Positions 1 to 64,000 of a stretch of DNA of 64,000 nucleotides are shown here, piece by piece; the first letter of the stretch is position 1; every line of letters starts with the position of its first letter. The translations under genes and the position numbers were made by a program. Location of the stretch: the NCBI RefSeq assembly GCF_025717535.1, contig NZ_JAJIRO010000004.1:434001-498000 (forward strand). Reading direction: 5' to 3'. The DNA comes from Paucibacter sp. Y2R2-4. GTDB taxonomy: Bacteria; Pseudomonadota; Gammaproteobacteria; Burkholderiales; Burkholderiaceae_C. The notes beneath the pieces were generated by a model, which made no database searches, was not told where the DNA came from, and saw nothing but the letters and a program-made list of their open reading frames with translations.

Positions 1-423
1 TCGGGGGCGGGTGATCTGTACGCACCGGGCACGATGCGCACCGAGCACTTGCAGATCAGCATCTCGGGCGCTGGCGCGGCCCGCTTTGACGATTTGGTGT
101 GCGATCGCCTGTCCTTTGGCATCTCGGGCGCCGGTGAAGGTCGCTTCAGCGGCCAGGCCAATGAAATGAACCTGCGCATCTCGGGCAAGGGCCGCTTGCA
201 AGCCGAAAACCTGCAGACCGCCAAAGCCAGCATCAGCATCAGCGGCATCGGCGGCGCCGAGGTCTGGGCCACCGAGATTTTGAAGTTGAGCGTCTCAGGC
301 TTTGGCCAAATTGACTACTGGGGGCATCCGGAAGTCAGCCGCAATCAAAGCGGCATCGCCAAGATCAATGCCCGTGGCGACAAGGCCATCCCCGCTCGCG
401 GCGCGCCTATCGCTCAGCCGTGA
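1..423 (+). CDS. GIN-domain (DUF2807) protein, 3' part only
   Basis: The frame is open from the left edge to a TGA at 421-423, so the gene begins outside the window. The visible 140 residues are a run of short beta-strand repeats spaced about 20 residues apart, each with a Ser-Gly-x-Gly turn (ISISGAG, FGISGAG, LRISGKG, SISISGIG, LSVSGFG). This is the pattern of the putative auto-transporter adhesin head domain, GIN/DUF2807, which folds as a beta-helix and is usually in the periplasm or on the surface. The function of the family is not known. The signal peptide, if present, is outside the window. Hairpins follow the stop codon. Confidence 0.7.
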   Translation, partial: SGAGDLYAPGTMRTEHLQISISGAGAARFDDLVCDRLSFGISGAGEGRFSGQANEMNLRISGKGRLQAENLQTAKASISISGIGGAEVWATEILKLSVSGFGQIDYWGHPEVSRNQSGIAKINARGDKAIPARGAPIAQP

Positions 424-481
424 GCTTGGCGATTTACTGACCCCGGTCAGTTCCATTGCACGCTCGGTTTGCGCCTAGAAA

Positions 482-510
482 AAGCCCGCGCGACAGCGTC
501 GCACGGGCTT
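482..510. terminator. Bidirectional hairpin between convergent genes
   Basis: AAGCCCG at 482-488 pairs with CGGGCTT at 504-510, and GCGAC at 490-494 pairs with GTCGC at 498-502. The loop is AGC. Four or five A residues precede it, giving a U run on the minus strand. It lies between the GIN-domain gene and the PEP-CTERM gene. A smaller hairpin, CTGACC/GGTCAG at 437-450, sits just before it. Confidence 0.6.
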
Positions 511-535
511 CTGCAAGCTGTTCTTGAACCAGCCA

Positions 536-554
536 GCGGGCCGCAAGGGCCCGC
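536..554 (-). terminator. GC-rich hairpin after the PEP-CTERM gene
   Basis: GCGGGCC (536-542) and GGCCCGC (548-554) form a perfect 7-bp stem with a 5-base loop, six bases past the stop codon of the leftward PEP-CTERM gene. It has no U run, so termination here is an inference; it may act together with the hairpin at 482-510. Confidence 0.35.
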
Positions 555-560
555 CAACGA

Positions 561-1253
561 TCAGGCGCGGCGACGCTTGGCCACGGCGGCCAGCAAGCCC
601 AGACCCAGGGCCATCAGCGCATAGCTCTCTGGCTCAGGCACAGCAGTCGTGAAGCTCAGATTGTCCAAAGACACATTGCCGCCAGTCACGCTGAAAGCGT
701 AGATGTCAGCCGCATCGCGCTTGAAGCCCAGAAACTGGCCTTCGTTATAGCTGTCGAACGGGGTGCTGATGCTGTAGTTGAAGCTCTCCAGCAAAGCGCC
801 GTTTTGGCCATAGGCGCTCAAGGTGATGCTGTTGGCAGCGCCTTCAGCACGGTACTGGTTCAAATAGGCGCCAATGCCGTCAACGCCCTGGTTGAAGTCA
901 AAACGCAGGCCTTCGCTGGCGGTCGCCACGAAGTTGCCGCTGCCGGTGGGCGTGTCCACCAGACCATCGATGGGGTTGCCGCGAGCGCCCCACAGGCCGT
1001 TTTCACCCAGGTCACGGTTGTTGGCGCCCAGCTCCGTGCTGAAGCCGGAGGTCAGCAACACCGAGCTGCCGGTCTCCACCAGACCGACTTCGACCGGATC
1101 CGGCAAGAACAGGCCTTCCAGGCTGTTGAAGGTGACACGCTTGGCGGCGGCGAAGCCAGCGTCCGAATCCACCGAAGCTGCCTGGGCAGCGCCTTGAGCC
1201 ATCAGGCCCACCAAAGTTGCGGCCACCAGGGCCAGGGTCTTTTGTTTGAACAT
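561..1253 (-). CDS. PEP-CTERM sorting domain protein
   Basis: This 230-residue exported protein has an N-terminal signal peptide (MFKQKTLALVAATLVGLMAQ, cleaved near AQAA). At the C terminus is a PEP-CTERM tail: VPEPESYALMALGLG, a hydrophobic helix, and the basic end KRRRA. Proteins with this tail are processed by exosortase (EpsH/XrtA type) and are associated with exopolysaccharide and floc formation. The middle region resembles the beta-rich, low-complexity body of many such proteins; no enzyme motif is visible. The start is chosen because GGAG lies 7 bases upstream; a longer frame to 1523 has no such support. No exosortase gene is in the window. A second PEP-CTERM protein lies at 41598-42413. 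Confidence 0.88.
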   Translation of the reverse strand: MFKQKTLALVAATLVGLMAQGAAQAASVDSDAGFAAAKRVTFNSLEGLFLPDPVEVGLVETGSSVLLTSGFSTELGANNRDLGENGLWGARGNPIDGLVDTPTGSGNFVATASEGLRFDFNQGVDGIGAYLNQYRAEGAANSITLSAYGQNGALLESFNYSISTPFDSYNEGQFLGFKRDAADIYAFSVTGGNVSLDNLSFTTAVPEPESYALMALGLGLLAAVAKRRRA

Positions 1254-1296
1254 GGTCTTACTCCAGATTTCGTTGATCTTGGCCGTGTCGATACGA

Positions 1297-1310
1297 GGGT
1301 CAGGTCTTGC
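1297..1310 (-). repeat. Dispersed 14-mer, copy 1 (intergenic)
   Basis: Exact copy of GCAAGACCTGACCC on the minus strand. The other exact copies are at 18720, 46451, 51977, 55924 and 61689. Confidence 0.75.
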
Positions 1311-1325
1311 CTCAAGTCCTGACCC
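1297..1325 (-). terminator. Hairpin built from two near-inverted copies of the 14-mer, behind phoX
   Basis: GGGTCAGG (1297-1304) pairs with CCTGACCC (1318-1325). After one T:T mismatch, CTTG (1306-1309) pairs with CAAG (1313-1316) across a 3-base loop. The left arm is an exact copy of the dispersed 14-mer and the right arm is a one-mismatch partner over the paired bases. It lies just past the phoX stop codon, so a role in termination is likely though there is no clear U run. Inverted uptake-type sequences act as terminators in Neisseria and Pasteurellaceae, which makes the arrangement notable. Confidence 0.55.
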
Positions 1326-1342
1326 CGCGGCCTCGCGGTGAT

Positions 1343-3538
1343 TTAGCTGCCGATGATGCCGCCGTCGTCTTTGGTGATCACGACCACGCTTGAGCGCGGG
1401 CGACCAAAAGGCAAGGAAGTGACGCCATCGGACTCCACGCCCCACTGATTGGCGGGCCACTTGGAGATCTTCTCGGGGTTGGAGGCAGGCGAGCCTTCGC
1501 CCGGGTGCTGCACACCCACCCACATCGTCTTACCGTCCGGGCTCATGGCGATGCCGGTGACTTCGCAACCATTCGGCGAGGTCAGGAAGCGGCGCGCCAT
1601 GCCGGTGTTGGGGTCGGCACAGACCATGCAGTTGGCGCCGAGGTTCTTCCAGTCACCGGACGCATCACCGATCTGGTCGGTCTGCACCCAGAGGCGGCCA
1701 AAGTGGTCGAACCACAGGCCGTCCGGTGCACCGAAGTCGGCGCTGCCGAAGGGGTCGGCCACGATATTGCCCTTGTAGTTATTGGTGGGCTTGGGTGCCT
1801 TGGTGGTCTTGGTGTCACCGGCTTGCAGGAACAAGTTCCAAGTGAAGCTGGTGGCCTTGACGGTGTCGGCATCTTCTTGCCAACGGATGATGTGGCCGTA
1901 GATATTGTCTTCGCGCGGGTTGGCTGCGTCGACCGGCGGGCGGGCCGAACCCGCGGCGGTGGAACCATCCGCCTTGTTGGACGAGGGCGCGTTGGTACCG
2001 CGGCGGTTGTTATTGGTCAGCGTGCAGTAGATCTCGATCTTGTTGAAACCGCCGATGCGTGGGCGAGCACCGGTCCACTCGGGGCGGTCCATCATGGTGG
2101 CGCCCACAGCGTCGGCGGCCATGCGGGTCTTGATCAGGATCTTGGCCAGAACTTCGGCGTCATCAGCGCCGGCGAAATTCGGGTTGTCACGCAAAGCCAG
2201 GCCATCGACACCGATGGTGCCGGGCAACAAAGCAATCCACTGGCCGCTCAGGTCAGCCGCGAACTTGGCAACGTACAAGGTACCGGCATCCAGCAAGTCG
2301 CGATTGGCGGCGCGATTGGTGGAGCTGTACTTGCCGGCGCTGACGAATTTGTAGATGTACTCGTTGCGCTCATCGTCGCCCATATAGACGGCCAGATGGC
2401 CTGCGGCGTCGACCACGTATTGGGCGCTCTCGTGCTTGATGCGGCCCAGGGCGGTGCGCTTGACCGGCACGCTCTTCGGATCGTAGGGGTCCACTTCCAC
2501 CACCCAACCGAACAGATTCGACTCGTTCGGGTTGACGGCCAAGTCGAAGCGCGGGTCTTGGGTATGCCACTTGTAGTCGAAACCGGCAGCCGTAAAGCCA
2601 TAGCGGTTGAAGAGCTTGCCGGCTTCGCCCGAAGTTGCAGAAGGCAGAGCAGCAGTCGAACCAAAGTTGCCGTTGAAGTTTTCTTCGCAGGTCAGGTAAG
2701 TGCCCCAAGGCGTCACACCATTGGCGCAGTTATTGATGGTGCCGTAAGCGGTGAACCCATCAGTTTGCTTGCCGGTGGGGAAGCTGCCGTTCTCGGTGAT
2801 GGTGTATTCATTGGCCTTCATCAAGGCATGGCCGGCGGCCGGGCCGGAGATGCGGGTCTTGGTGTTGGCGGTCAGGCGGCGGCCATAGGGCGAAGTCTTG
2901 ACCACGGCCCATTTGCCATTGCGGCGGCGGGCTTCGAGGATGGACACGCCATGGGCGGCCTGCGACTTGCGCACCGAAGCGATCGAAGCGCCGGCCACGC
3001 CAGAAGGCGTCAGGATTTCTTCGTGCGTGTACTCGTTGTTGATGGCCAGAATGCCGCGGTCCGAGGTCGGCTTGCCGTCAGCGCCGGTGAAAGGGAAGAA
3101 GGCCATGCCGTCGTTGTGGGCGCCAAACTGCTTGGCCTGCTCAGCGGCGGTGTTGCTGGCGTCGGAAGCGAAAGGCACGCCACCGGGCATGATCGCGTCG
3201 CCCCAAGCCACGAAGAGCTCGGCGGTGTAGCCGGTCGGCACGGTGATCTTGTCGGCCACGGCGGAAGCTGCGGGCGCCGTGGCGATGGACACGCTGGCCG
3301 GCACGCTTTCAAAACCGATGCCTGGGAAGCCCAGGCCTGCAGGCACCGGTGCTGCTTGCACGGTACCGACCAGACCCGACAGGGTCAGACCACCGGCGGC
3401 CGCCAGAGCGGTGGAGCCGACCGAACCCTTGATGAAGGTGCGGCGGCTCGCGTCGATGCCGTCAATGATGTCGTAAATGGATGCGTTGCCGGACGGGTTG
3501 ATCGTCTCGTCATTGCGGGGATGTTTGATGCCCTTCAT
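1343..3538 (-). CDS. phoX: Alkaline phosphatase PhoX (DUF839)
   Basis: This 731-residue protein matches the PhoX/DUF839 family, calcium- and iron-dependent periplasmic phosphomonoesterases that release phosphate from organic phosphate. A twin-arginine signal is visible at about residues 31-37 (SRRTFIKG followed by an Ala/Gly-rich hydrophobic stretch ending VQAAP), consistent with folded export by Tat. Recognisable family segments include GILAINNEYTHEE, WGTYLTCEENFNG, GRIKHESAQYVV, and near the C terminus FGAPDGLWFDHFGRLWVQTD. The start at 3538 is chosen because AGGAG (3545-3549 on the minus strand) is 6 bases upstream; the frame extends to 3700 without support. It is transcribed away from recQ. 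I found no convincing tandem PhoB box upstream. Confidence 0.92.
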   Translation of the reverse strand: MKGIKHPRNDETINPSGNASIYDIIDGIDASRRTFIKGSVGSTALAAAGGLTLSGLVGTVQAAPVPAGLGFPGIGFESVPASVSIATAPAASAVADKITVPTGYTAELFVAWGDAIMPGGVPFASDASNTAAEQAKQFGAHNDGMAFFPFTGADGKPTSDRGILAINNEYTHEEILTPSGVAGASIASVRKSQAAHGVSILEARRRNGKWAVVKTSPYGRRLTANTKTRISGPAAGHALMKANEYTITENGSFPTGKQTDGFTAYGTINNCANGVTPWGTYLTCEENFNGNFGSTAALPSATSGEAGKLFNRYGFTAAGFDYKWHTQDPRFDLAVNPNESNLFGWVVEVDPYDPKSVPVKRTALGRIKHESAQYVVDAAGHLAVYMGDDERNEYIYKFVSAGKYSSTNRAANRDLLDAGTLYVAKFAADLSGQWIALLPGTIGVDGLALRDNPNFAGADDAEVLAKILIKTRMAADAVGATMMDRPEWTGARPRIGGFNKIEIYCTLTNNNRRGTNAPSSNKADGSTAAGSARPPVDAANPREDNIYGHIIRWQEDADTVKATSFTWNLFLQAGDTKTTKAPKPTNNYKGNIVADPFGSADFGAPDGLWFDHFGRLWVQTDQIGDASGDWKNLGANCMVCADPNTGMARRFLTSPNGCEVTGIAMSPDGKTMWVGVQHPGEGSPASNPEKISKWPANQWGVESDGVTSLPFGRPRSSVVVITKDDGGIIGS

Positions 3539-3830
3539 GCCTGACTCCTGAGTGTTTGAGGGGATGTGCCTGAGAATTTGTGGCCGCTTGACGACCGCAA
3601 TTCGCAATTTGCCCAGCCCCAAAGTCGGAGACGTGACATCGAAATTAATAGAACATGAACAAGCTGGCCTCGCCGCGCGATATGACTTGCAAGGGAGCAA
3701 TTGACATCGAATCCCTGGTCCGAAAGGCGCATGACCCAGCCAGCCTCAGAGGCCCTGATGCGAAAGCAAGGGCGAGCAGAAAGAACGCCTGACGCAGACC
3801 GGGTACGATTGCGCGCCCTTTCCCATCCGC
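3539..3830. other. Divergent intergenic region, phoX/recQ
   Basis: This 292-base spacer must hold promoters for both phoX (left) and recQ (right). The only repeat I see is a 10-bp direct repeat, TGACATCGAA, at 3634-3643 and 3702-3711. On the minus strand it reads TTCGATGTCA, which contains one PhoB half-site (TGTCA), but the two copies are 68 bases apart rather than in a phased tandem. No short gene is convincing here. Confidence 0.4.
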
Positions 3831-5699
3831 ATGAGCTCTCATCCCGCCGTCCCCATCCAGATCCTGCAAGAGGTGTTCGGCTACCCCGCGTTCCGCGGTG
3901 CCCAAGCCGACATCGTTGACCATGTGGTGGCCGCTGGCGACGCTCTGGTGCTGATGCCCACCGGCGGCGGCAAGAGCCTCTGCTACCAGATCCCCGCGAT
4001 TGCCCGCCACCGCACCGGCCAGGGCGTGACCGTGGTGGTCAGCCCCTTGATCGCGCTGATGCACGACCAGGTCGGCGCGCTGGAAGAAGCCGGCGTGCAT
4101 GCCGCCTTTTTGAACTCCACGCTGAGCAGCGATCAGGCCAGCCATGTGGAGCGCGAGATGATGGGCGGCCGCCTGGTGATGCTTTACGCCGCGCCCGAGC
4201 GCATCACCAACCCGCGCTTTCTGGCCCAGTTGGACTCGCTGTATGAACGCGGCTTGTTGAGCCTATTCGCCATCGACGAAGCGCATTGCGTCAGCCAATG
4301 GGGGCATGATTTCCGCAGCGAATACCTGGCCCTGTCGCTGCTGCACGAGCGCTACCCCGAGGTGCCGCGCATCGCGCTCACCGCCACCGCCGATGAGCTG
4401 ACCCGCGCCGACATCATCGAGCGCCTGCGCCTGGAAGAAGCGCGCATTTTCATCAGCAGCTTTGACCGGCCCAACATCCGCTACGCCATTGTCGAAAAAG
4501 ACAAGCCGCGCGAGCAGCTCTTGCGCTTCATTCAAGACGAGCATGCCGACGACGCCGGCGTCGTCTATTGCCAGAGCCGCAAAAAGGTTGAAGAAACCGC
4601 CGCCTGGCTGGAGGCCGAGGGCATCAAAGCCCTGCCCTATCACGCCGGCCTGGACGCCGCCGTGCGCCAGCGCCACCAAGACCGCTTCTTGCGCGAAGAC
4701 AGCATCGTGATGGTGGCCACCATTGCCTTCGGCATGGGCATCGACAAACCCGATGTGCGCTTCGTCGCCCACTTGGACCTGCCCAAAAACATCGAGAGCT
4801 ACTACCAAGAAACCGGCCGTGCCGGCCGCGACGGTGCAGCGGCCGACGCCTGGATGACTTACGGCCTGGCCGATGTGGTGAACCAACGCCGCATGATCGA
4901 CGAAAGCCCGGCCGGCGAAGAGTTCAAGAAAGGCCAGCGCGGCAAGCTCGATGCGCTCTTGGCTCTGGCCGAAGCGACCGACTGCCGGCGCGTGCGGCTG
5001 CTCAGTTACTTCGGCGAAATGAGCACCGCATGTGGGAACTGTGACAACTGCCTGGTGCCCCCGGCGACCTGGGACGGCACCGATGCCGCGCGCAAGCTAC
5101 TCAGCTGCATCTACCGCTTTCATCAAAACGGCGGCCAGCGTTTTGGCGCCGGCCATTTGATCGATGTGCTGCGCGGCAAGGTCACTGACAAGGTCACGCA
5201 ATACGGTCACCAAACGCTCAGCACCTGGGCCATCGGTGCTGACCTGCCGGAGACGCAATGGCGCGCGGTGCTGCGGCAGCTGATCGCGCTCGGCCATGTC
5301 TTCACTGAGGGCGAGTACCAAACCCTGGCCTTGGCGGACAGCGCCCGCTCGGTGCTGAAGGGCGAAGTGCAACTGCTGCTGCGCGTGCCCAGCGTGGCGC
5401 CCAAGAAGGGCAAGCTCTCGCGTGGCGGCAGCAAGCCCGGCGGCTCGGGCCGCAGTACGGCGCCGGTGGATCTGGACGAGGCCGCTCAGGCCCGCTTCGA
5501 GCAACTCAAGGCCTGGCGCGCTGAGGTCGCCAAGGAGCATGGCCTGCCGGCCTATGTGATCTTCCAGAACGTGACGCTGGCCGAAATGGCCCGCCAACAG
5601 CCGCAGTCCCTCGATGAACTGGGCCAGATCAGCGGCGTGGGGGCCAAGAAGCTGGAAGCCTATGGCGCGGAGATCCTGCGCGTCTTGGATGACGCTTAG
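3831..5699 (+). CDS. recQ: ATP-dependent DNA helicase RecQ
   Basis: This 622-residue protein has the standard RecQ layout. The DExH ATPase carries Walker A MPTGGGKS (about 42-49) and [14 protein letters not shown] (from about 149). A second helicase lobe ends in the arginine-finger region [12 protein letters not shown]. Next come the zinc-binding cysteines of the RQC region ([12 protein letters not shown] and CGNCDNC) and a C-terminal HRDC domain (from about 550, ending [19 protein letters not shown]). RecQ is a 3'-5' helicase used in recombination and replication-fork repair. The stop codon (TAG, 5697-5699) overlaps the stop codon of the convergent DUF1501 gene (5696-5698 on the other strand). 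Confidence 0.97.
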
Positions 5700-7237
5700 G
5701 CCATAAAGCCCAGGTCCCGCTTGCTGGCATCAAAGTTCTTCAGATTCGGGAAGATGTCGGCCAGCTGACCCTCGCTGACGCCCATCCAGCGACCCAGCGT
5801 GGCGCCGAGTTGCTCCACCGAAGTCTCGGGCAGCAGGCTGCCGTTGCCGAGCTGATTCGGGCTGCTGTCGAAGTCATTGTTCTTGCTGTTCTTCACCCCG
5901 ACGACCGGGAAGTTGCCATAGAACTCGCGGCCCTTGACGGCGCCACCCATGACGAAGTGATGGCTACCCCAACCGTGGTCGGTGCCATCGCCATTGCTGG
6001 TGAAGGTGCGGCCAAAGTCACTGGCGGTGAAGGTGGTGACGTTGTTGCGCAAGCCCATGGCGCTCAAGGTGTTGTCAAAGTAAGCCAAGGCATGCGAAAG
6101 CTTGGCCATCAGGTCGGCCTGGGCGCGGTTCTGCCCGTCATGGGTGTCAAAGCCGCCCATGCTGACAAAGAAGACTTGCCGCCCGGCGCCCAGCGCGCTG
6201 CGCGCGCCCATGGTGCGCGCCACCACTTGCAGCTGCTGCGCCAGGTTGTTGTTTGATTTGCCGCCGGTCAGCGGGTTGTCGTACTGCAAGAGCGGATCGG
6301 CCGCGCCATTGGCCAGGCCCGGCGTGCCGTAAGGCGCGACGTTGACGGCCGGCATCGCGCTGGCGATCAAGGCTTCGGCGGTCAAAGAGCGGCTCACCAC
6401 GGCCGCATGGTCACGGCCGATCACATCGCTATTGCGGCCGCCGCGCATCACATTGCGCATGCGGTCGAAGGCGGTGGTGGAGCCGAACAAGCTGGTGTCC
6501 GTTCCGCCAATGCGGATCGCGCCGCGCGTGCTGATCTGGTACTGCAAGGCCTGCTGGCCGCTCAAAAACACCGCATTGCCGCCGGCCGAAATGGCGCTGA
6601 AGATGGGCTGGGTATTGCCCGCCATCAGCAGGTCGGCAAAGCGACCGCCCCAACCGACGGTGGCGCCTTCCGGCGTCAAGGACTGCCAGGTGGACTGCTG
6701 GTCGTTGTGCGAATACAGACCGGCCGGCCGGGCGAAGCTGGCGATCTTCAGGTCGGCCTTGGTGCTGGGGCGCACCAGCGGGCCGATATTGGGCAGTACG
6801 GCCAAGCGGCCGGCGGCGAAGAGATCGCGCACTCCGGTCATGCACGGGTGCAGGCCGAAAGTGCGGCCCTGGTTGCTGATCGGGCTGATGGGCAGCACGC
6901 CGCCCAGGCGCTCGGGCGAGCCTGCTCCGGCCCCCATCTGCGGAGCCGTGCCCGGCGCCAGCAAGGCGATCGACTCGGGCGCCTGATTGCGCACCTGGCT
7001 GTAGGCCGACCAAGAGGCAGCATCGGTGGGCAGCACCATATTGAAGGCGTCATTGCCACCAAACAAAAAGACGCAGACCAGGGCCTTGTAGTCCCCGGTG
7101 GTTTGCGCGTTAGCACTGCCGAGCGCGGCCAGATTCAGGGCCATAGGCGCGGCCGCGCCCAGGCCGGCAAAGCCCGCGGCCTGTCGCAAGAAAGCACGCC
7201 GCGAAGCCGGGGAATTGAAAACGTTCTTTGTGCTCAT
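5696..7237 (-). CDS. DUF1501 family Tat-exported protein
   Basis: This 513-residue protein belongs to the DUF1501 family, distantly related to the sulfatase/alkaline phosphatase fold; its substrate is unknown. A twin-arginine signal is present ([20 protein letters not shown], cleaved near ANAQ). Family motifs include [18 protein letters not shown] near the N terminus, [14 protein letters not shown] in the middle and [11 protein letters not shown] followed by [13 protein letters not shown] toward the end. It begins 10 bases after the stop codon of the DUF1800 gene, so the two are almost certainly one transcript. This pairing recurs in many bacteria, but its job is not established. The start at 7237 fits the Tat signal; the frame runs on to 7348 inside the upstream gene. 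Confidence 0.9.
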
Positions 7238-7247
7238 GGCGCAGCCC

Positions 7248-9047
7248 TCACTTTTGAACCAGGTATTCCGGCGACACCAGCGCCAGATAGACGGCCAGCT
7301 TGGCGCGATTGCGCGTCTGGTCATCGACGGTTTTCTGATTGCTGGCATCGGCCTTCAGCGCATCCAGCTTGACCGATTCCACCGCTGCCACCATCTCGCC
7401 CTTCAGCGCCGCATTGGCGCGCGCGCCCAGCAATTGCTTGCAGACCTGTTCGACCAAGTCGGCCGGCTTGGGCGCCAGCGCCAGCAGCGCCGTCAGGTCA
7501 AACTGCACATCGTTGCGGGTCGCCTTGTAGTCCAGGCCGCGCTGGCCAAAGCCGCTGGCCACGCCGTTTTTGATGTAATTGGCATAGCCGGCCACCGAGG
7601 TCTCATGCACCAGCTGCAGCTCGGGCATGGTCAGCTTGGCCGCGCCGGTCTCGCTACCCGGCAACACAAAGCCGGGCCGGTAAAAATTGAACACCGAGGG
7701 CGAACGCATCGGTGATTGACCCAGTTGGCTGCTCGGGTCATCGGTGCTGCCGATCAGCCAGGCGCCGCTGTCGCTGCTGGCGCCGAGGGCGCGCAGCGCG
7801 CCGGTCAAGCGCAGCACCGGCTCTTGCAGCTTGCCGTAGCTGGGCTGGCCCGCCAGCGCTGCATCGCGCGCCTCGGCGTCCAGCAGAATCGCCTTCACCA
7901 TGGCCTTCATATCACCAGCGCCAAAGGCCTTGCTGACCCGCGCCACATAAGCCGGGCTGGGGTTGCTAGTGACCAGGCGCTGAATCATCTGGCGGCCGAT
8001 AAAGGGCCCCACATTGGCATGCGTGGCCAGAGTGTCCAGGCCCAGTTTCAGGCTGGCGGCCGGGTCGGCCTTGTCTTGCGCGGGCAGCACCTTGCCGAGG
8101 AAGCGCTTCTCGCTGATCGAGTGGAACTGGCTGTAGCCCTGCATGGGTTTGATCAGCCGGTCGGCCGCGCAGTAGTCCGGGCACCAACCCCAGAAACGGC
8201 CATCGGCGGTGTCGGCACCATCCCAGCTGAAGCCGGTGAAGACCTTGGCCATGCCGGCGATGTCTTCGCCGGTATAAGTCGGCTTGGTCACACCGCCCTC
8301 CAGCTTGGGGCTGCCATCGGCGTTCAGCTCGATCAGGCCGATGGAGAAAAGCTGCATCACCTCGCGGGCGAAGTTTTCATCAGGAACGCGGCCGGTCTTG
8401 GCGTCTTCCTTTTGGTTCTTCAGGTGCGAGAGATACAAGCCCATGGCCGGATGCCGGGCCACCTGCTCCAGCAAGTCGCGGTAGTTGCCAAAAGCATGGG
8501 CCGACAGCACATCCATGTACGAAGCCACGCTGCGCGGCTGATTGGCCACATTGTCTTGGGCCATCGAGATCACCATGATCTGCGAGAGCGCATAGGCCAC
8601 CCGCTGGCGCAGTTGGTCCTCGCCGGTGATGGCGACTTTGTAAAAGGAGTCCAGCACCTCGCGGGTGCCGGCCGAGTTGGCGGGTGCGGCCGCCTTGATG
8701 GCGGCGTCGGCGGCGTCCCAGTTGAGGCGGTGCGCGCTGGCCGGCTTGGCCAGCTGCTCATCCAGCCAGGGCTCATAACCCTTGTCCATGACGGCAGCAA
8801 TGCTCGCCTCGGTGGGGCCGAAGCTGGCTTGCATCAGGAAACGCATGGCCTCGTCGCGGCTGCTGGGCTTGGCGATCACCGGCGGCGCGGGGGTGCTGGG
8901 CGTGCTTGGGGTAGACGGCGTCGCGCTAGCCGTGTCGCCGCCCCCGCCTCCTCCTCCGCAACCGATCAAGGCTGCGCCCAGCAAGCCGGCCAAGGCCAGC
9001 CCGCGCAGGCGTCGGCCGGGGTCGTCGAGGTTTAAGTTGTGCCGCAT
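7248..9047 (-). CDS. DUF1800 family lipoprotein
   Basis: This 599-residue protein belongs to DUF1800, usually found beside DUF1501 as here. The N terminus is a lipoprotein signal ending in LIGC. The Cys is followed directly by seven glycines and a Ser/Thr/Pro linker (TPSTPSTPSTPAPP), a flexible tether to the outer membrane. Family segments include EAMRFLMQASFGPTEASI, RQRVAYALSQIMVIS, NFAREVMQLFSIGL, and MRSPSVFNFYRPGF near the C terminus. GGAG lies 8 bases upstream of the ATG. No catalytic residues are established for the family. Downstream is the DUF1501 gene (10-base gap), and upstream is a lipoprotein with an HExxH motif. A shared extracytoplasmic role is an inference. Confidence 0.9.
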   Translation of the reverse strand: MRHNLNLDDPGRRLRGLALAGLLGAALIGCGGGGGGGDTASATPSTPSTPSTPAPPVIAKPSSRDEAMRFLMQASFGPTEASIAAVMDKGYEPWLDEQLAKPASAHRLNWDAADAAIKAAAPANSAGTREVLDSFYKVAITGEDQLRQRVAYALSQIMVISMAQDNVANQPRSVASYMDVLSAHAFGNYRDLLEQVARHPAMGLYLSHLKNQKEDAKTGRVPDENFAREVMQLFSIGLIELNADGSPKLEGGVTKPTYTGEDIAGMAKVFTGFSWDGADTADGRFWGWCPDYCAADRLIKPMQGYSQFHSISEKRFLGKVLPAQDKADPAASLKLGLDTLATHANVGPFIGRQMIQRLVTSNPSPAYVARVSKAFGAGDMKAMVKAILLDAEARDAALAGQPSYGKLQEPVLRLTGALRALGASSDSGAWLIGSTDDPSSQLGQSPMRSPSVFNFYRPGFVLPGSETGAAKLTMPELQLVHETSVAGYANYIKNGVASGFGQRGLDYKATRNDVQFDLTALLALAPKPADLVEQVCKQLLGARANAALKGEMVAAVESVKLDALKADASNQKTVDDQTRNRAKLAVYLALVSPEYLVQK

Positions 9048-9136
9048 ACCACTCGCTCCAAACTGCAGCGCAAGCGGGGAGCGAGCGCCATGGGCGGCAC
9101 TCTACTCAGCGATCGCGGCGCAGCCGGCGAGCGCGG

Positions 9137-9191
9137 GGCAACAGTTGTAAGCGACTGTTGCCACAGGGGCGGGCACGCAGACGCCCGCCCC
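9137..9191 (-). terminator. Two tandem perfect 9-bp hairpins
   Basis: GGCAACAGT (9137-9145) pairs with ACTGTTGCC (9154-9162), and GGGGCGGGC (9166-9174) pairs with GCCCGCCCC (9183-9191). Both have 8-base loops. They lie in the 173-base gap between the HExxH lipoprotein and the DUF1800 gene. Neither has a strong U run, so they may stop transcription, or protect or attenuate a polycistronic transcript. Confidence 0.5.
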
Positions 9192-9220
9192 TTGAGCGTG
9201 AAAAACTACCGGCCCGAGCT

Positions 9221-11230
9221 TCAGCGCGAACGCAATTCGCGCGTGGTTTGCTCCAGCTCGTTGAAGCGCTGCTGGGCGCTCAAGGGCCGGATGCGGCCTG
9301 CCGCCAGCGCTGTCTGGTCCAAGTTGGCACCCCAGCTCAGGCCGCTGCGCAAGGGCTGCGGCGCGGCCAGGCCGTCCACCAGACTGCTGCTCACCCAAGG
9401 CATGGCCTCGGCCAGCACCAGCTTGACGCGCGGCTTGATGGCCGCCTCGCCAATGCGGCCGCGCTGGCCCCAGTTGACGATCAGATCGGCACTGAGCGCA
9501 CCGTCTTGCAGCTTGTTGGTGACGGCATAGTCGCGCAGCACCCCATAGCGCAGCTGCATCATGGCCTCTTCCAGCAGCATGGCGGCGTCTTCGCGCGAGT
9601 AGCGCTCGCCATCGGGCACGGAGTACGCGTAGTCATCGTTGACCCGGTCGCGGCCGAAGAAGTTGGCTATATCGCCGGGCGTGTAGGACTGCTGCAGCGC
9701 CGTGGGCGTGGCGCCGAAGGACAGCACCTTGGCCAGGCCTTGCATCTCGCTCGAGTAAAACGGCAGCTGCTCGTACAGGCTTTGCGACAAGCTGCGCGCC
9801 GGGCCCGCCTCATAGACGCGCTTATTGCTGGGCAGGGACGCATGCGTGCGCGGCGGCATGAAGTCGGCCGCATGGGTCAACTCATGGAACAAGAGGCTGC
9901 CCAAGGGATAGACCACTTCGGCCAGATTGCGACTGACTCGCGGCTCGCGGGCCAAGCTGGCATAAGCATGGTTGTTGTCCTTCACATAGCGCCAAGGTGA
10001 GGCGTAGTTCAGGGCCGCGCCGAAATTGCTGCGCGGATCGGGCGACTCGCTGACGCTGTCGCGCTGCTCGGGTGTCAGCCAGAGATTGCTGGCATCCAGA
10101 TAAATCGCCCCGGTGGCATTCCAGTAAAACGAGGGCCGCACCCGCCCGCCGATCACGATGGCGGTGACGCTGGAGAGCATGCGACGGAAGTCTTGCTGCG
10201 GATCTTGCTCACGCAAAAAGCGCTCAAAGACCTCGCCCATCCAGTCGTTTGATACCAGCACCCGCTGCATCACCTGTTCCACCGTCGGCACCGCGCCGGT
10301 CGTGGCTTGGCCCAGCAGGGGCAGACGAGCTAGCGTGCACAGATTGTTGGGGTTGCTGGCGCTCAGGCGCGGGCTGTAGATGCACTCGTCCAGCGCCGCC
10401 GCATAAGGCCCTTGGGCCAGATAGGGGTAGACGCGGCTGACCGGGTCTTTGGCGGTGAACAGCGGGTCGCTGGGCAGACCCGTGCCGGGCGCTTGGACCA
10501 AGAGGCTGAACTCGCCGCTGCCTTGCCGGCCATTGGCCAGCGTGACGGTGGCACGCAGGCGTACCAGGGTGTCTTGCGTCACTTGCGGCGCCTTCAGCAG
10601 CAAGCGCCAGGCCGTGCTGTCGCCCAGGTCCACGCTGGGGCCCTCGATCTGCGTCCACTGCACCGTGGCCGCCGCCCACTCGGGGCTGGCCAACTGCGGA
10701 TGCGTAGCCCGCAGCGAGGTCTTGCCCCCGGCCATCACCGAGGGCTCGCCGCGCAGCAGCGGGCTATCGGCATTGGCTGCGGCCTTGGCCTCCAGCGGCA
10801 CGGCTTCACGGTAGCTGCGGCCTTGCTCGTCCACATAGCTGAGCTCAAAGCGATAGAGCTGAGCCGATTGCGGATCCACCGAGATCGCTTGGGAGCGCGC
10901 CGACAGTGGATTCAAGGCCGGCCCGGCCGTTTGCGTCCACTGCAGCTGCTTGAGTTCATGGCCGGCGCAGGCCAGCAGCGTCAACTCGGTATTGCGACCA
11001 GGCTGCGCCGCACTGTCTTGCGCCAAGCGGGCGACCGAGCCGGGCTGGCACTCCGCGCTCAGTGGCGGCACCGGCAAGACCACCGGTGGGCTGACTTCCG
11101 AGTTGCCGCCTCCGCCGCCTCCGCCCCCGCAAGCAGCAAGCAGCATGAGTGGCAGCAGCAACACTGCGAACCAGGACAAAGGCTTGCGCTGACAGCTGAT
11201 CGCGCGGCCTGTTTGGATTGTTTTTCTCAT
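9221..11230 (-). CDS. Putative zinc metallopeptidase lipoprotein
   Basis: This 669-residue lipoprotein has the signal LLLPLMLLAAC followed directly by eight glycines. The N-terminal half (about 60-240) looks like two Ig/PKD-type beta domains (LQWTQTAGPALN and VQWTQIEGPSVD). The C-terminal half contains LLFHELTHAADFMPPRTH, an HExxH zinc-binding motif in a helix. The rest does not match a peptidase family I can name, so enzymatic activity is an inference. It is read in the same direction as the DUF1800 and DUF1501 genes, shares the poly-Gly tether with the former and is separated from it by two hairpins. A purine-rich ribosome site (AGGGGGAG) lies just before the ATG. Confidence 0.7.
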   Translation of the reverse strand: MRKTIQTGRAISCQRKPLSWFAVLLLPLMLLAACGGGGGGGGNSEVSPPVVLPVPPLSAECQPGSVARLAQDSAAQPGRNTELTLLACAGHELKQLQWTQTAGPALNPLSARSQAISVDPQSAQLYRFELSYVDEQGRSYREAVPLEAKAAANADSPLLRGEPSVMAGGKTSLRATHPQLASPEWAAATVQWTQIEGPSVDLGDSTAWRLLLKAPQVTQDTLVRLRATVTLANGRQGSGEFSLLVQAPGTGLPSDPLFTAKDPVSRVYPYLAQGPYAAALDECIYSPRLSASNPNNLCTLARLPLLGQATTGAVPTVEQVMQRVLVSNDWMGEVFERFLREQDPQQDFRRMLSSVTAIVIGGRVRPSFYWNATGAIYLDASNLWLTPEQRDSVSESPDPRSNFGAALNYASPWRYVKDNNHAYASLAREPRVSRNLAEVVYPLGSLLFHELTHAADFMPPRTHASLPSNKRVYEAGPARSLSQSLYEQLPFYSSEMQGLAKVLSFGATPTALQQSYTPGDIANFFGRDRVNDDYAYSVPDGERYSREDAAMLLEEAMMQLRYGVLRDYAVTNKLQDGALSADLIVNWGQRGRIGEAAIKPRVKLVLAEAMPWVSSSLVDGLAAPQPLRSGLSWGANLDQTALAAGRIRPLSAQQRFNELEQTTRELRSR

Positions 11231-11297
11231 TCGCTCCCCCTGCTAACGCCGGCATTGCCCGGCCATCGTCTGGATTCGTCTGTGCCAAACTGAGGCG

Positions 11298-12572
11298 ATG
11301 TTACAAGCCCTCGCCCGCCGCATTGCACCTCTGGGTTTGCCTTTTCGATTGCTCTTGATCAGCGACACCTTGATGCTGCTCTCGCTGATGGTGGGCCATG
11401 TGGCCGTGCCCTGGTGGGTGGCCACGCAAGGCGGTGCGGCAGAGCTGGCGATCTTTGCCGCCACCTTGGCGGGCGCTTCTTTCATCGCCCTGCCGCTGCT
11501 CTCGCCGCTGGGGGACCGCATCTCCAAGCGCCACCTGATTGCCGGCGGCCTGATGCTGATGGCGGCCGAAGGCGTGGTGCTGGCCGCCTTGGCGCAGGCC
11601 GGCTACTACCACCTGAGCTGGGTGATCGCGCTGGAGTTGCTGGCAGTGATTGCGATGGCGGCCATCATGCCGGCCTCGCTGAGCATCGTGGCCGAGCTGC
11701 TGCCGCCCGCGCAGCTGACCGAGGGCCTGGGTTTGCAGAAAAGCGCACAGGCGGTGGGGCGGCTAATGGGCCCGGTCTTGGGCGGCGCGGTCTTGGCCGC
11801 TGCCGGCACCGCGCCAACGCTCTGGCTGCATGCACTCTTGCTGGTCTTTGCCGCCTTGCTGGCGGCACGCATCAAAACCGTGGCGCCCGAGCAGCAAGGC
11901 GCCAAGAAGCACTTTTTGAGGGAGTTGCGCGCCGGCCTGGCGGCCAAATGGAAGATGCCGATGGAGCGCGGCTGGACCTTTGTGTCCTTTCTGGTGATGA
12001 TTTTCTTCGGCCCCGGCATCGGCATGCTGCTGCCGCTGAAGGTGCAATCGCTGGGCTTGTCGGCGGTGTGGCTGGGCGCTTGCGAGGCCAGCTTATCGGC
12101 CGGGCTCTTGCTGGGCTCTTTGGGGGGCTCGGTCTGGCTGGCGCAGCGCATCGGGCGCTTCAACGCCAGCTTGGCCGCGATTTTGATGGAGGGCGTGGTG
12201 ATGCTGGCGATTGGCCTGAACCACCAGCCCTTGCTGCTGGTGCTGGGCTTCGGCCTGTTTGGCGCCTGCATTGCCACCGTGCAGATGGTCGGTCAGACGC
12301 ATCGCCTCTTGGCCATGCCGCAGAGCTACCGGGCCCGCATGACGGCCGTCAATATGATGGCCATGCAAGTGGCCGGCGTCTTGGGGCCAGGTCTTGCCGG
12401 GCTGACGCTGCTGCGCAGCGATGTCGATGCGGTCTATGGCCTGTTTGGCCTGGGCCTGTTTATGGTCGGCCTGGGCTATCTTTTGGTGCCGGGCTACCGG
12501 GCCTTTTTGAACCTGCCCCATGCCGAGGCCGAGGGGCATTACGCCAAGCACTATCCGCAGCTGTTCCGCTGA
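11298..12572 (+). CDS. MFS transporter
   Basis: This 424-residue protein has about twelve hydrophobic segments and the loop 2-3 signature region of the major facilitator superfamily (LSPLGDRISKRHLIAGG). The sequence style (IFAATLAGASFIALPLLSPLGD, then EGLGLQKSAQAVGRLMGPVLGG) resembles the drug/metabolite exporter type (MFS_3), but the substrate cannot be read from the sequence. It is divergent from the HExxH lipoprotein gene across 67 bases and convergent with the small secreted protein gene at 12597. Confidence 0.85.
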   Translation: MLQALARRIAPLGLPFRLLLISDTLMLLSLMVGHVAVPWWVATQGGAAELAIFAATLAGASFIALPLLSPLGDRISKRHLIAGGLMLMAAEGVVLAALAQAGYYHLSWVIALELLAVIAMAAIMPASLSIVAELLPPAQLTEGLGLQKSAQAVGRLMGPVLGGAVLAAAGTAPTLWLHALLLVFAALLAARIKTVAPEQQGAKKHFLRELRAGLAAKWKMPMERGWTFVSFLVMIFFGPGIGMLLPLKVQSLGLSAVWLGACEASLSAGLLLGSLGGSVWLAQRIGRFNASLAAILMEGVVMLAIGLNHQPLLLVLGFGLFGACIATVQMVGQTHRLLAMPQSYRARMTAVNMMAMQVAGVLGPGLAGLTLLRSDVDAVYGLFGLGLFMVGLGYLLVPGYRAFLNLPHAEAEGHYAKHYPQLFR

Positions 12573-12586
12573 GGGCCAGCGCCCTC
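12571..12586. terminator. Short GC hairpin between convergent genes
   Basis: GAGGGC (12571-12576) pairs with GCCCTC (12581-12586) around CAGC, overlapping the MFS stop codon. It could serve both the MFS gene and the leftward small gene; there is no U run. Confidence 0.35.
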
Positions 12587-12596
12587 CCTGTTCGAC

Positions 12597-12809
12597 TCAG
12601 GACTGGCTGCGGCCTTCAATCAACACGGTAGGCAGCTGCTGCACCGGCAATTGCGCCGAGGCCGTCACGATCCGACCCGCTTGCTGCTCTTTGTGATGCT
12701 GCGCCTCGGCCTGGTCGGCCAGGTTCAGCCCGAGCACGGCGGAGGCCGCGACGGCGCCCAGCGCGGTCAGGAAAGTCGTCAAAAGAGAGAAGTCAAAGCG
12801 GGTTTTCAT
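12597..12809 (-). CDS. Small secreted protein with a QLPxVxxxG strand (A)
   Basis: This 70-residue protein has an ATG preceded by AAGGAG at a good distance (7 bases). It has a basic N terminus and a hydrophobic segment (LLTTFLTALGAVAASAVLGL), followed by AQHHKEQ and the C-terminal strand VQQLPTVLIEGRSQS. I do not recognise a named family. The same arrangement (signal segment, then one or two copies of Q-L-P-x-V-x-h-x-G/A) occurs in the 84-residue protein at 38090-38344, so this is a small paralogous group within the window. The strand resembles the TonB box of TonB-dependent receptors; a link to TonB is speculation. Confidence 0.65.
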   Translation of the reverse strand: MKTRFDFSLLTTFLTALGAVAASAVLGLNLADQAEAQHHKEQQAGRIVTASAQLPVQQLPTVLIEGRSQS

Positions 12810-13094
12810 GATGATGCTCCTTGGTGTTGAGGGGGCTCCTCTGTTGCAATGTCTGCAGTGTCCAAAAAACCCCGCCGCGGCGCATGGGGCAAGCGACGAA
12901 ACGCCTGTCTGAGCGGGCGAAGTGAGATTGGCTGCGACGAATGGTCGCCCTGAAACCACCCAATTCGGCCAAATCCGAGCAGCCCTGCCACTGGCTATCC
13001 CTGGAAGTCCCGAGGCCGTCACGATCACAAGTCACTATGGTCGCGTCTGCCGCCCGCATCAGCGGCCGACCAACATCCAGGGAGACACAACACC

Positions 13095-16000
13095 ATGCCA
13101 GCCAACAAACCCGAGACCCAGCTTCAGGGCATCACCGACCTGTGCCTGCTGACCCCCATCAAGCCCGGCTTCGTCACCGCTTTTGAAACCATCAGCCATG
13201 TGGAGCGCCTGCGCCGCGTGCTCAAAACGCTCAACGGCCTGCGCCTGGCGGCGCGCGAGTCCAGCGAAAAACCGGGCCTGTTCACCGATGTAGTGAGCCG
13301 CTTTCGCATCGTGCATTCCTTCCGCTGGGCCATCATCGAGCCCCGCCCCGGCATCGACGCTGAAGGCACGCCGCACAAGTTCTTGCTGAACGTCTGTTTT
13401 GACGGCGGCTGGGAACCGTATATGCGGGTGATCTGGGACGAGCTCGGCAGCATGCTGGACTTGATGCTGTGCCACTGCGAGGGCTATGCGCTGGCGCGCG
13501 AGACCAGCTTCGAGCGCTATATGGCCTGGGTGCGGGCCCATGAGTTCTCGGCCAATTTTCTCTACCTGGCCTCCGGGCGCAGCTGCAGCGACCATGAATA
13601 CCTGGCGGCGCTGGAGCTGCTGCAGCGCCAGAACCCCAGCGCTGGCCCGCTGGAAGCCACCCGCCTGCGCACGCCGCAGCAAGGCAGCGCCAAGCCCTTG
13701 CCCAGCCATCCTCAAGCGCGCTTCGATATGGCGGTGCGCGGCCTACCGGCGCTGGCGGCCTTGCATGGACTGGAGCGTTACTTCCTCGCCGGCGGCGCCC
13801 CCGACGGCGACTGCCTCTTGCGCGCCAGCCGCGACATCTTGTTCGAACTGCTGCAGCTCGACACCTTGCAGCAATTCCCGCTGGCTCCGCCTGCCAACCC
13901 CGCCACCGAGCCGCTGAAGGCCGCCGGCCACCAGCTCCGCCAAGTGCATGGGCGCATGTTGAGCTGGTTTGAACGCACCCCGCAGATTCCACTGGCCCAG
14001 CCGCGTGCGCTGGCCTACTTTGACGCCGACATTCAAGGCGGCATGCTGAGCCCCTACCCCGATTTGAGCGGCGGCGCTCTGGTGCTGCTGCGGGTGGCGA
14101 AGCGGGCCGAGGCGGTGGCCTGGTTGAGCGCTTTTCAAGCCAGCAGCGAGGCCGACACCTTGGGGGCCAAGAAGCCGGCCGGCGGCCTCTACCGCAATGT
14201 GGCGCTGAGCCCGAGCGGCCTGAAAGCCCTGGGCGTGCCGGCCAGCCGCTTGAGCCGTTTTCCGCAAGCCTTTGTCGAGGGCATGGACGCTCGTGCCGGC
14301 ACGCTCGGCGACCTGCGCAACAACCACCCGCGCGCCTGGCGCCTGCCCGCGCGCAACTGGCCCCAAACACAGACTCAGGGCGGCACGGTGGAGTTGGGCA
14401 GCGTGCATGTGCTGATCCAGCTTCGCCATGGCGACAAGCTGACGCCGGCCAAGCTGCAAGCGGCGATTGCGCAGCTGGAAGTCGGCTCCGGTCTGCAGAT
14501 CCTTTCGGTGCAGGCGATGCGGCGCAACAGCGGCGCCCAGGGCGAAACCCGCGAGAACTTCGGCTTTGTGGACGGCATCAGCCAGCCGCAGGTCGTGGAG
14601 CCGCCCGCCGCGAACCCGCCCGCCAGCGATTGGTCGGACGCGGTGCGCCGGGGCGAGTTGTTGCTGGGCTTCCCAACCCGACGCGACCGGGTGGCCGTGC
14701 CCGAGCAGGCCGATGCCTTGCTGGACCTGGGCAGCTTTTTGGTGGTGCGCAAGCTACGCCAATATGTGCGGCGCTTGCATCAGGTCATCGACCCGCAGGC
14801 TCAGGCCCTGAAGCTGCGGCGCGAAGACCTGCTGGCCAAGATGATGGGCCGCGAGCTGAACGGCGCAGCACTGGCCGCGCCGGGCTTGGGCGCCAGCAAT
14901 AACTTCAATTACAGCGCCGATGCCGATGGCGCGAAATGCCCTTTCCACGCCCACATCCGCCGCGCCAATCCGCGCGAGGGTCAGGCCTTGCCTCGGCTGC
15001 TGCGTCGCGGCATGTCCTACGGCCCGGCCTATGTGGAAGGCCAGGAGCCCGAGCAGGAACAAGACCGCGGCCTGATCTTCATGGCCTACAACGCCAATCT
15101 GGCCGAGCAGTTCGAGACGGTGCAGCGCTGGATTGCCGGCGGCAACGCCAGCGGCGGCTACTCGGGCCAAAGCGACCCTTTCTTGGGCGTGCCCGAGGCC
15201 GGCCAGCCGCGCATCTTCCGCTTCGAGCATCAGGGCCAGGCCGTGCATCTGGACCTGAAGGACAAGCCCTTTGTCGAGCTGCAATGGGGCGGCTATTTCT
15301 TTGTGCCCTCGATCAAGGCCTTGCGCAATCTGGCCGCGCTGGTGGAGCTGCCGCTGCCCGAGCCGCAGCTGCCGCCGCTGAAGGCGCCGCCCTTGAACGA
15401 CCGCGCCGCCTGGCAGCTCTGGCTGGAAGACGCCAACAGCCGCGATGCCGCCTGGGCCTATGTGCGCAGCCAGCCCGGCGGCGTGCTGCGCACCGACTAC
15501 GGCGTGCTGGTGGGCGATGCGTCTCGAGTGATGGACGTCTTCCGCGACCCGGCGCAGCGCTATGCGGTGGGCGGCTATGGCGATCGCATGCAACAGTCCA
15601 TCGGCCGCGGCTATCTGGGCATGGACGACGACAGCGGCCACCGCGAGCAGGCGCCGCGCATCAATGCGGCCATCGAAGCCATCAGCGAAGTGCAGGCCTT
15701 CGAGGCCGCTTACAAGGCCGCCGCCGAGATGCTGCGCCAGCTGCGCCTGGGCAATCTGGCGCTAGGCCAGAGCGAAGCTTTGCTGGACTTGGAACGTTTG
15801 TCCGAGCAAGTGCTGGCCGAGCTCTGCCGGCTCTGGTTCGGCCTGCCGAATGGCCAGCAGATGTGGGGCTGCGAATGGCATGCGCCCAGCGAGGGCGAGG
15901 CGCCGCGTTGCCCTCGCGATCTGTTTGCCGTCTCGCGCTATGTCTTCGGACCTCGGCCCACGCCGGTGGTCGAGCAAGTGGCGCGGGCCAAGGGTCAGGG

Positions 16001-16619
16001 CTTGCTGCAAGCGGTGCGCGACTGGCTGGCCACGTCGCCCAAGCTGCCGACGCTCAGCCAAGCCATCGTGGACGCCTTGCAAGAACTGGCGCAGCAGGAC
16101 GCCGACATCATCCCGCGCACGCTGGCCGGCATCATGCTGGGCTTCCCGCCCACGGTGCATGGCAATCTGGTCTCCAGCCTGAGTGTCTGGGTGCTGAGCA
16201 AAAAGCTCTGGGATCTTCAACAAGACTGGCAGCCGCCGGCCGGCGCGACGCTGGAGCAGCGCTACAGCCAAGCCATCGCCGCGCTGCGCCCGACGCTGAT
16301 CGCCACCATGATGGGTCGGCCAGTGCCGGGCATGGTCTGGCGCACCGCGCGCTCGGCCCACACCCTGGGGCAGACCGAGGTGCTGGTGGGCGACAAGATC
16401 ATCGTCGGCATCGCCTCCTGCACCCAGCACAAGCCAAGCGACCATTACCCGATGTTCGGCGGCGACCGGCGTGACGCCCAGTCACCCGCGCCGCTGCATG
16501 CCTGCCCCGGCTATGCCATGGCCATGGGCGTGATGCTGGGCGTGAGCGCCGCCCTGCTGGAAGCCGGCACGCTGCGCAATACCGGTTCGCCGACGGTGTT
16601 GGCCTTGCAGCTGCGCTGA
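13095..16619 (+). CDS. DyP-type peroxidase / cytochrome P450-like fusion
   Basis: This 1174-residue protein has three parts. Residues 1 to about 290 form an alpha/beta domain (FLLNVCFDGGWEPYMRVIWD, then LMLCHCEGY) that I read as a ferredoxin-like module without a clear name. Residues about 300-760 are a DyP-type heme peroxidase: GFVDG at 490-494 (the GxxDG motif), the proximal heme histidine region CPFHAHIRRANPR from 615, and LLRRGMSYG with the distal arginine. Residues about 780-1174 are P450-like, with the heme-thiolate segment LHACPGYAMAMG (Cys1137). The P450 part departs from the norm: no I-helix acid/Thr pair (LAGIMLGFPPTVHGN is there instead), no clear ExxR, and Phe/Gly of the Cys loop replaced. 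This suggests a peroxide-using or isomerase-type P450. No signal peptide; GGGAG precedes the ATG. Confidence 0.88.
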   Translation: MPANKPETQLQGITDLCLLTPIKPGFVTAFETISHVERLRRVLKTLNGLRLAARESSEKPGLFTDVVSRFRIVHSFRWAIIEPRPGIDAEGTPHKFLLNVCFDGGWEPYMRVIWDELGSMLDLMLCHCEGYALARETSFERYMAWVRAHEFSANFLYLASGRSCSDHEYLAALELLQRQNPSAGPLEATRLRTPQQGSAKPLPSHPQARFDMAVRGLPALAALHGLERYFLAGGAPDGDCLLRASRDILFELLQLDTLQQFPLAPPANPATEPLKAAGHQLRQVHGRMLSWFERTPQIPLAQPRALAYFDADIQGGMLSPYPDLSGGALVLLRVAKRAEAVAWLSAFQASSEADTLGAKKPAGGLYRNVALSPSGLKALGVPASRLSRFPQAFVEGMDARAGTLGDLRNNHPRAWRLPARNWPQTQTQGGTVELGSVHVLIQLRHGDKLTPAKLQAAIAQLEVGSGLQILSVQAMRRNSGAQGETRENFGFVDGISQPQVVEPPAANPPASDWSDAVRRGELLLGFPTRRDRVAVPEQADALLDLGSFLVVRKLRQYVRRLHQVIDPQAQALKLRREDLLAKMMGRELNGAALAAPGLGASNNFNYSADADGAKCPFHAHIRRANPREGQALPRLLRRGMSYGPAYVEGQEPEQEQDRGLIFMAYNANLAEQFETVQRWIAGGNASGGYSGQSDPFLGVPEAGQPRIFRFEHQGQAVHLDLKDKPFVELQWGGYFFVPSIKALRNLAALVELPLPEPQLPPLKAPPLNDRAAWQLWLEDANSRDAAWAYVRSQPGGVLRTDYGVLVGDASRVMDVFRDPAQRYAVGGYGDRMQQSIGRGYLGMDDDSGHREQAPRINAAIEAISEVQAFEAAYKAAAEMLRQLRLGNLALGQSEALLDLERLSEQVLAELCRLWFGLPNGQQMWGCEWHAPSEGEAPRCPRDLFAVSRYVFGPRPTPVVEQVARAKGQGLLQAVRDWLATSPKLPTLSQAIVDALQELAQQDADIIPRTLAGIMLGFPPTVHGNLVSSLSVWVLSKKLWDLQQDWQPPAGATLEQRYSQAIAALRPTLIATMMGRPVPGMVWRTARSAHTLGQTEVLVGDKIIVGIASCTQHKPSDHYPMFGGDRRDAQSPAPLHACPGYAMAMGVMLGVSAALLEAGTLRNTGSPTVLALQLR

Positions 16620-16635
16620 GTTTGCAAGAAAAAGT

Positions 16636-17397
16636 TCAGCGGTAGCGGGCCAGCAATCGACCCCAAGCGCCGCTGGCGCTGAACTCGGCGATGGCACGAT
16701 TCAAGCGGTCTAACTTCAGCTCGCTGCGTCGTGACAAAGCGCAGGCCATGGCCAATTGAGAGACCTTGAAATCGGGATGCAGGTCCAGCTTCAAGCCCCC
16801 CGAGCGGCGTTGGTAGTCGACAAAGAGCTGACTGGCGACGGCGTACTGCATGCGCCCCGCCTCCAGCTTGCGCAAATTGGCGTCCATGGTCGGTCCGTCC
16901 TCGCGCACAAAGCCGGCGCCCAACTGCTTTTGCAGCTCGGGATAGAAAAAGCCGTTGACCGTGCCGATGGGCTTGCCAGCGAGGTCAAGCAGCTGGCGCG
17001 GCATGGCGGCGCTGCGCAGGCTCAGGATCAGCTCGGTATCGGGCAGAAAGGGCTCACTCCAGTCGAACGGCCCGGCCAGCCACTGCGGCAGGTAAGCGCA
17101 GGCGATGTCCGCCTGCCCCTGCTCTAAGCGCTCGGCGATGCGCTTGCGCGGCAGGACCAGAAAGCGCGTCTGCAGACCCAGCTGAGCCGACAAGGCCTCG
17201 CCTAAATCGCGGTGAATGCCGCGTCGAAGCTCGTTGTCCTGCAACTCGGCCCAGGGCAAATGCGTGCTGGCATCCACCGCAAACACCAGCGTGTCCGGGG
17301 CGGCGTGGGTGGGCTTGGTCCATGCGCCCAATAGGGCGGCAAGCAATGCGCCCATTGATGCGAAAAAACTCAGCCTTTGACTTCCCGACTCGAGCAT
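16636..17397 (-). CDS. Periplasmic solute-binding protein (SBP_bac_3 type)
   Basis: This 253-residue protein has a signal peptide (LSFFASMGALLAALLGAW, cleaved near HAAP) followed by a type II periplasmic binding fold: LVFAVDASTHLPWAE, GIHRDLGEALSAQLG, RIAERLEQGQADIACAYLP and GKPIGTVNGFFYPELQ. The layout is that of the amino-acid-type (family 3) binding proteins. No ABC permease or ATPase lies beside it, so it may be an orphan sensor-like binding protein; many proteobacteria carry such stand-alone copies. It is convergent with the DyP-P450 gene (16-base gap) and downstream of GH109 on the same strand. Confidence 0.8.
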   Translation of the reverse strand: MLESGSQRLSFFASMGALLAALLGAWTKPTHAAPDTLVFAVDASTHLPWAELQDNELRRGIHRDLGEALSAQLGLQTRFLVLPRKRIAERLEQGQADIACAYLPQWLAGPFDWSEPFLPDTELILSLRSAAMPRQLLDLAGKPIGTVNGFFYPELQKQLGAGFVREDGPTMDANLRKLEAGRMQYAVASQLFVDYQRRSGGLKLDLHPDFKVSQLAMACALSRRSELKLDRLNRAIAEFSASGAWGRLLARYR

Positions 17398-17453
17398 AGC
17401 GGCGCGCTCAGCATTGCCTCAATGCCTCAAGCTTAGCGCCTTCACAAGCCTTC

Positions 17454-17488
17454 GGCGCTGCGCCCGGTGCAAGCCCCCTGGCAGCGCC
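17454..17488 (-). terminator. Hairpin after the GH109 gene
   Basis: GGCGCTGC (17454-17461) pairs perfectly with GCAGCGCC (17481-17488) over a 19-base loop, just past the GH109 stop codon. It probably ends the leftward GalNAc arm. There is no U run. Confidence 0.4.
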
Positions 17489-17499
17489 CAAGCAAGCCT

Positions 17500-18861
17500 T
17501 CAGTACTTGTCGTCAAAAGCAAAGATGGGCTTGCGCGTCTTCCACTTGCCCTCGGTGAAGTCGGGGAAGGCCAAGGTCTTGAAGCCCTCGGCGATGGACT
17601 GCTCCGACAGCGGCGTGATGGCGCTCCAGGCCACCGCGTCGTAGATGTCGATGGGCATGGGTGCATCGGCCTTCAGCGCTTCGACAAAGGCGTTGATGAC
17701 GAACCAGTCCATGCCGCCATGGCCGGCGCCGGCGGCGGTAGTGGCATGCTTCTTCCACAAAGGGTGTTCGAACTTGTCTTGGTAGGCCTGGAAATCTTCC
17801 CACTGGTGCGGCGGACTGATACCTTCCACATGCACCGAGTGGTTCAGATCCATCCACAAGCCGTTCGTTCCCTGCACACGGAAGCCCAGCGAGTAGGGGC
17901 GGGGCAGCGAGGTGTCGTGCTGCAGCAGAATCGTTTCACCGTTCTCGCAGGCCAAGGTGGTGGTCACGATGTCGCCCAGCTTGAACTTGACCTTTGCGTT
18001 CGGGTGTTCCTTCGTGCCTTTTTTGTTGGCCACATAGTCTTGCAGACCGCGCGCCTTGCTGGCGAAGGCATTGATGTGGGTGAAGCGATTGCCGCGATGG
18101 ATATTGGTGTACATCGCGCAAGGACCAATGCCGTGGCTGGGGTAGAGCTCGCCATTGCGCTGCACCGAATGCTCGGTGCGCCAACGCGCCTCTGACCAGC
18201 CTTTTTCGCCGAACTCCACACCGCTGCCATAAGGCTCGGTCGGCTTGCCAGAGTTGAACTTGACGGCACGCAAATCATGTTGATAGCCGCCCTGCAGATG
18301 CACCAGCTCGCCAAACATCTGCGCCCGCACCATCTGCAGCACCGCCATCACATCGCGGCGATAGCAGACGTTCTCCAGCAACATGTACGGCGTGCCGGTG
18401 CGCTGCTGGGTGCGCAGCACATTCCAATGGTCTTGCAGGGTGATGCCAGCCACCACCTCGCAGCCCACCGCCACCTTGGCCTCCATGGCGGCAATCGCCA
18501 TCGGCGCATGCAGCTCCCAAGGTGTGGCGATGATGACGCCGTCTAGATTCTTTTGCGCCAGCAGTTGCAGATAGGCCTGCTTGTCGCCGCTCTCGCCATA
18601 GGTCTGCGGCTTCGGTCTTTCAAACTTTTCCACCATCGCCAGCGCGCGGCCCAGCATGATGGGCTCGATATCGCACAAGGCCACCACGTCCACATCCTCG
18701 CGGCGCAGCAGCTCCTTGAGCAAGACCTGACCCCGCATGCCGGTGCCGATCAGTCCGAGGCGCAGGCGTGCGCGTGTGCCAGCAACAGCAGCGCCCGCTG
18801 GCACCATCGCCGCTGCGGCAAATCCGGACGACAAGACAAAGCTTCTGCGATTCAAATTCAT
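17500..18861 (-). CDS. GH109-type alpha-N-acetylgalactosaminidase (Gfo/Idh/MocA fold)
   Basis: This 453-residue protein has a twin-arginine signal (NRRSFVLSSGFAAAAMVP) and an NAD-binding Rossmann start (LRLGLIGTGMRGQ). The rest follows the GH109 glycosidase family closely: ATPWELHAPMAIAAMEA, LLENVCYRRDVMAVL, GELYPSHGIGP, AGHGGMDWFV, and YDAVAWSAITPLSEQS near the end. GH109 enzymes remove terminal alpha-GalNAc by an NAD-dependent elimination mechanism rather than classical hydrolysis. The Tat signal suggests export with bound cofactor. It is the last gene of the leftward arm that includes the TonB receptor and GH31. The same enzyme class occurs in GalNAc loci of other proteobacteria, which supports the assignment. 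Confidence 0.88.
   Translation of the reverse strand: MNLNRRSFVLSSGFAAAAMVPAGAAVAGTRARLRLGLIGTGMRGQVLLKELLRREDVDVVALCDIEPIMLGRALAMVEKFERPKPQTYGESGDKQAYLQLLAQKNLDGVIIATPWELHAPMAIAAMEAKVAVGCEVVAGITLQDHWNVLRTQQRTGTPYMLLENVCYRRDVMAVLQMVRAQMFGELVHLQGGYQHDLRAVKFNSGKPTEPYGSGVEFGEKGWSEARWRTEHSVQRNGELYPSHGIGPCAMYTNIHRGNRFTHINAFASKARGLQDYVANKKGTKEHPNAKVKFKLGDIVTTTLACENGETILLQHDTSLPRPYSLGFRVQGTNGLWMDLNHSVHVEGISPPHQWEDFQAYQDKFEHPLWKKHATTAAGAGHGGMDWFVINAFVEALKADAPMPIDIYDAVAWSAITPLSEQSIAEGFKTLAFPDFTEGKWKTRKPIFAFDDKY
18720..18733 (+). repeat. Dispersed 14-mer, copy 2 (coding)
   Basis: Exact GCAAGACCTGACCC inside the GH109 gene, where the other strand reads Gly-Gln-Val-Leu-Leu (GGT CAG GTC TTG C). Confidence 0.75.
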
Positions 18862-18888
18862 AGCAAAACGTGTTCGAAAAGGTAAGAC

Positions 18889-19212
18889 TCAGAACTGCGC
18901 CAGCAGCCAAACCAGTGCCGCCACAAGCCATAGCACCAGGCTCAACGCATCAAGCTGGGTAACGAAACCTTGCGAAGATGCTCGCCTGGTGCCAACGGGG
19001 GCAAACAAGCGCGCCGGCTCCAAGGCAAAGATCAAGGTGTTCAGGCCGGCTCCGCACCAAAAAAGACCAGCGGACAAACTCAGCGTGGCCCGCGACTCCC
19101 AGACCAAGAGCAAGATCAAGAGGGCCGAACCGCCAAACACTGCAGAAGTCACCTTCAGCTTGAGTGAAGGGACAGGTGCGGGCTCGGGTTTGGGTTGGTC
19201 ATTCTTGGGCAT
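18889..19212 (-). CDS. Small membrane protein in the GalNAc locus
   Basis: This 107-residue protein has a polar, Pro/Lys-rich N terminus and three hydrophobic segments (about 22-43, 49-68 and 86-105). I do not recognise a family. It lies between the TonB-dependent receptor and GH109 on the same strand, 27 bases from GH109. A strong hairpin separates it from the receptor gene. There is no good ribosome site near the ATG, so the exact start is uncertain. A role in the locus is inferred only from position. Confidence 0.55.
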   Translation of the reverse strand: MPKNDQPKPEPAPVPSLKLKVTSAVFGGSALLILLLVWESRATLSLSAGLFWCGAGLNTLIFALEPARLFAPVGTRRASSQGFVTQLDALSLVLWLVAALVWLLAQF

Positions 19213-19224
19213 GGCTTGCGCTCA

Positions 19225-19262
19225 GGATACCGCCTCCCGAGCGCACTCGGCAGGCGGTATCC
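19225..19262 (-). terminator. Long near-perfect hairpin after the TonB receptor gene
   Basis: GGATACCGCCT (19225-19235) pairs with AGGCGGTATCC (19252-19262). After one C:C mismatch, CCGAG (19237-19241) pairs with CTCGG (19246-19250) around CGCA. This gives 16 base pairs. It lies 8 bases past the receptor stop codon and before the next gene on the same strand. Without a U run it may be a partial terminator or an mRNA-stabilising element that lowers expression of the downstream genes relative to the receptor. Confidence 0.6.
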
Positions 19263-19270
19263 GCGCCCGA

Positions 19271-22210
19271 TCACCAGAACTTGTAGCTGGCCGACAAGCT
19301 GTAGACGCGGCCGAACAGGTTCAGGCTGTGGTCATAGCCTTCCCAGCCGTTCGGGTCGTAATAGGGCTTGCTGTTGAGCACGTTTTTGATATTGAGGCCC
19401 AGGTTCAAATCCTTCATCGGGGTCCAGTTGAAGCCCAGGCTGACCTCGTAATGCGATGGAACGCCGCCGCACTGGTTGGACGCCAAAGCCACGCCAGCGG
19501 CGGTGCAGGTGCTTGGGTTGTTGTCCACCTCGTCTGCATCGTCATAAGCCCATTTGCGGCTGCCGGTGTAGTTGACGAACAAGGTGCTGCCAAAGTTGTT
19601 CAGCTGCCAGGCGGCGCTGAAGGTGGCGCGCAGCTTGGGGTTCTCGTAATAGCCGACCTTGTTGACGGTGAAGCTGCCGGCGTCGTCATCCTTGTGCTTG
19701 TTGCGGTTCAGGATGGTGGCGGCCAGGCCCAGGTTCAAGCGGCCCAGATCGCCCAGGCTGAAGCGGGCGTGCGAGTCGATGTCAAAGCCGTCGGTCAGCG
19801 TGGCACCGCGGTTCAGATAGCGGTTGCTCATGCCGGCCAGCAGACCCACCGAGTACTTGGGCGCACCGCCCACGCAAGCCGCCGCATTCGCGGGGTTGGC
19901 GCACATGGCGGCCGCAGCGGCCATATTGCCCCGGTCTTCGTCGCTGATGGCACTGCGGATCACGCCCGGCGCGCCGGCCAGGGTGGGGCCGTATTGCTTG
20001 GCGTACTCGTCGTAGAGCTCCTGGAAGTCCTGGCGCACGATCTCGTTGCGGCGGTAGATGAACCAGTAGTCGGCCGAGATGTCAAAAGCCTTGGCGGGCT
20101 GCAGCACAAAGCCCAGCGTCGAGATCTTGGCGGTCTCGGGCTTGAGGTCTTTGTTTGGCGGCGTGAGGCCAGCGATATTGATGCTGCAGTCGCGGTTCAG
20201 CAGCGATTTGCCGAGGTCCTGGTCGGTGCTGCTGCTGGATTTCTTCAGCAGATTGGCCAAGGCATTGGTCTCGTCGCAGCGGATCTTGTCCTTCATGCCG
20301 CCGCGCTGGGCAAACACGCCGCCCTCGCCGGATTCGGCCAGATTGGGCGCGCGGAAGCCCTCGGAGTAAGTGCCGCGCAAGAGCAACTCGGGCATGGCAC
20401 GGAACTTCAGGCCCACCTTGGGCGCCAGATTGGCAGCAAAGTTGGGGTATTTGTCCAGGCGCAGGGCTGCGTCCAGTTCCAAACTCTTGGTGATGGGCAC
20501 GATGGCTTCACCAAACACCGCGCCAATGGTGCGCTTGCCGTCGAACCAAGAACCACCTTGCTGGGTGATGCGACCATCAGCCGCGTCCTTATTGCCGGGG
20601 GTGACAAAAGACTCTTGCATCAAGCTGGCACCAAAGGCAGTGCGCAGATCGCCGGCGGGCAGCTTGGCGACGGTGCCTTCGATCTTGCCGTCCAAGGTGA
20701 CCAAGCGGGTCCAGGACTGGATGTCAAAGGTCGGGAAGGCCTCACGCACCAACTGCGCATTCTTTTCATTGATGACGCCGAACTCATAGGCTGGCTTGTC
20801 GGCAATGATTCTGCGGCCGCTCACTGGGTCGGTGGTGAAAGGGCCGAAAGCCTTCTCGAAGCCTGCCGTGTTGATATTGGCGGTCTGGAACAGGGTTGAG
20901 TGGCTGCCGGCCGCGCTCAAGGCGGTTTCATAGTCCCACTCACCCAGCGAGCCGCGCAGGCCGGCCACCACGCGGTAGCTTTCGTCCTTGTTCTTCTGGC
21001 CAAAGTGGCCCACCGCGTCTTGCAGCAGATAGGTCAGGCCGGCGGCGCCGCCCATCTTGTCTTTCAAAGCCGGGCTCAGCTTGTTATAGACGTTATTGGG
21101 GCCGAGGAAGGGGTTGACGAAAGTGTTGAGCGTGGTGCCGGTGTTGCGCGAGTACCAGTTGATGGTGCGGCCGCTATTGAAGGCGCCGGGCCCGTTTTCT
21201 CCGCGCATATCGATGCGGGTGAAGGCGGCTTCAGCAAAGCCTTCCATCGTCGGGCTGATGTTCAAGCGGCCGGCCAAATAGCCCGTGGCGCGGCTGGACT
21301 TGGGGCCGGTGTCCAGCTGGTAAGGCAAGGTGTTCCAGATGCAGCGCTTGCCCGAGGCTTCGGCAAAGGTGGTGGTGCAGCCGGGCGCGGGCTCTTGCGA
21401 GCGCGCATTGCCCTTGGCTTTGTCGAACACGAACAAGGTGCCGTTGTTGACCACGCCCGGCTCCGAGCCAATGCCCAGGCGGAAATTGCTGATGAAGTTC
21501 GGGTTGTTCTCGTAGTACTGGGCCGGACGCTTGTCGTAGGTGTCGGCCAGCGCAATGCGGTCGCGCTTGAACAGATTGATCGAGCCGTAGATATTGAAAC
21601 GGTCGCGGTCAAAGTCACCGAAGCCATAAGTAGCGCTGGCCTGGTGTTCGCCAAAGGCTTTGACGTCGGCGGAGCGGTCGGTGCTGACCTTGACTTCCAG
21701 GCCTTGGTAGGAGCGCTTGGTGATGACATTGATAACGCCGGCCATGGCATCCGAGCCATAGATGGCGGAGGCGCCGTCGGTCAGAATTTCCATGCGCTCG
21801 ACCGCAGCGGCCGGGATGGTGTCGATATTGACGAACTGGGTTTGGAAGCCCTCAGGCGCGCCGTAGAAAGACAGGCGGCGACCGTTCAGCAGCACCAGCG
21901 TGCCCTGCGCGCCAATGCCGCGCAGATTGGCTTGCGAAGCGCCATCGGAGCCGGTGAACATCGAGCGGAAGTCTTGCTGGCCCGGCTTGGCGGCGGGCAG
22001 ATTGTCCAGCACCTGCAGCAAGGTGCGCGCGCCCATGCTTTCGATTTCTTTAGCGGTCACCACCTGCACCGGCGAGGCGGTTTCGGCATTCACCCGCTTG
22101 ATGCTGGAGCCGGTCACTTCGACCCGCTCCAGCGCCTCGGTGTCGGCGGCTTGCGCCCATGAACTCAGTCCGGCTGCGGCCAGAACGGCCACCAATTTCG
22201 TCAGCTTCAT
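19271..22210 (-). CDS. TonB-dependent outer-membrane receptor (GalNAc-glycan uptake)
   Basis: This 979-residue receptor has a signal peptide (KLVAVLAAAGLSSWAQAA), then a TonB-box-like strand (ALERVEVTGSSIKR) and a plug domain (PVQVVTAKEIESMGARTLLQ, LVLLNGRRLSFYG, MEILTDGASAIYGSDAMAGV). A long beta-barrel follows, ending in an aromatic residue (SASYKFW). It resembles the large carbohydrate-type receptors of Xanthomonas, Caulobacter and Shewanella. Its substrate is inferred from neighbours: GH31 upstream and GH109 downstream on the same strand, with the GalNAc catabolic genes diverging from GH31. AGGAG lies 6 bases before the ATG, which decides the start; the frame continues to 2261 codons' equivalent position 22261 without support. 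Confidence 0.92.
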   Translation of the reverse strand: MKLTKLVAVLAAAGLSSWAQAADTEALERVEVTGSSIKRVNAETASPVQVVTAKEIESMGARTLLQVLDNLPAAKPGQQDFRSMFTGSDGASQANLRGIGAQGTLVLLNGRRLSFYGAPEGFQTQFVNIDTIPAAAVERMEILTDGASAIYGSDAMAGVINVITKRSYQGLEVKVSTDRSADVKAFGEHQASATYGFGDFDRDRFNIYGSINLFKRDRIALADTYDKRPAQYYENNPNFISNFRLGIGSEPGVVNNGTLFVFDKAKGNARSQEPAPGCTTTFAEASGKRCIWNTLPYQLDTGPKSSRATGYLAGRLNISPTMEGFAEAAFTRIDMRGENGPGAFNSGRTINWYSRNTGTTLNTFVNPFLGPNNVYNKLSPALKDKMGGAAGLTYLLQDAVGHFGQKNKDESYRVVAGLRGSLGEWDYETALSAAGSHSTLFQTANINTAGFEKAFGPFTTDPVSGRRIIADKPAYEFGVINEKNAQLVREAFPTFDIQSWTRLVTLDGKIEGTVAKLPAGDLRTAFGASLMQESFVTPGNKDAADGRITQQGGSWFDGKRTIGAVFGEAIVPITKSLELDAALRLDKYPNFAANLAPKVGLKFRAMPELLLRGTYSEGFRAPNLAESGEGGVFAQRGGMKDKIRCDETNALANLLKKSSSSTDQDLGKSLLNRDCSINIAGLTPPNKDLKPETAKISTLGFVLQPAKAFDISADYWFIYRRNEIVRQDFQELYDEYAKQYGPTLAGAPGVIRSAISDEDRGNMAAAAAMCANPANAAACVGGAPKYSVGLLAGMSNRYLNRGATLTDGFDIDSHARFSLGDLGRLNLGLAATILNRNKHKDDDAGSFTVNKVGYYENPKLRATFSAAWQLNNFGSTLFVNYTGSRKWAYDDADEVDNNPSTCTAAGVALASNQCGGVPSHYEVSLGFNWTPMKDLNLGLNIKNVLNSKPYYDPNGWEGYDHSLNLFGRVYSLSASYKFW

Positions 22211-22327
22211 TGCCTTCTCCTGCTTAGATTGGGGCGTGTTTTGCCGCCACCTTGTTGTCAACGGTGTTCTTCCCTGTGCCCGTGCTCGGGCCTGCTTGTG
22301 AGATGTCGCGCCTTGTAGCGGCGCTTG

Positions 22328-25300
22328 TTACTTCGCGTTCTTTTGCTTTCGCTTCGCACTCGGCGCGCCGGCCCCAAACTCGGCCCTCGCACCCTCTTGC
22401 CCGATCAGGGCCGCGTTGGCCCAGTTGCCGCAGGCCTGCGCCAGCGGCGTGCCCGCCAATGCCAGGCTGCGCAATTCCAGCTGGGCAATGCCCCGCACAT
22501 CCAGCTCCGGCTTGACCACCGCCGGGGCTTGCAAGGCGCCGCTGCTGAAGAGCAAGCGGCCATCGCCCCACACTTGGAACTCCATACCGCCGGCTTTGCG
22601 GCAGCTGTCGTCATTGCCCACATCAGCGCGGAACAGCTGCCAGTTGCCGCTCAGATTCAGCGTCAGGCTTTGGTCCGGTCGCACACCCAGACCTTTGCGG
22701 AAGAGCAGGCCGTTCATGCGCATTTCGTTACCGCCGCTGGCGGGGCGATCCAGGCCAAGCTTTGGGCCAAACTTTTGCGCGCTCTGCAGATCGCTCAAGT
22801 AGCGCTGCTGCTCCTCGCCCTGCGCCGAGCGGTACTCCAGCACATGGAAGGCCGACAAAACAATCGGCTCCACCTCGCTGGCGGCCAGGGCATTGAAGGC
22901 CTTGGCCGGGGCCTTCTCCGGCTGATGGACGGCCGTCACCATAGCGTCCGTGTTATTGGCTGCATCGCCCTCGGGGTTGTGCGTGCTCAAGACCCGGAAG
23001 CGCAGCAGACGGCCGGCTGCCGGCTTGGCGAACTGAATGGTTTGCAGGCCCTCTTGCAGGCGCAGGCGGCCGGTGTGAACGGGCTTGCCCCAGTCGCCGT
23101 TGTTGTCGCCCAGATAGACCTCGTAGTCGCGGATCTGGCCGTGCTTCCAGTTCTTGTCATTGCGCGGCGCCAACTCCAGGCCGTCGATCAGGCGACGCTC
23201 GCCCAGGCCCAGTACCCACTCATGCGGGCCGGCGCGCATGGCCTGATTGCGCGTCGTGCGGAACCAAGTCTCGGGCTTGCCATCAAAGGCGTTCTCAATC
23301 GGATGGCCGGGCTCTTCGCCGGGGCGGTTCACCACGGTCAAGCTGTCAGCCGGCACCTGCCGACCCAACTCTGGCGCGGCGGGGAAGTCCTCGTTCAAAG
23401 TCTGCGGCGTTTGCGCTGCGATCTTGACGGTGAACTGCGCCGCATGCCGGATGGAGCGCTGCGCGGTCTTGATGTGAACGGTGCCGAACTTGTCTTGTGG
23501 GTCATAGAACCAGCCCTGGTTGGCAGCCTCAAAGGCCGCGCGATCGGCCACAGCCGGCAGCGACTGCCCGCCCAATTCGACGGCATCGGGCCGCGCCTGG
23601 GTGTGCACCATCAAGGCCAGGCTGCGCTGGGGCAGCTGACCGGCGTACTCACCCTGCACCGCGCCCACTTCAATGCGCACATCACCCACACCTTGGCTGG
23701 GCGCGCTCATGCGCACCGTCTGGCGGCTGCTCTTGCCTTGCTCGCGGTACTGGCGGGTCAGGCCGTCGTCTTCGTAAATCGTGCTGCTGGATTCGCCATG
23801 CGGATAAAGGTCCAGGGTCAGCTGATCTTTGGGCTTATGGCCATCAAACAGCATCTCGGGGTACATGGGCAGGATGGCACCGGCGCGCACAAACACCGGC
23901 AGCTTGTCCAGGCTGACCTGCAGATCCAGCACTCGGCCTTCGCGGCCAGCGCGGGCCAAGCGGCCGTCCCAGTAGTCAAACCACTGGCCTTCGGGCAGGT
24001 AGATGCCTTTGCGCCAGCCATTCGACGCTGCCTGGCTGCGGTAGACCGGCGCCACCAGCAACTCACGGCCGAGCAAGAATTGGTATTTGTGCGCTTCGGT
24101 GTAGGCATTCGGGTCTTGCGGGTGGTCCCACATCAGACCGCGCACGATGGGCGCACCGCTGGCCTCGGCCTCTTGGGCCAAGCTGTACATATACGGCGTC
24201 AACCGCATCTTCAGCTTCAGGTATTTGCGGTTGATGCTGCGGTAGGGCTCCTCATAAGCCCAGGGGTGTTTGCGCGCTTGGGCCGCCCAGCCGCTCATGC
24301 CCATCAGCACCGGGGTGAAGGTCTTCCACTGCAGATCGCGGGTGAAGGTCTCGGGGCTGCCGCCAAAGATGGCGTCCACATCACCGGTGGCGTAAACCTG
24401 GCCCGACAAGGCCGAGCCAATCAAGGTGGGGATGTGCCAGCGGATGTAGTCCCAGCTGCTGCTTTGGTCACCGGTCCAAGTCACGGCATAGCGCTGGATG
24501 CCGGCCCAGCCCATCACGGTCCAGAGAAAGGGCCGCGCGTCCGAGTTGTCAAGAATGCCGTTGAAGGCCGATTGGTTGGCGTCCATGGCGAACTGGTAGC
24601 CCTGGCCGGTCCAGGCCACATCGAGCTTTTGCGCGCGGCTGCCGGCGGTACCGACTTCCCACTTGATCTTGTCAACGCCGTTCTCGGTCCACAAGCCGGT
24701 GCGAAAGCCCAGCTCGCTCAAACCCTTCACCACCTGGGGCAGATCGGTGTAGCCGCAGCCATAGCCGTCGTTGGGCAAGATCCAGCCTCCGGGCATGTCG
24801 TGCTCGCGGTACTTCTTGGCCACCGAATCGATTACATCCGGCGTCTTGCCGGTGGGGCCATCGCTCCAGCCCTTGGGCACGGTGCCGGGCTTTTTGACGT
24901 TGTCGCCGTCGTTGTAGCAATCGGCATCACCGTACTCATAGGCCCAGCGCGGCAAGAGGCGGGCGCGGCCGGTCAGCTCGGTGTAACGGGCCAGCACATC
25001 ACGGATGCTGTCGCCCACGAAGTAGTAAGCGTCGAAGCGGCCCTCTTGGTGCTGCAGGCTGATCTGCTCTTGCTGGCGCAGGTCATAGCTGCCGTCGCTC
25101 CAGGTGTTGCGCAGCATGCCCCAGCCGCGTGAGCTCATCAAAAAAGGCGCGGGGCTGGGCCGGTCGCCCTCTTCCCAGCCGCCCGAGTAAGACACTTCCA
25201 GCGGCTTGCCCTTGAATTCAAAGCGGCCGTTTTGCTGGCCGCCACCGAAGAAGCGCTCACTCTTCTGGCTGGCCAGGGTCTGCACCGCCAGCTTGTCGGA

Positions 25301-25777
25301 CAGATCCAACCCTTGAGTCTCGCTCCAGACCGGCGTCTGGTTGTCGGCCTTGTAGAGCGCAAAGCGCAGCGGTTTTTTGTGGATGCGCAAGGCCAGCTGC
25401 GAGGTCTTCAGCAGCCAGTGGTCCCCCTGGTCCGCCATGCTGTGTTCCACCGCATCGGGGTACTGACCCACGACGATGGCGGCGGCCTTGTCTTGCGCGG
25501 GCAGCAGTTGGTCTTTGCTGCCGGCCCAGATGCGCAGCACATCGGCGCGCAAAAGGCTGATACGAACCCGAACCTTGGCGTCGGTGCGCAAGTCCCAGTG
25601 ATGCTGGCCCTGACCGGCCGCTTGCTCGGGGGCGGCACCGCCGGGCGCCGTCACGGCGCTCAGATCCCGCAAATTCCCAATCGCTGCGGCCTGCGCCGCT
25701 CCCGCCCAAGCCAAGCTCAGCAAGGCAGCCAGGCCCAGGGGATTCAAGCGCGCTAAGTTTCTTGTTTTCACGGTCAT
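22328..25777 (-). CDS. GH31 glycosidase with CBM32-like and NPCBM domains, probable alpha-N-acetylgalactosaminidase
   Basis: This 1149-residue exported enzyme has a signal peptide (LGLAALLSLAWAGAAQAA). A GH31 module follows: the N-terminal beta-sandwich, the barrel with KLDVAWTG (Asp386, probable nucleophile) and AVTWTGDQSSSWDY (probable acid/base Asp), then DUF5110-like ends (GESSSTIYEDDGLTRQY). At about 815-960 is an F5/8 type C (CBM32-like) domain (AFDGKPETWFRTT), and at the C terminus an NPCBM domain (VLEYRSAQGEEQQRY onward, with LFRKGLGVRPDQSL). GH31 members with KLDVAW and these accessory domains include the alpha-GalNAc-specific subfamily; the flanking aga genes support this. Plain alpha-glucosidase or alpha-galactosidase activity cannot be excluded from sequence. 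No clear ribosome site is visible; GTG at 25771 is an alternative start. Confidence 0.85.
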   Translation of the reverse strand: MTVKTRNLARLNPLGLAALLSLAWAGAAQAAAIGNLRDLSAVTAPGGAAPEQAAGQGQHHWDLRTDAKVRVRISLLRADVLRIWAGSKDQLLPAQDKAAAIVVGQYPDAVEHSMADQGDHWLLKTSQLALRIHKKPLRFALYKADNQTPVWSETQGLDLSDKLAVQTLASQKSERFFGGGQQNGRFEFKGKPLEVSYSGGWEEGDRPSPAPFLMSSRGWGMLRNTWSDGSYDLRQQEQISLQHQEGRFDAYYFVGDSIRDVLARYTELTGRARLLPRWAYEYGDADCYNDGDNVKKPGTVPKGWSDGPTGKTPDVIDSVAKKYREHDMPGGWILPNDGYGCGYTDLPQVVKGLSELGFRTGLWTENGVDKIKWEVGTAGSRAQKLDVAWTGQGYQFAMDANQSAFNGILDNSDARPFLWTVMGWAGIQRYAVTWTGDQSSSWDYIRWHIPTLIGSALSGQVYATGDVDAIFGGSPETFTRDLQWKTFTPVLMGMSGWAAQARKHPWAYEEPYRSINRKYLKLKMRLTPYMYSLAQEAEASGAPIVRGLMWDHPQDPNAYTEAHKYQFLLGRELLVAPVYRSQAASNGWRKGIYLPEGQWFDYWDGRLARAGREGRVLDLQVSLDKLPVFVRAGAILPMYPEMLFDGHKPKDQLTLDLYPHGESSSTIYEDDGLTRQYREQGKSSRQTVRMSAPSQGVGDVRIEVGAVQGEYAGQLPQRSLALMVHTQARPDAVELGGQSLPAVADRAAFEAANQGWFYDPQDKFGTVHIKTAQRSIRHAAQFTVKIAAQTPQTLNEDFPAAPELGRQVPADSLTVVNRPGEEPGHPIENAFDGKPETWFRTTRNQAMRAGPHEWVLGLGERRLIDGLELAPRNDKNWKHGQIRDYEVYLGDNNGDWGKPVHTGRLRLQEGLQTIQFAKPAAGRLLRFRVLSTHNPEGDAANNTDAMVTAVHQPEKAPAKAFNALAASEVEPIVLSAFHVLEYRSAQGEEQQRYLSDLQSAQKFGPKLGLDRPASGGNEMRMNGLLFRKGLGVRPDQSLTLNLSGNWQLFRADVGNDDSCRKAGGMEFQVWGDGRLLFSSGALQAPAVVKPELDVRGIAQLELRSLALAGTPLAQACGNWANAALIGQEGARAEFGAGAPSAKRKQKNAK

Positions 25778-26121
25778 CGATTGCGAAGTTTGAGCGGACT
25801 CTAGGCAGACCGGCTGTCACTGTCAAACCAACGAAAGCACAAACGAAAGATAAACCCAGGAAATTCAGTGAAAACCACTAGATTTTTTTGTTGAAATCGA
25901 AAATTAACAAGATAGAAAAGACTGAGGCTCAGCGCCATGAGGACACGAAAGACCCGATTAAATCGAAGCAAACTCGAAATCAGGTAAGTTTTTCCGCGAC
26001 TCAGAACGAGAGCATCAGGCTCTGAGTACCCAGGTCAAATAACTTTCTTTTTCTTTTCTTCTTTGCTACAGTGAAAGTAATTCACGCCTTCGACGGATTC
26101 CACCGTCATGCCTCTTTATCT
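25778..26121. promoter_or_regulatory. Divergent control region of the GalNAc locus with AgaR-like half-sites
   Basis: This AT-rich spacer (unlike its GC-rich surroundings) separates the leftward GH31 arm from rightward agaS. CGAAAG occurs at 25832-25837, 25844-25849 (12 bases apart, a phased direct repeat) and 25946-25951, and CTTTC at 26043-26047. AgaR of E. coli binds sites rich in CTTTC direct repeats, and the same hexamer forms an inverted repeat before agaR here. I therefore read the paired copies at 25832-25849 as the operator for the leftward arm. A pyrimidine-rich run (26044-26066) precedes agaS. A GTG at 26071 opens the agaS frame but the ATG at 26122 fits the family better. Confidence 0.6.
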
Positions 26122-27309
26122 ATGAACTCATTGCTCCATCGCACGCCAGCGGCTTGGCACGAACTGAAAGGTCTGCACACGGCCGAAGAAATTGGGCAGC
26201 AGGCGCGCATCTGGCGTGAGCTGGGGCAAAGCCTGCAGGCGCAGCAAGCCGAGATCGACGGCTTTTTGAATGAATGGCTGTCCAAGCCAGAGCATCTGGT
26301 GATCTTCACCGGCGCGGGCAGCTCGGCCTACTGCGGCGAAGCGGTGGTGGAGCGCGCCAACAAGGCCTGGGCCGCCGAGGTGCGCGCCGTGCCCACCACC
26401 AGCTTGATCAGCCACCCAGGCTTGTACTTGCAACGCGGCCGCCCCACGCTGCTGGTGTCTTTTGCGCGCAGCGGCAACAGCCCCGAAAGCCTGGGCGCGG
26501 TGGACCTGTTGCGTCAGCTGGTCGATGCCCCGCGCTTTTTGAACATCACCTGCAATGCCGAGGGCGAGCTCTACAGCCGCAATCGCCAACAGGCTGACAC
26601 CCTGAACCTGCTGATGCCCGCGGCCTCTTGCGACCGCGGCTTTGCCATGACTTCGAGTTTCAGCAGCATGCAGCTGGCGGCCCTGCTGGCCTTTTCGACC
26701 GAAGCCTGGCCGCAACGCCTAGCCCGGCTGGAGGCCTTGGCGGCGCAAGCCGAGCAGCTTTTGCAAGACTGGGCCGCGCCGGTGGCCGGCTTGGCAGAGC
26801 AGCCTTTCACCCGCATCGTCTATCTCGGCAGCGGGCCGATGGAAGCCCTGGCCAAAGAGGCGGCGCTGAAAGTGCTGGAGCTGACCTGCGGCCGGGTGCT
26901 GGCCTTCGCCAACACGCCGCTGGGCTTCCGCCATGGCCCCAAGTCCATTCTCGACAAGAACACGCTGGTCTTACTCTTCCCCTCCAGCGATGCCTATGCG
27001 CGCCGCTTTGACGAAGACCTGCTGGCCGAGCTGCGCCGCGACCAAGTGGCCGGTCGGGTGATTCAGGTGGGCTTGAGCAGCCCGACCGAGGCCAACTCCA
27101 ACGCCGAATCGCTGAGCTGCCAGCCCTCGCCCGAGCTGCTGGCCGGCGGCGATGAGTGGCTGGCGCCGCTGTGGCTGCTGATGGCGCAGCAATATGCGCT
27201 GCAGCGCTCGGTCAGCCTGGGACTGACGCCAGACAACCCCTTCCCCGACGGCACCGTCAACCGCGTGGTTCAAGGCGTGACCCTGCACAGCTATGACGAA
27301 GCCCGCTGA
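26122..27309 (+). CDS. agaS: D-galactosamine-6-phosphate deaminase/isomerase AgaS
   Basis: This 395-residue protein has two SIS (sugar isomerase) domains and follows E. coli AgaS closely: FTGAGSSAYCGEAV, VSFARSGNSPESLGAV, DRGFAMTSSFSSM, YLGSGPMEALAKEAALKVLE, LGFRHGPKSILD, and the end GTVNRVVQGVTLH. AgaS converts galactosamine-6-phosphate to tagatose-6-phosphate and ammonia, the last amino-sugar step of the GalNAc pathway. The ATG at 26122 gives a length near the usual 384-390; the GTG at 26071 would add 17 residues with no family match. The gene overlaps agaK by 17 bases, so they are co-transcribed and probably translationally coupled. Confidence 0.93.
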   Translation: MNSLLHRTPAAWHELKGLHTAEEIGQQARIWRELGQSLQAQQAEIDGFLNEWLSKPEHLVIFTGAGSSAYCGEAVVERANKAWAAEVRAVPTTSLISHPGLYLQRGRPTLLVSFARSGNSPESLGAVDLLRQLVDAPRFLNITCNAEGELYSRNRQQADTLNLLMPAASCDRGFAMTSSFSSMQLAALLAFSTEAWPQRLARLEALAAQAEQLLQDWAAPVAGLAEQPFTRIVYLGSGPMEALAKEAALKVLELTCGRVLAFANTPLGFRHGPKSILDKNTLVLLFPSSDAYARRFDEDLLAELRRDQVAGRVIQVGLSSPTEANSNAESLSCQPSPELLAGGDEWLAPLWLLMAQQYALQRSVSLGLTPDNPFPDGTVNRVVQGVTLHSYDEAR

Positions 27310-28246
27310 AATCCATTACGGCATCGACATCGGCGGCAGCAAGATCGAGCTGGTCGCCTATGGCGATGCCGAGCTGCTGGAGGAGCGCTTTCGCAAGCGG
27401 GTGGCCACGCCCTTGCACAGCTTCGACGCTTTCTTGGATGCGGTCTGCGGCCTGGTGCAAGAAGCCGATGCGGCCTTGGGCAGCCCCGGTTCGGTAGGTC
27501 TGGGCGCACCCGGCGTGACCGATCCGCGCAGCGGCCGCCAGCTCAGCTCCAATGTGCCAGCCTTGAACGGCCAGGCCTTGGGTCCTGCCCTGCAGGCGCG
27601 CTTGAACCGACCGGTGTCCATTGGCAATGACTGCCAATGCTTTGCCCTGTCTGAAGCCCATGGCGGCGCGGCGGCCGGCTACCCGAGCATGTTTGGCGCC
27701 ATCATCGGCACCGGCGCGGGCGGCGGCTTTTGCCAAAACGGCCAGCTGCTGCGCGGCCGCAATGGCCTGGCCGGCGAATGGGGCCACAGTGCCTTGCCGG
27801 CTCTGTTGCAGCAAAAATACCAGCTGCCGCTCTGGTCTTGCGCTTGCGGCCTCACCGGCTGCTTGGAGCGTTATGTCTCCGGCTCGGGTTACGCGGCGCT
27901 GTACCGCTATTTCAGCGGCGGCAAGACCGAGTCCATGCTCGATGTGCCGGCCATTGAAGTGCTGGCCGAGGCCGCCGATCCACTGGCCTTGAAGCTGCGC
28001 GAGATGCATCTGGACCTGCTGGCCTACGGTTTGGCGCAGCTGGTCTTGATTGAAGACCCGCATGTGATCGTGCTGGGTGGGGGCTTGTCCAAGCTTCAGC
28101 GCCTGTATGCCCAGCTGCCCGAGGCCATGGCCCGGCACCTGTTCGCCAGCGTGCAAGTGCCCGAAGTGCTGCCGCCCCGCTTTGGCGATGCCGCCGGCAC
28201 ACGCGGCGCCGCGCTCTTGGCCCTGCAAGCCGCTCATTTGGCATAA
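27293..28246 (+). CDS. agaK: ROK-family GalNAc kinase AgaK
   Basis: This 317-residue ROK kinase shows the ATP-binding start YGIDIGGSKIEL, the substrate loop IGNDCQCFALSE with the catalytic Asp, IIGTGAGGGF, LAGEWGHSAL, and the zinc site CACGLTGCLERYVSG (consensus CxCGxxGCxE). ROK kinases phosphorylate sugars on O6. In the aga context the expected reaction is GalNAc to GalNAc-6-phosphate, as with AgaK in Shewanella. This fits an import route by an MFS permease rather than by a phosphotransferase system, and no PTS component is present. GlcNAc kinase activity is a possible alternative. Confidence 0.87.
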   Translation: MTKPAEIHYGIDIGGSKIELVAYGDAELLEERFRKRVATPLHSFDAFLDAVCGLVQEADAALGSPGSVGLGAPGVTDPRSGRQLSSNVPALNGQALGPALQARLNRPVSIGNDCQCFALSEAHGGAAAGYPSMFGAIIGTGAGGGFCQNGQLLRGRNGLAGEWGHSALPALLQQKYQLPLWSCACGLTGCLERYVSGSGYAALYRYFSGGKTESMLDVPAIEVLAEAADPLALKLREMHLDLLAYGLAQLVLIEDPHVIVLGGGLSKLQRLYAQLPEAMARHLFASVQVPEVLPPRFGDAAGTRGAALLALQAAHLA

Positions 28247-28280
28247 GCCGCCTCAAATCTCCCACGGAATTCTTCAGCTC

Positions 28281-29636
28281 ATGTCTTCTTTGCTTCTTGA
28301 TTTGATGGCCCGACATCGTCGCGGTGAAGCGGTCGGTATCTACAGCGTTTGCTCCGCCAATGAGCATGTCTTGCGCGCGGCCATGGAAGTGGCCCAGCAA
28401 TACGGCGGGCCGCTGCTGATCGAGTCCACCTCCAATCAGGTGGATCAGTTCGGCGGCTACACCGGCATGACGCCGCCACAGTTCCGCGAGTATGTGCAGG
28501 CGCTGGCGCGCAGCCAAGGCTTCGCTGTAGACCGCTTGATTCTGGGCGGCGACCACCTCGGCCCGAATGCCTGGCAGCATCTGCCGGCTCTTGAAGCCAT
28601 GGGTCATGCCCGCGAGTTGATCCGCGCCTATGTGGCCGCCGGCTTCGAGAAGATTCATCTGGACTGCAGCATGTCTTGTGCAGACGACCCCCAGCGCCTG
28701 CCCGACGAAACCGTGGCCGAGCGTTCGGCCGACTTGGCACGGGTGGCCGAGCAGGCCGCCCAAGCCGCTGGACTGACGCCGCCTTGCTATGTGATCGGCA
28801 CCGAGGTGCCCATCCCCGGCGGCGAAGCTTCGCTGGAAGCGGGCCTGGCCGTCACCACGCCCGAGGCGGCGGCGCAAACGCTGAAGGTGCATGCCCTGGC
28901 CTTCGCCAGCCCCGATCTGCAAGCCGCTTGGGGCCGCGTGATCGCCATGGTGGTGCAGCCGGGCGTGGACTTTGACCACAGCAGCATTCATCACTACCGG
29001 CCCGCTGAAGCGACGGCGCTGTCCCAGTTCGTCACCGAACAAACCGGCCTGGTCTTCGAAGCACATTCCACCGACTACCAAAGCGAAGCCTCGCTGCACG
29101 CCTTGGTGCGCGACCATTTCGCCATCCTCAAGGTCGGGCCGGCGGTGACCTTTGCGCTGCGCGAAGCTTGGTTTGCGCTGGCTGCGATTGAAGCGGCCAT
29201 GCTGCCGGCCGAGCGCTGTTCGCGCCTGCCCGAAGTCTTGGACGCGGCCATGCTGGCCTCGCCCAAGCAATGGCAAAAGCACTACAGCGGTGATGCCGCC
29301 ACCCAGGCCTTGTTGCGCGCCTATGCCTTCAGCGACCGTTGCCGCTACTACTGGGGCGAGCCCCAGGTGCAAGCCGCGCTGGACAACCTGATCGCCAATT
29401 TGGACGCTCTGACCCTGCCGCTGCCCTTGCTGAGCCAGTTCATGCCCGAGCAGTACGCGGCCGTGGTGCAGGGCCAGCTCAGTCGCTCAGCTGCGGCCCT
29501 GGCCCAGCACCGGGTCGGCCAGGTGCTGGCGCAGTACGCGCGCGCCTGCGGCGGCCGCCTGAGCCTAGAACCAGAAGCAGCAGCAAGTGGCGAACGTTCG
29601 CAGAGCGCCCCGACGCTCGAAAGCTCTAATGCCTAA
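28281..29636 (+). CDS. gatZ: D-tagatose-bisphosphate aldolase class II subunit-like protein (GatZ/KbaZ/AgaZ)
   Basis: This 451-residue protein belongs to the GatZ/KbaZ family: GIYSVCSANEHVLRAAM, LIESTSNQVDQFGGYTGM, LILGGDHLGPNAWQ, KIHLDCSMSCADDP, VIGTEVPIPGGE, HSTDYQSEASL and LKVGPAVTFALREA. In enterobacteria this protein supports the catalytic GatY/KbaY aldolase. Neither a GatY/KbaY homologue nor a PfkB-type tagatose-6-phosphate kinase is in the window. In some non-enteric aga loci the family member has been proposed to do the kinase step instead. The start at ATG 28281 gives a family-like length; only a weak ribosome site precedes it. It lies 34 bases after agaK. Confidence 0.85.
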   Translation: MSSLLLDLMARHRRGEAVGIYSVCSANEHVLRAAMEVAQQYGGPLLIESTSNQVDQFGGYTGMTPPQFREYVQALARSQGFAVDRLILGGDHLGPNAWQHLPALEAMGHARELIRAYVAAGFEKIHLDCSMSCADDPQRLPDETVAERSADLARVAEQAAQAAGLTPPCYVIGTEVPIPGGEASLEAGLAVTTPEAAAQTLKVHALAFASPDLQAAWGRVIAMVVQPGVDFDHSSIHHYRPAEATALSQFVTEQTGLVFEAHSTDYQSEASLHALVRDHFAILKVGPAVTFALREAWFALAAIEAAMLPAERCSRLPEVLDAAMLASPKQWQKHYSGDAATQALLRAYAFSDRCRYYWGEPQVQAALDNLIANLDALTLPLPLLSQFMPEQYAAVVQGQLSRSAAALAQHRVGQVLAQYARACGGRLSLEPEAAASGERSQSAPTLESSNA

Positions 29637-29639
29637 TTT

Positions 29640-29675
29640 CTTTCGATCTCTTATGCTGAGGCCATCGATCGAAAG
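29640..29675. promoter_or_regulatory. Inverted repeat before agaR, candidate AgaR operator
   Basis: CTTTCGATC (29640-29648) and its exact reverse complement GATCGAAAG (29667-29675) are 18 bases apart, directly before the agaR ATG at 29688. A third half-site, CGAAAG, is at 29618-29623. The same hexamer is repeated in the agaS/GH31 spacer. Autoregulation by the DeoR-type protein encoded next to it is the natural reading. Confidence 0.6.
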
Positions 29676-29687
29676 CTGAATTTCGCC

Positions 29688-30470
29688 ATGAGCACAAGAA
29701 ATACCGGCAAACGCCGCGAACAAATCCTGCATCTGTTGATGGAGCACGGCAATGTGCAGGTCTCCGACCTGGCACCCATGCTGGGCGTGTCGGCGGTGAC
29801 CATTCGCACCGACCTGAGCGCTTTTGAAGAGCAAGGCCTGGTCACGCGCAGCTATGGTGGCGCCACGCTCAAGCGCATGCCACCGCCTGAGCACAATATC
29901 CGCCAGAAAGACACGCTGAACAGCAGCTTCAAGGAGCGCATCGGCCTACGCGCCGCGCAAATGGTGCACAGCGGCGACAACATCATCATCGACTCCGGCA
30001 CCACCACCATGGCGCTGGCGCACCAGCTGCGCAACCGCAGCGAGCTGCATGAGGTGACGGTGATGACCAATGGCCTGAACATCGCCTGGGAACTCGCCGA
30101 TGCCGAAGGCGTGGAGCTGATGCTCAGCGGCGGCCTCTTGCGCAAGAAATCGCTCTCCATCCTGGGCACCCAAGCCGAAGCCGGCTTGAGCGGCTACAAC
30201 TTTGACAAGCTCTTCCTGGGCGTGGACGGCCTGGACCTGCAGTTCGGCCTGACCACCCACCACGAGGCCGAGGCACGCCTGAACCACATGATGGTGGAGC
30301 GCGCCAAAAAAGTCATCGTGCTGAGCGACTCCAGCAAGTTCGGCCGCGCCAGCCTGCACCGCATCGTGCAACTCGACCGGGTCCACATGCTGGTGACCGA
30401 TGCCGGCATCAGCCCCGAATACCGCGAAGGCTTGCAGCGCCTCGGTATCGAGCTGGTCATCGTGGACTGA
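29688..30470 (+). CDS. agaR: DeoR-family transcriptional regulator AgaR
   Basis: This 260-residue protein has the DeoR layout. The N-terminal winged helix-turn-helix is RREQILHLLMEHGNVQVSDL followed by LGVSAVTIRTDLSAFEEQGL and SYGGATL. The C-terminal sugar-phosphate sensor domain carries IIIDSGTTTMALAHQL, VMTNGLNIAWEL and MLSGGLLRKKSLSILG, and later DKLFLGVDGLD and VIVLSDSSKFGR. Regulators of this type repress in the absence of a phosphorylated sugar. By position it controls the GalNAc genes and itself. An inverted repeat with CTTTCG arms lies just upstream. Confidence 0.9.
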   Translation: MSTRNTGKRREQILHLLMEHGNVQVSDLAPMLGVSAVTIRTDLSAFEEQGLVTRSYGGATLKRMPPPEHNIRQKDTLNSSFKERIGLRAAQMVHSGDNIIIDSGTTTMALAHQLRNRSELHEVTVMTNGLNIAWELADAEGVELMLSGGLLRKKSLSILGTQAEAGLSGYNFDKLFLGVDGLDLQFGLTTHHEAEARLNHMMVERAKKVIVLSDSSKFGRASLHRIVQLDRVHMLVTDAGISPEYREGLQRLGIELVIVD

Positions 30471-30522
30471 ACAAAAGCCTGCCCCGCGCGCCCGACCGGT
30501 CTCCTCTCTTCTCACCCTTGCC

Positions 30523-31683
30523 ATGACTTCCTCTCCCTCGCGCCTGTCGGGCCGCATCCTCACCCCCTCGGGCTGGCTGCTCGGCCATGTGGACTACAGC
30601 GACCGGGTGCTGCGCCTGCATGAAGACTCGACGGTGTCGCCGGATCGGATCATCCTGCCCGGCTTCATCGATCTGCATGTGCATGGCGCCGCTGGCGTGG
30701 ACATCATGGAAGGCGCTATGGAGGGCCGCAACAGCGCCGAACAAGTCGCCCGCGCTCACGCCCAACACGGCACCACCGCACTGCTGGGCACGACGATGAC
30801 GGCCAGCCCGGCCTCCATCGAACATGCGCTGGAGGGCTTGAGCGCCGCCATCAGCGAGCGAGCCGAGCGCGGCTCCGGCATGGCCCGCATCCTCGGCGTG
30901 CATCTGGAAGGCCCTTTCATCAGCGCCAAGCGCCTGGGTGCGCAACCGAATGTGGTGTGCTCCGCCACGCTGGAGGTGGTGCGCCACTATCACGCCATCG
31001 CCCCAATCAAGGTACTGACCCTAGCGCCTGAGTTGAGCGGGCATCTGGCCTTGATTCCGCAGCTCAATGAGCTGGGCATTCGGGTGCAGATCGGCCATTC
31101 GGCCGGCAGCTATGAGGACGGCCTGGCCGCGCTGCAGGCCGGCGTGGCCGGCTTCACCCATTTGTTCAACGGCATGACGCCGCTGAACCACTACCAGCCC
31201 GGCATCGTTGGCGCGGCCCTGGCCCATGCGCAGTTCGCCGAGCTGATCCCGGATTTGCAACATGTGCACCCCGGTGCCATGCGGGCCGCGATACGGGCAA
31301 TTCCGCAGCTCTATTGCGTGACCGACGCCACCTCAGCCACCGGCATGCCGGACGGCGAGTACGCGCTCGGCTCACAGCGGGTGCTGAAGTGCCTGGGCTG
31401 CGTGCGCCTGGCCAGTGGCTCGCTGGCCGGCAGCGCCCTGACCATGGACCAGGCCCTGCGCAATCTGTGTGAGATCGGCATCGATCTAGCGGCGGCTTCA
31501 CACATGCTGTCGCGCAACCCGGCCGACTATCTGGGCCTGCCCGATCGCGGCCGCATCGAGCCCGGTGCCTGGGCCGATTTGCTGGCCTTCGACTCTGATC
31601 TTCAATTGACATCCGTCGTCATCGAGGGCGAAGCATTGACGCTGCAGCCCGCCCCCCATTCCGCCAAGGACAGCGCCCCATGA
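30523..31683 (+). CDS. agaA: N-acetylgalactosamine-6-phosphate deacetylase (NagA/AgaA family)
   Basis: This 386-residue amidohydrolase matches NagA/AgaA: LPGFIDLHVHGAAGVD (metal-binding HxH), HLEGPFISAKRLGAQ with the metal Glu, IGHSAGSYEDGL, GFTHLFNGMTPLNH, VTDATSATGMPDGEY with the catalytic Asp, and NPADYLGLPDRGRIEPG at the end. It removes the acetyl group from GalNAc-6-phosphate before AgaS acts. GlcNAc-6-phosphate could also be used, as NagA and AgaA are hard to separate by sequence; the locus argues for GalNAc. The ATG at 30523 begins the domain; an overlapping frame from 30400 lies within agaR. The stop overlaps the start of the permease gene (ATGA). Confidence 0.88.
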   Translation: MTSSPSRLSGRILTPSGWLLGHVDYSDRVLRLHEDSTVSPDRIILPGFIDLHVHGAAGVDIMEGAMEGRNSAEQVARAHAQHGTTALLGTTMTASPASIEHALEGLSAAISERAERGSGMARILGVHLEGPFISAKRLGAQPNVVCSATLEVVRHYHAIAPIKVLTLAPELSGHLALIPQLNELGIRVQIGHSAGSYEDGLAALQAGVAGFTHLFNGMTPLNHYQPGIVGAALAHAQFAELIPDLQHVHPGAMRAAIRAIPQLYCVTDATSATGMPDGEYALGSQRVLKCLGCVRLASGSLAGSALTMDQALRNLCEIGIDLAAASHMLSRNPADYLGLPDRGRIEPGAWADLLAFDSDLQLTSVVIEGEALTLQPAPHSAKDSAP

Positions 31684-33542
31684 GCAGCAGCCCATCGACC
31701 TCAGCCCCTTCAAGCTTGGGCGCCACGCCGCTTCAGCAAGAGGGCGCGCATTGGCGCATGCGCTATATGCTCTTCATCGCCGGCATGGGCGGCCTGCTCT
31801 ACGGCATTGACATCGGCATCATCGCCGGCGCCCTGCCCTATTTGGAGTCCACCGCCTCAGTGCTGTGGAAGCTCAGCGCCCAGCAGCTGGGCTTCATCGT
31901 CGCGGCCGTGCTCTTGGGCAGCGTTTTGTCCTCGCTGTTTGCCGGCGCGCTGGCGGACTGGATCGGCCGCAAGAAAGTACTGATCCTCAGCGGCGCACTG
32001 TTCACGCTGAGCATCCCTTGCATCGCCCTGGCCGAGGGCTACACCCCACTGCTGCTGGGCCGGCTTTTGCAAGGCATCAGCGGCGGCCTGATCGGCGTGG
32101 TGGTGCCGCTCTATCTGGCCGAATGCCTGGGCGCCGACAACCGCGGCCGGGGCACGGCCATGTTCCAGCTGCTGCTGACCATAGGTCTGGTGTTGGCTGC
32201 GGTGATTGGTCTGCACTATGCCCGTCAGGTGGAGGCCGTCAGCCTTTCCGCCCAAGCCTTGGGTGACGGTGGTGCGGCACTGTTTGCCGCCAAGGATCAA
32301 GCTTGGCGCAGCATTTTCTGGATCTGCCTGCTGCCCGGGTTGGTCTTCACCGCCGGCAGCCTGGCGCTGGGCGAGTCGCCGCGTTGGTTGTTCCGCCGTG
32401 GCCGAAAATCCGAGGCCTTGGCGACCTTGCAGCGCAGCCGCAGTGCCGAACAAGCGCAGGCCGAGTGGCAAGAGATGCAAGCGCTGGCCGCCGATTCCAA
32501 TACGGATTCAGGCAAGGGTTCGGCCACCGATGCCCTGCTGAGCCGCCGCTATCTCGCCCCGTTTTTTCTGGCCTGCGTGATCCTGGCCTGCACCCAGGCC
32601 ACGGGCATCAACTCCATCCTGGCCTATTTGGTCACCATCTTGCATCAGGCCGGCCTGCCCGGCTCCAGCGCCAATGCGGCCGATGTCGCAGTCAAGCTGC
32701 TGAATGCCTTGATGACGGTGGTGGCGGTGGTCTTGGTGGACCGCAAGGGCCGCAAGTTCTTGTTGATGCTGGGCAGCGGCGGCATCTGCTTGTCCTTGCT
32801 GCTGAGCGGCCTCTTGTTCTGGCAAGCCGAGCGCGGCCGCCAAGACATTGCCCCCGCGGTACAAGCCTTGGTGCAAGGCGACAGCCTGAGCATGAAGCTG
32901 GACGACGCTTTCTTGCAGGCACAAGGCCTCTCCAGCCAGGGCCAGCCGCAGCAGCTGACGCTGGCCTACTCTTTTGGTGACTTCAGCAATGTGCAGACGC
33001 GCCGCAGCGATGATCTGGACTTGAAGAGCCTGCAAATCGCCCGCGCCGACACGGTGCAGGCCGACAGCGTCATCGGCGCCTTCTTCCGCCGCCTGCACCT
33101 GAACCCCTTCGCCGACCCCGCCAGTGCCGCCACTGCGCCGCTGAAGATTGAGCAAGCCTGGATCGGCCCGGTGCCCAGCGAAAGCCATGGCTGGCTGGTG
33201 ACCGCCTGCATCTTCGCCTTTGTGGCCTTCTTCGCTGTCGGCCCCGGGGTTTGCGTCTGGCTGGCCTTGTCAGAGCTGATGCCCACGCGCATCCGTTCCA
33301 ACGGCATGAGCATCGCGCTGCTGATCAACCAGTTTGTCTCGACCACCATTGCGGCCGTCTTCCTGCCCACCGTGGGACACCATGGTTATGCGGCGATGTT
33401 CTTCTTCTGGGCCGGCTGCACCGTGGTCTACTTTTTGACCGCTAGTTTCTTGCTGCCCGAAACCAAGGGGCGAACGCTGGAGGAAATCGAGGCTTTCTTC
33501 GCTCGCAAAAGCAATAACAATAGCAAAAAAGCCTCGGCTTAA
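31680..33542 (+). CDS. MFS sugar-porter permease with a large loop insertion
   Basis: This 620-residue protein is of the sugar porter type: GGLLYGIDIGIIAGALPYLE, GALADWIGRKKVL, GRLLQGISGGLIGVVVPLYLAE, LGESPRWLFRRGR, VDRKGRKFLLMLG and FLLPETKGRTLEEIEAFF. Members usually have 450-500 residues. The extra length is a roughly 120-residue hydrophilic insertion (about 383-502) between two late membrane segments, predicted to face the periplasm, with no family I recognise. The gene overlaps agaA by 4 bases and is the last of the rightward operon, so import of GalNAc or a short GalNAc glycan is the likely role. Its stop codon overlaps that of the convergent cyclase gene (TTAA, 33539-33542). Confidence 0.88.
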   Translation: MSSSPSTSAPSSLGATPLQQEGAHWRMRYMLFIAGMGGLLYGIDIGIIAGALPYLESTASVLWKLSAQQLGFIVAAVLLGSVLSSLFAGALADWIGRKKVLILSGALFTLSIPCIALAEGYTPLLLGRLLQGISGGLIGVVVPLYLAECLGADNRGRGTAMFQLLLTIGLVLAAVIGLHYARQVEAVSLSAQALGDGGAALFAAKDQAWRSIFWICLLPGLVFTAGSLALGESPRWLFRRGRKSEALATLQRSRSAEQAQAEWQEMQALAADSNTDSGKGSATDALLSRRYLAPFFLACVILACTQATGINSILAYLVTILHQAGLPGSSANAADVAVKLLNALMTVVAVVLVDRKGRKFLLMLGSGGICLSLLLSGLLFWQAERGRQDIAPAVQALVQGDSLSMKLDDAFLQAQGLSSQGQPQQLTLAYSFGDFSNVQTRRSDDLDLKSLQIARADTVQADSVIGAFFRRLHLNPFADPASAATAPLKIEQAWIGPVPSESHGWLVTACIFAFVAFFAVGPGVCVWLALSELMPTRIRSNGMSIALLINQFVSTTIAAVFLPTVGHHGYAAMFFFWAGCTVVYFLTASFLLPETKGRTLEEIEAFFARKSNNNSKKASA

Positions 33543-36500
33543 ATCTGCACCCGCAGTTGCTGGGCGCGGCGCAGATGCCAGGCCATGTCCAGGCGCTCAA
33601 AGCTGGCACTAGCCTGGTCCAAGAGCGCTTGCGCTGGCTGGCCCAAGGCGATGGCCATCTCGGCCGCGCAGAGCTGGTTGAGCGCCGACTCATGGGCCGA
33701 GCCACGCAGGGCCGCCACCCGTTCGGCCGCCGCCAAATAGCGCTTGATTTGATGAGGCTTCGAATCGGCCAGCGCCAGCTTGGCCGCCGCACGGTAAGCC
33801 ATGGCCACGCCAATCCAGTCGCGCTGACGCGAACGCATCAGCGCCTTGGCAATCTGCTGGCGCGCACCAGCCCGGTCACCCTGATCGGCCAAGACCTCGG
33901 CCAGCCAGCCATGGTTGAAGGAGCTGAACAAACCGCCGCCACGCGGCGCCAGCCATGCAATCGAGTCCAGCAAGGCCGCCGCAGCGCCCTCGCTGCGCTC
34001 CTCCATCCAAGCCCCGTAAGCGCCGGCCGCATGGCCCATAGAGAAGGTGAACAAGCTGCGCACGCGCCCGCCGATGCGGTGCGCTTCATCGGCGCTCTGG
34101 CGCGCCTCGGCCCAACGGCCTTGCCACAACAGCACCGCCGCCCGCCAGCCTTGCACCGAGGCCTCGACCGGCAAATTGCTGCCGCGCACATAGGACAAGG
34201 CTTCATCAAAGGCCTCATGGGCCGCCAGAAAATTGCCCTGATCACCCAGCACATAGGCCTTGCAAGCCAAGGAGTAAGTGCGGCCGATCGCCGGCCGGCC
34301 CAGGCTGGCCAAGGTCCCCGTGCCAGTGCTGCTGTCCTTCGGGCGCTGAAAGCCCAGCGCCTCATCCAACAAGCGCAGCGCCGCCGGGTAGTCCGCGGCA
34401 GCTGCCAGGATCTGCCCGCGGGTGCCGCGCAGCTGCGCGCCCAGGGCCGCATCCCCCGCCTGTTCAGCCGCGAGCAGGCCGTGCTCGCAGTGCCGCAAAC
34501 CGGCCTTGGCATCGCCCAGCGCATAGCTGACATAACCCAACCAATACTCAGCACGCGCGATCTGCGCCGCATCGCCGCCCGCCAGCGCCAGCTTGGCCGC
34601 ATGCTGCAAAACGCGCAAATCGGCCCGCGAGGCATCGAACACGCAGGCCAGGCCGAAGCGCTGGGCAATCGACACCCAATGCGCGTCAAGCGCCGCGCTG
34701 GGTGGCTGATGCTCCAGCGCGACCAAGGCCGCGCGGTATTGCTTTTTGGCGCGATCCAAGGCGGACGAAGCCAGTGCCTGATCGCCCGCTCTTTCGGCGT
34801 GAAACACCGCCTCTTCCCATTGGCCGGCGGCGCCGCCGTGATAGGCGAGCAACTCATCGGTAGGCTGGCGCGGCGTGCTGTCGATCTGCGAGCGCAGCTC
34901 GGCCGCCACATGCCGGTGCATGGACTGGCGCTCATGCCAACCGATCGACTCATAAACCACGTCACGCGTGATGCCGTGCTTGAAACGCAAGAAACCGGCG
35001 CGTCGATCGGGGAAGACGAAGTCCTGCTCGGCCAAGGCCAGCACCGCCGGGTCACGCTCGCCGCAGCCGGTCAGGCGCTCCAAAAGCCAGGCGGGAATGA
35101 CATTGCCAATCACCGCGGCGGTGCGCAGTAAATGAGCTTGAGCGGCCGGCAAGCGCGCCACCCGCGATTCGATCAAGGCCGACAACCAGGCTTGACCGAC
35201 TTGCTCGCGCTGCAGCTGGGGCGACTGCGCAGGCCGGGATCCGATTTCATGCTTCAGCGCATGGCACAGCTCTTCGATGAACAGCGGGTTGCCGCCTGCA
35301 TGACGCTGAATCTCAGCGGCAATGAAGGGGTCGGTAGTCGGCAGCAGATGCACGACGGCATGAGCCGACTCGCAGTCGTTGAAGGGCCGCAGATCAATGA
35401 CTTTGAGCTCGGACTCGTCGCGCACCGGCGCCAAGTCGGGTAAGGCCTCATCCATGGGCTGCGGCCGCGTGGCCGTCAACAAAAGCAGGGGCAGCTGGTG
35501 CTCGACGGCCATCTTCTGCATCCGATGTAGCAGCAACAAGCTGGCGTCGTCGGCCCATTGCAAATCGTCGATGCACACCAGCTGTGGGCCTTGTCGGGCC
35601 AAGTCGGCGATCAGACGCAACCATGCGGCCGGGCGCTCCACCGGCTTGCTGTTCAGCACGGCAGCGGCAGCCGCTTGCTCTTGCGTTTGCAGGGCACGCA
35701 AGATCTGCAAATAGGGTTGCAGCGGCTCGGCGCTCAAATAGCTTTCGCAATAGCCCCGGTGAACCTGGCAGTTACGCTCGGCGGCCCGACTGAGAAACTC
35801 CTCGGTCAAGCGGGTCTTGCCCATGCCGGCATTGGCGCGCAGGCTGATCCAGCGCGGCCGCCCTTGCATGGCATGCTCCAGGGCCTCTTCCAGCTGCGCC
35901 AACTCCTGAGCCCGACCCACAAAGGGCGACAAGCCGCGCAAAAGACTGGCCTCGAAACGCCGCCCGATGGCGCTGCGCCCCAGGATGGCATAAACGGTCA
36001 GCGGGCTGCCGCGGCCCTTCAGTTGCAACTCGCGGCGTTCGCTGGTCTGGAAGTAATGGCTTTGCAAGCCCAGCGTTTCCTCGCTGACCAAAATCTCATC
36101 GGCACCGGCCTCGTCGGACAAGCGCGCCGCAAAGTTCGGCGTGTTGCCCAGCAGTTCGAAGCGACCGCGCACCGAGTCGCCGTCTTCCATCAACACCAGG
36201 CCGGCGTGAATGCCGGTGTGCAGGCTGAGCGTCTGCCCGTGCGGCCACAGCGCGGCGCCATTCGGCGGTTGCAGGCAGCGCACCGCTTGGTGTAACTCCA
36301 GGGCGGCCTCGGTGGCGCGACGGCCGTCATCTTCGCGCACCTCGGGGTGACCAAAAATGGCCAACATGCCATCGCCCTGGATGCGCACCACCGTGCCGCC
36401 ATGACGCGGCACCACGCTTTGGTACAGCGCCCGCAAGTCGGTCAGCATGACGGCGTAATGCTCGGTCTCCATGCCATCGGCCAGCCGAGTCGACTCGGAC

Positions 36501-36619
36501 AGGTCGGCGAACATCACGGTCAGGTTGCGTCGCTGCCCCATTGCTTGCAGCGTGGACGCACGGGGATTCGGCTCGGTCATGGCCTGGGGCTCTTGTGGCG
36601 AGGGCGTGCTGAGATCCAT
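33539..36619 (-). CDS. Class III nucleotide cyclase / AAA ATPase / TPR protein
   Basis: This 1026-residue protein has three parts. A class III cyclase catalytic domain covers about 30-200, with metal Asp39 (MFADLSESTR) and Asp83 (IQGDGMLAIFG) and the later NTPNFAARLSDEA with the Asn/Arg pair, so it looks active. An AAA ATPase follows, with a P-loop (ANAGMGKTR) and Walker B (LVCIDDLQWADDASLLLL). A long helical TPR-like tail makes up the C-terminal 500 residues. This is the cyclase-linked multidomain signalling layout also seen in actinobacteria and betaproteobacteria. The start is uncertain: 36619, 36580 and 36541 are all ATG and none has a strong ribosome site. The other cyclase-type gene lies immediately upstream (25-base gap). 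Confidence 0.85.
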   Translation of the reverse strand: MDLSTPSPQEPQAMTEPNPRASTLQAMGQRRNLTVMFADLSESTRLADGMETEHYAVMLTDLRALYQSVVPRHGGTVVRIQGDGMLAIFGHPEVREDDGRRATEAALELHQAVRCLQPPNGAALWPHGQTLSLHTGIHAGLVLMEDGDSVRGRFELLGNTPNFAARLSDEAGADEILVSEETLGLQSHYFQTSERRELQLKGRGSPLTVYAILGRSAIGRRFEASLLRGLSPFVGRAQELAQLEEALEHAMQGRPRWISLRANAGMGKTRLTEEFLSRAAERNCQVHRGYCESYLSAEPLQPYLQILRALQTQEQAAAAAVLNSKPVERPAAWLRLIADLARQGPQLVCIDDLQWADDASLLLLHRMQKMAVEHQLPLLLLTATRPQPMDEALPDLAPVRDESELKVIDLRPFNDCESAHAVVHLLPTTDPFIAAEIQRHAGGNPLFIEELCHALKHEIGSRPAQSPQLQREQVGQAWLSALIESRVARLPAAQAHLLRTAAVIGNVIPAWLLERLTGCGERDPAVLALAEQDFVFPDRRAGFLRFKHGITRDVVYESIGWHERQSMHRHVAAELRSQIDSTPRQPTDELLAYHGGAAGQWEEAVFHAERAGDQALASSALDRAKKQYRAALVALEHQPPSAALDAHWVSIAQRFGLACVFDASRADLRVLQHAAKLALAGGDAAQIARAEYWLGYVSYALGDAKAGLRHCEHGLLAAEQAGDAALGAQLRGTRGQILAAAADYPAALRLLDEALGFQRPKDSSTGTGTLASLGRPAIGRTYSLACKAYVLGDQGNFLAAHEAFDEALSYVRGSNLPVEASVQGWRAAVLLWQGRWAEARQSADEAHRIGGRVRSLFTFSMGHAAGAYGAWMEERSEGAAAALLDSIAWLAPRGGGLFSSFNHGWLAEVLADQGDRAGARQQIAKALMRSRQRDWIGVAMAYRAAAKLALADSKPHQIKRYLAAAERVAALRGSAHESALNQLCAAEMAIALGQPAQALLDQASASFERLDMAWHLRRAQQLRVQI

Positions 36620-36644
36620 CCTACAACCAGTGGATGCGTTTGAA

Positions 36645-37865
36645 TCACAGTTTGACCAAGGACGCCGAAAACGCCGGCAGATCCTCTTCCCGCAGGCCCA
36701 GGAAAATGGGCTGGCCCTGGCGCCGGTGGATATTGATCTTGGCGTTGTAGACCCGGTGCGGCAGGCCATGTTTGTCGCTGATCTCGAACTCGCTGATGCC
36801 GAACTCCCCCTGGGCGTCTTTTTGCCCGGTCAAATAGCAGGCGATTTCATCGATCTCGGCGCCCGCCAAGTTCAGCCCGTTCAATTGCTTGAGGGGGCGG
36901 CGGGTCCGCTCCACGAACTCAATGCTGTCGATGCGCTGAATCTCGCCGCTGGACTCGCTGCGCATCAAGGTATTGAACTTGCCGACCAGCACCTGCCCCG
37001 GCAGAGCGCGGTCAATCATGCGAGCGAGTTCAATCGTCACCTGGCCGACCAAATAGCTGAAGGAGGTGGGGTTCAGGCCTTCGCTTTGATAGAACTCGTA
37101 GTGCGAACCCACATGGAAGGCCGCGCGCAGCTGCGGCACCGACTCGGGCCGCTTGGCACGCTCACGCGCCAAGGCGTTGTCGGCCAAGATGAACTGCAAA
37201 AGTTGATACAGCTCGACATTGGCCTCGACACCGCGCATGCGGTTCCAGATGTAGAAGCCGTCGCCGGTGGTGGTGCGGGCGAAGTTGATATTGATCTCGC
37301 GATCCAACAGCTTGGCGTAGGCGGCATTCACCGAGCAGGACAAGCTGTTCAGCTGCACCACCTGTTGCAAAGGGCTGAGCAGCGAGAAACCCACCGCGTC
37401 GAACAGAATCACCGCCCGGTCTTCCACCAGGCGAATGCCATAGCGCGCCACGATGGCGGCCGTCAGCTCCAGGCCCAGGCCGAGTTCCGGCGAGAAGGGC
37501 AACTCAATCAGCTGCGGCTGCAGGCCCAGCTCGGCGGCCACCTGCTCGAACTGAGCCTCGGGCAGATGGGTCGGATGGGCCAACAACTCATCCAGCACGC
37601 GGCTGCGGCGCCTTGCCTCTTGTGCATCGGGGCTGGATTGGCTGAATTCGGTCAGCAAGGGGTGCGGTGCCACCAGCAAGCGCAGGCCGCTGGGCACCGG
37701 GCTCCAGGCAAAAATCAGGTTTTCGCCCAAGTCCCAAAGGGCGTAGAGGCGCTGGTCCAGCACCACGATATGGTCGCGCGCCTGCGCCTCGCTCAGGCCG
37801 CTAGGCAAGGCGTACGCCATGAAGCCGTCAAGCCAAGACCTGCGCTTGCGGATTTCGTCTGTCAC
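36645..37865 (-). CDS. Divergent class III cyclase-type protein
   Basis: This 406-residue protein has an N-terminal region without a recognised family. From about 150 it shows a class III cyclase pattern: AVILFDAVGFS with Asp156, and TTTGDGFYIWN with Asp202, in the right order and spacing for the two metal aspartates. The later segment YLVGQVTIELARM keeps the Arg but has lost the expected Asn, so catalysis is doubtful. The GTG at 37865 is chosen because AGGGG precedes it by six bases; the frame to 37937 starts with TTG. It lies 25 bases upstream of the cyclase/ATPase gene on the same strand, so the two probably form one signalling unit. Confidence 0.7.
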   Translation of the reverse strand: MTDEIRKRRSWLDGFMAYALPSGLSEAQARDHIVVLDQRLYALWDLGENLIFAWSPVPSGLRLLVAPHPLLTEFSQSSPDAQEARRRSRVLDELLAHPTHLPEAQFEQVAAELGLQPQLIELPFSPELGLGLELTAAIVARYGIRLVEDRAVILFDAVGFSLLSPLQQVVQLNSLSCSVNAAYAKLLDREININFARTTTGDGFYIWNRMRGVEANVELYQLLQFILADNALARERAKRPESVPQLRAAFHVGSHYEFYQSEGLNPTSFSYLVGQVTIELARMIDRALPGQVLVGKFNTLMRSESSGEIQRIDSIEFVERTRRPLKQLNGLNLAGAEIDEIACYLTGQKDAQGEFGISEFEISDKHGLPHRVYNAKINIHRRQGQPIFLGLREEDLPAFSASLVKL

Positions 37866-37997
37866 TCTTTTCCCCTGCCTCTGACTGGATGCGCCAGGGC
37901 TGCTGCGCCGCTGAAATACGGCGCCAGCTGCCCTCAAGCGCTGTTTGGATCAGGGGGCATTGTCGGGTATGACTTATGACAGCTTCTAGGGATCAAA

Positions 37998-38047
37998 CCG
38001 AAGCGCAGCAGCAGGGCTGACATGCGCGCGCTGTGGCTGCGCTTCGG
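37998..38047. terminator. 12-bp perfect inverted repeat with a 26-base loop
   Basis: CCGAAGCGCAGC (37998-38009) pairs with GCTGCGCTTCGG (38036-38047). It lies about 43 bases past the stop codon of the small secreted protein gene (38090, leftward), in the gap before the GTG of the cyclase-type gene. It could end the small gene's transcript; the purpose of the long loop is not clear. Confidence 0.45.
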
Positions 38048-38089
38048 CTCGACCCCAGAGGATGGGAAAGCAGGCTCTTGCCCGCGTCT

Positions 38090-38344
38090 TCAGACACGGC
38101 GCGCGCTGTTCTTGGCGGGCTTGGCGGCGGCCAGCATTTGCTGCTGCATTTGGCTGTTCATGCTCAAACCGGTCACCACCACGCGCGGCAGTTGCACCAC
38201 TTGCAGGGCCGGTGCGGCCTTGGCGCTGATGACCACGCGGGGCAGCTGGGTCACTTCGGTTTGCGGCGCAGCCTGTGACAAGGTGCTAAAGCCCAGAGCG
38301 GCGACGGCAAAAAGGGTCTTGGTGAGGATTTGTTGGCTTGACAT
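38090..38344 (-). CDS. Small secreted protein with two QLPRVVxxx strands (B)
   Basis: This 84-residue protein has an ATG preceded by AGGAG eight bases upstream. It has a signal peptide (QILTKTLFAVAALGFSTLSQ, cleaved near QAAP). The mature part carries two similar strands, VTQLPRVVISAKA and VVQLPRVVVTGLS, then a Gln/Met-rich segment and a basic end. I do not recognise a named family. The 70-residue protein at 12597-12809 has one copy of the same strand. The strands resemble TonB boxes (E/D-T-h-x-V-x-A/G). It is divergent from uvrA across 256 bases. Confidence 0.7.
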   Translation of the reverse strand: MSSQQILTKTLFAVAALGFSTLSQAAPQTEVTQLPRVVISAKAAPALQVVQLPRVVVTGLSMNSQMQQQMLAAAKPAKNSARRV

Positions 38345-38600
38345 GATGGGTTCTCCTTGAATTGAGTCACTGGGTACGAAGTCGTTTTCGGCTTCGTTGG
38401 ACTCATTGTGCGAAAGCCCACAGGCGCCCGCCTTCGCCTTGCGACGAACTGCCAGCCCGGGCGTTTGGCTTGCGGCTGAGCGCGACGAAGGGTTTTCCCT
38501 AGAATTCGTGCACAGCATCAGGACCTCGCAAGTCCAAGAGATTGCCCAGTCCAAGTGCTGGCGCCCTATGATGGCGGGTTGCCTCGCCTATTTGCCGACC

Positions 38601-41519
38601 ATGACCGACCCCACACCCTTGCCGTTTGAAGTGCCGATGATCCGCGTGCGGGGGGCGCGCACCCACAATCTGAAGAACATCGATGTAGACCTGCCGCGCA
38701 ACAAACTGGTGGTGATCACCGGCCTGTCGGGTTCGGGCAAGTCCAGCCTGGCCTTTGACACCTTGTACGCCGAGGGCCAGCGTCGCTACGTCGAGAGCTT
38801 GTCGGCCTATGCGCGCCAGTTCTTGCAGCTGATGGACAAGCCGGATGTGGACGTCATCGAAGGCTTGTCGCCGGCCATTTCCATTGAGCAAAAGGCCACC
38901 AGCCACAACCCCCGCTCGACGGTCGGCACCGTCACCGAAATCCACGACTACCTGCGCCTGCTCTACGCTCGCGCCGGCACGCCCTTCTGCCCCGACCACC
39001 AGCTGCCGCTGGAAGCGCAAAGCATCAGCCAGATGGTGGACGCGGTCTTGGCCATGCCGGAAGACAGCAAGCTGATGCTGCTGGCGCCGGTGGTGCGCGA
39101 CCGCAAGGGCGAGTTCCTGGACCTCTTCGAGGCCATGCAGGCGCAAGGCTATGTGCGCTTCCGGGTGGATGGCGTCACCGTCGACGCACCGGACTTCCCG
39201 GCGCTGAAAAAAGCCGAGAAGCACGATATCGACGTGGTCATCGACCGGGTCAAGATCAAGGCCGAGAGTGCCGACTCACTGCGCCAGCGCCTGGCCGAGA
39301 GCTTCGAGGCCGCCTTGCGTTTGGCCGAGGGCCGTGCGCTGGTGCTGAATATGGACAGCGGCAAGGAGCAGATTTTCTCCAGCAAGTTCGCCTGCCCGAT
39401 CTGCAGCTATTCGCTGCCGGAGTTGGAACCCCGCCTGTTCTCCTTCAACTCACCGGTGGGGGCCTGCCCCTCTTGCGAGGGCTTGGGCCAGATGACGGTG
39501 TTCGACCCCGAGCGGGTTGTCGCCTTCCCCAGCTTGAGCCTGGCCAGCGGCGCGGTGAAGGGCTGGGACCGTCGCAATGCCTACACCTTCTCGATGCTGG
39601 AGGCAGTGGCGGCACATTACCAATTCGACATCGATCTGCCTTTTGAGGAATTGCCCGAGACGGCGCGGCAAGCGCTTTTGTATGGCTCGGGCACGGACGA
39701 GATTCAGTTCGTCTACCAGGCCGAAAGCACGGCCGCCGGTGGCGGCACCAAGAAGCGCGCGGTGAAACGCTCGCATCCCTTTGAAGGCATCCTGCCGAAT
39801 CTGCAGCGACGCTTCAAGGAGACCGACTCCAGCGCGGTGCGTGAAGACCTGGCCCGCTATATGGCGCCCAAGAAGTGCCCGCATTGCGAGGGTTCACGGC
39901 TGCGCCGCGAGGCCCGCAATGTCTTGCTGCAACCGGCCGATGCGGCTGCGGGCGAACAGGGGCGGCCGATTTATGAGGTCGAGCATTCCACCCTGCGCGA
40001 CTGCCTGCACTATTTTGAAGGCCTGAAGCTCAAGGGCGCCAAGGCCGAAATCGGCGACAAAGTGGTGCGCGAGATCACCTCACGGCTGCGCTTCTTGAAC
40101 GATGTGGGCCTGAACTATCTGAGCCTGGACCGCAGCGCCGACACCTTGTCGGGCGGCGAAGCGCAGCGCATCCGCCTGGCCTCGCAGATCGGCTCCGGCC
40201 TGACCGGGGTGATGTATGTGCTGGACGAGCCCTCCATCGGCCTGCACCAGCGCGACAACGACCGCCTGATCGCCACCCTGCGCCGCCTGCGCGACCTGGG
40301 CAACTCGGTGCTGGTGGTGGAGCATGACGAAGACGCCATCCGCGCCGCCGACTATGTGCTGGACCTGGGGCCAGGTGCTGGTGTGCACGGCGGCCACATC
40401 ATTGCGCAGGGCACGCCGGCCGAGGTGGCCGCCAACCCCGCCTCCTTGACCGGGCGCTATCTGTCCGGCACTGCCAAGATCGAGGTGCCGCGCGAGCGCC
40501 ACCGCGTGCCGGCCGATGCCGAGCACAAGTCACTGAAAATCATCAATGCGCGCGGCAATAATTTGAAGGGCGTGACGGTCGAGATCCCGGTGGGCCTCTT
40601 GACCTGCGTGACCGGGGTGTCCGGCTCCGGCAAGAGCACCTTGGTCAATGACACGCTCTACACAGCGGTGGCCAAGAAGATCTACCAAAGCCATGCCGAC
40701 CCCGCGCCGCATGATGAGATCGAAGGGCTGGACGCTTTCGACAAGGTCATCAATGTGGACCAGTCGCCGATCGGCCGCACGCCGCGATCAAATCCCGCCA
40801 CTTACACCGGCTTGTTCACGCCCATACGCGAGCTGTTCGCCGAGATGAACACCGCACGCGAACGCGGTTACGGGCCAGGCCGCTTCTCCTTCAATGTGGC
40901 CGGTGGTCGCTGCGAGGCCTGCCAAGGCGATGGCGTGCTGAAGGTGGAGATGCACTTCCTGCCGGATGTTTACGTGCCTTGCGACACCTGCCACGGCAAG
41001 CGCTACAACCGCGAAACCCTGGAAGTGCTCTACAAGGGCAAGAACATCACCGAAGTGCTGGCGATGACCATCGAGGATGCGCATCAGTTCTTCAGCGCGG
41101 TGCCGACCTTGGCGCGCAAGCTGCAGACCCTGCTGGATGTGGGCCTGGGCTATGTGAAGCTGGGGCAAAGCGCCACCACGCTCTCGGGCGGCGAGGCGCA
41201 GCGGGTCAAGCTGGCACTGGAACTGAGCAAGCGCGACACCGGCCGCACGCTCTACATCCTGGACGAGCCGACCACCGGCCTGCACTTTGCCGACATCGCC
41301 TTGCTGCTGAAGGTTTTGCACCAGCTGCGCGACGCGGGCAACACCATCGTGGTGATCGAACACAACTTGGACGTCATCAAGACGGCCGACTGGTTGATCG
41401 ATATGGGCCCCGAGGGCGGCTCAGGCGGCGGGCAATTGCTGTTGGCCGGCACCCCTGAGGACTTGGCCGCTCATGAAGGCAGCCACACCGGTCGCTATCT
41501 GAAGGCCTTGTTGCGTTGA
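38601..41519 (+). CDS. uvrA: Excinuclease ABC subunit UvrA
   Basis: This 972-residue protein is UvrA, the damage-recognition ATPase of nucleotide excision repair. It has two ABC modules: Walker [14 protein letters not shown] near the N terminus and [13 protein letters not shown] in the second half, and signatures [12 protein letters not shown] and [12 protein letters not shown]. Cysteine pairs of the zinc sites are CPIC/CPSC and CEAC/CDTC, with CPHC in between. The ATG at 38601 begins the conserved part; the frame is open from 38397, which would overlap the upstream region of the small secreted gene. No LexA-type operator was recognised nearby. A strong terminator follows. Confidence 0.97.
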
Positions 41520-41559
41520 ACTGGCTGCGCTAAGCGCCGATTGAAGCGCTGAAAAGACG

Positions 41560-41586
41560 AAGGGGCCTCGATGAGGCCCCTTTCTT
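41560..41586. terminator. Rho-independent terminator after uvrA
   Basis: AAGGGGCCTC (41560-41569) pairs with GAGGCCCCTT (41573-41582) around GAT, followed by TCTTTT. The 10-bp stem with a U run is a clear terminator for uvrA. The leading A residues allow it to serve the convergent PEP-CTERM gene as well. Confidence 0.9.
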
Positions 41587-41597
41587 TTGTTGGGTGT

Positions 41598-42413
41598 TTA
41601 GATGCGACGGCGACGGGCCACAAAACCCACGGCCAAGAGGCCTGCCATCAGCATCGCCCAGGTGCCAGGCTCGGGAATGCCGGGCACGACGGGTGGCACC
41701 GGCGGCACCACGGGTGGATCGACCGGAGGCACGGTCAATGTGCCGGGCGGCAATGAAGGCACCGCAATACCTCCAAAGCCGGGGCTTGGGCCGGTGAAGC
41801 CAGCGCCGGTGGGCGGCAAAGAACTGATATCAAAGCCTTCGTTATTGCCGCTGGCAATCTGTGAAAAGCTATTCGCCGGGCTCGGTGTGGCTGTTGGCAT
41901 TGGCCCCGCTGCAGGAGGGTCGATCTCCAGCGGTGTTTGCGGGTCTGCGATCTCTTGATGCGCCGAAGCCACCGTGCTGCCACCGGCCGCGGCCTTGGGG
42001 CTCATGCGCTGAATGCGGCTGACATTGCGGCAGACGGTGGGCACCAAGATGCATTGGCCGTCTTCGCAGTAGACCAGTCCACGCTCTTCATATTGCTGCG
42101 TCCATTTGGCCCGGCTGACGGTCTTGCAAACGCTGTTGGCGCCGAAGTGCATATCGCGGATTTCACTGCCGTACTGCGCTTGGCCCTTGATGGCGTCGCG
42201 CTGAATCGTCACCAGCTCGTCGTAATCCCGCTTGAGCATGCGAGCCTTCAGGCGAGCGCGGGCCGCAGCAGGAATGTCTTGATACCGATCCACGGCCGCA
42301 ACCACATCACCCATAAAGGGGTTCACGCCGGGCTTGTCCCAAGAACAATGCGGCAAGACATTGCCGGAGGCTGCGCCGGCAGCCGCGAAAGCAATAGATG
42401 CAAGCAAGGACAT
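41598..42413 (-). CDS. MHFG-type PEP-CTERM protein
   Basis: This 271-residue exported protein has a PEP-CTERM tail (GIPEPGTWAMLMAG, a hydrophobic helix, then VARRRRI) and a long Pro-rich linker with VPPVDPPVVPPVPPVVP. The body contains IRDMHFGANSVCKTVSRAKW followed by several cysteines (GLVYCEDGQC), which marks it as a member of the MHFG group of PEP-CTERM proteins. Their function is unknown. The start is uncertain: the ATG at 42413 has GGAAA upstream, but an in-frame TTG at 42491 would add a basic segment (RLFCRRRREC) and a more typical signal peptide. It is convergent with uvrA across a shared terminator. Confidence 0.78.
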   Translation of the reverse strand: MSLLASIAFAAAGAASGNVLPHCSWDKPGVNPFMGDVVAAVDRYQDIPAAARARLKARMLKRDYDELVTIQRDAIKGQAQYGSEIRDMHFGANSVCKTVSRAKWTQQYEERGLVYCEDGQCILVPTVCRNVSRIQRMSPKAAAGGSTVASAHQEIADPQTPLEIDPPAAGPMPTATPSPANSFSQIASGNNEGFDISSLPPTGAGFTGPSPGFGGIAVPSLPPGTLTVPPVDPPVVPPVPPVVPGIPEPGTWAMLMAGLLAVGFVARRRRI

Positions 42414-42781
42414 GGATAGATTTCCGATTAACAACAAGATGCCGCTCAACCAACATTCGCGCCGCCTGCGACAGAACAAGCGCGAAAGCAAGATGGGAAA
42501 AGCCCTGCTTTTTCCACGATGCGCAATATCGACAGTGTACTAACCCTGGTATTCGATTGGATCGCGTCACTTGAGGCGCTCCCCCTAGCTTGGTGCGGTT
42601 TTCACGGTTTTCCCTGGCTTTGCAGGCACCCAAGCATGTCGGCGACTGTCGACTCGGCCTTGCCGGTCAGTTCAGAGCCATCGAAAGCAAATTTTTCGCG
42701 TCCGCGGGCGAGGCTCTAACAGCGGCCGCGCATTTCGCTGCTATCGTGCCTGGGCTTCGCTCCGACCCCCGCACCGACTCC
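42414..42781. other. Divergent intergenic region before the MHFG protein and the receiver
   Basis: This 368-base spacer holds no convincing gene. It contains an A/T-rich block near 42416-42440 and 42690-42705 and must carry promoters for both flanking genes. I see no clear operator or terminator. Confidence 0.4.
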
Positions 42782-43192
42782 ATGAATCCGGCCTCTGCCC
42801 CCTATGTGATCTATGTTGAAGACGACAGGATCAATATCGTCCTGATGGAAGAGGTGTTCCGGCGTCTACCGGGCTGGCGTCTGGAATGCGCCGAAGATGG
42901 TGCGCAAGCCTTGACCTTGTTGTCAGAAGACCAGCCAGACTTGGTCTTGATCGATATGAATCTGCCCGATATGACGGGGCTGGATTTGCTGCAAAAACTT
43001 CGCGCCGAGCCTGCGAGCGCCCAGCTGCGCTGCGTCGCCTTATCGGCCGACGACTTGACTGAGCAGGTAGAGGCGGCACTTCAGGCCGGTTTCAGCGACT
43101 ATTGGCTCAAACCTATTGATGTGGAACGCTTGGCCGAGAGTCTCAAAGCCACCCTGCCCCTGGTGTCGCTTGAGTTGAAGTCCACATTTTGA
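42782..43192 (+). CDS. Stand-alone response-regulator receiver protein
   Basis: This 136-residue protein is a single receiver domain: YVEDDRINIVLMEEV (acidic pocket), LVLIDMNLPDMTGLDLL with the phosphoacceptor Asp, CVALSADDL and DYWLKPID with the conserved Lys. It has no output domain, like CheY-type or hybrid-kinase partner receivers. No histidine kinase is adjacent, so its partner is unknown. The ATG at 42782 starts the domain at the usual place; the frame further upstream (42590) has no support. Confidence 0.88.
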   Translation: MNPASAPYVIYVEDDRINIVLMEEVFRRLPGWRLECAEDGAQALTLLSEDQPDLVLIDMNLPDMTGLDLLQKLRAEPASAQLRCVALSADDLTEQVEAALQAGFSDYWLKPIDVERLAESLKATLPLVSLELKSTF

Positions 43193-43284
43193 TTGCCGTC
43201 GAGTCAGGCGGTTCGCACTGAAGGCTCAATCTCACCGCTGACTGCCTCGCCTCAAAACGCTGCGTGCTGCGGCAGGCAGAAAAA

Positions 43285-43307
43285 AAGGCCCGGGGATACC
43301 GGGCCTT
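43285..43307 (-). terminator. Rho-independent terminator after the SWIB gene
   Basis: AAGGCCCGG (43285-43293) pairs with CCGGGCCTT (43299-43307) around GGATA. Six A residues at 43281-43286 form a U run on the minus strand, so it terminates the leftward SWIB gene. It may also serve the receiver gene. Confidence 0.88.
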
Positions 43308-43333
43308 CATTGGGGTGCACTCAATCGCGCGGC

Positions 43334-43756
43334 TTACTTCAGATGGCTGTTGATCAGCTTGGTCATCTCGAACATATCAGCCTTGGCCTTGCCGAAGATT
43401 TCCTTCAGTGCGGCGTCGGCAACGATGATGCGCTTTTGCACTTCGTCTTGCAGCTTGTGCTTCTTGATGTATTCCCAGACCTTTTTGGTGACATCGGTAC
43501 GCGGCAGCGGCGCTGCGCCCACGATGGCTGCCAAAGCGGCGCTAGGTGTCAGTGCCTTCATGAAGGCCGCGTTCGGCGTGCGCTTCTTGGCAGGAGCGGC
43601 AGCCTTTTTGGCGGCCGGAGCCTTCTTCGCTGGAGCGGCCTTCTTGGCCGGCGCGGCAGCCTTCTTGGCCGGAGCCGCGGCTACTTTCTTTGCCGGAGCG
43701 GCTTTCTTGGCCGGAGCCGCTTTCTTAGCGGGTGCGGCCTTCTTTGCAGTTGCCAT
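43334..43756 (-). CDS. SWIB-domain protein with Lys/Ala-rich N-terminal tail
   Basis: This 140-residue protein has an N-terminal 60 residues of repeated AAPAKK units (AAPAKKAAPAKKAAPAKK and variants), resembling the histone H1-like tails of bacterial nucleoid proteins. The C-terminal SWIB/MDM2 domain runs from about 62 (LTPSAALAAIVGAAPLPR, TKKVWEYIKKHKLQD, IIVADAALKEIFGK). Many betaproteobacteria and chlamydiae have such fusions; binding to nucleic acid through the basic tail is likely. GGAG lies upstream of the ATG. The repeat-rich tail, encoded by gcc/aag-rich tandem units, is prone to length change. Confidence 0.92.
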   Translation of the reverse strand: MATAKKAAPAKKAAPAKKAAPAKKVAAAPAKKAAAPAKKAAPAKKAPAAKKAAAPAKKRTPNAAFMKALTPSAALAAIVGAAPLPRTDVTKKVWEYIKKHKLQDEVQKRIIVADAALKEIFGKAKADMFEMTKLINSHLK

Positions 43757-44106
43757 TTCAATTCTCTCCATCAAAAGTTGTTGATGTGCCGGGTCCGGGT
43801 GAAGGCCGCATAAGCCTTCAATTCTCTCTAGCACCTAGCGAGATGAATGGTACTGCTGGCCCCTGGCATTGAGAAGCCATAGAGCCCCAAAGAAGGCGCT
43901 ATCTCACAGGGAATTACCCGCTGTTTACCCTTGGTGTCGCGCACTTGCATCACTTCCTGGCCCATTGTTCGGGCCTGCCGCAGGGTCAGTGGCGATGGGC
44001 GGGCAGCTGCCACAGGCCTGGGCTCGACCTGCGCTCACGCTCAGTCCGATTGAATTGCGCGTTATTAATCGCCGGCCGCAAACAGAAGTCGGCTGCGTTC
44101 AGCCCA
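43757..44106. other. Intergenic region with a duplicated 12-base leader
   Basis: This 350-base gap lies between two leftward genes (tonB-type and SWIB). TTCAATTCTCTC occurs at 43757-43768 and again at 43817-43828; on the minus strand the first copy is the ribosome site of the SWIB gene. The rest holds no clear feature. A 61-codon leftward frame (43828-44013, GTG start) has no ribosome site and no recognisable protein; I do not accept it as a gene. Confidence 0.45.
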
Positions 44107-44922
44107 TTACTTTTCGGACTCGTAAGACAAGAGCGCGGTGGTTTCCCATTCAAGCGCCCGACCGTTTTCCAGATAGGGCGCAAAGCGCGCCGTTCGGATG
44201 TCATGCAAAGCCTGCTGGTCCAGGCGCGCGAAACCGGATGACTTCTTCAGGCTGACTTCTTTCAATTGACCCTGCGCATCCACCACGATGCGCAGATGCA
44301 CCACGCCGGACTCACCCAAACGACGCGACTGCAAAGGCACGGTCAAGCTCGGTTCGCGCAAATAGCGCACAGCGCTGGGCGGAATCTGCTTGGGGCTGGT
44401 CGACTGAACCGGCTCGGGCGCCGCGATCGCGACAGGCGCAGAGACGGGCGCGGTGGTGCGCACGGGTTGCTCCGCTGGCACCTGGACTGCCGCGACCAAC
44501 CGTGACTCGCTGGGCACTGGCGGCACATCAAGTGCCACGATCACCGACGGCACTTTGGGTATGTATTGCATCGGGCTGGCTTGCGCCAGCACCGGCAAAG
44601 GCTTGGGCAGCGCAGGCTTGGGCTGTGCTGGGGCCGCAATGATGCTCAGTTGGACCGGGCGCACCTGCGGCGGCTTGGAATGAACGGGGGCCAGGTAGAA
44701 CAAGGCCAGAGCCAGCGCGACGTGCAGCCCGAGGACCGCCAACATCATGCCCGGTCGCCTCCGCGTCCCCCATTCATTGCCAGGTCGGATCGGTGCGAAG
44801 GGCAACTCGGCTGGCGCCGCAGCTGCCTTGGCCCCGGCTGCTGCGGCAGGCGCTGGGGAGGAGTCAGCCAGGCGCCAGTACTTGGGCCCCGAGGTGGAAA
44901 CTGCAGCGAGGGAGGTGGTCAC
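44107..44922 (-). CDS. tonB: TonB-family energy transducer
   Basis: This protein of about 271 residues has a single membrane segment (MMLAVLGLHVALALALFYLAP, near 60-80), a long Pro-rich periplasmic linker, and the TonB C-terminal domain. That domain includes GVVHLRIVVDAQGQLKEVSLKKSSGFARLDQQALHDIRTARFAP, shown here in part, and it ends in a Ser-Glu-Lys. TonB couples inner-membrane proton motive force to outer-membrane receptors. The start is not certain: the GTG at 44922 gives an unusually long cytoplasmic N terminus (about 56 residues). No exbB/exbD is adjacent. A Fur-like site lies upstream at about 45049. Confidence 0.85.
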   Translation of the reverse strand: MTTSLAAVSTSGPKYWRLADSSPAPAAAAGAKAAAAPAELPFAPIRPGNEWGTRRRPGMMLAVLGLHVALALALFYLAPVHSKPPQVRPVQLSIIAAPAQPKPALPKPLPVLAQASPMQYIPKVPSVIVALDVPPVPSESRLVAAVQVPAEQPVRTTAPVSAPVAIAAPEPVQSTSPKQIPPSAVRYLREPSLTVPLQSRRLGESGVVHLRIVVDAQGQLKEVSLKKSSGFARLDQQALHDIRTARFAPYLENGRALEWETTALLSYESEK

Positions 44923-45048
44923 GGCAAAAGCTCTGGCAGCGAAGGCAAATAGGGAGAGGCAATAAACAGTCGTAGCAATCGGTGTTGAGAGCACGCAAGG
45001 ACTGAGCCTTAGCCCGCCTCCAAACACTTCGCCATTTATCGTAACACT

Positions 45049-45072
45049 AATGCGAACGATTGCTATTTGCAT
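45049..45072 (-). promoter_or_regulatory. Candidate Fur box upstream of tonB
   Basis: On the minus strand the segment reads AATAGCAATCGTTCGCATT, close to the 19-base Fur consensus with its AAT.A.AAT..TT..CATT pattern. It lies about 130 bases upstream of the proposed tonB start in a stretch that is more AT-rich than its surroundings. Iron control of a TonB gene fits general knowledge; the site itself is a pattern match. Confidence 0.5.
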
Positions 45073-45110
45073 ATTTGGCTTTCGCCCAGCCCTGTGCGAA
45101 AGCCAGAACG

Positions 45111-45146
45111 AAAAAACCCCAGGCACCTCAAAGGGTGACTGGGGTT
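45111..45146 (-). terminator. Rho-independent terminator of the TerC gene
   Basis: AACCCCAG (45115-45122) pairs with CTGGGGTT (45139-45146), and CACC (45124-45127) with GGTG (45134-45137) inside it. The A run at 45111-45116 becomes a U run on the minus strand. It lies about 105 bases past the TerC stop codon. Confidence 0.75.
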
Positions 45147-45251
45147 GGGGGCGCCAAGCACAGGGGGCTCAGCCCCTCGACTTCAAGCTCTAGCGCTTAG
45201 CGGGTTCCGCAGGCTTCAGCGCATTCCGCAGGCTGCAGGCTGCAGCGCATG

Positions 45252-46214
45252 TCAGCGGTTTTCAGCAATCTTCGGTGCGGTGCGCAAGCTCAGCACCATG
45301 GTGACCGCCAAGATCGCCACCACCACACCCAAGGACATCAGCACCGGGATCTTGATCACGTCGATCAGCATCATCTTGGTGCCGATGAAAGCCAGCACCA
45401 CCGCCAGACCATAGCTGAGCAAATGGAACTTGCTCGCCATCGCCGCCAACAAGAAGTACATGGCACGCAAGCCCAAAATCGCGAAGATGTTCGAGGTCAG
45501 CACGATGAAGGGGTCATTCGTGATGGCGAAGATGGCCGGAATCGAGTCCACCGCAAAGATCACATCGGTCATGCCCACCAGTGCAATCACCAGCAACAGG
45601 GGCGTGGCCAGACGCTTGCCGTTTTCCATCGTGAAGAAGCGCTCGCCATCAAAGTTCTTGCTGACCGGCATGGTGCGACGCAGCAGCTTCAAAGCGGGGT
45701 TGCTTTCCAGATCAGGCTCTTGACCTGCGGCCCACCACATCTTGATGCCGGTGATCAGCAAGAAGGCGCCGAACAAATACAGCACCCAATGGAACTCGGC
45801 GATCAGCCAGCCGCCGACCAGAATCATGACCGTGCGCAGCACGATGGCGCCGATGATGCCGTACATCAGCACCCGCTTCTGGTACGCCGCCGGCACCGAG
45901 AAGTAGGTGAAGATCATCAAGAAGACGAAGATGTTGTCGACGGCCAGTGATTTCTCAATCAGATAGCCGGTCAAAAACTCCAGCGCGCGGGTATTGGCCA
46001 GCGCCACATCGCCGGTGCTGTCCTTGATGGCCCACCAGAACAAACCATTGAAGGCCAAGCTCAGCGCCACCCACACCAGCGACCAATTGATAGCTTCCTT
46101 GACCGAAACCTCATGCGCACCCTGCTTGCGCAGCACGACGAAGTCCACGAACAAGGCCACCAGCACGGAGCCACCGAAGAAAAACCAAAGCCAAAGAGGT
46201 GCGATCGTATCCAT
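45252..46214 (-). CDS. TerC/Alx-family membrane protein, probable manganese exporter
   Basis: This 320-residue protein has about nine hydrophobic segments. It carries the TerC family segments LTGYLIEKSLAVDNIFVFL, YGIIGAIVLRTVMILVG, LVGMTDVIFAVDSIPAIFAI and LRAMYFLLAAMASKFHLL, with conserved acidic residues (EKSLAVDN, TDVIFAVDS) in the membrane. The Alx branch of this family exports Mn2+ in E. coli. That reading is strengthened here by a yybP-ykoY riboswitch upstream. The ATG at 46214 follows a purine-rich GGGAAAG. Tellurite resistance, the historical name, is not indicated. Confidence 0.9.
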   Translation of the reverse strand: MDTIAPLWLWFFFGGSVLVALFVDFVVLRKQGAHEVSVKEAINWSLVWVALSLAFNGLFWWAIKDSTGDVALANTRALEFLTGYLIEKSLAVDNIFVFLMIFTYFSVPAAYQKRVLMYGIIGAIVLRTVMILVGGWLIAEFHWVLYLFGAFLLITGIKMWWAAGQEPDLESNPALKLLRRTMPVSKNFDGERFFTMENGKRLATPLLLVIALVGMTDVIFAVDSIPAIFAITNDPFIVLTSNIFAILGLRAMYFLLAAMASKFHLLSYGLAVVLAFIGTKMMLIDVIKIPVLMSLGVVVAILAVTMVLSLRTAPKIAENR

Positions 46215-46283
46215 TGCTTTCCCGCATTAAGAGACCAGACAAAACACGCGCATGCACATCAGAGCACAGACGCGGCTACATGT

Positions 46284-46425
46284 CGAAAGGTCTTGCGGGA
46301 CGGTGTGAAGCAAGTTGCTGAAAGCGTTTGTCTTCAATCACCGGCTGCGGGGCCCGGGCATCTTCACAGACACCGTACTGACGGGCGGCCGCCACGGCCT
46401 GCGCCGCGTAGCTACTCCCCTTTCG
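46284..46425 (-). promoter_or_regulatory. yybP-ykoY (Mn2+) riboswitch upstream of the TerC gene
   Basis: Read on the minus strand, the element begins CGAAAGGGGAGTAGC and ends CGCAAGACCTTTCG. Both the 5' GGGGAGTAGC and the 3' GCAAGACCTTT are the invariant segments of the yybP-ykoY family. CGAAAGG (from 46425 downward) and CCTTTCG (46290-46284) pair perfectly as the closing P1 stem of 7 bp. A GTCAGTACGG segment in the middle matches the family. The element ends 69 bases before the ATG of the TerC protein. Binding of Mn2+ is expected to turn on expression; I did not model the alternative structure. Confidence 0.85.
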
Positions 46426-46450
46426 GAAGCCCGCATTCTGCCATGCATAG

Positions 46451-46464
46451 GCAAGACCTGACCC
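46451..46464 (+). repeat. Dispersed 14-mer, copy 3 (intergenic)
   Basis: Exact GCAAGACCTGACCC in the spacer between the riboswitch and the holin-family gene. No hairpin partner is adjacent. Confidence 0.75.
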
Positions 46465-46519
46465 GGTTTAGGGAAAAACCTCCATCTCAAGCCAAGGCAT
46501 TTGTTCACGCCACCCCTGT

Positions 46520-46888
46520 ATGCTTGCGCGCATGAAGACACTTGTGCGTTGGCTTTTACTGGCCGCAGCGCTGCTGCTGGTGGCTCATCTCTACCCCGGC
46601 GTGGAGGTGAAGTCTTTCACCTCGGCGCTGATTGCTGCCATGGTGCTGGGCCTGCTCAACACCTTGTTGCGCCCCATCTTGGTACTGCTGACCTTGCCGG
46701 TCACGGTGCTCAGCCTGGGCCTGTTCTTGTTCGTCATCAATGCCCTGATGTTCTGGGCGGCGGCGAATTTGCTGGACGGCTTCGCAGTGGCGGGCTTTTG
46801 GGCCGCCTTGATCGGCTCACTGATCTACAGCTTGTGCGGCATGTTGATCGATATCGTCATCGAGCGGCTGTTCCCGCCACTCGACTGA
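46520..46888 (+). CDS. Phage holin family protein (PF04020), small membrane protein
   Basis: This 122-residue protein has four hydrophobic segments and the conserved pattern of the 'phage holin family 4' group: LLNTLLRPILVLLTLPVTVLSLGLF is the hallmark (given here in part as LRPILVLLTLPVTVLSLG). Despite the name, chromosomal members are widespread and are not linked to lysis; the function is unknown. The start may be 46520 or the second ATG at 46532; neither has a good ribosome site. It ends 9 bases before the convergent M48 gene. Confidence 0.82.
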   Translation: MLARMKTLVRWLLLAAALLLVAHLYPGVEVKSFTSALIAAMVLGLLNTLLRPILVLLTLPVTVLSLGLFLFVINALMFWAAANLLDGFAVAGFWAALIGSLIYSLCGMLIDIVIERLFPPLD

Positions 46889-46897
46889 CTGCCTCAC

Positions 46898-48484
46898 TCA
46901 GTTCGGCAACTCGGCGCCGGGCGGCACACCGCGCGGGTACATGTCTTCCAGCATCTGGCGACGCTGATACGAGAGCGTGCGCAGGCGTGAGTCGATCACC
47001 GCGGCTTCGATCTGGTCGGCATCACGACCGCGCGACTGCCGCAAGCCCGAACGCAAGCGATCGATCGCGCCGTTCAAGTCCCCCATGGCCGCACGGGCCT
47101 CGCCTTGGGCGCGCACCGATCGCAGCGGCTGATCGAGCCGGGTCCAGAGCTGGCCCAGATGCGTCCAGGCAGAGGCATCCATCGGATAGATGCTGACAAA
47201 GGTCTGCAAGGCCTCGGCCGCTTCACGCGCCGAAGCCAGATTGGGGTCCACCATGGCCAAGCCCGCTTGCTGCATCAAGAGCGCGCGGGACTTTTCTGCG
47301 GCCAGCGGACGCAAGGCCGCGAAACCATCGGCCGCCTGGCAACGTGCCTGGGCCAATTCGGCACGCAAGTAACGCAGCATTCGAACTGCGCGCTCGTCAC
47401 TGCCAATCAGTTGCAGCGTCAGCTCAGCACTGCGCAAGGCGTTCTCGGCGCGCCCGTAGTCGCGCATCTTGATCGAGGCCAGCGCGCTGGCATAGCGTGC
47501 CCCCAATTGTTCAAAGCCCTTGCTTGAACTATCGCCCGCCCGCAACTCGCGTGCGCCAGCATCGTAGTCTTGCAAATGCTTCCAGGCCTCGGCGCGCGGG
47601 TCCATCAAGACACGCGAGCGTGCCGCCATCAAAGCATGCTCGGCCGCCCCCTCGGGCCGGTTGTAGGCCTCGGTGCCCATGCGAGTGCGCGCGTCACCAA
47701 TACGCTCGGTGGTCAAAGGGTGAGAGCGCAAGTAAGGATAAGCGCCCGAGTCCATCAAATGGTTGGCCTGCTCCATGCGCTCAAACATGCTGAACATGCC
47801 CGAGGGTGCATAACCCGCCTGACTCAGCACCGAAAAACCCACCCGGTCCGCCTCGCGTTCCATATCGCGCGAAAAGCTCAAAGAGGCTTGCGCAGCGGCC
47901 GCCTGGCTACCGACGATGGCGGCGTTCGCCACATCGGGGCTGCCCGAGCGCGAAGCCACGATCAGCCCGGCGATCAAGCCAGCCAGCGCCAGCATGCTGT
48001 TGCGCGAATCACCGGCCAGCCGCCGCGCGATATGGCGCTGCGTGACGTGGGACAACTCATGCGCCAAGACCGATGCCAGCTCATCGCGCGAGCCGGTCAT
48101 GGCAATCAAACCCAGATGCACACCCACAAAGCCGCCCGGCAGGGCAAAGGCATTGATGCTGCGGTCGCGCACCAGAAAAGTTTCCCAAGCAAAGCGGTCT
48201 TGGGTTTCGTCGCCGATATTGCCCAGCTGCTTGGCCGTCTTCACCAAGGGCGCCCAGGTCGCTTGCACATACTCCAACAGGAGCGGGTCATCCAGATAGT
48301 CGGGGTCTGGGCGGATCTGGCGCATCACCTGATCGCCGATGCGCCGTTCGGTACCCACATCCAGATCCTGGGAAACCGCGTCACCTAAAGCGGGCAGATT
48401 GACCTGGGCATAGCCGGCCGGGAAACCCAAATTCAAAACCAGCGCCGCAAGCAGACTCACCGCTGCGCGGGGGGGGCGACGCAT
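46898..48484 (-). CDS. M48-family periplasmic metalloprotease (BepA-like)
   Basis: This protein of about 528 residues has a signal peptide ([21 protein letters not shown]). The peptidase part has [18 protein letters not shown] and [17 protein letters not shown] (HExxH, His142/Glu143/His146) with the third zinc ligand in [16 protein letters not shown]. The C-terminal half is a TPR-like helical region. The layout is that of BepA/YfgC, which maintains outer-membrane proteins such as LptD. The ATG at 48484 is preferred; a TTG at 48529 is possible. It is divergent from moaC. Confidence 0.9.
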
Positions 48485-48594
48485 CAAACCGACCGATCGT
48501 TTCAACAATACAGACTCCAGCGCTGACAAGCCTCTCTATGATGAGGCCAGAATCGTTTCCCAATTGTTGCCGCGCTCAAGCGGCCACCCCAGAT

Positions 48595-49074
48595 ATGACT
48601 TCCGAACTGACGCATTTTGATGCCCAAGGCCAAGCCCAGATGGTTGACGTGGCGGCCAAAGACGTGACCCATCGCATCGCGGTGGCCGCCGGTCGCATCA
48701 GCATGCAACCCGCCACCTTGGCCCTGATCGTAAACGGCAATGCCAAGAAGGGTGATGTGCTGGGCATCGCCCGAATCGCCGCCATCCAAGCTGCCAAGCG
48801 AACGGCCGACCTGATTCCGCTCTGCCACCCGCTGCCGCTGACACGGGTGACGGTTGATTTTGAAATCGACAGCGCCGCCAATGCCGTGCTGTGCCGCGCT
48901 CAGGTGGAGACTCTGGGCCGCACCGGTGTTGAGATGGAAGCGTTGACCTCGGTGCAGATCGGCCTGCTGACCATTTACGACATGGTGAAGGCGGCCGATC
49001 GTGGCATGGTCATCAGCGATGTGCGCGTGCAAGAAAAGCATGGCGGCAAGAGCGGCGACTGGTCGGCGCCCTGA
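48595..49074 (+). CDS. moaC: Cyclic pyranopterin monophosphate synthase MoaC
   Basis: This 159-residue protein is MoaC, of usual length (about 160). Typical segments include [53 protein letters not shown] with catalytic residues, and [24 protein letters not shown]. It forms cyclic pyranopterin monophosphate in molybdenum cofactor synthesis. No other moa or mob gene is nearby. The ATG at 48595 matches the family start. Confidence 0.96.
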
Positions 49075-49081
49075 TCACCCA

Positions 49082-49113
49082 AGCTGCCGCTGATCAGCCA
49101 AGTCAGCGCAGCT
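49082..49113. terminator. Hairpin between convergent moaC and the O-antigen ligase-type gene
   Basis: AGCTGC and GCTGA (49082-49093, one bulged C) pair with TCAGC and GCAGCT (49103-49113) around a 9-base loop. The element overlaps the last codons of the leftward gene. It could serve both genes; no U run is evident. Confidence 0.45.
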
Positions 49114-50902
49114 CACGCCAGTTGTAATCGCGCTGCGCAGGCTGGCACTGGAAGGGCTGCAGCGCACCGGGCGGCAGCGACTCCGCACATTCGGCCAGCC
49201 ACTCAGTGCTCGACGCATTGCGGAACTCGCGCAAGCGCTCCACCACATAGCGCGCCTTGTCGGTCTCACCGACTGCGTGCAAAGACTTGGCCCAGGCCAT
49301 CATCAGCCGCGCATCGATCAAGTTATGCGCAGTGCGCTGAGCCGCCGCCAGAGCTTGCGGCCCAGGCGCCAAAGAGGTGGCAGCGGCATAGTCAGCCTGG
49401 CTGGCAAACAAAAGCCCGGCCTGGCCGGCCGCTATGCGCTCGCTCAAGGGGGCGGCGTTTTCCGAGGGCACATAGATCTCCACCACACGCAGATAGTCGC
49501 GCAAGGTGAACAAGCTCGCCGCCACCATCAAGGCGCCGCCCAGCTGCCAGGGCCAAGCCGCGACTGGCGCTGAAGCATCGCGGCTTTCAGCGCCATCGTC
49601 GGGCGCGCCCAGCGCCAAGCCAAAAGCAAACGCTGTTGGCAAAAGGAAATAGGCGTACCACAGCGGGTACTCCAGCACGCTGTGCAGACCGATCATCAAG
49701 ACCAGCATGAAGGCGCAGCGCCTGGCGATGGCGTCGTTGACGTTTTTGGCCTTCATGCTCATGCGCAAGGCCTGCCACAGCGACCATGTCAGCAAGCCCA
49801 GCACCAGGGCGCTGAGCGGCAAGCCCAGCTCCACTGCGAGTTGCATGACGATGTTGTGGGTGTGATCAAAAAAGGCAATCGGCCGGTTTGGGAAGGGCGT
49901 CATGCTCCAGGCCAGATTGAACTCCCCCCAGCCGACGCCGGTCAGCGGGTTGGCCTTCAGCAAAACCCAAGCGTTGGCGATGATGGCCAAACGCGAGGGC
50001 GAACCCGCCCCTTCTGCCAAGCGCGATTCAGCCCCCAGGGCATAGCCGCCACTATTGGCCCAAATGGACAAGAGCCACCAGCTCAAACCCAGCATCAGCG
50101 GCGTGGCCAAGAGGCTCAGCTTGGAGGCACGGCTCAGTTTGCGATCGAGCGCGCCCCAAACGGCCAAGATCAACACACCAATCACACCGGTGCGCGAAGC
50201 GCTCAAGACCACCGCCAGAATCAAGCCTGCCAACAGCAGTGGCAATGCCAGCGGGTGCCAGCGCCAGCCCGCGGCCTCTCGCGCCGCGGAGCGACTGGCC
50301 TCCGCCAAATAGACCGCCGCCACACAGGCCCACATCAACAAGCTGGCCAGATGATTCGGTTGGCGCAAATTGCCAACCGCGCGGCCCGGAATGCCTGAGC
50401 GCGCAATCACCTGCCCATCGGCCAAAGCCGGCCAGAACACCTGAACCAGACTGACCACCAGACTCAAGATCCCCGCCAAAAGCAGGCCCCAGCACAAAGC
50501 CTCCAGCCAGCGCACGCGCGCTTGCGAGCCAAGACCTTGCCCGGCCAACAAGAGCAACATGGCCGCCAACAAGGTGCCACTGCTGGCCAGCGCCAGTCCC
50601 ATCGGCAGGCGACCCCAGAGCCAAGACATGCAAGGGGCCAAGACCAAAAGCGCCAATGCCACGGCGGCTGGACTGAGGCGCCAGCGGGGCGCGCAGCCCG
50701 GCGTCATGCACGCCATCACCAAGCCCCATCCGACCCAAGCGCTCAACTGATTGAACAGCGTGGCCGAAGGCGTCAGGTTGTAGGCCAAGAGCGGCGCCAG
50801 GCCGCAGGCCAGCAGCATGGCCGGCAAGGCCCAGGGATTGATAGGTGGCAGCGCAAGCGGGGCGGCGCTGAACAGAGTGTGTTGCGGCTGAGTCCTAGAC
50901 AT
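49103..50902 (-). CDS. O-antigen ligase / PglL-type membrane glycosyltransferase
   Basis: This 599-residue protein has ten or more membrane segments. It carries the Wzy_C/PglL signature GRAVGNLRQPNHLASLLMW near the middle, LVLLSASRTG-like VVLSASRTGVIG, and GVGWGEFNLAWSM followed by DHTHNIVMQLAVELG with the catalytic-type His. The C-terminal soluble part (YVPSENAAPLSERIAAGQ onward) fits the Wzy_C_2 domain of PglL/PilO O-oligosaccharyltransferases, which glycosylate type IV pilin. No pilin gene lies next to it, so lipopolysaccharide O-antigen ligation remains possible. Confidence 0.85.
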   Translation of the reverse strand: MSRTQPQHTLFSAAPLALPPINPWALPAMLLACGLAPLLAYNLTPSATLFNQLSAWVGWGLVMACMTPGCAPRWRLSPAAVALALLVLAPCMSWLWGRLPMGLALASSGTLLAAMLLLLAGQGLGSQARVRWLEALCWGLLLAGILSLVVSLVQVFWPALADGQVIARSGIPGRAVGNLRQPNHLASLLMWACVAAVYLAEASRSAAREAAGWRWHPLALPLLLAGLILAVVLSASRTGVIGVLILAVWGALDRKLSRASKLSLLATPLMLGLSWWLLSIWANSGGYALGAESRLAEGAGSPSRLAIIANAWVLLKANPLTGVGWGEFNLAWSMTPFPNRPIAFFDHTHNIVMQLAVELGLPLSALVLGLLTWSLWQALRMSMKAKNVNDAIARRCAFMLVLMIGLHSVLEYPLWYAYFLLPTAFAFGLALGAPDDGAESRDASAPVAAWPWQLGGALMVAASLFTLRDYLRVVEIYVPSENAAPLSERIAAGQAGLLFASQADYAAATSLAPGPQALAAAQRTAHNLIDARLMMAWAKSLHAVGETDKARYVVERLREFRNASSTEWLAECAESLPPGALQPFQCQPAQRDYNWRELR

Positions 50903-50973
50903 GGGGCCGAATCATCACACGAACGGACAGCCCCCTGACTCAGGTCCAGCCCGATCCGGCCTCGCCTGCAAAC

Positions 50974-51858
50974 TCAAGGAAGCACGCGGCACATGCCCAT
51001 ATCGCAACGCACCCGCAGGCTGTAGGCAGCGCATTGCACGGTGAAGCTCTCAATCACGCCTTCGCGCGTGAGCAGCCGGGACATGGGGCGCTCGCCATTC
51101 GGACCCAAGCATCCGGCCTCTTTGGCGGCACGCTCGGCTTCATAGTCAAATCGGCTGGGACGGAGTTTGGCCTCGGGGGCGGCGGGCGTTTGAGCATGGG
51201 TTTGCGCTTCGATTTGCGCGGGCTTCTCTGTTGAAGTCTGCGCCTGCGCAGGCGCAGAAACTGGATCAGAGGGCTGCGCCGCCACTTGAGCAGCGACCGG
51301 GTAGCTCTCGGCGGCGCTCACAGGCGCAGACACCGCGAGGGCTGTTTCAGTCGGCATCGGGGCCACGGCAGCGGCGGGCGGCGCAGCCTCGCCGCTCTTC
51401 ATCAAAGGGCTGCCCACCAACTGAGTTTCCATTACCCCAGCGCGGCCGGTGGCTGCATCCACGCTGTGCAGGCGCGAGCCGGCGCTGAGCAGGCCCATCT
51501 TCACCTCTTGCCAAACAAAGCTGGGCTCACCTGCGCGGGTGGTGAGCGTCAGGGTGTGGGTGTTCTCCCCTTTGGACACCAGCTGATGCTCGCCCGCGTC
51601 CACATCAGCCACCACAAAGGTCTTGCCCTTGGTCGTGCCGGCGGGTCGGCCGTCCACCAAAAGCTCAAGCCCGACCAAGGTGCCCAGGAATTCATTGCGG
51701 TAGATATAAATGCGCGACTGCTGGGCCGGCACCTCAAAGCGCTTCACGGCCGCCTCCTGGCCGGGCCCCGCCGGTTTCACGCTCGCGCAGCCCGTCAAAA
51801 GGGCAAGCGAGAACAGTCCCAGCGACACGAAAAACTTGAACAAATGATTCGAGGTCAT
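50974..51858 (-). CDS. DUF2846 lipoprotein with a low-complexity linker
   Basis: This protein of about 294 residues has a lipoprotein signal (FVSLGLFSLALLTGC, Cys near 24). A beta-rich domain follows (RIYIYRNEFLGTLVGLELLVD, GKTFVVADVDAGEHQLVS) that fits DUF2846. Next is an Ala/Pro/Thr/Gln-rich linker of about 90 residues, and a C-terminal Cys-containing segment (CLGPNGERP through VRCDMGMCRVLP). The function is unknown. The ATG at 51858 starts the signal; an upstream ATG (51879) adds MPLGTKA. Three cysteines in the tail may form disulfides in the periplasm. Confidence 0.75.
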   Translation of the reverse strand: MTSNHLFKFFVSLGLFSLALLTGCASVKPAGPGQEAAVKRFEVPAQQSRIYIYRNEFLGTLVGLELLVDGRPAGTTKGKTFVVADVDAGEHQLVSKGENTHTLTLTTRAGEPSFVWQEVKMGLLSAGSRLHSVDAATGRAGVMETQLVGSPLMKSGEAAPPAAAVAPMPTETALAVSAPVSAAESYPVAAQVAAQPSDPVSAPAQAQTSTEKPAQIEAQTHAQTPAAPEAKLRPSRFDYEAERAAKEAGCLGPNGERPMSRLLTREGVIESFTVQCAAYSLRVRCDMGMCRVLP

Positions 51859-51974
51859 GGCCTTTGTGCCGAGCGGCATCCAAGTGTTGAGGCAGCGGCG
51901 AGTGTAGGCCGCGGCATCCAGCCCTTCGCCGCAGATGACTCACGGGCCTGCGCTGAAGCATGCAGAAATACCGC

Positions 51975-52000
51975 CAGCAAGACCTGACCCCTCCTTGCTG
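51975..52000 (+). repeat. Dispersed 14-mer, copy 4 (intergenic), inside a hairpin
   Basis: Exact GCAAGACCTGACCC at 51977-51990. CAGCAAG (51975-51981) pairs with CTTGCTG (51994-52000) over a 12-base loop, so part of the 14-mer sits in a stem and part in the loop. It lies before the YtrA-type operon promoter. Confidence 0.7.
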
Positions 52001-52009
52001 AAATTCGGC

Positions 52010-52049
52010 TTGACCCTTTCTGTCAACGTGTACTACTATACTAGTACAC
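52010..52049 (+). promoter_or_regulatory. Promoter with overlapping palindromic operator of the YtrA-type regulator
   Basis: TTGACC (52010-52015) and TACTAT (52034-52039) form a plausible -35/-10 pair with 18-base spacing. GTGTACTA (52028-52035) and its exact reverse complement TAGTACAC (52042-52049) overlap the -10. This is the kind of palindrome bound by YtrA-subfamily GntR repressors. Binding would block the promoter of the regulator's own operon. AAGGAG follows at 52052-52057. Confidence 0.7.
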
Positions 52050-52062
52050 ATAAGGAGCAGCC

Positions 52063-52467
52063 GTGAGCGCCGATGCCTTTCAATTCTTCAGCATCAACAC
52101 CGGGTCGACCGAACCGATCTACCGGCAGTTGGTCGAGCAAGTACGACGCCGGGTGGCCAGTGGCCATCTGATAGCGGGGCAGGAAATCCCCTCGGTGCGC
52201 GAAGTGGCGCAAGCCTTGGCCGTGCACCCCATGACCATCTCCAAGGCCTACAGCCTGCTCGAGGCGGAAGGCCTGCTGGAGCGCCGCCGCGGCCTTGCCA
52301 TGCGCGTGGCTGCCCAGCACAAGAAAGCACAACCGGCTGCCGAGCGCATCGCCTTGCTGCGCCCCAGCCTGGAACGCGCCGCCGCCGAGGCGCAACAACT
52401 CGAAGTGCCTGCCGCGCAAGCACTGCAATTGTTCGAACACATCCTCAAACAGGGAGACACCCCATGA
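52063..52467 (+). CDS. GntR/YtrA-type transcriptional regulator
   Basis: This 134-residue protein has a GntR winged helix (PIYRQLVEQVRRRVASGHLI, GQEIPSVREVAQALAVHPMT, ISKAYSLLEAEGLLERRRG) and a short C-terminal helix instead of a large ligand domain, the feature of the YtrA subfamily. Such regulators repress an ABC transporter operon and respond to cell-envelope stress or antibiotics. The GTG start is set by AAGGAG five bases upstream. It overlaps the ABC ATPase gene by 4 bases (52464-52467). Confidence 0.9.
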   Translation: MSADAFQFFSINTGSTEPIYRQLVEQVRRRVASGHLIAGQEIPSVREVAQALAVHPMTISKAYSLLEAEGLLERRRGLAMRVAAQHKKAQPAAERIALLRPSLERAAAEAQQLEVPAAQALQLFEHILKQGDTP

Positions 52468-53402
52468 ACGCCGCCACCATGCCCAGCTCTGCCTCCTTGG
52501 ATCCAAGCGCTTCAGATACCTTGCCCAGCGCCAGCGCGGTGTTGAGCCAGCTGTGTCTGAGCTACGGCTCGCAGTCGGTGCTCAAAGACCTGGACTGGCG
52601 TCTGCTGCCCGGCCAGGTGGTGGGTCTCTTGGGCCGCAATGGCGCGGGCAAGACCAGTTTGTTGGAGGCGCTGCTGGGCCTGCGCGAGGCCCAGTCAGGC
52701 TCGGCGCAGCTGTTCGGCCAGAACGCGCTTGCCCTGGACGATGCGGCCCGCGCCCGCATTGGCTATGTGCCTCAGCAGAGCGACTTGTTCGAAGCCTTCA
52801 GTCCTGCGCAACTGCTGAGTTACTTCAAGAGTTTTTATCCGCGCTGGAACGAAGCCAAGGTCGAGGGCCTGATGTCGCGCTGGGACATCGCTCGCGACAA
52901 GCCCATCGCCAAGCTCAGCGGCGGCCAGCAGCAGCGCCTGTCCATCATCCGCGCCCTGGCCCATGAACCCGATCTGCTGGTGCTGGACGAGCCAGTGGCC
53001 AGCCTGGACCCAGCTGGCCGGCGCGACTTCTTGCGCGAGCTGATCGAGCAGGTGCTGGATCGCGGCACCACGGTGGTGTTCTCCACCCACATCTTGTCGG
53101 ATCTGGAGCGTGTCGCCTTCAATGTGGCCTTCTTGAAGAGCGGGCGCATCGGCTTGCAAGCACCGCTGGATGAATTGCTCGACGAAGTGCGCGCCTTGAG
53201 CGGCCCCAGCGCGGTGATCCAAAGCCTGATCCAAGCGCAAGGCCTGAGCTGCTTGTCTCGCAGCCCGCTGGAAGCCGGCCATGAACGCTGCCTGGTGCGC
53301 CAAGCGCCGCAGGCACAGGCACAGATGCAAACGCTCACCCTGCCCGCGCAGATCAGCAGCCAGTCGGTGAATCTGGAAGACCTCTTCATGGAGTTGACCT
53401 GA
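52464..53402 (+). CDS. ABC transporter ATP-binding protein
   Basis: This 312-residue ATPase has Walker A LLGRNGAGKTSLLEA, Q-loop YVPQQSDLFE, signature KLSGGQQQRLSI, Walker B LLVLDEPVASLDP and H-loop VFSTHILSD. A C-terminal extension of about 80 residues follows. It is the second gene of the GntR/YtrA operon, with the membrane partner directly downstream (2-base gap). The exported substrate is unknown; related systems act on antibiotics or cell-wall precursors. Confidence 0.93.
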   Translation: MNAATMPSSASLDPSASDTLPSASAVLSQLCLSYGSQSVLKDLDWRLLPGQVVGLLGRNGAGKTSLLEALLGLREAQSGSAQLFGQNALALDDAARARIGYVPQQSDLFEAFSPAQLLSYFKSFYPRWNEAKVEGLMSRWDIARDKPIAKLSGGQQQRLSIIRALAHEPDLLVLDEPVASLDPAGRRDFLRELIEQVLDRGTTVVFSTHILSDLERVAFNVAFLKSGRIGLQAPLDELLDEVRALSGPSAVIQSLIQAQGLSCLSRSPLEAGHERCLVRQAPQAQAQMQTLTLPAQISSQSVNLEDLFMELT

Positions 53403-53404
53403 AC

Positions 53405-54880
53405 ATGAGCGCACTTCAACAAAGGCTTTGGGCGCCGTACAGCCCGATTCTGCTGGCCCCCTTACGCCAACGCCGTCACACCGGGGAGTTGTGGATCTGG
53501 TTGGGACTGTTGGCGCTCATCTTGTTGCTTGCACTGGGCTTGGGGGTCAGCAAGGGCTGGGCGGCCGCGCGCCTCGTGCTGGGCATTGCCGCCTTGCCGT
53601 CCCTGCTGATTCTTTGGTGCATCAGCTTTTCCAGCCTGCAGCAACAGAATCATCCGAACGCTGCCCGCCTGGTGCCCGGCCATGTGGCACGGTTGCGGCG
53701 CTGCGCGGTCGGGCTGCTGTTGGCGCTGACCCTGCTGGTGACGGTGCTCTATGGCCCGGTGACCGACAGCCCGCTTCTCTGGGCTTTGGGGACGGCCACC
53801 ACGCTGGTGATCTTCGCCATCTGCTTGCGGTGGTGGTGGCTGTGGTTCGGGATCTGGATCCTTCCCAGCCTGGGCTTCTTGTGGCCCTTCAACAATCTTT
53901 TTGCGCTGCTCTGGGGTGGCATGAAACAGTGGTACGTGCAACAGCCCGCCAGCTTGGCCGGCCTGGCCCTGCTGGTCTTGCCCTGGCTGTTGTCTCGCCT
54001 CTTGCAAGAGGGCGGCGCCAGCCACCGCGGTAACTACACCCGGCAAGCCCAAATGCGCAAGATCTTCAACAATCAGCAGCAAAGCCTGATGACCCCCAAG
54101 TACACGGGGACGCTGGGCATGCGCTGCATGCGATTGTTCTCCTGGCCGCAACCGCTCTGGCATCAGTACCTCTTGCGCCATGCCAGGCCCGAAGCCCGCA
54201 GCGCATTGGCCCGCGCCGAGCTGGTCTACCTGGGCAATTTGCACTGGACCTGCTTCCTCGGCTCGATCAGCGTGGTCCTCACCCTGGTCGCACTCGGCGC
54301 TATCGCCGCCGAACTCTATACCGCGCCCAACTGGGCCTCATTGGCCAGTCAAGGGGGCTTGGGCCTGCACATCGGCATCGTCAGCATGGCCATCAATCCC
54401 TTGCTGGGCCTACCCGCCAATCTTTACCGCAGCCGGCGCGAGCAAAGCCTGCTGCTACTCTTGCCCGGAACACCACGCGGGCCGGCGCTGAACCGCCACA
54501 TGGCGCGCCGCTTCTTGCTGCAGTTTCATTTGCACTGGGCCTTCGGCATGAGCCTGATCCTCTTGCTGATATCACTCGGCAGCGCCGCGCAAACAGCCAG
54601 CTATGTCGGGCTCTACGCTCTGTTGGCCACCTTGCCCATGGGCAGCCTGTTGCTGCGCGACTGGTCCAAGCAAGCCATGCCCAACCTGGCTGCGCTGGCC
54701 CTGCCCTTTGCGCTCGCGCCGCTTGGCGCGAGCGCCGCCTTCGGCCTGCATTGGCTGGGTCTGAGCCTGGGCTGGATTGCCGGCCTCAGCGTCTTGCTCT
54801 CTGCCTTGATGCTGGCTTGGCGCTGGCCCCGCTATGTGCGCAACAGCGCCAGCTATATGCCGGTCGGCCGCTGGGCCTGA
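53405..54880 (+). CDS. ABC transporter membrane protein of the YtrA-type operon
   Basis: This 491-residue protein has about ten hydrophobic segments and no soluble domain. I do not match it to a specific permease family, but its position immediately after an ATPase with no permease of its own makes it the likely membrane partner. Positively charged loops (LLRHARPEARSALARAELV) face the cytoplasm by the positive-inside rule. It ends 21 bases before the convergent CPBP gene. Confidence 0.75.
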   Translation: MSALQQRLWAPYSPILLAPLRQRRHTGELWIWLGLLALILLLALGLGVSKGWAAARLVLGIAALPSLLILWCISFSSLQQQNHPNAARLVPGHVARLRRCAVGLLLALTLLVTVLYGPVTDSPLLWALGTATTLVIFAICLRWWWLWFGIWILPSLGFLWPFNNLFALLWGGMKQWYVQQPASLAGLALLVLPWLLSRLLQEGGASHRGNYTRQAQMRKIFNNQQQSLMTPKYTGTLGMRCMRLFSWPQPLWHQYLLRHARPEARSALARAELVYLGNLHWTCFLGSISVVLTLVALGAIAAELYTAPNWASLASQGGLGLHIGIVSMAINPLLGLPANLYRSRREQSLLLLLPGTPRGPALNRHMARRFLLQFHLHWAFGMSLILLLISLGSAAQTASYVGLYALLATLPMGSLLLRDWSKQAMPNLAALALPFALAPLGASAAFGLHWLGLSLGWIAGLSVLLSALMLAWRWPRYVRNSASYMPVGRWA

Positions 54881-54901
54881 GCGCGAAGCGCAAGATGCGG
54901 T

Positions 54902-55678
54902 TCAGGCAACACCCCGGTGCCCGAGCCGCTCCTCCCGCCTGAAGACCCAACCCACCAGCAGCAGCGACATCACATAGCAGGCCACGATGAACAGCACCCG
55001 CTCCGGCGCGGCATGGGCGGGCGCGGCTTCATAGGCAAAGACCGAGAAGTCCCAGGCCGCGTGAACCAACATCGGCAAAAGCAAGCTGCCGGACAAACGG
55101 CGCAGCAAATAAAAGCCGCTGCCCACGCAAAAAGCTAGCAGCACTTGCGCCAGAGCGATCGCACCAATGCCAAAGAACGCATTGGTGGCATGCATCAGGC
55201 CAAACAAAACCGAGCTGCCCAGCCAAACCCAAAGCTCGCGGCGAAAGCGGCCGCGCAAGGCGACGACCAGGATGCCGCGGGTCAGCATCTCCTCGCAAAA
55301 ACCCACCAAAAGCATGGCCAGCGCCATCAAGGCCACGTGGCGCACGCTCAATGCAGCCCATTGGGTTGCAGCCATGGAGCTGACGATGACGCCCGCCACG
55401 GGCAGCAAGAGCAGGCACAAGACGCCCAGATAAGGCAGGCGCGACACTTCGTAAAAAGCCGCCCGCCACCAACCGGCGTAGTGAGCATAGGAGGCCATCG
55501 CCAGCGCGCCCAAGCTCAAAGGAAGAATGATGCCCTTGGGGATATTGGCTTCGAGCGCGACCGTTTTGTAGTCAATCTCGAACAGCAGCCAAGCGCCCAT
55601 CACCAGCGCACAGTAGGCCACGAACACCAGGACGCCGACCCATGGGCGCGGGGGAATGCGAAATTCGGTCTCTGTCAT
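54902..55678 (-). CDS. CPBP-family intramembrane protease
   Basis: This 258-residue membrane protein has the three CPBP motifs: EE in LLVGFCEEMLTRGIL, the His of LFGLMHATNAFF, and the His of MLVHAAWDFSVF. The first carries EExxxR as expected for the active-site glutamates. Bacterial members include immunity and bacteriocin-resistance proteins, but function here is not known. GGAGG lies close to the ATG at 55678. The frame extends to 55699 without support. Confidence 0.85.
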   Translation of the reverse strand: MTETEFRIPPRPWVGVLVFVAYCALVMGAWLLFEIDYKTVALEANIPKGIILPLSLGALAMASYAHYAGWWRAAFYEVSRLPYLGVLCLLLLPVAGVIVSSMAATQWAALSVRHVALMALAMLLVGFCEEMLTRGILVVALRGRFRRELWVWLGSSVLFGLMHATNAFFGIGAIALAQVLLAFCVGSGFYLLRRLSGSLLLPMLVHAAWDFSVFAYEAAPAHAAPERVLFIVACYVMSLLLVGWVFRREERLGHRGVA

Positions 55679-55771
55679 AACGCCTCCAGTCCACAGCACT
55701 ATACGTGCGGAACTTGGCCGGCGTGGATGAATGCGCTATGGCGGGAATGACCCTATGGCGGACCAGCGGCC

Positions 55772-56185
55772 TTAACGCAGCCAGCCAATGATTTGCGCCG
55801 CCTGCAGCGCGCCCGACATGCGCCGCACTTCGCGCCCTGCTTGCAGCTGGATCAGCGTTGGGATGCTGCGAATCGCGAAGCGGCTGGACAAATTCGGGCT
55901 CTCATCGCTATTGACCTTGACCAGCAAGACCTGACCCTTCAGTTGCTGGGCGGCGAGCGCAAACTGCGGCGCCATCTGCCGACAAGGGCCGCACCAAGGC
56001 GCCCAGAAGTCGACCAGCACCGGCAGCTCAGTGCCGCCCACCACCGCATCGAAGTTGCCGTCGTTCAGCTCAAGCACCTCGCCGCTGAGCAAGGCTTGGC
56101 CGCATTTGCCGCAGACCGGGTCTTGGGAGGCGCGCTCGTCGGGGACGCGGTTTTTGGTCAGGCAGTGCGGGCAGGTGATCAACAT
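55772..56185 (-). CDS. trxC: Thioredoxin TrxC (thioredoxin 2)
   Basis: This 137-residue thioredoxin has an N-terminal zinc site (Cys5/Cys8 in TCPHC and Cys25/Cys28 in VCGKC), which identifies TrxC rather than TrxA. The active site is WCGPC at 64-68 within LVDFWAPWCGPCRQ, and the cis-proline is in IRSIPTLI. TrxC reduces cytoplasmic disulfides and is often under oxidative-stress control. An exact copy of the 14-mer lies within it. Confidence 0.95.
   Translation of the reverse strand: MLITCPHCLTKNRVPDERASQDPVCGKCGQALLSGEVLELNDGNFDAVVGGTELPVLVDFWAPWCGPCRQMAPQFALAAQQLKGQVLLVKVNSDESPNLSSRFAIRSIPTLIQLQAGREVRRMSGALQAAQIIGWLR
55924..55937 (+). repeat. Dispersed 14-mer, copy 5 (coding)
   Basis: Exact GCAAGACCTGACCC inside trxC, read on the gene strand as GGT CAG GTC TTG C, Gly-Gln-Val-Leu-Leu, in the same frame as the copies in the GH109 and serine hydrolase genes. 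Confidence 0.75.
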
Positions 56186-56230
56186 AAACAGCTCCTAGTG
56201 CATCCCAGCATGAGGCCCGGGCCGCGTTTT

Positions 56231-57178
56231 TCAAGGTGCGGCGGCCAGCGTGGCCTGCAAATGCGTCCCCACCTCTTGCAGGAAAGCGCGCACCCGCGCG
56301 GTCTGCCGCAGGTCCGGGTGAGTCAAAAGCCAGACCGGAGTGCTGACCTCGTTCAAGACCTCGGACACCGGCAGCAGATCAGGCTCATGGCCTTCAATCA
56401 AGGTCGGCAGCAAGGCCAAGGCTACGCCGGTGCGGGCCATGGCCACGGCGGGGTGCAGCAGATCAATGCGCATGACGATGCGCTCGTCGGCCACATGGTC
56501 CAACATCCAGCGATCAAAGAAGCGCGAGCGACGCTCGCGATCAAAGCCGATCCAGGGGTAGTGGGCGCATAAGTCCTCGACGGGCTGTACCGTTTGCGGC
56601 AGGCCCGGCGCGCCGCGTAGCGCGTAGACCCGCATGCGCACCTCGCCAACCTGGCGCCCCACCAAATGCTCCGGCACCACCCGGTTCATGCGCAGGGCCA
56701 CATCGGCATCGCGCCGCGACATATCGACCAAATTGGAGTTCTCGTGCACCTCCACCTCAATGCCGGGGTGGCTGCGCCGAAACGCCGCCAAGGCCTCGGG
56801 CAAGAGATACAAGGTGGCGATGAAAGCGGTGGTCAGGCGCAAGCTGCCTTGCAGTTCCAGGTCGCGGCCCAGGATGCGGCGCTGCATCTCGGCAATGGCC
56901 GGGCGCATTTGGCGCGCCTGCGCCGCCATCAACTCGCCAGCTTCGGTGGGGGTGTAGCCCTGGCGCAAGCGATCAAACAAGCGCGCGCCCAGGCGCTGCT
57001 CCAAGGCATCCAAACGTCGCAAGACCGTGGTGTGCTGAACCCCCAGCGCCTTGGCCGCGCCATTCAGCGAACCTGCTTCGGCGATCGCCAAGGCATAGCG
57101 CAGATCGTCCCAGTTGAAGCCGAGATCGGCACCGCGCTCTGGGGAAATCTCGTTCACGTCCGTTGTGCTTTTTTGCAT
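56231..57178 (-). CDS. LysR-family transcriptional regulator
   Basis: This 315-residue protein has a LysR helix-turn-helix (NWDDLRYALAIAEAGSLNGA, AKALGVQHTTVLRRLDALEQ, RLGARLFDRLRQGYTPTEAG) and a substrate-binding domain (LRLTTAFIATLYLLPEAL onward). The start at 57178 gives a usual length. It is divergent from a small gene and the tautomerase gene, which are the natural targets of a LysR regulator in this position. The ligand is not known. Confidence 0.92.
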   Translation of the reverse strand: MQKSTTDVNEISPERGADLGFNWDDLRYALAIAEAGSLNGAAKALGVQHTTVLRRLDALEQRLGARLFDRLRQGYTPTEAGELMAAQARQMRPAIAEMQRRILGRDLELQGSLRLTTAFIATLYLLPEALAAFRRSHPGIEVEVHENSNLVDMSRRDADVALRMNRVVPEHLVGRQVGEVRMRVYALRGAPGLPQTVQPVEDLCAHYPWIGFDRERRSRFFDRWMLDHVADERIVMRIDLLHPAVAMARTGVALALLPTLIEGHEPDLLPVSEVLNEVSTPVWLLTHPDLRQTARVRAFLQEVGTHLQATLAAAP

Positions 57179-57282
57179 ATTCACACTGCAATTTGACCCG
57201 TTGTCTGTGCTTTTTCGCAAACATACCATGCAGACCATGCCCGCAGCAAAAGCCAAAACCAAGCGCTGAAGTAACTCCCCAT

Positions 57283-57456
57283 ATGCAAACGCCCATCCGC
57301 CATCGCATGCCCCGCAGCCCCCTCGTGAACCACAGCCTCCGCCCCAAGCCGACGCTCAGCTGGGCTCAGCGCTATGCCGCTTGGTGTCTGCACCGCGAAC
57401 TGCGCCAAGCCTTTCCCGGCCAACAAGCCGAGGCCCTGCGTCGCGCCCATTTCTGA
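57283..57456 (+). CDS. Small basic protein between LysR and the tautomerase gene
   Basis: This frame encodes 57 residues rich in Arg, Pro and His (RHRMPRSPLVNHSLRPKP, then SWAQRYAAWCLHRELRQ). I do not recognise a family. It lies in the correct position to be co-transcribed with the tautomerase gene 63 bases downstream, but no good ribosome site precedes its ATG. It may be a real small protein or leader; I rate it about even. Confidence 0.42.
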   Translation: MQTPIRHRMPRSPLVNHSLRPKPTLSWAQRYAAWCLHRELRQAFPGQQAEALRRAHF

Positions 57457-57519
57457 ATGGGCATTGATCCCCCCCCTGCCCCACTTCCACTGCCCCACTT
57501 CACTTCAGGAACCCGAGCC

Positions 57520-57948
57520 ATGCCTCATCTTCACCTCAGCCTCAGCCCCGCCGTCGGCCGCGAACCCGATCTGGGACAACTCGCCCACGAGCTGACCGAC
57601 TTGACGGCCCAGCACTTGAGCAAAGACCCGCGGCTGACGGCCGTGCGCTTCAGTCTGCTGCCGGCCACGCATTGGTTCATCGGCGCACGCTCCTTGGCCG
57701 CCGACACCCACGCCAGCTATCAGCTGGAAATTCAAGTCACGGCCGGCAGCAATAGCGAAGCGCAAATCGCCGCCTATCTGGCCGGGGTGCACCAGGCCAT
57801 GGAAGCCGCGCTGGGCCTGGTACACCCGACCAGCTACACCGTCGTGCAGCAAATCCCAGCCCACGCCTGGGGCTATGGCGGGCGCAGCCAGGCGGAACGG
57901 CGGCTGAACAGCCAGGCGCAACAAGCCAGTCAAGTCCAATCCGCCTGA
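57520..57948 (+). CDS. Tautomerase-superfamily protein
   Basis: This 142-residue protein starts Met-Pro-His, so removal of Met would leave the catalytic Pro1 of the tautomerase (4-oxalocrotonate tautomerase) superfamily. AGGA precedes the ATG by 9 bases. The rest (LAHELTDLTAQHLSKDPRL, SYQLEIQVTAGSNSEAQIAAYL) has the expected beta-alpha-beta layout; the length is about twice that of the small 4-OT monomers, which suggests a fused or larger subfamily. Divergent from the LysR gene, so it may be its target. The substrate is not known. Confidence 0.78.
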   Translation: MPHLHLSLSPAVGREPDLGQLAHELTDLTAQHLSKDPRLTAVRFSLLPATHWFIGARSLAADTHASYQLEIQVTAGSNSEAQIAAYLAGVHQAMEAALGLVHPTSYTVVQQIPAHAWGYGGRSQAERRLNSQAQQASQVQSA

Positions 57949-58042
57949 TCTGCTTTTTCATCCGGCAAGATGCAGCGGGCCGATCAGTGCCAGAGCCCAA
58001 TCCCTACGCGATCCTGATGCCGGCCCTGCTAGGCTGCGGCCC

Positions 58043-59638
58043 ATGCAGATCTCCCGCGCCTCGTCGCAGCTCCCCTTGATTCAAAAACTGAGCCTGGCAG
58101 CCCTGAGCTGGGCGGCCGCCTGGGCCTTGATGCTGGGGTTGGACGGGCGCGTTGCCCTGGCCAATCTGACCCTGCTGCCGGTCTTGGCCACGGCCTTGGC
58201 CAGCTTGTGGCTGCCGCTGGCCAGCGCCATGGTCTGCAGCTTGCTGGCGGTGCTGGCCTTCAACTGGCGATTTGTGCCGCCGCAGGGCAGCTTGATGGTC
58301 AGCGGCCACGAGCACCTCTTGCTGCTCTTGAGCATGCTGAGCTTGTGCTGGATCACCAGCGTCTTGATGTCGCGCCTGCGTTGGCAGGCCGATCGCGCCG
58401 AAAGCCACGCCCAGCGCGCCGAGCAACTGCAGCGTTTTGGTGAAGCCCTGCGCGACAGCGCCTCGGCCCTGGACTTGGCGCCCGAGTTGGCTGCCGCCCT
58501 GCGCAGCCTGCTCGGCGCCGAGCCGCTGCTGGCCCTGCTGAGCAGCGACAGCTTGCCGGCACGCAACGACGACTCCACCTTGCTCTGGCTGGGCCCCACG
58601 CCCACGGCCGACCAGGTCAGTGGCCTGTGGCTGTGTTTGCGCACCGGCCAGGCCATGGGGCCGGGCTGCGGGAGGCATGAAGAACTGGCCGCCTGGTATC
58701 TGCCGCTGCGGGGCCGGCGCGCCAGCTTTGGCGCCGCCTACCTGCCGCTGCCCAGCGCCCAGCAGCCCGCAGACGCCGGCCTGCGCGCCCATGCCCAAAC
58801 CCTGTGCGACCAGCTCGGCCTGGCCCTGGAGCGCCAAGCCACCGAACAGAGCGCCGCCCAGGCCTTGGGCGAAGCCAGCCAGCAAGCCACCCGCAATGCC
58901 CTGCTGGCCGCCATCTCCCACGACTACCGCACGCCGCTGGCCTGCATCATGGGCGCCGCCTCGGCCCTGCAGGAGCAAGACAGCAAGCTCAGCATGGCGC
59001 AAAGACAACGCCTGATCGGCACCATCCTGGACGAAACCCAATCGCTCAAGCGCATGACCGACAACAGCCTGCAACTGGCGCGCTTAGACGCCCCCGGCCT
59101 GCAGCTGAGGCTGGACTGGGAGTCGGCCGAAGACATCGTCGGCGCGGTGCTGCGCCGCGTGCGGCAGCGCTACCCGGAAGCCAGCAAACGCGTCAAAGCG
59201 CGCCTGGAACCCGGCCTGCCCCTGCTGCGCTGCGACGCCCTGCTCTTGCATCAGCTGCTCGACAACCTGATCGACAACGCCCTGGCCTATGGTCAAGCGC
59301 CAGGCAAAACTGAGAGCGGCCCCGTCGAGCTGCTGCTGCGCCAGATGGAGAACGAGACAGGCCAGCGCTTTGTGGTGCTGGCGGTGCGCGACCGTGGGCC
59401 CGGTGTCGACCCAGCCTGGCGCGACAAGGTTTTTGAGGTGTACCAGCGCGGCAGCCCCGGCGTGGCGCAAGAGAGCGCCAATCCGCGCGGCGCCGGCATC
59501 GGCCTGGCCGCTTGCCGCGCCATTGCCCGAGCCCATGGCGGCAGCATGCGGCTGCGCGCCCGCAGCCATGGCGGCGCCAGCTTTGAATGTTGGCTGCCGG
59601 TGCTTGACATGCCCGCGGGGCCAGGAGAACAGGCATGA
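58043..59638 (+). CDS. KdpD-like sensor histidine kinase without the KdpD N-terminal domain
   Basis: This 531-residue kinase has four membrane segments (about 15-110, DUF4118 type), a GAF-like linker, and a HATPase: the phosphoacceptor His293 in AAISHDYRTPLACIMG, the N box QLLDNLIDNALAYG, G1 DRGPGVDP and G2 GAGIGLAACRAIARAHGG. It is the C-terminal half of KdpD; the universal-stress and KdpD N-terminal domains are absent. The stop overlaps the next start (ATGA, 59635-59638). No kdpFABC potassium pump genes are in the window, so the output is unknown. Confidence 0.9.
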   Translation: MQISRASSQLPLIQKLSLAALSWAAAWALMLGLDGRVALANLTLLPVLATALASLWLPLASAMVCSLLAVLAFNWRFVPPQGSLMVSGHEHLLLLLSMLSLCWITSVLMSRLRWQADRAESHAQRAEQLQRFGEALRDSASALDLAPELAAALRSLLGAEPLLALLSSDSLPARNDDSTLLWLGPTPTADQVSGLWLCLRTGQAMGPGCGRHEELAAWYLPLRGRRASFGAAYLPLPSAQQPADAGLRAHAQTLCDQLGLALERQATEQSAAQALGEASQQATRNALLAAISHDYRTPLACIMGAASALQEQDSKLSMAQRQRLIGTILDETQSLKRMTDNSLQLARLDAPGLQLRLDWESAEDIVGAVLRRVRQRYPEASKRVKARLEPGLPLLRCDALLLHQLLDNLIDNALAYGQAPGKTESGPVELLLRQMENETGQRFVVLAVRDRGPGVDPAWRDKVFEVYQRGSPGVAQESANPRGAGIGLAACRAIARAHGGSMRLRARSHGGASFECWLPVLDMPAGPGEQA

Positions 59639-60330
59639 GCTTGAGCGTCTTGTTGGTCGAAGACGACCGCGAACTGCGCAGCACCCTGAGCGAAGCCCTG
59701 CGGGTAGAAGGTTATGCGGTCCATACCGCCGCCAGCCTGGCCGACGCCCAAGCCCAGTTGCAGCATGCGCGCCAGCCGCCTGACTTGATTTTGTTGGACC
59801 TGGGTCTGCCCGATGGTGACGGCCAAAGTCTGCTGACCCAGCTGCGGCGCAGCAAGAACACGCCGGTGCTGGTGATCTCGGCGCGCGAGCAAGACGGTGA
59901 AAAGATTCAGCTGCTGGACGCCGGCGCCGACGACTATCTGGTCAAGCCCTTCAGCATCAGCGAATTGCTGGCGCGCATGCGCGTGGCCCTGCGCCACCGC
60001 GGCCTGCATACCCAAGCCGCACTGACCCGCTACGAGCAAAGCGGACTGATGGTGGACCTGGGCGCGCACCGGGTCTGCCTGCATGGCGCCGAGGTCAAGC
60101 TGACACCCACCGAGTTCAAGCTGCTGGCGCGCTTGGTGCGCAGCGCCGGCCAGGTGGTGACGCATCGCAGCTTGCTGATCGACGTCTGGGGGCCGGAGTT
60201 CACCGAACACACCCACTACCTGCGCCTCTATATGGCCCAGCTGCGCGCCAAGCTGGAAACCGAACCGGCCGACCCGCAACTGCTGCTGACCGAGCCGGGG
60301 GTGGGCTATCGATTGGCAGAGAGTGCCTGA
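59635..60330 (+). CDS. OmpR-family response regulator (KdpE-like)
   Basis: This 231-residue regulator has a receiver domain with LVEDD (acidic pocket), phosphoacceptor Asp55 in LILLDLGLPDGDG, VISAREQDG, and DDYLVKPFSISELLAR. The C-terminal winged helix is VKLTPTEFKLLARLVRSAGQ followed by THYLRLYMAQLRAKLE and LLTEPGVGYRLA, typical of KdpE. It is co-transcribed with the kinase through a 4-base overlap. Confidence 0.93.
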   Translation: MSLSVLLVEDDRELRSTLSEALRVEGYAVHTAASLADAQAQLQHARQPPDLILLDLGLPDGDGQSLLTQLRRSKNTPVLVISAREQDGEKIQLLDAGADDYLVKPFSISELLARMRVALRHRGLHTQAALTRYEQSGLMVDLGAHRVCLHGAEVKLTPTEFKLLARLVRSAGQVVTHRSLLIDVWGPEFTEHTHYLRLYMAQLRAKLETEPADPQLLLTEPGVGYRLAESA

Positions 60331-60349
60331 AGATTTTTTTGCAGCAGCC

Positions 60350-60376
60350 TGTAAGAAACTGAAGTGGCGGCGGACT
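60350..60376 (+). promoter_or_regulatory. Candidate ECF-type promoter before the sigma gene
   Basis: TGTAAG (60350-60355) and CGGACT (60371-60376) are 15 bases apart, like -35 and -10 elements of many ECF promoters, 31 bases before the sigma-factor ATG. Autoregulation is the usual arrangement. This is a pattern match only. Confidence 0.35.
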
Positions 60377-60406
60377 GTTAAGTTTGAACGCACTTTGGCA
60401 GCCCGC

Positions 60407-60934
60407 ATGTCAACACCCTCATCCCAAGACCAGCAGTACCTTGAAGCCATGCGCCTGCATGGCGCCGAGCTGGCACGTTTCGCCCGCGGCTATGAGCGAG
60501 ATGACGCCAAGCGCCAGGAGCTCTTGCAGGAATTGCAATTGGCGCTGTGGCAAAGCTTGGACAATTTTCAGGGCCAATGCAGCTTGCGCACCTGGGCTTA
60601 CCGGGTGGCGCACAACGTCGGGGCCAGCCATGTGCAGCGCAGCCTGCGGCAGGCCGAGCGCCAAGGCCTGACGCTGGAAGAGGCCGAGTCCTTGGCCGAT
60701 GCCGACGCCGATATGGCCCACACCGAACGACGCATTGATCTGGGCCGCGTGCTGGCCCTGATCCACCGCTTGGCCCCGCTGGACCGAGAGCTGATGCTGC
60801 TCTACCTCGAGGACCTCGACGCCGCCAGCATCGCCGACATCACCGGCCTCTCGGCCCGCAATGTCGCCACCAAGATCCACCGCATCAAAGCCCTGCTGGC
60901 CCGCCAGCTCGGCCCCCAGGAGTCCAAGCCATGA
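60407..60934 (+). CDS. ECF-type RNA polymerase sigma factor
   Basis: This 175-residue sigma factor has region 2 (LARFARGYERDDAKRQELLQ, FQGQCSLRTWAYRVAHNVG) and region 4 (RLAPLDRELMLLYLEDLDAA, SIADITGLSARNVATKIHRI). The spacer between them is short, as in ECF members. ATG at 60407 is preferred to the upstream frame start at 60323. Its stop overlaps the membrane protein start (ATGA, 60931-60934), which suggests a sigma/anti-sigma-type pair. Confidence 0.9.
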   Translation: MSTPSSQDQQYLEAMRLHGAELARFARGYERDDAKRQELLQELQLALWQSLDNFQGQCSLRTWAYRVAHNVGASHVQRSLRQAERQGLTLEEAESLADADADMAHTERRIDLGRVLALIHRLAPLDRELMLLYLEDLDAASIADITGLSARNVATKIHRIKALLARQLGPQESKP

Positions 60935-61500
60935 ACGCAGAAGACGATCTCAAGTCAGCCTGGCGCGCCCAGCCCGACCCGCAGCCGGCCTGCCTGCCGC
61001 AAGAATTGCGAGTCGCTGCGCAGGCCTTCCAAGACCGGATCGTGCGCCGCAACCGGCGCGAGTACATCGGCGGCGCCGTCGTGGTGCCGGTGTTTTGTTT
61101 CTACGCCTGGTTCTTCCCCTACTGGGTGACCAAGCTGGGTGCGGTGTTGGTGGTGCTGGGGACCTTGGTGGTGATGTGGCAGTTGCACAAGCGCGCCTCG
61201 GCCCGCAGCCTGCCGCGCGACTTTGGGCAAACCGGCTTGCAATTCCAGCGCGAGGAATTGCTGCGCCAACGCGATGCGCTGCACGAGGTCCGGCGTTGGT
61301 ATCTGGGGCCGCTGCTACCCGGCCTGTTCGTCTTCATGTGGGGGCAGCAGGGCGGCCAGGCCGGCACGACCGAGGCCATCGTCGATCTGATCATGGTGCT
61401 GGTCTTTGTGGCCATTCATGCGATCAATCGCCGCGCCGCCAAAAAACTGCAAGCCGAGATCGACGCCTTGGACCGCTTGGCCGCAGGCGAGAGTCATTGA
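60931..61500 (+). CDS. Membrane protein paired with the ECF sigma factor
   Basis: This 189-residue protein has a soluble N terminus (LKSAWRAQPDPQPACLPQ) and four hydrophobic segments grouped as two pairs (about 47-85 and 130-165). It overlaps the sigma gene by 4 bases, the usual spacing of an anti-sigma factor. I see no zinc motif (HxxxCxxC) of the ZAS type, so it is a non-canonical candidate. The N-terminal region could be the sigma-binding part; that is an inference. Confidence 0.6.
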   Translation: MNAEDDLKSAWRAQPDPQPACLPQELRVAAQAFQDRIVRRNRREYIGGAVVVPVFCFYAWFFPYWVTKLGAVLVVLGTLVVMWQLHKRASARSLPRDFGQTGLQFQREELLRQRDALHEVRRWYLGPLLPGLFVFMWGQQGGQAGTTEAIVDLIMVLVFVAIHAINRRAAKKLQAEIDALDRLAAGESH

Positions 61501-61518
61501 TTAAAACGGGAGTTAAGC

Positions 61519-63168
61519 ATGATGAGAACAAACCCATGGCGCCGCCGCGGCGCGGCCTTGGCCTGTCTGCTGCTACTGCTGGGCGGGCCAGCCATTGCCA
61601 GCAGCGAGGCGGAGATGCAGGCCACACTGCAGACCCGCTTTGAGGGCGACCGCACCGGCGCCTGCGCCGTCGCCGCCTTGATCGAAAAGGGTCAGGTCTT
61701 GCGCGCCAAGGCCTGCGCGACTCCGCGCGCGGATGGTGGGCCGGGCTATGGCCATTTGTTCGAGATCGGTTCGGTCAGCAAAACCATGACGGCCTTCCTG
61801 GTCGCCGGCTTGGTGCGCGAGGGCAAATGGAAGCTGGATGACCCGATCGCCCAGCATCTACCGCCCGGCACCGAGCTGCCGCGCCAGGGCGAGCGGCAAA
61901 TCCTGGTGCGCGATCTGCTCACCCACAGCTCGGGCCTGCCCGGCCTGCCGCCGGGCTTCGCGCCCAAGAATGCGAGCGACCCTTACGCCGACCTGAGTGA
62001 AGCCCAGCTGCTCGCGGCCCTCGGCCAGGTCAAACTCAAGCACCCCATCGGCAGTCGTTTCGAGTACTCCAACTTCGGCATGATGCTGATGTCGGCCGCC
62101 GTCGCCCGCAGCCTGGGCGGTGACTTGGAACAAGCGCTGACTCAACGCCTCTTCGAGCCCTTGAAGATGCAGAGCAGCTTCATCAACAAACCGCGCAGCA
62201 AGGCGCCGCTGGCCCAGGGGCATCTGGCCTCCGGTCAGCCGACCAGCGCTTGGCATGCCGCCACCAATTTGTCGGGCGTGGGCATGGTGCGCGCCAGCCT
62301 GGACGATATGGTGCGCTATGCCCAGGCGCAGCTGGGGCTGGATGAAAGCAAAAGTCTGCCCCCTGCGCTGCTGGCCGATATGCGTCAGAGCCAGCAGCCG
62401 CTGCGCGAGCACTCGGCCATGAACTGGATGCGCTTCAAGGCCCTGGGCCATGAGTTGGTGGCCCATGAAGGCGGGACCGGTGGCTTCTCATCCGTGGTGG
62501 CACTGGAACCCGCAGCGCAACGCGCCGTCGTGGTGCTGAGCGATGCCAGCCTGGCAGATCTGGGTGGCCTGGGGGATGTGACCCACGCGCTGCTCGGTCT
62601 CACAAAAGCCCCAACACCCCAAGCCCGCAAACCCGCCCAGCCCAGCGCCGCACTGCTGGCCGCCATGCCGGGCCAATACAGCCTGGGTGGCCTAGGCGCG
62701 CGCATCTGGCTGCAGGGCGAGCAGTTGATGGCGCAAGCCGACGGCCAATCGGCCTTCGAGCTGGGCTATGACAGCCGCGGCGACTTCTACCCGCGCACTT
62801 TCAGCGCCCTGCTGAGCCCGGTGTTCGAGCAAGGCCGGGTTGACCGAGCCCTCTGGCGCCAAGGCGGCGGCGCCGTGGAAGTGCTGCGCGTCCAGCCGCT
62901 AGACAAAGCCGCCAGCGCAAGCGTGGCGGATCTCTTGGGCGAATACGAGGTGGCGCCGCAATTCATCCTGCGCGTCTTCGAAGACGAGGGTCAGTTGAAG
63001 GTGCAGGGCAGCGGGCAGCCCGCCATCTCCGCGAAGCCCGCCGGTGCTGACCGTTTGGAAATCAAAGCCGTCGGCGCCGTGCTGGAGTTCAAGCGCGACG
63101 CAGCCGGGCGGGTGGTGACTGCGCTGCTGAAGCAAAACGGCCAGACCCTGGAAGGCAAGCGGCGCTAA
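61519..63168 (+). CDS. Beta-lactamase-family serine hydrolase
   Basis: This 549-residue protein has a signal peptide (GAALACLLLLLGGPAIAS) and a class C-type serine hydrolase fold: SxxK at 85-88 (GSVSKTMTA), the YxN segment RFEYSNFG, and HEGGTGGFSS in the position of the KTG motif. A C-terminal region (about 370-549) resembles the DUF3471/Pab87-type beta domain. Members include esterases, D-aminopeptidases and penicillin-binding-protein relatives. It lies 18 bases after the sigma/membrane pair and may be its target or co-transcribed with it. An exact 14-mer copy is at 61689. Confidence 0.88.
   Translation: MMRTNPWRRRGAALACLLLLLGGPAIASSEAEMQATLQTRFEGDRTGACAVAALIEKGQVLRAKACATPRADGGPGYGHLFEIGSVSKTMTAFLVAGLVREGKWKLDDPIAQHLPPGTELPRQGERQILVRDLLTHSSGLPGLPPGFAPKNASDPYADLSEAQLLAALGQVKLKHPIGSRFEYSNFGMMLMSAAVARSLGGDLEQALTQRLFEPLKMQSSFINKPRSKAPLAQGHLASGQPTSAWHAATNLSGVGMVRASLDDMVRYAQAQLGLDESKSLPPALLADMRQSQQPLREHSAMNWMRFKALGHELVAHEGGTGGFSSVVALEPAAQRAVVVLSDASLADLGGLGDVTHALLGLTKAPTPQARKPAQPSAALLAAMPGQYSLGGLGARIWLQGEQLMAQADGQSAFELGYDSRGDFYPRTFSALLSPVFEQGRVDRALWRQGGGAVEVLRVQPLDKAASASVADLLGEYEVAPQFILRVFEDEGQLKVQGSGQPAISAKPAGADRLEIKAVGAVLEFKRDAAGRVVTALLKQNGQTLEGKRR
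61689..61702 (-). repeat. Dispersed 14-mer, copy 6 (coding)
   Basis: Exact GCAAGACCTGACCC on the minus strand, read on the gene strand as GGT CAG GTC TTG C, Gly-Gln-Val-Leu-Arg. Confidence 0.75.
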
Positions 63169-63255
63169 GACCTTGCGTGTTCAGGAGCGGAGCGATTCGT
63201 GCGTGGCGGATCGCTTCCTCGTAGCCCAGTTCAGCCTCTGCTTGGCCTAGCCCTC

Positions 63256-63807
63256 CTACTGAAGCCGCAAAATTCCATAGAGCAAGGCCAGGAACAAAAC
63301 GGTTTCAGCCAGCCGCTGAACGAGACCGCGCAGAGACTTGGCGGGAAGCACCGTCAACAAGGCTGCGGCAATGAGCACGATCACACCTGCAACGCTGAAC
63401 GGGGCTCCATGAACTTCAGCCAGATTCAGCAAGGCATACCCGCCGCCGAGGTACTCCATAGCGCCGCCGGCCTTGTGCACCGCTTGGCGCGCCGATCCTG
63501 AGATCGGAGAACCCCTATCGCAGGGGAAAAGGGCCGCCAGGATATAGCCCGCCGCTACCGCGCCAGCGAGCGCCGCAAGCGCTTCATGGCGTGACATGAG
63601 AAACGCAGCCGCAAGCCCCAAGGCGAGGCCTACAGGCAGGAAGAGGCCCAAGGCGACAAAGCGCTGATCAGGTGCAGAGACTTCCCCAAGTTCACTGATC
63701 GTATGCAGCCCATGCCGATATCCAGGCTTGCGTCGCGCAAGCACACCCATCATCACCGCGAGGTAAGCCGCCGCAAAGCTCACGAGCACAAGAATGAAGA
63801 GGGGCAA
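63256..63807 (-). CDS. DUF998 membrane protein
   Basis: This 183-residue protein has about five hydrophobic segments and the DUF998 pattern HTISELGEVSAPDQRF, AALFPCDRGSPISGS and LGGGYALLN. The function is unknown. The start is a TTG (63805-63807 on the minus strand) with AGGA seven bases upstream, which supports it over an internal ATG. It is convergent with the serine hydrolase gene. Confidence 0.8.
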   Translation of the reverse strand: MPLFILVLVSFAAAYLAVMMGVLARRKPGYRHGLHTISELGEVSAPDQRFVALGLFLPVGLALGLAAAFLMSRHEALAALAGAVAAGYILAALFPCDRGSPISGSARQAVHKAGGAMEYLGGGYALLNLAEVHGAPFSVAGVIVLIAAALLTVLPAKSLRGLVQRLAETVLFLALLYGILRLQ

Positions 63808-63881
63808 GTCTTTGTCCTGATGGGTAACCTACTAGCTACACGGAACTGAAGACTGGGCCGCCGGCCCGCTTGGAAGGTTTC

Positions 63882-64000
63882 ATGGCATCCATCAAAACCC
63901 CGAGGTTTCGCGCGACGATTTCCGGCCGCGGCATTGGCCGCGACATTGGCCACCACGCGGCGCAAGCAAAAAGGCTGTCGCGCCAAGGCTTGGCAAGAGC
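63882..64000 (+). CDS. Possible 5' end of a gene, cut by the window edge
   Basis: An ATG at 63882 is preceded by GGAAGG at 63872-63877 and opens a frame to the end of the window (MASIKTPRFRATISGRGIG at its start). The frame is basic and shows a small internal repeat (GRGIGRDIG). I do not recognise a family and cannot see the rest. A leftward 68-codon frame over the same bases has no support. Confidence 0.25.
   Translation, partial: MASIKTPRFRATISGRGIGRDIGHHAAQAKRLSRQGLAR

Follow-up and report, generated by a model that had tools for sequence, protein, structure and literature searches.

What would a bacterium gain from placing a dye-decolorizing (DyP) peroxidase and a cytochrome P450 fold in a single polypeptide? 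The question is raised by one gene in the window, by which we mean the whole 64,000-nucleotide stretch of Paucibacter sp. Y2R2-4 DNA that was analysed. The open reading frame (13095-16619, forward strand) starts with ATG and encodes 1174 amino acids, with no internal stop. An earlier note, made from the sequence alone, had read it as a DyP-P450 fusion, and the frame and its motifs (GxxDG, RRGMSYG, GFPPTVHGN and HACPG) are all where that note had placed them. It is not a chance frame, since short exact patterns run against all bacteria and archaea recovered 68 distinct homologous loci in genome contigs, with conservation relative to the window protein reaching down to 33% identity in the P450 part and 31% in the N-terminal part.

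Sixty of these 68 loci were usable whole. The eight cut by contig ends were omitted from the domain alignments (A1 and A2) and counted in the columns that they hold; L046, identical to L047, was also omitted. Outside Pseudomonadota, the search covered close relatives found by the same patterns, together with plasmids. Among plasmids, 82 records match the fusion protein, none covering at least 80% of the query. Viral contigs gave seven pattern matches, none confirmed, and no phage relatives were found. A literature search limited to open-licence PMC papers returned none on a DyP-P450 fusion, and the one annotated homologue record examined names the gene solely as a DyP-type protein.

The peroxidase domain

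Residues 301-752 (13995..15350, forward strand) form the DyP domain. Searched against the PDB with phmmer, it shows homology over residues 369-748 to 8re3 (2.5e-33) and to DyP2 (4g2c, 9.9e-26), which we take to be class V (C/D) enzymes. Pfam recognises Dyp_perox_C (2.6e-9, 37.5 bits, cut-off 20); DyP_N (11.7, cut-off 27.5) falls below threshold, and NCBIfam Dyp_perox_fam (99.8, cut-off 100.5) slightly so. The GxxDG motif corresponds to G490-D493-G494, CPFHAHIRR spans 615-623 and includes H620, and RRGMSYG spans 637-643. D493 is invariant in 68/68 aligned rows, and H620 and R637 in 67/67 each; these are presumably the distal Asp, proximal His and distal Arg, respectively. This homology and the invariant Asp/His/Arg site bear out the proposed DyP peroxidase and are shared with class V enzymes. 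By its sequence, the domain belongs to the DyP superfamily and appears class V-like: C/D-type chains score from 8e-14 to 2.5e-33, against 2e-6 to 6e-5 for EfeB/deferrochelatase types, a comparison of search scores. Unlike class V DyPs, it sits between an ABM-like N-terminal domain and a P450. The natural substrates of DyPs are mostly unsettled.

A predicted P450 fold without ExxR and the I-helix acid

The C-terminal part (residues 753-1171; 15351..16607, forward strand) is predicted to adopt a P450 fold, with 345 aligned residues, an outcome that could have overturned the original assignment and instead supports it. HACPG occupies residues 1135-1139. C1137, the presumed heme ligand within CxG, is invariant along with H1135 and G1139 (63/63 rows), as are W1082 and R1083 (64/64). 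Pfam p450 recognises none of the 60 fusion members, and sequence families alone would thus have discarded the P450 reading. Both heme sites presumably bind heme.

Two hallmarks of ordinary P450s are missing. The K-helix ExxR, reported absent in the earlier note, is indeed missing in the window protein, and 63 of the 64 aligned rows likewise lack it, the exception being L027; three alignments agree on the columns. The same note had found no acid/Thr pair in the I-helix, where GFPPTVHGN stands at residues 1016-1024. As to the acid, this holds throughout the family: none of the 64 rows has Asp or Glu in columns 1018-1020, so that none of the registers found supplies the acid. As to the alcohol, the claim depends on the register, which could move by one or two residues, and residue 1020 is Thr or Ser in 64/64 rows. 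Columns 1018-1021 hold P/A/L/G/T, P/A, T/S and V/T/L, with no Arg. A CYP152-like I-helix, in which Pro replaces the catalytic Thr, was considered and dropped when later alignments shifted the register by one or two residues. The ordinary-P450 comparison set was small (3 of 12 loci), having passed a motif filter that itself requires the acid-alcohol motif.

With ExxR and the I-helix acid lost, the domain is unlikely to run on O2 and a reductase in the usual way. To this extent the reductase-independent P450 first suggested stands, tempered by the absence of a CYP152-type Arg and by the conserved Thr/Ser at 1020, which leaves some room for O2 activation. On balance, we consider it rather probable that the P450 part acts on peroxide.

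The N-terminal domain and split-gene relatives

Residues 1-300 (13095..13994, forward strand) comprise a ferredoxin-like/ABM-type alpha+beta part (about 10-162), with a conserved DGGWEPYMR, and a helical part (about 200-295). Neither Pfam nor a PDB sequence search gave a match of value for this domain, and the ABM-like label rests on weak fold matches. The alpha/beta domain that the earlier note had left unexplained at 1-290 is only part of the region, and it is the split-gene forms that account for it.

In all seven regions with N-type matches, the N and DyP parts are adjacent genes, in that order. L110 carries N, DyP and P450 as adjacent genes in the fusion's own order, and L084-L086 carry a cyclase-like gene, a P450-N gene and a DyP gene, all co-directional. 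L082 and L083 have the cyclase gene and no P450. Loci L082-L086 were picked because their DyP and cyclase matches lay close together, and they show that such arrangements exist rather than how frequent they are. Homology links the P450 domains of the fusion to those of the split genes (hhalign 1e-14), and Pfam p450 scores the split versions at 52.1 bits in L110, 24.8 in L086 (cut-off 22.8) and 21.8 in L085, with no match in L084. L085, L086 and L110 keep ExxR and lack the I-helix acid, a pattern suggesting that loss of the acid preceded that of ExxR.

An unrooted DyP tree of 42 rows (29 chosen fusion rows, L087 and 12 split rows) places the 30 fusion DyPs on one side of a branch with 100/100 support. 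The gene is a fusion, which probably arose once, and its three parts occur as separate adjacent genes in other Proteobacteria. Both the split-gene forms and the cyclase partner described below lie outside the gene to which the earlier note was confined.

Comparison with known systems

Linoleate diol synthases (LDS) begin with a heme peroxidase/dioxygenase domain, which makes a hydroperoxide. DyPs are peroxidases and consume peroxide; consequently, a DyP that supplies the P450 with a hydroperoxide is conjectural, and a single literature search gave no account of fatty-acid hydroperoxides being formed by a DyP. The likeness to LDS drawn in the earlier note survives in that DyP and P450 share one chain. 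It does not extend to LDS-family membership, because the heme domain preceding the P450 is a DyP, a peroxide-consuming enzyme of another superfamily, and the comparison is one of analogy only.

Peroxidase-P450 fusions with a cyclooxygenase-like partner are recorded in fungi and oomycetes (PMC5919972, PMC4420034). Fungal LDS/Ppo enzymes (CYP6001-6005) and oomycete CYP5619 likewise join heme peroxidase-type and P450 domains in one chain; in CYP6001-6005 the peroxidase is N-terminal, as in our fusion, for which a lipid context is also suspected. Their partner is a peroxidase-cyclooxygenase-superfamily domain, whereas that of the fusion is a DyP, and the fusion is bacterial, with an extra N-terminal domain and a linked cyclase. 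CYP5619 keeps ExxR (as E-V-K/Q-R), while the fusion has lost it. CYP152 peroxygenases (PMC5818669) carry Arg-Pro at the acid-alcohol position; they too lack the acid-alcohol pair as a pair, and peroxide use would be expected of the fusion as of them, but the fusion has no Arg in columns 1018-1021 and its P450 does not stand alone. Likened by description, EXXR-less Streptomyces P450s including CYP157 (PMC3990721) also lack the K-helix ExxR and keep the heme Cys, although the fusion comes from Proteobacteria.

A linked nucleotidyl cyclase

In most relatives, the fusion is followed by a gene for a class III nucleotidyl cyclase-AAA_16 ATPase-TPR protein, presumably soluble-AC-like/STAND. Its orthologue in the window lies at 33539..36769 on the reverse strand (start approximate), where tblastn matched 33542-36580 (62%; best match in its own genome, 65%). 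Pfam finds Guanylate_cyc (3.5e-19) and AAA_16 (3.9e-21). Sixty rows were collected, of which 58 hold the relevant columns: D26 and D70 are conserved in 58/58, N149 in 50 and R153 in 51, and the P-loop Lys is conserved. We take D26 and D70 to be the metal-binding Asp pair and N149 and R153 the transition-state Asn and Arg. The residue pattern is that of a class III nucleotidyl cyclase, and the protein shares its domains, metal Asp pair and P-loop Lys with other cyclase-AAA-TPR proteins. It differs from them in that this subfamily accompanies the DyP-P450 fusion and its base-selecting positions vary.

Where the sequence runs on for 3 kb or more past the fusion, the cyclase gene follows it in 54/58 loci, with a gap of at most 600 bp in 43 of the 54. 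The two genes are convergent in 52/54 and are thus not one transcript. In Bradyrhizobium (L032, L041) they are linked in the other orientation, and on a Sphingopyxis plasmid their ends overlap. L009 and L017 carry the fusion with no cyclase in the following 10 kb. Across 200 genomes of the family, all 20 with the fusion have a close cyclase on the same contig, and two have the cyclase alone (Fisher 1.4e-25, uncorrected for kinship).

Lipid-enzyme context

A patatin phospholipase gene lies directly upstream (20-56 bp) of the fusion in 10/59 loci, always with GxSxG and DGG, and patatin also occurs in two split operons. One homologue has a GDSL lipase-like domain in frame, under the Pfam cut-off. 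Patatin is missing from the other 49 loci and has no match in the window; the host genome likewise gave none, in a search run without a positive control. We regard the patatin and the GDSL lipase-like domain as independent hints of a lipid substrate, an assignment that we hold tentatively, as slightly less than an even chance.

Proposed mechanism and alternatives

We tentatively propose, at not quite even odds, that the fusion works as a di-heme oxidase which needs no reductase, acts on a lipid-derived substrate and is connected with cyclic-nucleotide signalling. The proposal builds on the observed domains, predicted folds, catalytic-residue conservation, ExxR and acid losses, linkage and split forms; the chemistry we infer. 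The DyP heme would use H2O2 or another peroxide to convert a hydrophobic, probably fatty-acyl-derived substrate into a radical or peroxidised intermediate, and the P450 heme would complete it via peroxide or hydroperoxide, through peroxygenase, isomerase or lyase chemistry. The N-terminal domain may help to bind or shape the substrate, which in some relatives (the 10/59 patatin loci) a phospholipase or lipase might provide. The adjacent STAND-type cyclase may read the product or peroxide state and return a cyclic nucleotide signal, a link that we consider doubtful though possible. We further speculate, as an unlikely extension, on a bacterial oxylipin signalling route convergent with fungal Ppo/LDS, in which a patatin or lipase frees an acyl chain, the reductase-free DyP-P450 converts it with a P450 heme that has given up ExxR as well as the I-helix acid, and the STAND cyclase senses the result and produces a cyclic nucleotide. 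Such a route would draw on another peroxidase superfamily than the fungal one.

The most serious competitor, although itself improbable, is that two independent peroxide enzymes share a chain: the P450 would be an H2O2-driven peroxygenase and the DyP would clear excess H2O2 or recycle product, with no intermediate passed. In its favour, key residues are kept at both heme sites and DyPs are peroxidases by family. However, separate genes for the parts lie side by side in more than one arrangement, that of the fusion among them, which hints at something beyond mere tethering, and the carboxylate-binding Arg of CYP152 (PMC5818669) is absent from the I-helix columns. It is distinctly unlikely that the P450 domain has ceased to be catalytic and persists as a remnant, a heme-binding, structural or sensor part that controls the DyP or touches the cyclase. 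Its invisibility to Pfam, the loss of ExxR in 63 of 64 rows and the absence of the acid from all 64 would fit such decay, but the expected heme cradle keeps its Cys, His, Arg and Trp without exception at identities of 33% and above, and the P450 fold extends over 345 aligned residues.

That the P450 part is an ordinary monooxygenase, with a ferredoxin and reductase from genes elsewhere and motif losses as neutral as in CYP157, seems very unlikely. PMC3990721 describes EXXR-less Streptomyces P450s as functional, the Thr/Ser at 1020 is retained, and redox partners may exist, as the host genome has one ordinary P450. Against this stand the missing I-helix acid and the ExxR-keeping split relatives that also lack it, suggesting that the acid went first. 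STAND-like proteins, cyclases and patatins also occur as defence parts, and PycC models recognise the cyclase (at most 50.8 bits, residues 18-167), so that cyclase, patatin and oxidase can be imagined to work together in defence or stress, against phage or oxidative attack; we give this the least credence of all. The PycC match covers only the cyclase domain common to class III cyclases, and PADLOC, run on the fusion, one patatin and one split P450, finds nothing. Further, a gene that looks RecQ-like by eye is kept upstream of the fusion in 21 loci and in the window, which points to a settled chromosomal location in that lineage.

A conserved bacterial fusion with a DyP would represent an independent route to the peroxidase-P450 design, and DyPs would gain a concrete context of N-terminal partner, P450, lipases and cyclase. 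Since Pfam does not see the P450 domain and the one annotated record examined names the DyP alone, counts of P450s may overlook this branch. ExxR, lost in the fusion and partly kept in split relatives, offers a natural experiment on its role.

Window neighbourhood

In the window, fusion and cyclase are 17 kb apart. The intervening block (16636..33542) encodes, by Pfam, a solute-binding protein, GH109, a TonB receptor, GH31, SIS, a ROK kinase, GatZ/KbaZ, a DeoR regulator and a sugar transporter. From this content it looks like an N-acetylgalactosamine-type sugar cluster, and we do not consider it part of the fusion-cyclase module. Many seemingly conserved neighbouring frames merely mirrored the fusion or cyclase gene, in antisense or out of frame, and were dropped. 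A second conserved gene, present in 21 loci, lies beyond the cyclase (36645..37937, reverse strand; about 400 aa; 75% to its counterpart in L018). Pfam assigns it no family; by eye, it looks like a diverged cyclase-homology protein.

A proposed two-heme oxidase with a possible link to cyclic-nucleotide signalling

We read the fusion as a two-heme oxidase that works independently of a reductase and is linked to cyclic-nucleotide signalling. What we observed of it is a predicted fold, a set of residues, a domain arrangement and a genomic linkage; its heme content, chemistry, substrate and signalling we infer. The DyP heme would act first on a hydrophobic, probably acyl, substrate, after which the P450 heme would work on peroxide or a hydroperoxide, and this oxidase would be coupled to cyclic-nucleotide signalling.

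Neither a DyP-P450 fusion nor the cyclase link turned up in searches of the open-licence PMC literature. The nearest designs are fungal CYP6001-6005 and oomycete CYP5619 (PMC5919972, PMC4420034). In these, however, the P450 partner comes from another peroxidase superfamily, and CYP5619 keeps its ExxR motif. P450s without this motif are on record (PMC3990721). CYP152 peroxygenases carry Arg-Pro in place of the acid-alcohol pair (PMC5818669), but this Arg has no counterpart in the I-helix columns (1018-1021) of the fusion family.

A regular but narrow family

The fusion gene (13095-16619, + strand) is a single uninterrupted frame of 1174 codons, in which the DyP and P450 motifs described in an earlier note all lie where it placed them. 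DyP peroxidase is the only domain assigned in this frame by Pfam and NCBIfam, and the nearest solved relatives are DyPs (8re3, 2.5e-33 over residues 369-748; DyP2, 4g2c, 9.9e-26). Judged by D493 (68/68 sequences), H620 (67/67) and R637 (67/67), the Asp, His and Arg expected of a DyP, the active site looks complete.

When the species genomes of GTDB were scanned, relatives turned up at 68 loci (60 usable at full length; best-segment identity 35-92%), mainly in Burkholderiales, including Roseateles, Paucibacter, Pelomonas, Variovorax, Xenophilus and Rubrivivax, and also at two Bradyrhizobium loci. Among 200 genomes sampled from the window's family, 44 gave some match and 20 had the full architecture, by our own count of aligned sequences spanning all three domains (one in two pieces of one frame). 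Across the phylum, a profile of the P450 part picked out the fusion in 2 of 398 genomes, and one of the two is the genome that holds the window. The fusion is therefore a regular but narrow family, and no accident of a single assembly. A third, weak match among the 398 was an ordinary P450 (Pfam p450, 4.4e-27). A tree built from 42 DyP domains, midpoint-rooted for drawing only, separates the 30 fusion DyPs from all others by a branch supported at 100/100, so that a single origin of the fusion is sufficient, if not proven.

Split-gene forms also occur. Three loci from the window's family (L084, L085 and L086) have the order cyclase-like/AAA gene, P450 with an N-type C-terminal end, DyP gene, followed in L084 and L086 by a patatin phospholipase gene. 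The fusion's N profile detects this N-type end in L086 only; those of L084 and L085 are taken as N-type from their 44-53% identity to it. The L085 AAA gene has no Guanylate_cyc match at threshold, yet the cyclase query still aligns over 15-294. The N-terminal end of this AAA/TPR partner (9087-13193, - strand) has a CHAT-domain match just below threshold (23.5 bits; cut-off 24). In L110, N, DyP and P450 (Pfam p450, 5.9e-14) are three genes in the order found within the fusion. L082 and L083 have N-type genes upstream of a DyP gene, a convergent cyclase/AAA gene one gene further, and no P450. The I-helix acid is absent from all four split P450s checked, whereas ExxR is kept in L085, L086 and L110 and lost only in L084; the acid thus appears, from these sequences, to have been lost earlier than ExxR.

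Linkage to a nucleotidyl cyclase

Of 58 loci with at least 3 kb of DNA downstream of the fusion, 54 have a class III cyclase - AAA_16 - TPR gene after it (Pfam domains checked on three). The two genes overlap or lie within 300 bp at 42 loci, 588 bp apart at one and 1.4-6.9 kb apart at 11; they are co-directional at the two Bradyrhizobium loci and convergent at the other 52. The four exceptions are L006, L009 and L017, without a cyclase (none within 10 kb in L009 and L017), and L064, with only a weak match. A close cyclase (> 200 bits) occurs in 22 of the 200 family genomes, including all 20 fusion genomes, there on the same contig (Fisher 1.4e-25, inflated by shared ancestry). The other two, G542 and G508, have no fusion in the DNA fetched around the cyclase (L080, 18 kb; L081, only 3.5 kb). 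On Sphingopyxis plasmid pDB-1 (NZ_CP102385.1; L090, 4959-10409), a fusion gene lacking its 5' end and N-part lies directly after a Tn3-family transposase; even there the fusion and cyclase genes overlap at their ends, on the 3' side of the fusion.

All 58 cyclase sequences that cover the columns in question keep P-loop K255 and both metal-binding aspartates, D26 and D70, while positions 66 (R49/Q9) and 146 (N27/P10/A6/T5 and others), which usually select the base in class III cyclases, vary among the 58.

The window's cyclase orthologue (33539-36769, - strand; 62-65% identity) is parted from the fusion by a sugar-use cluster (16636-33542) encoding GH109, GH31 with NPCBM, a TonB receptor, SIS, a ROK kinase, GatZ/KbaZ, a DeoR regulator and a sugar transporter. 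By its gene content, the cluster probably serves N-acetylgalactosamine use. In most relatives fusion and cyclase adjoin each other, and the cluster looks like an insertion at their convergent junction. Beyond the cyclase lies a conserved gene of about 400 aa (36645-37937, - strand), found at 21 loci (75% to L018) and without a Pfam match. By eye, it resembles a diverged cyclase homology domain.

Lipid-related and other neighbours

Upstream DNA reaches 2.5 kb at 59 loci, and at 10 of these a patatin-like phospholipase gene ends 20-56 bp upstream of the fusion on the same strand; all 10 have GxSxG and DGG, two are identical copies (L046 and L047) and two (L024, L034) are only ~30% like the query. 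The seven patatin loci in the DyP tree are spread over two separate fusion clades, so patatin may be ancestral, with a loss in the Roseateles line. This loss would extend to the window's genome, where a search run without a positive control gave no patatin match. In L087 (356-5152; G111), a GDSL lipase/acylhydrolase-like domain follows the P450 in the same frame (Pfam 7.5e-6, yet 27.0 bits, below the cut-off of 32.9).

Contexts of N-DyP genes are not all lipid-like, since the neighbours differ at five loci: a RoxA-like cytochrome c gene downstream of the pair in L109 (4388-5806, - strand), a catalase-like gene upstream in L106 (6216-7454, + strand), an Exo_endo_phos gene in L111, and tested neighbours without a Pfam match in L107 and L112. 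The N-DyP pairs of L109 and L106 thus have further oxidative enzymes as neighbours.
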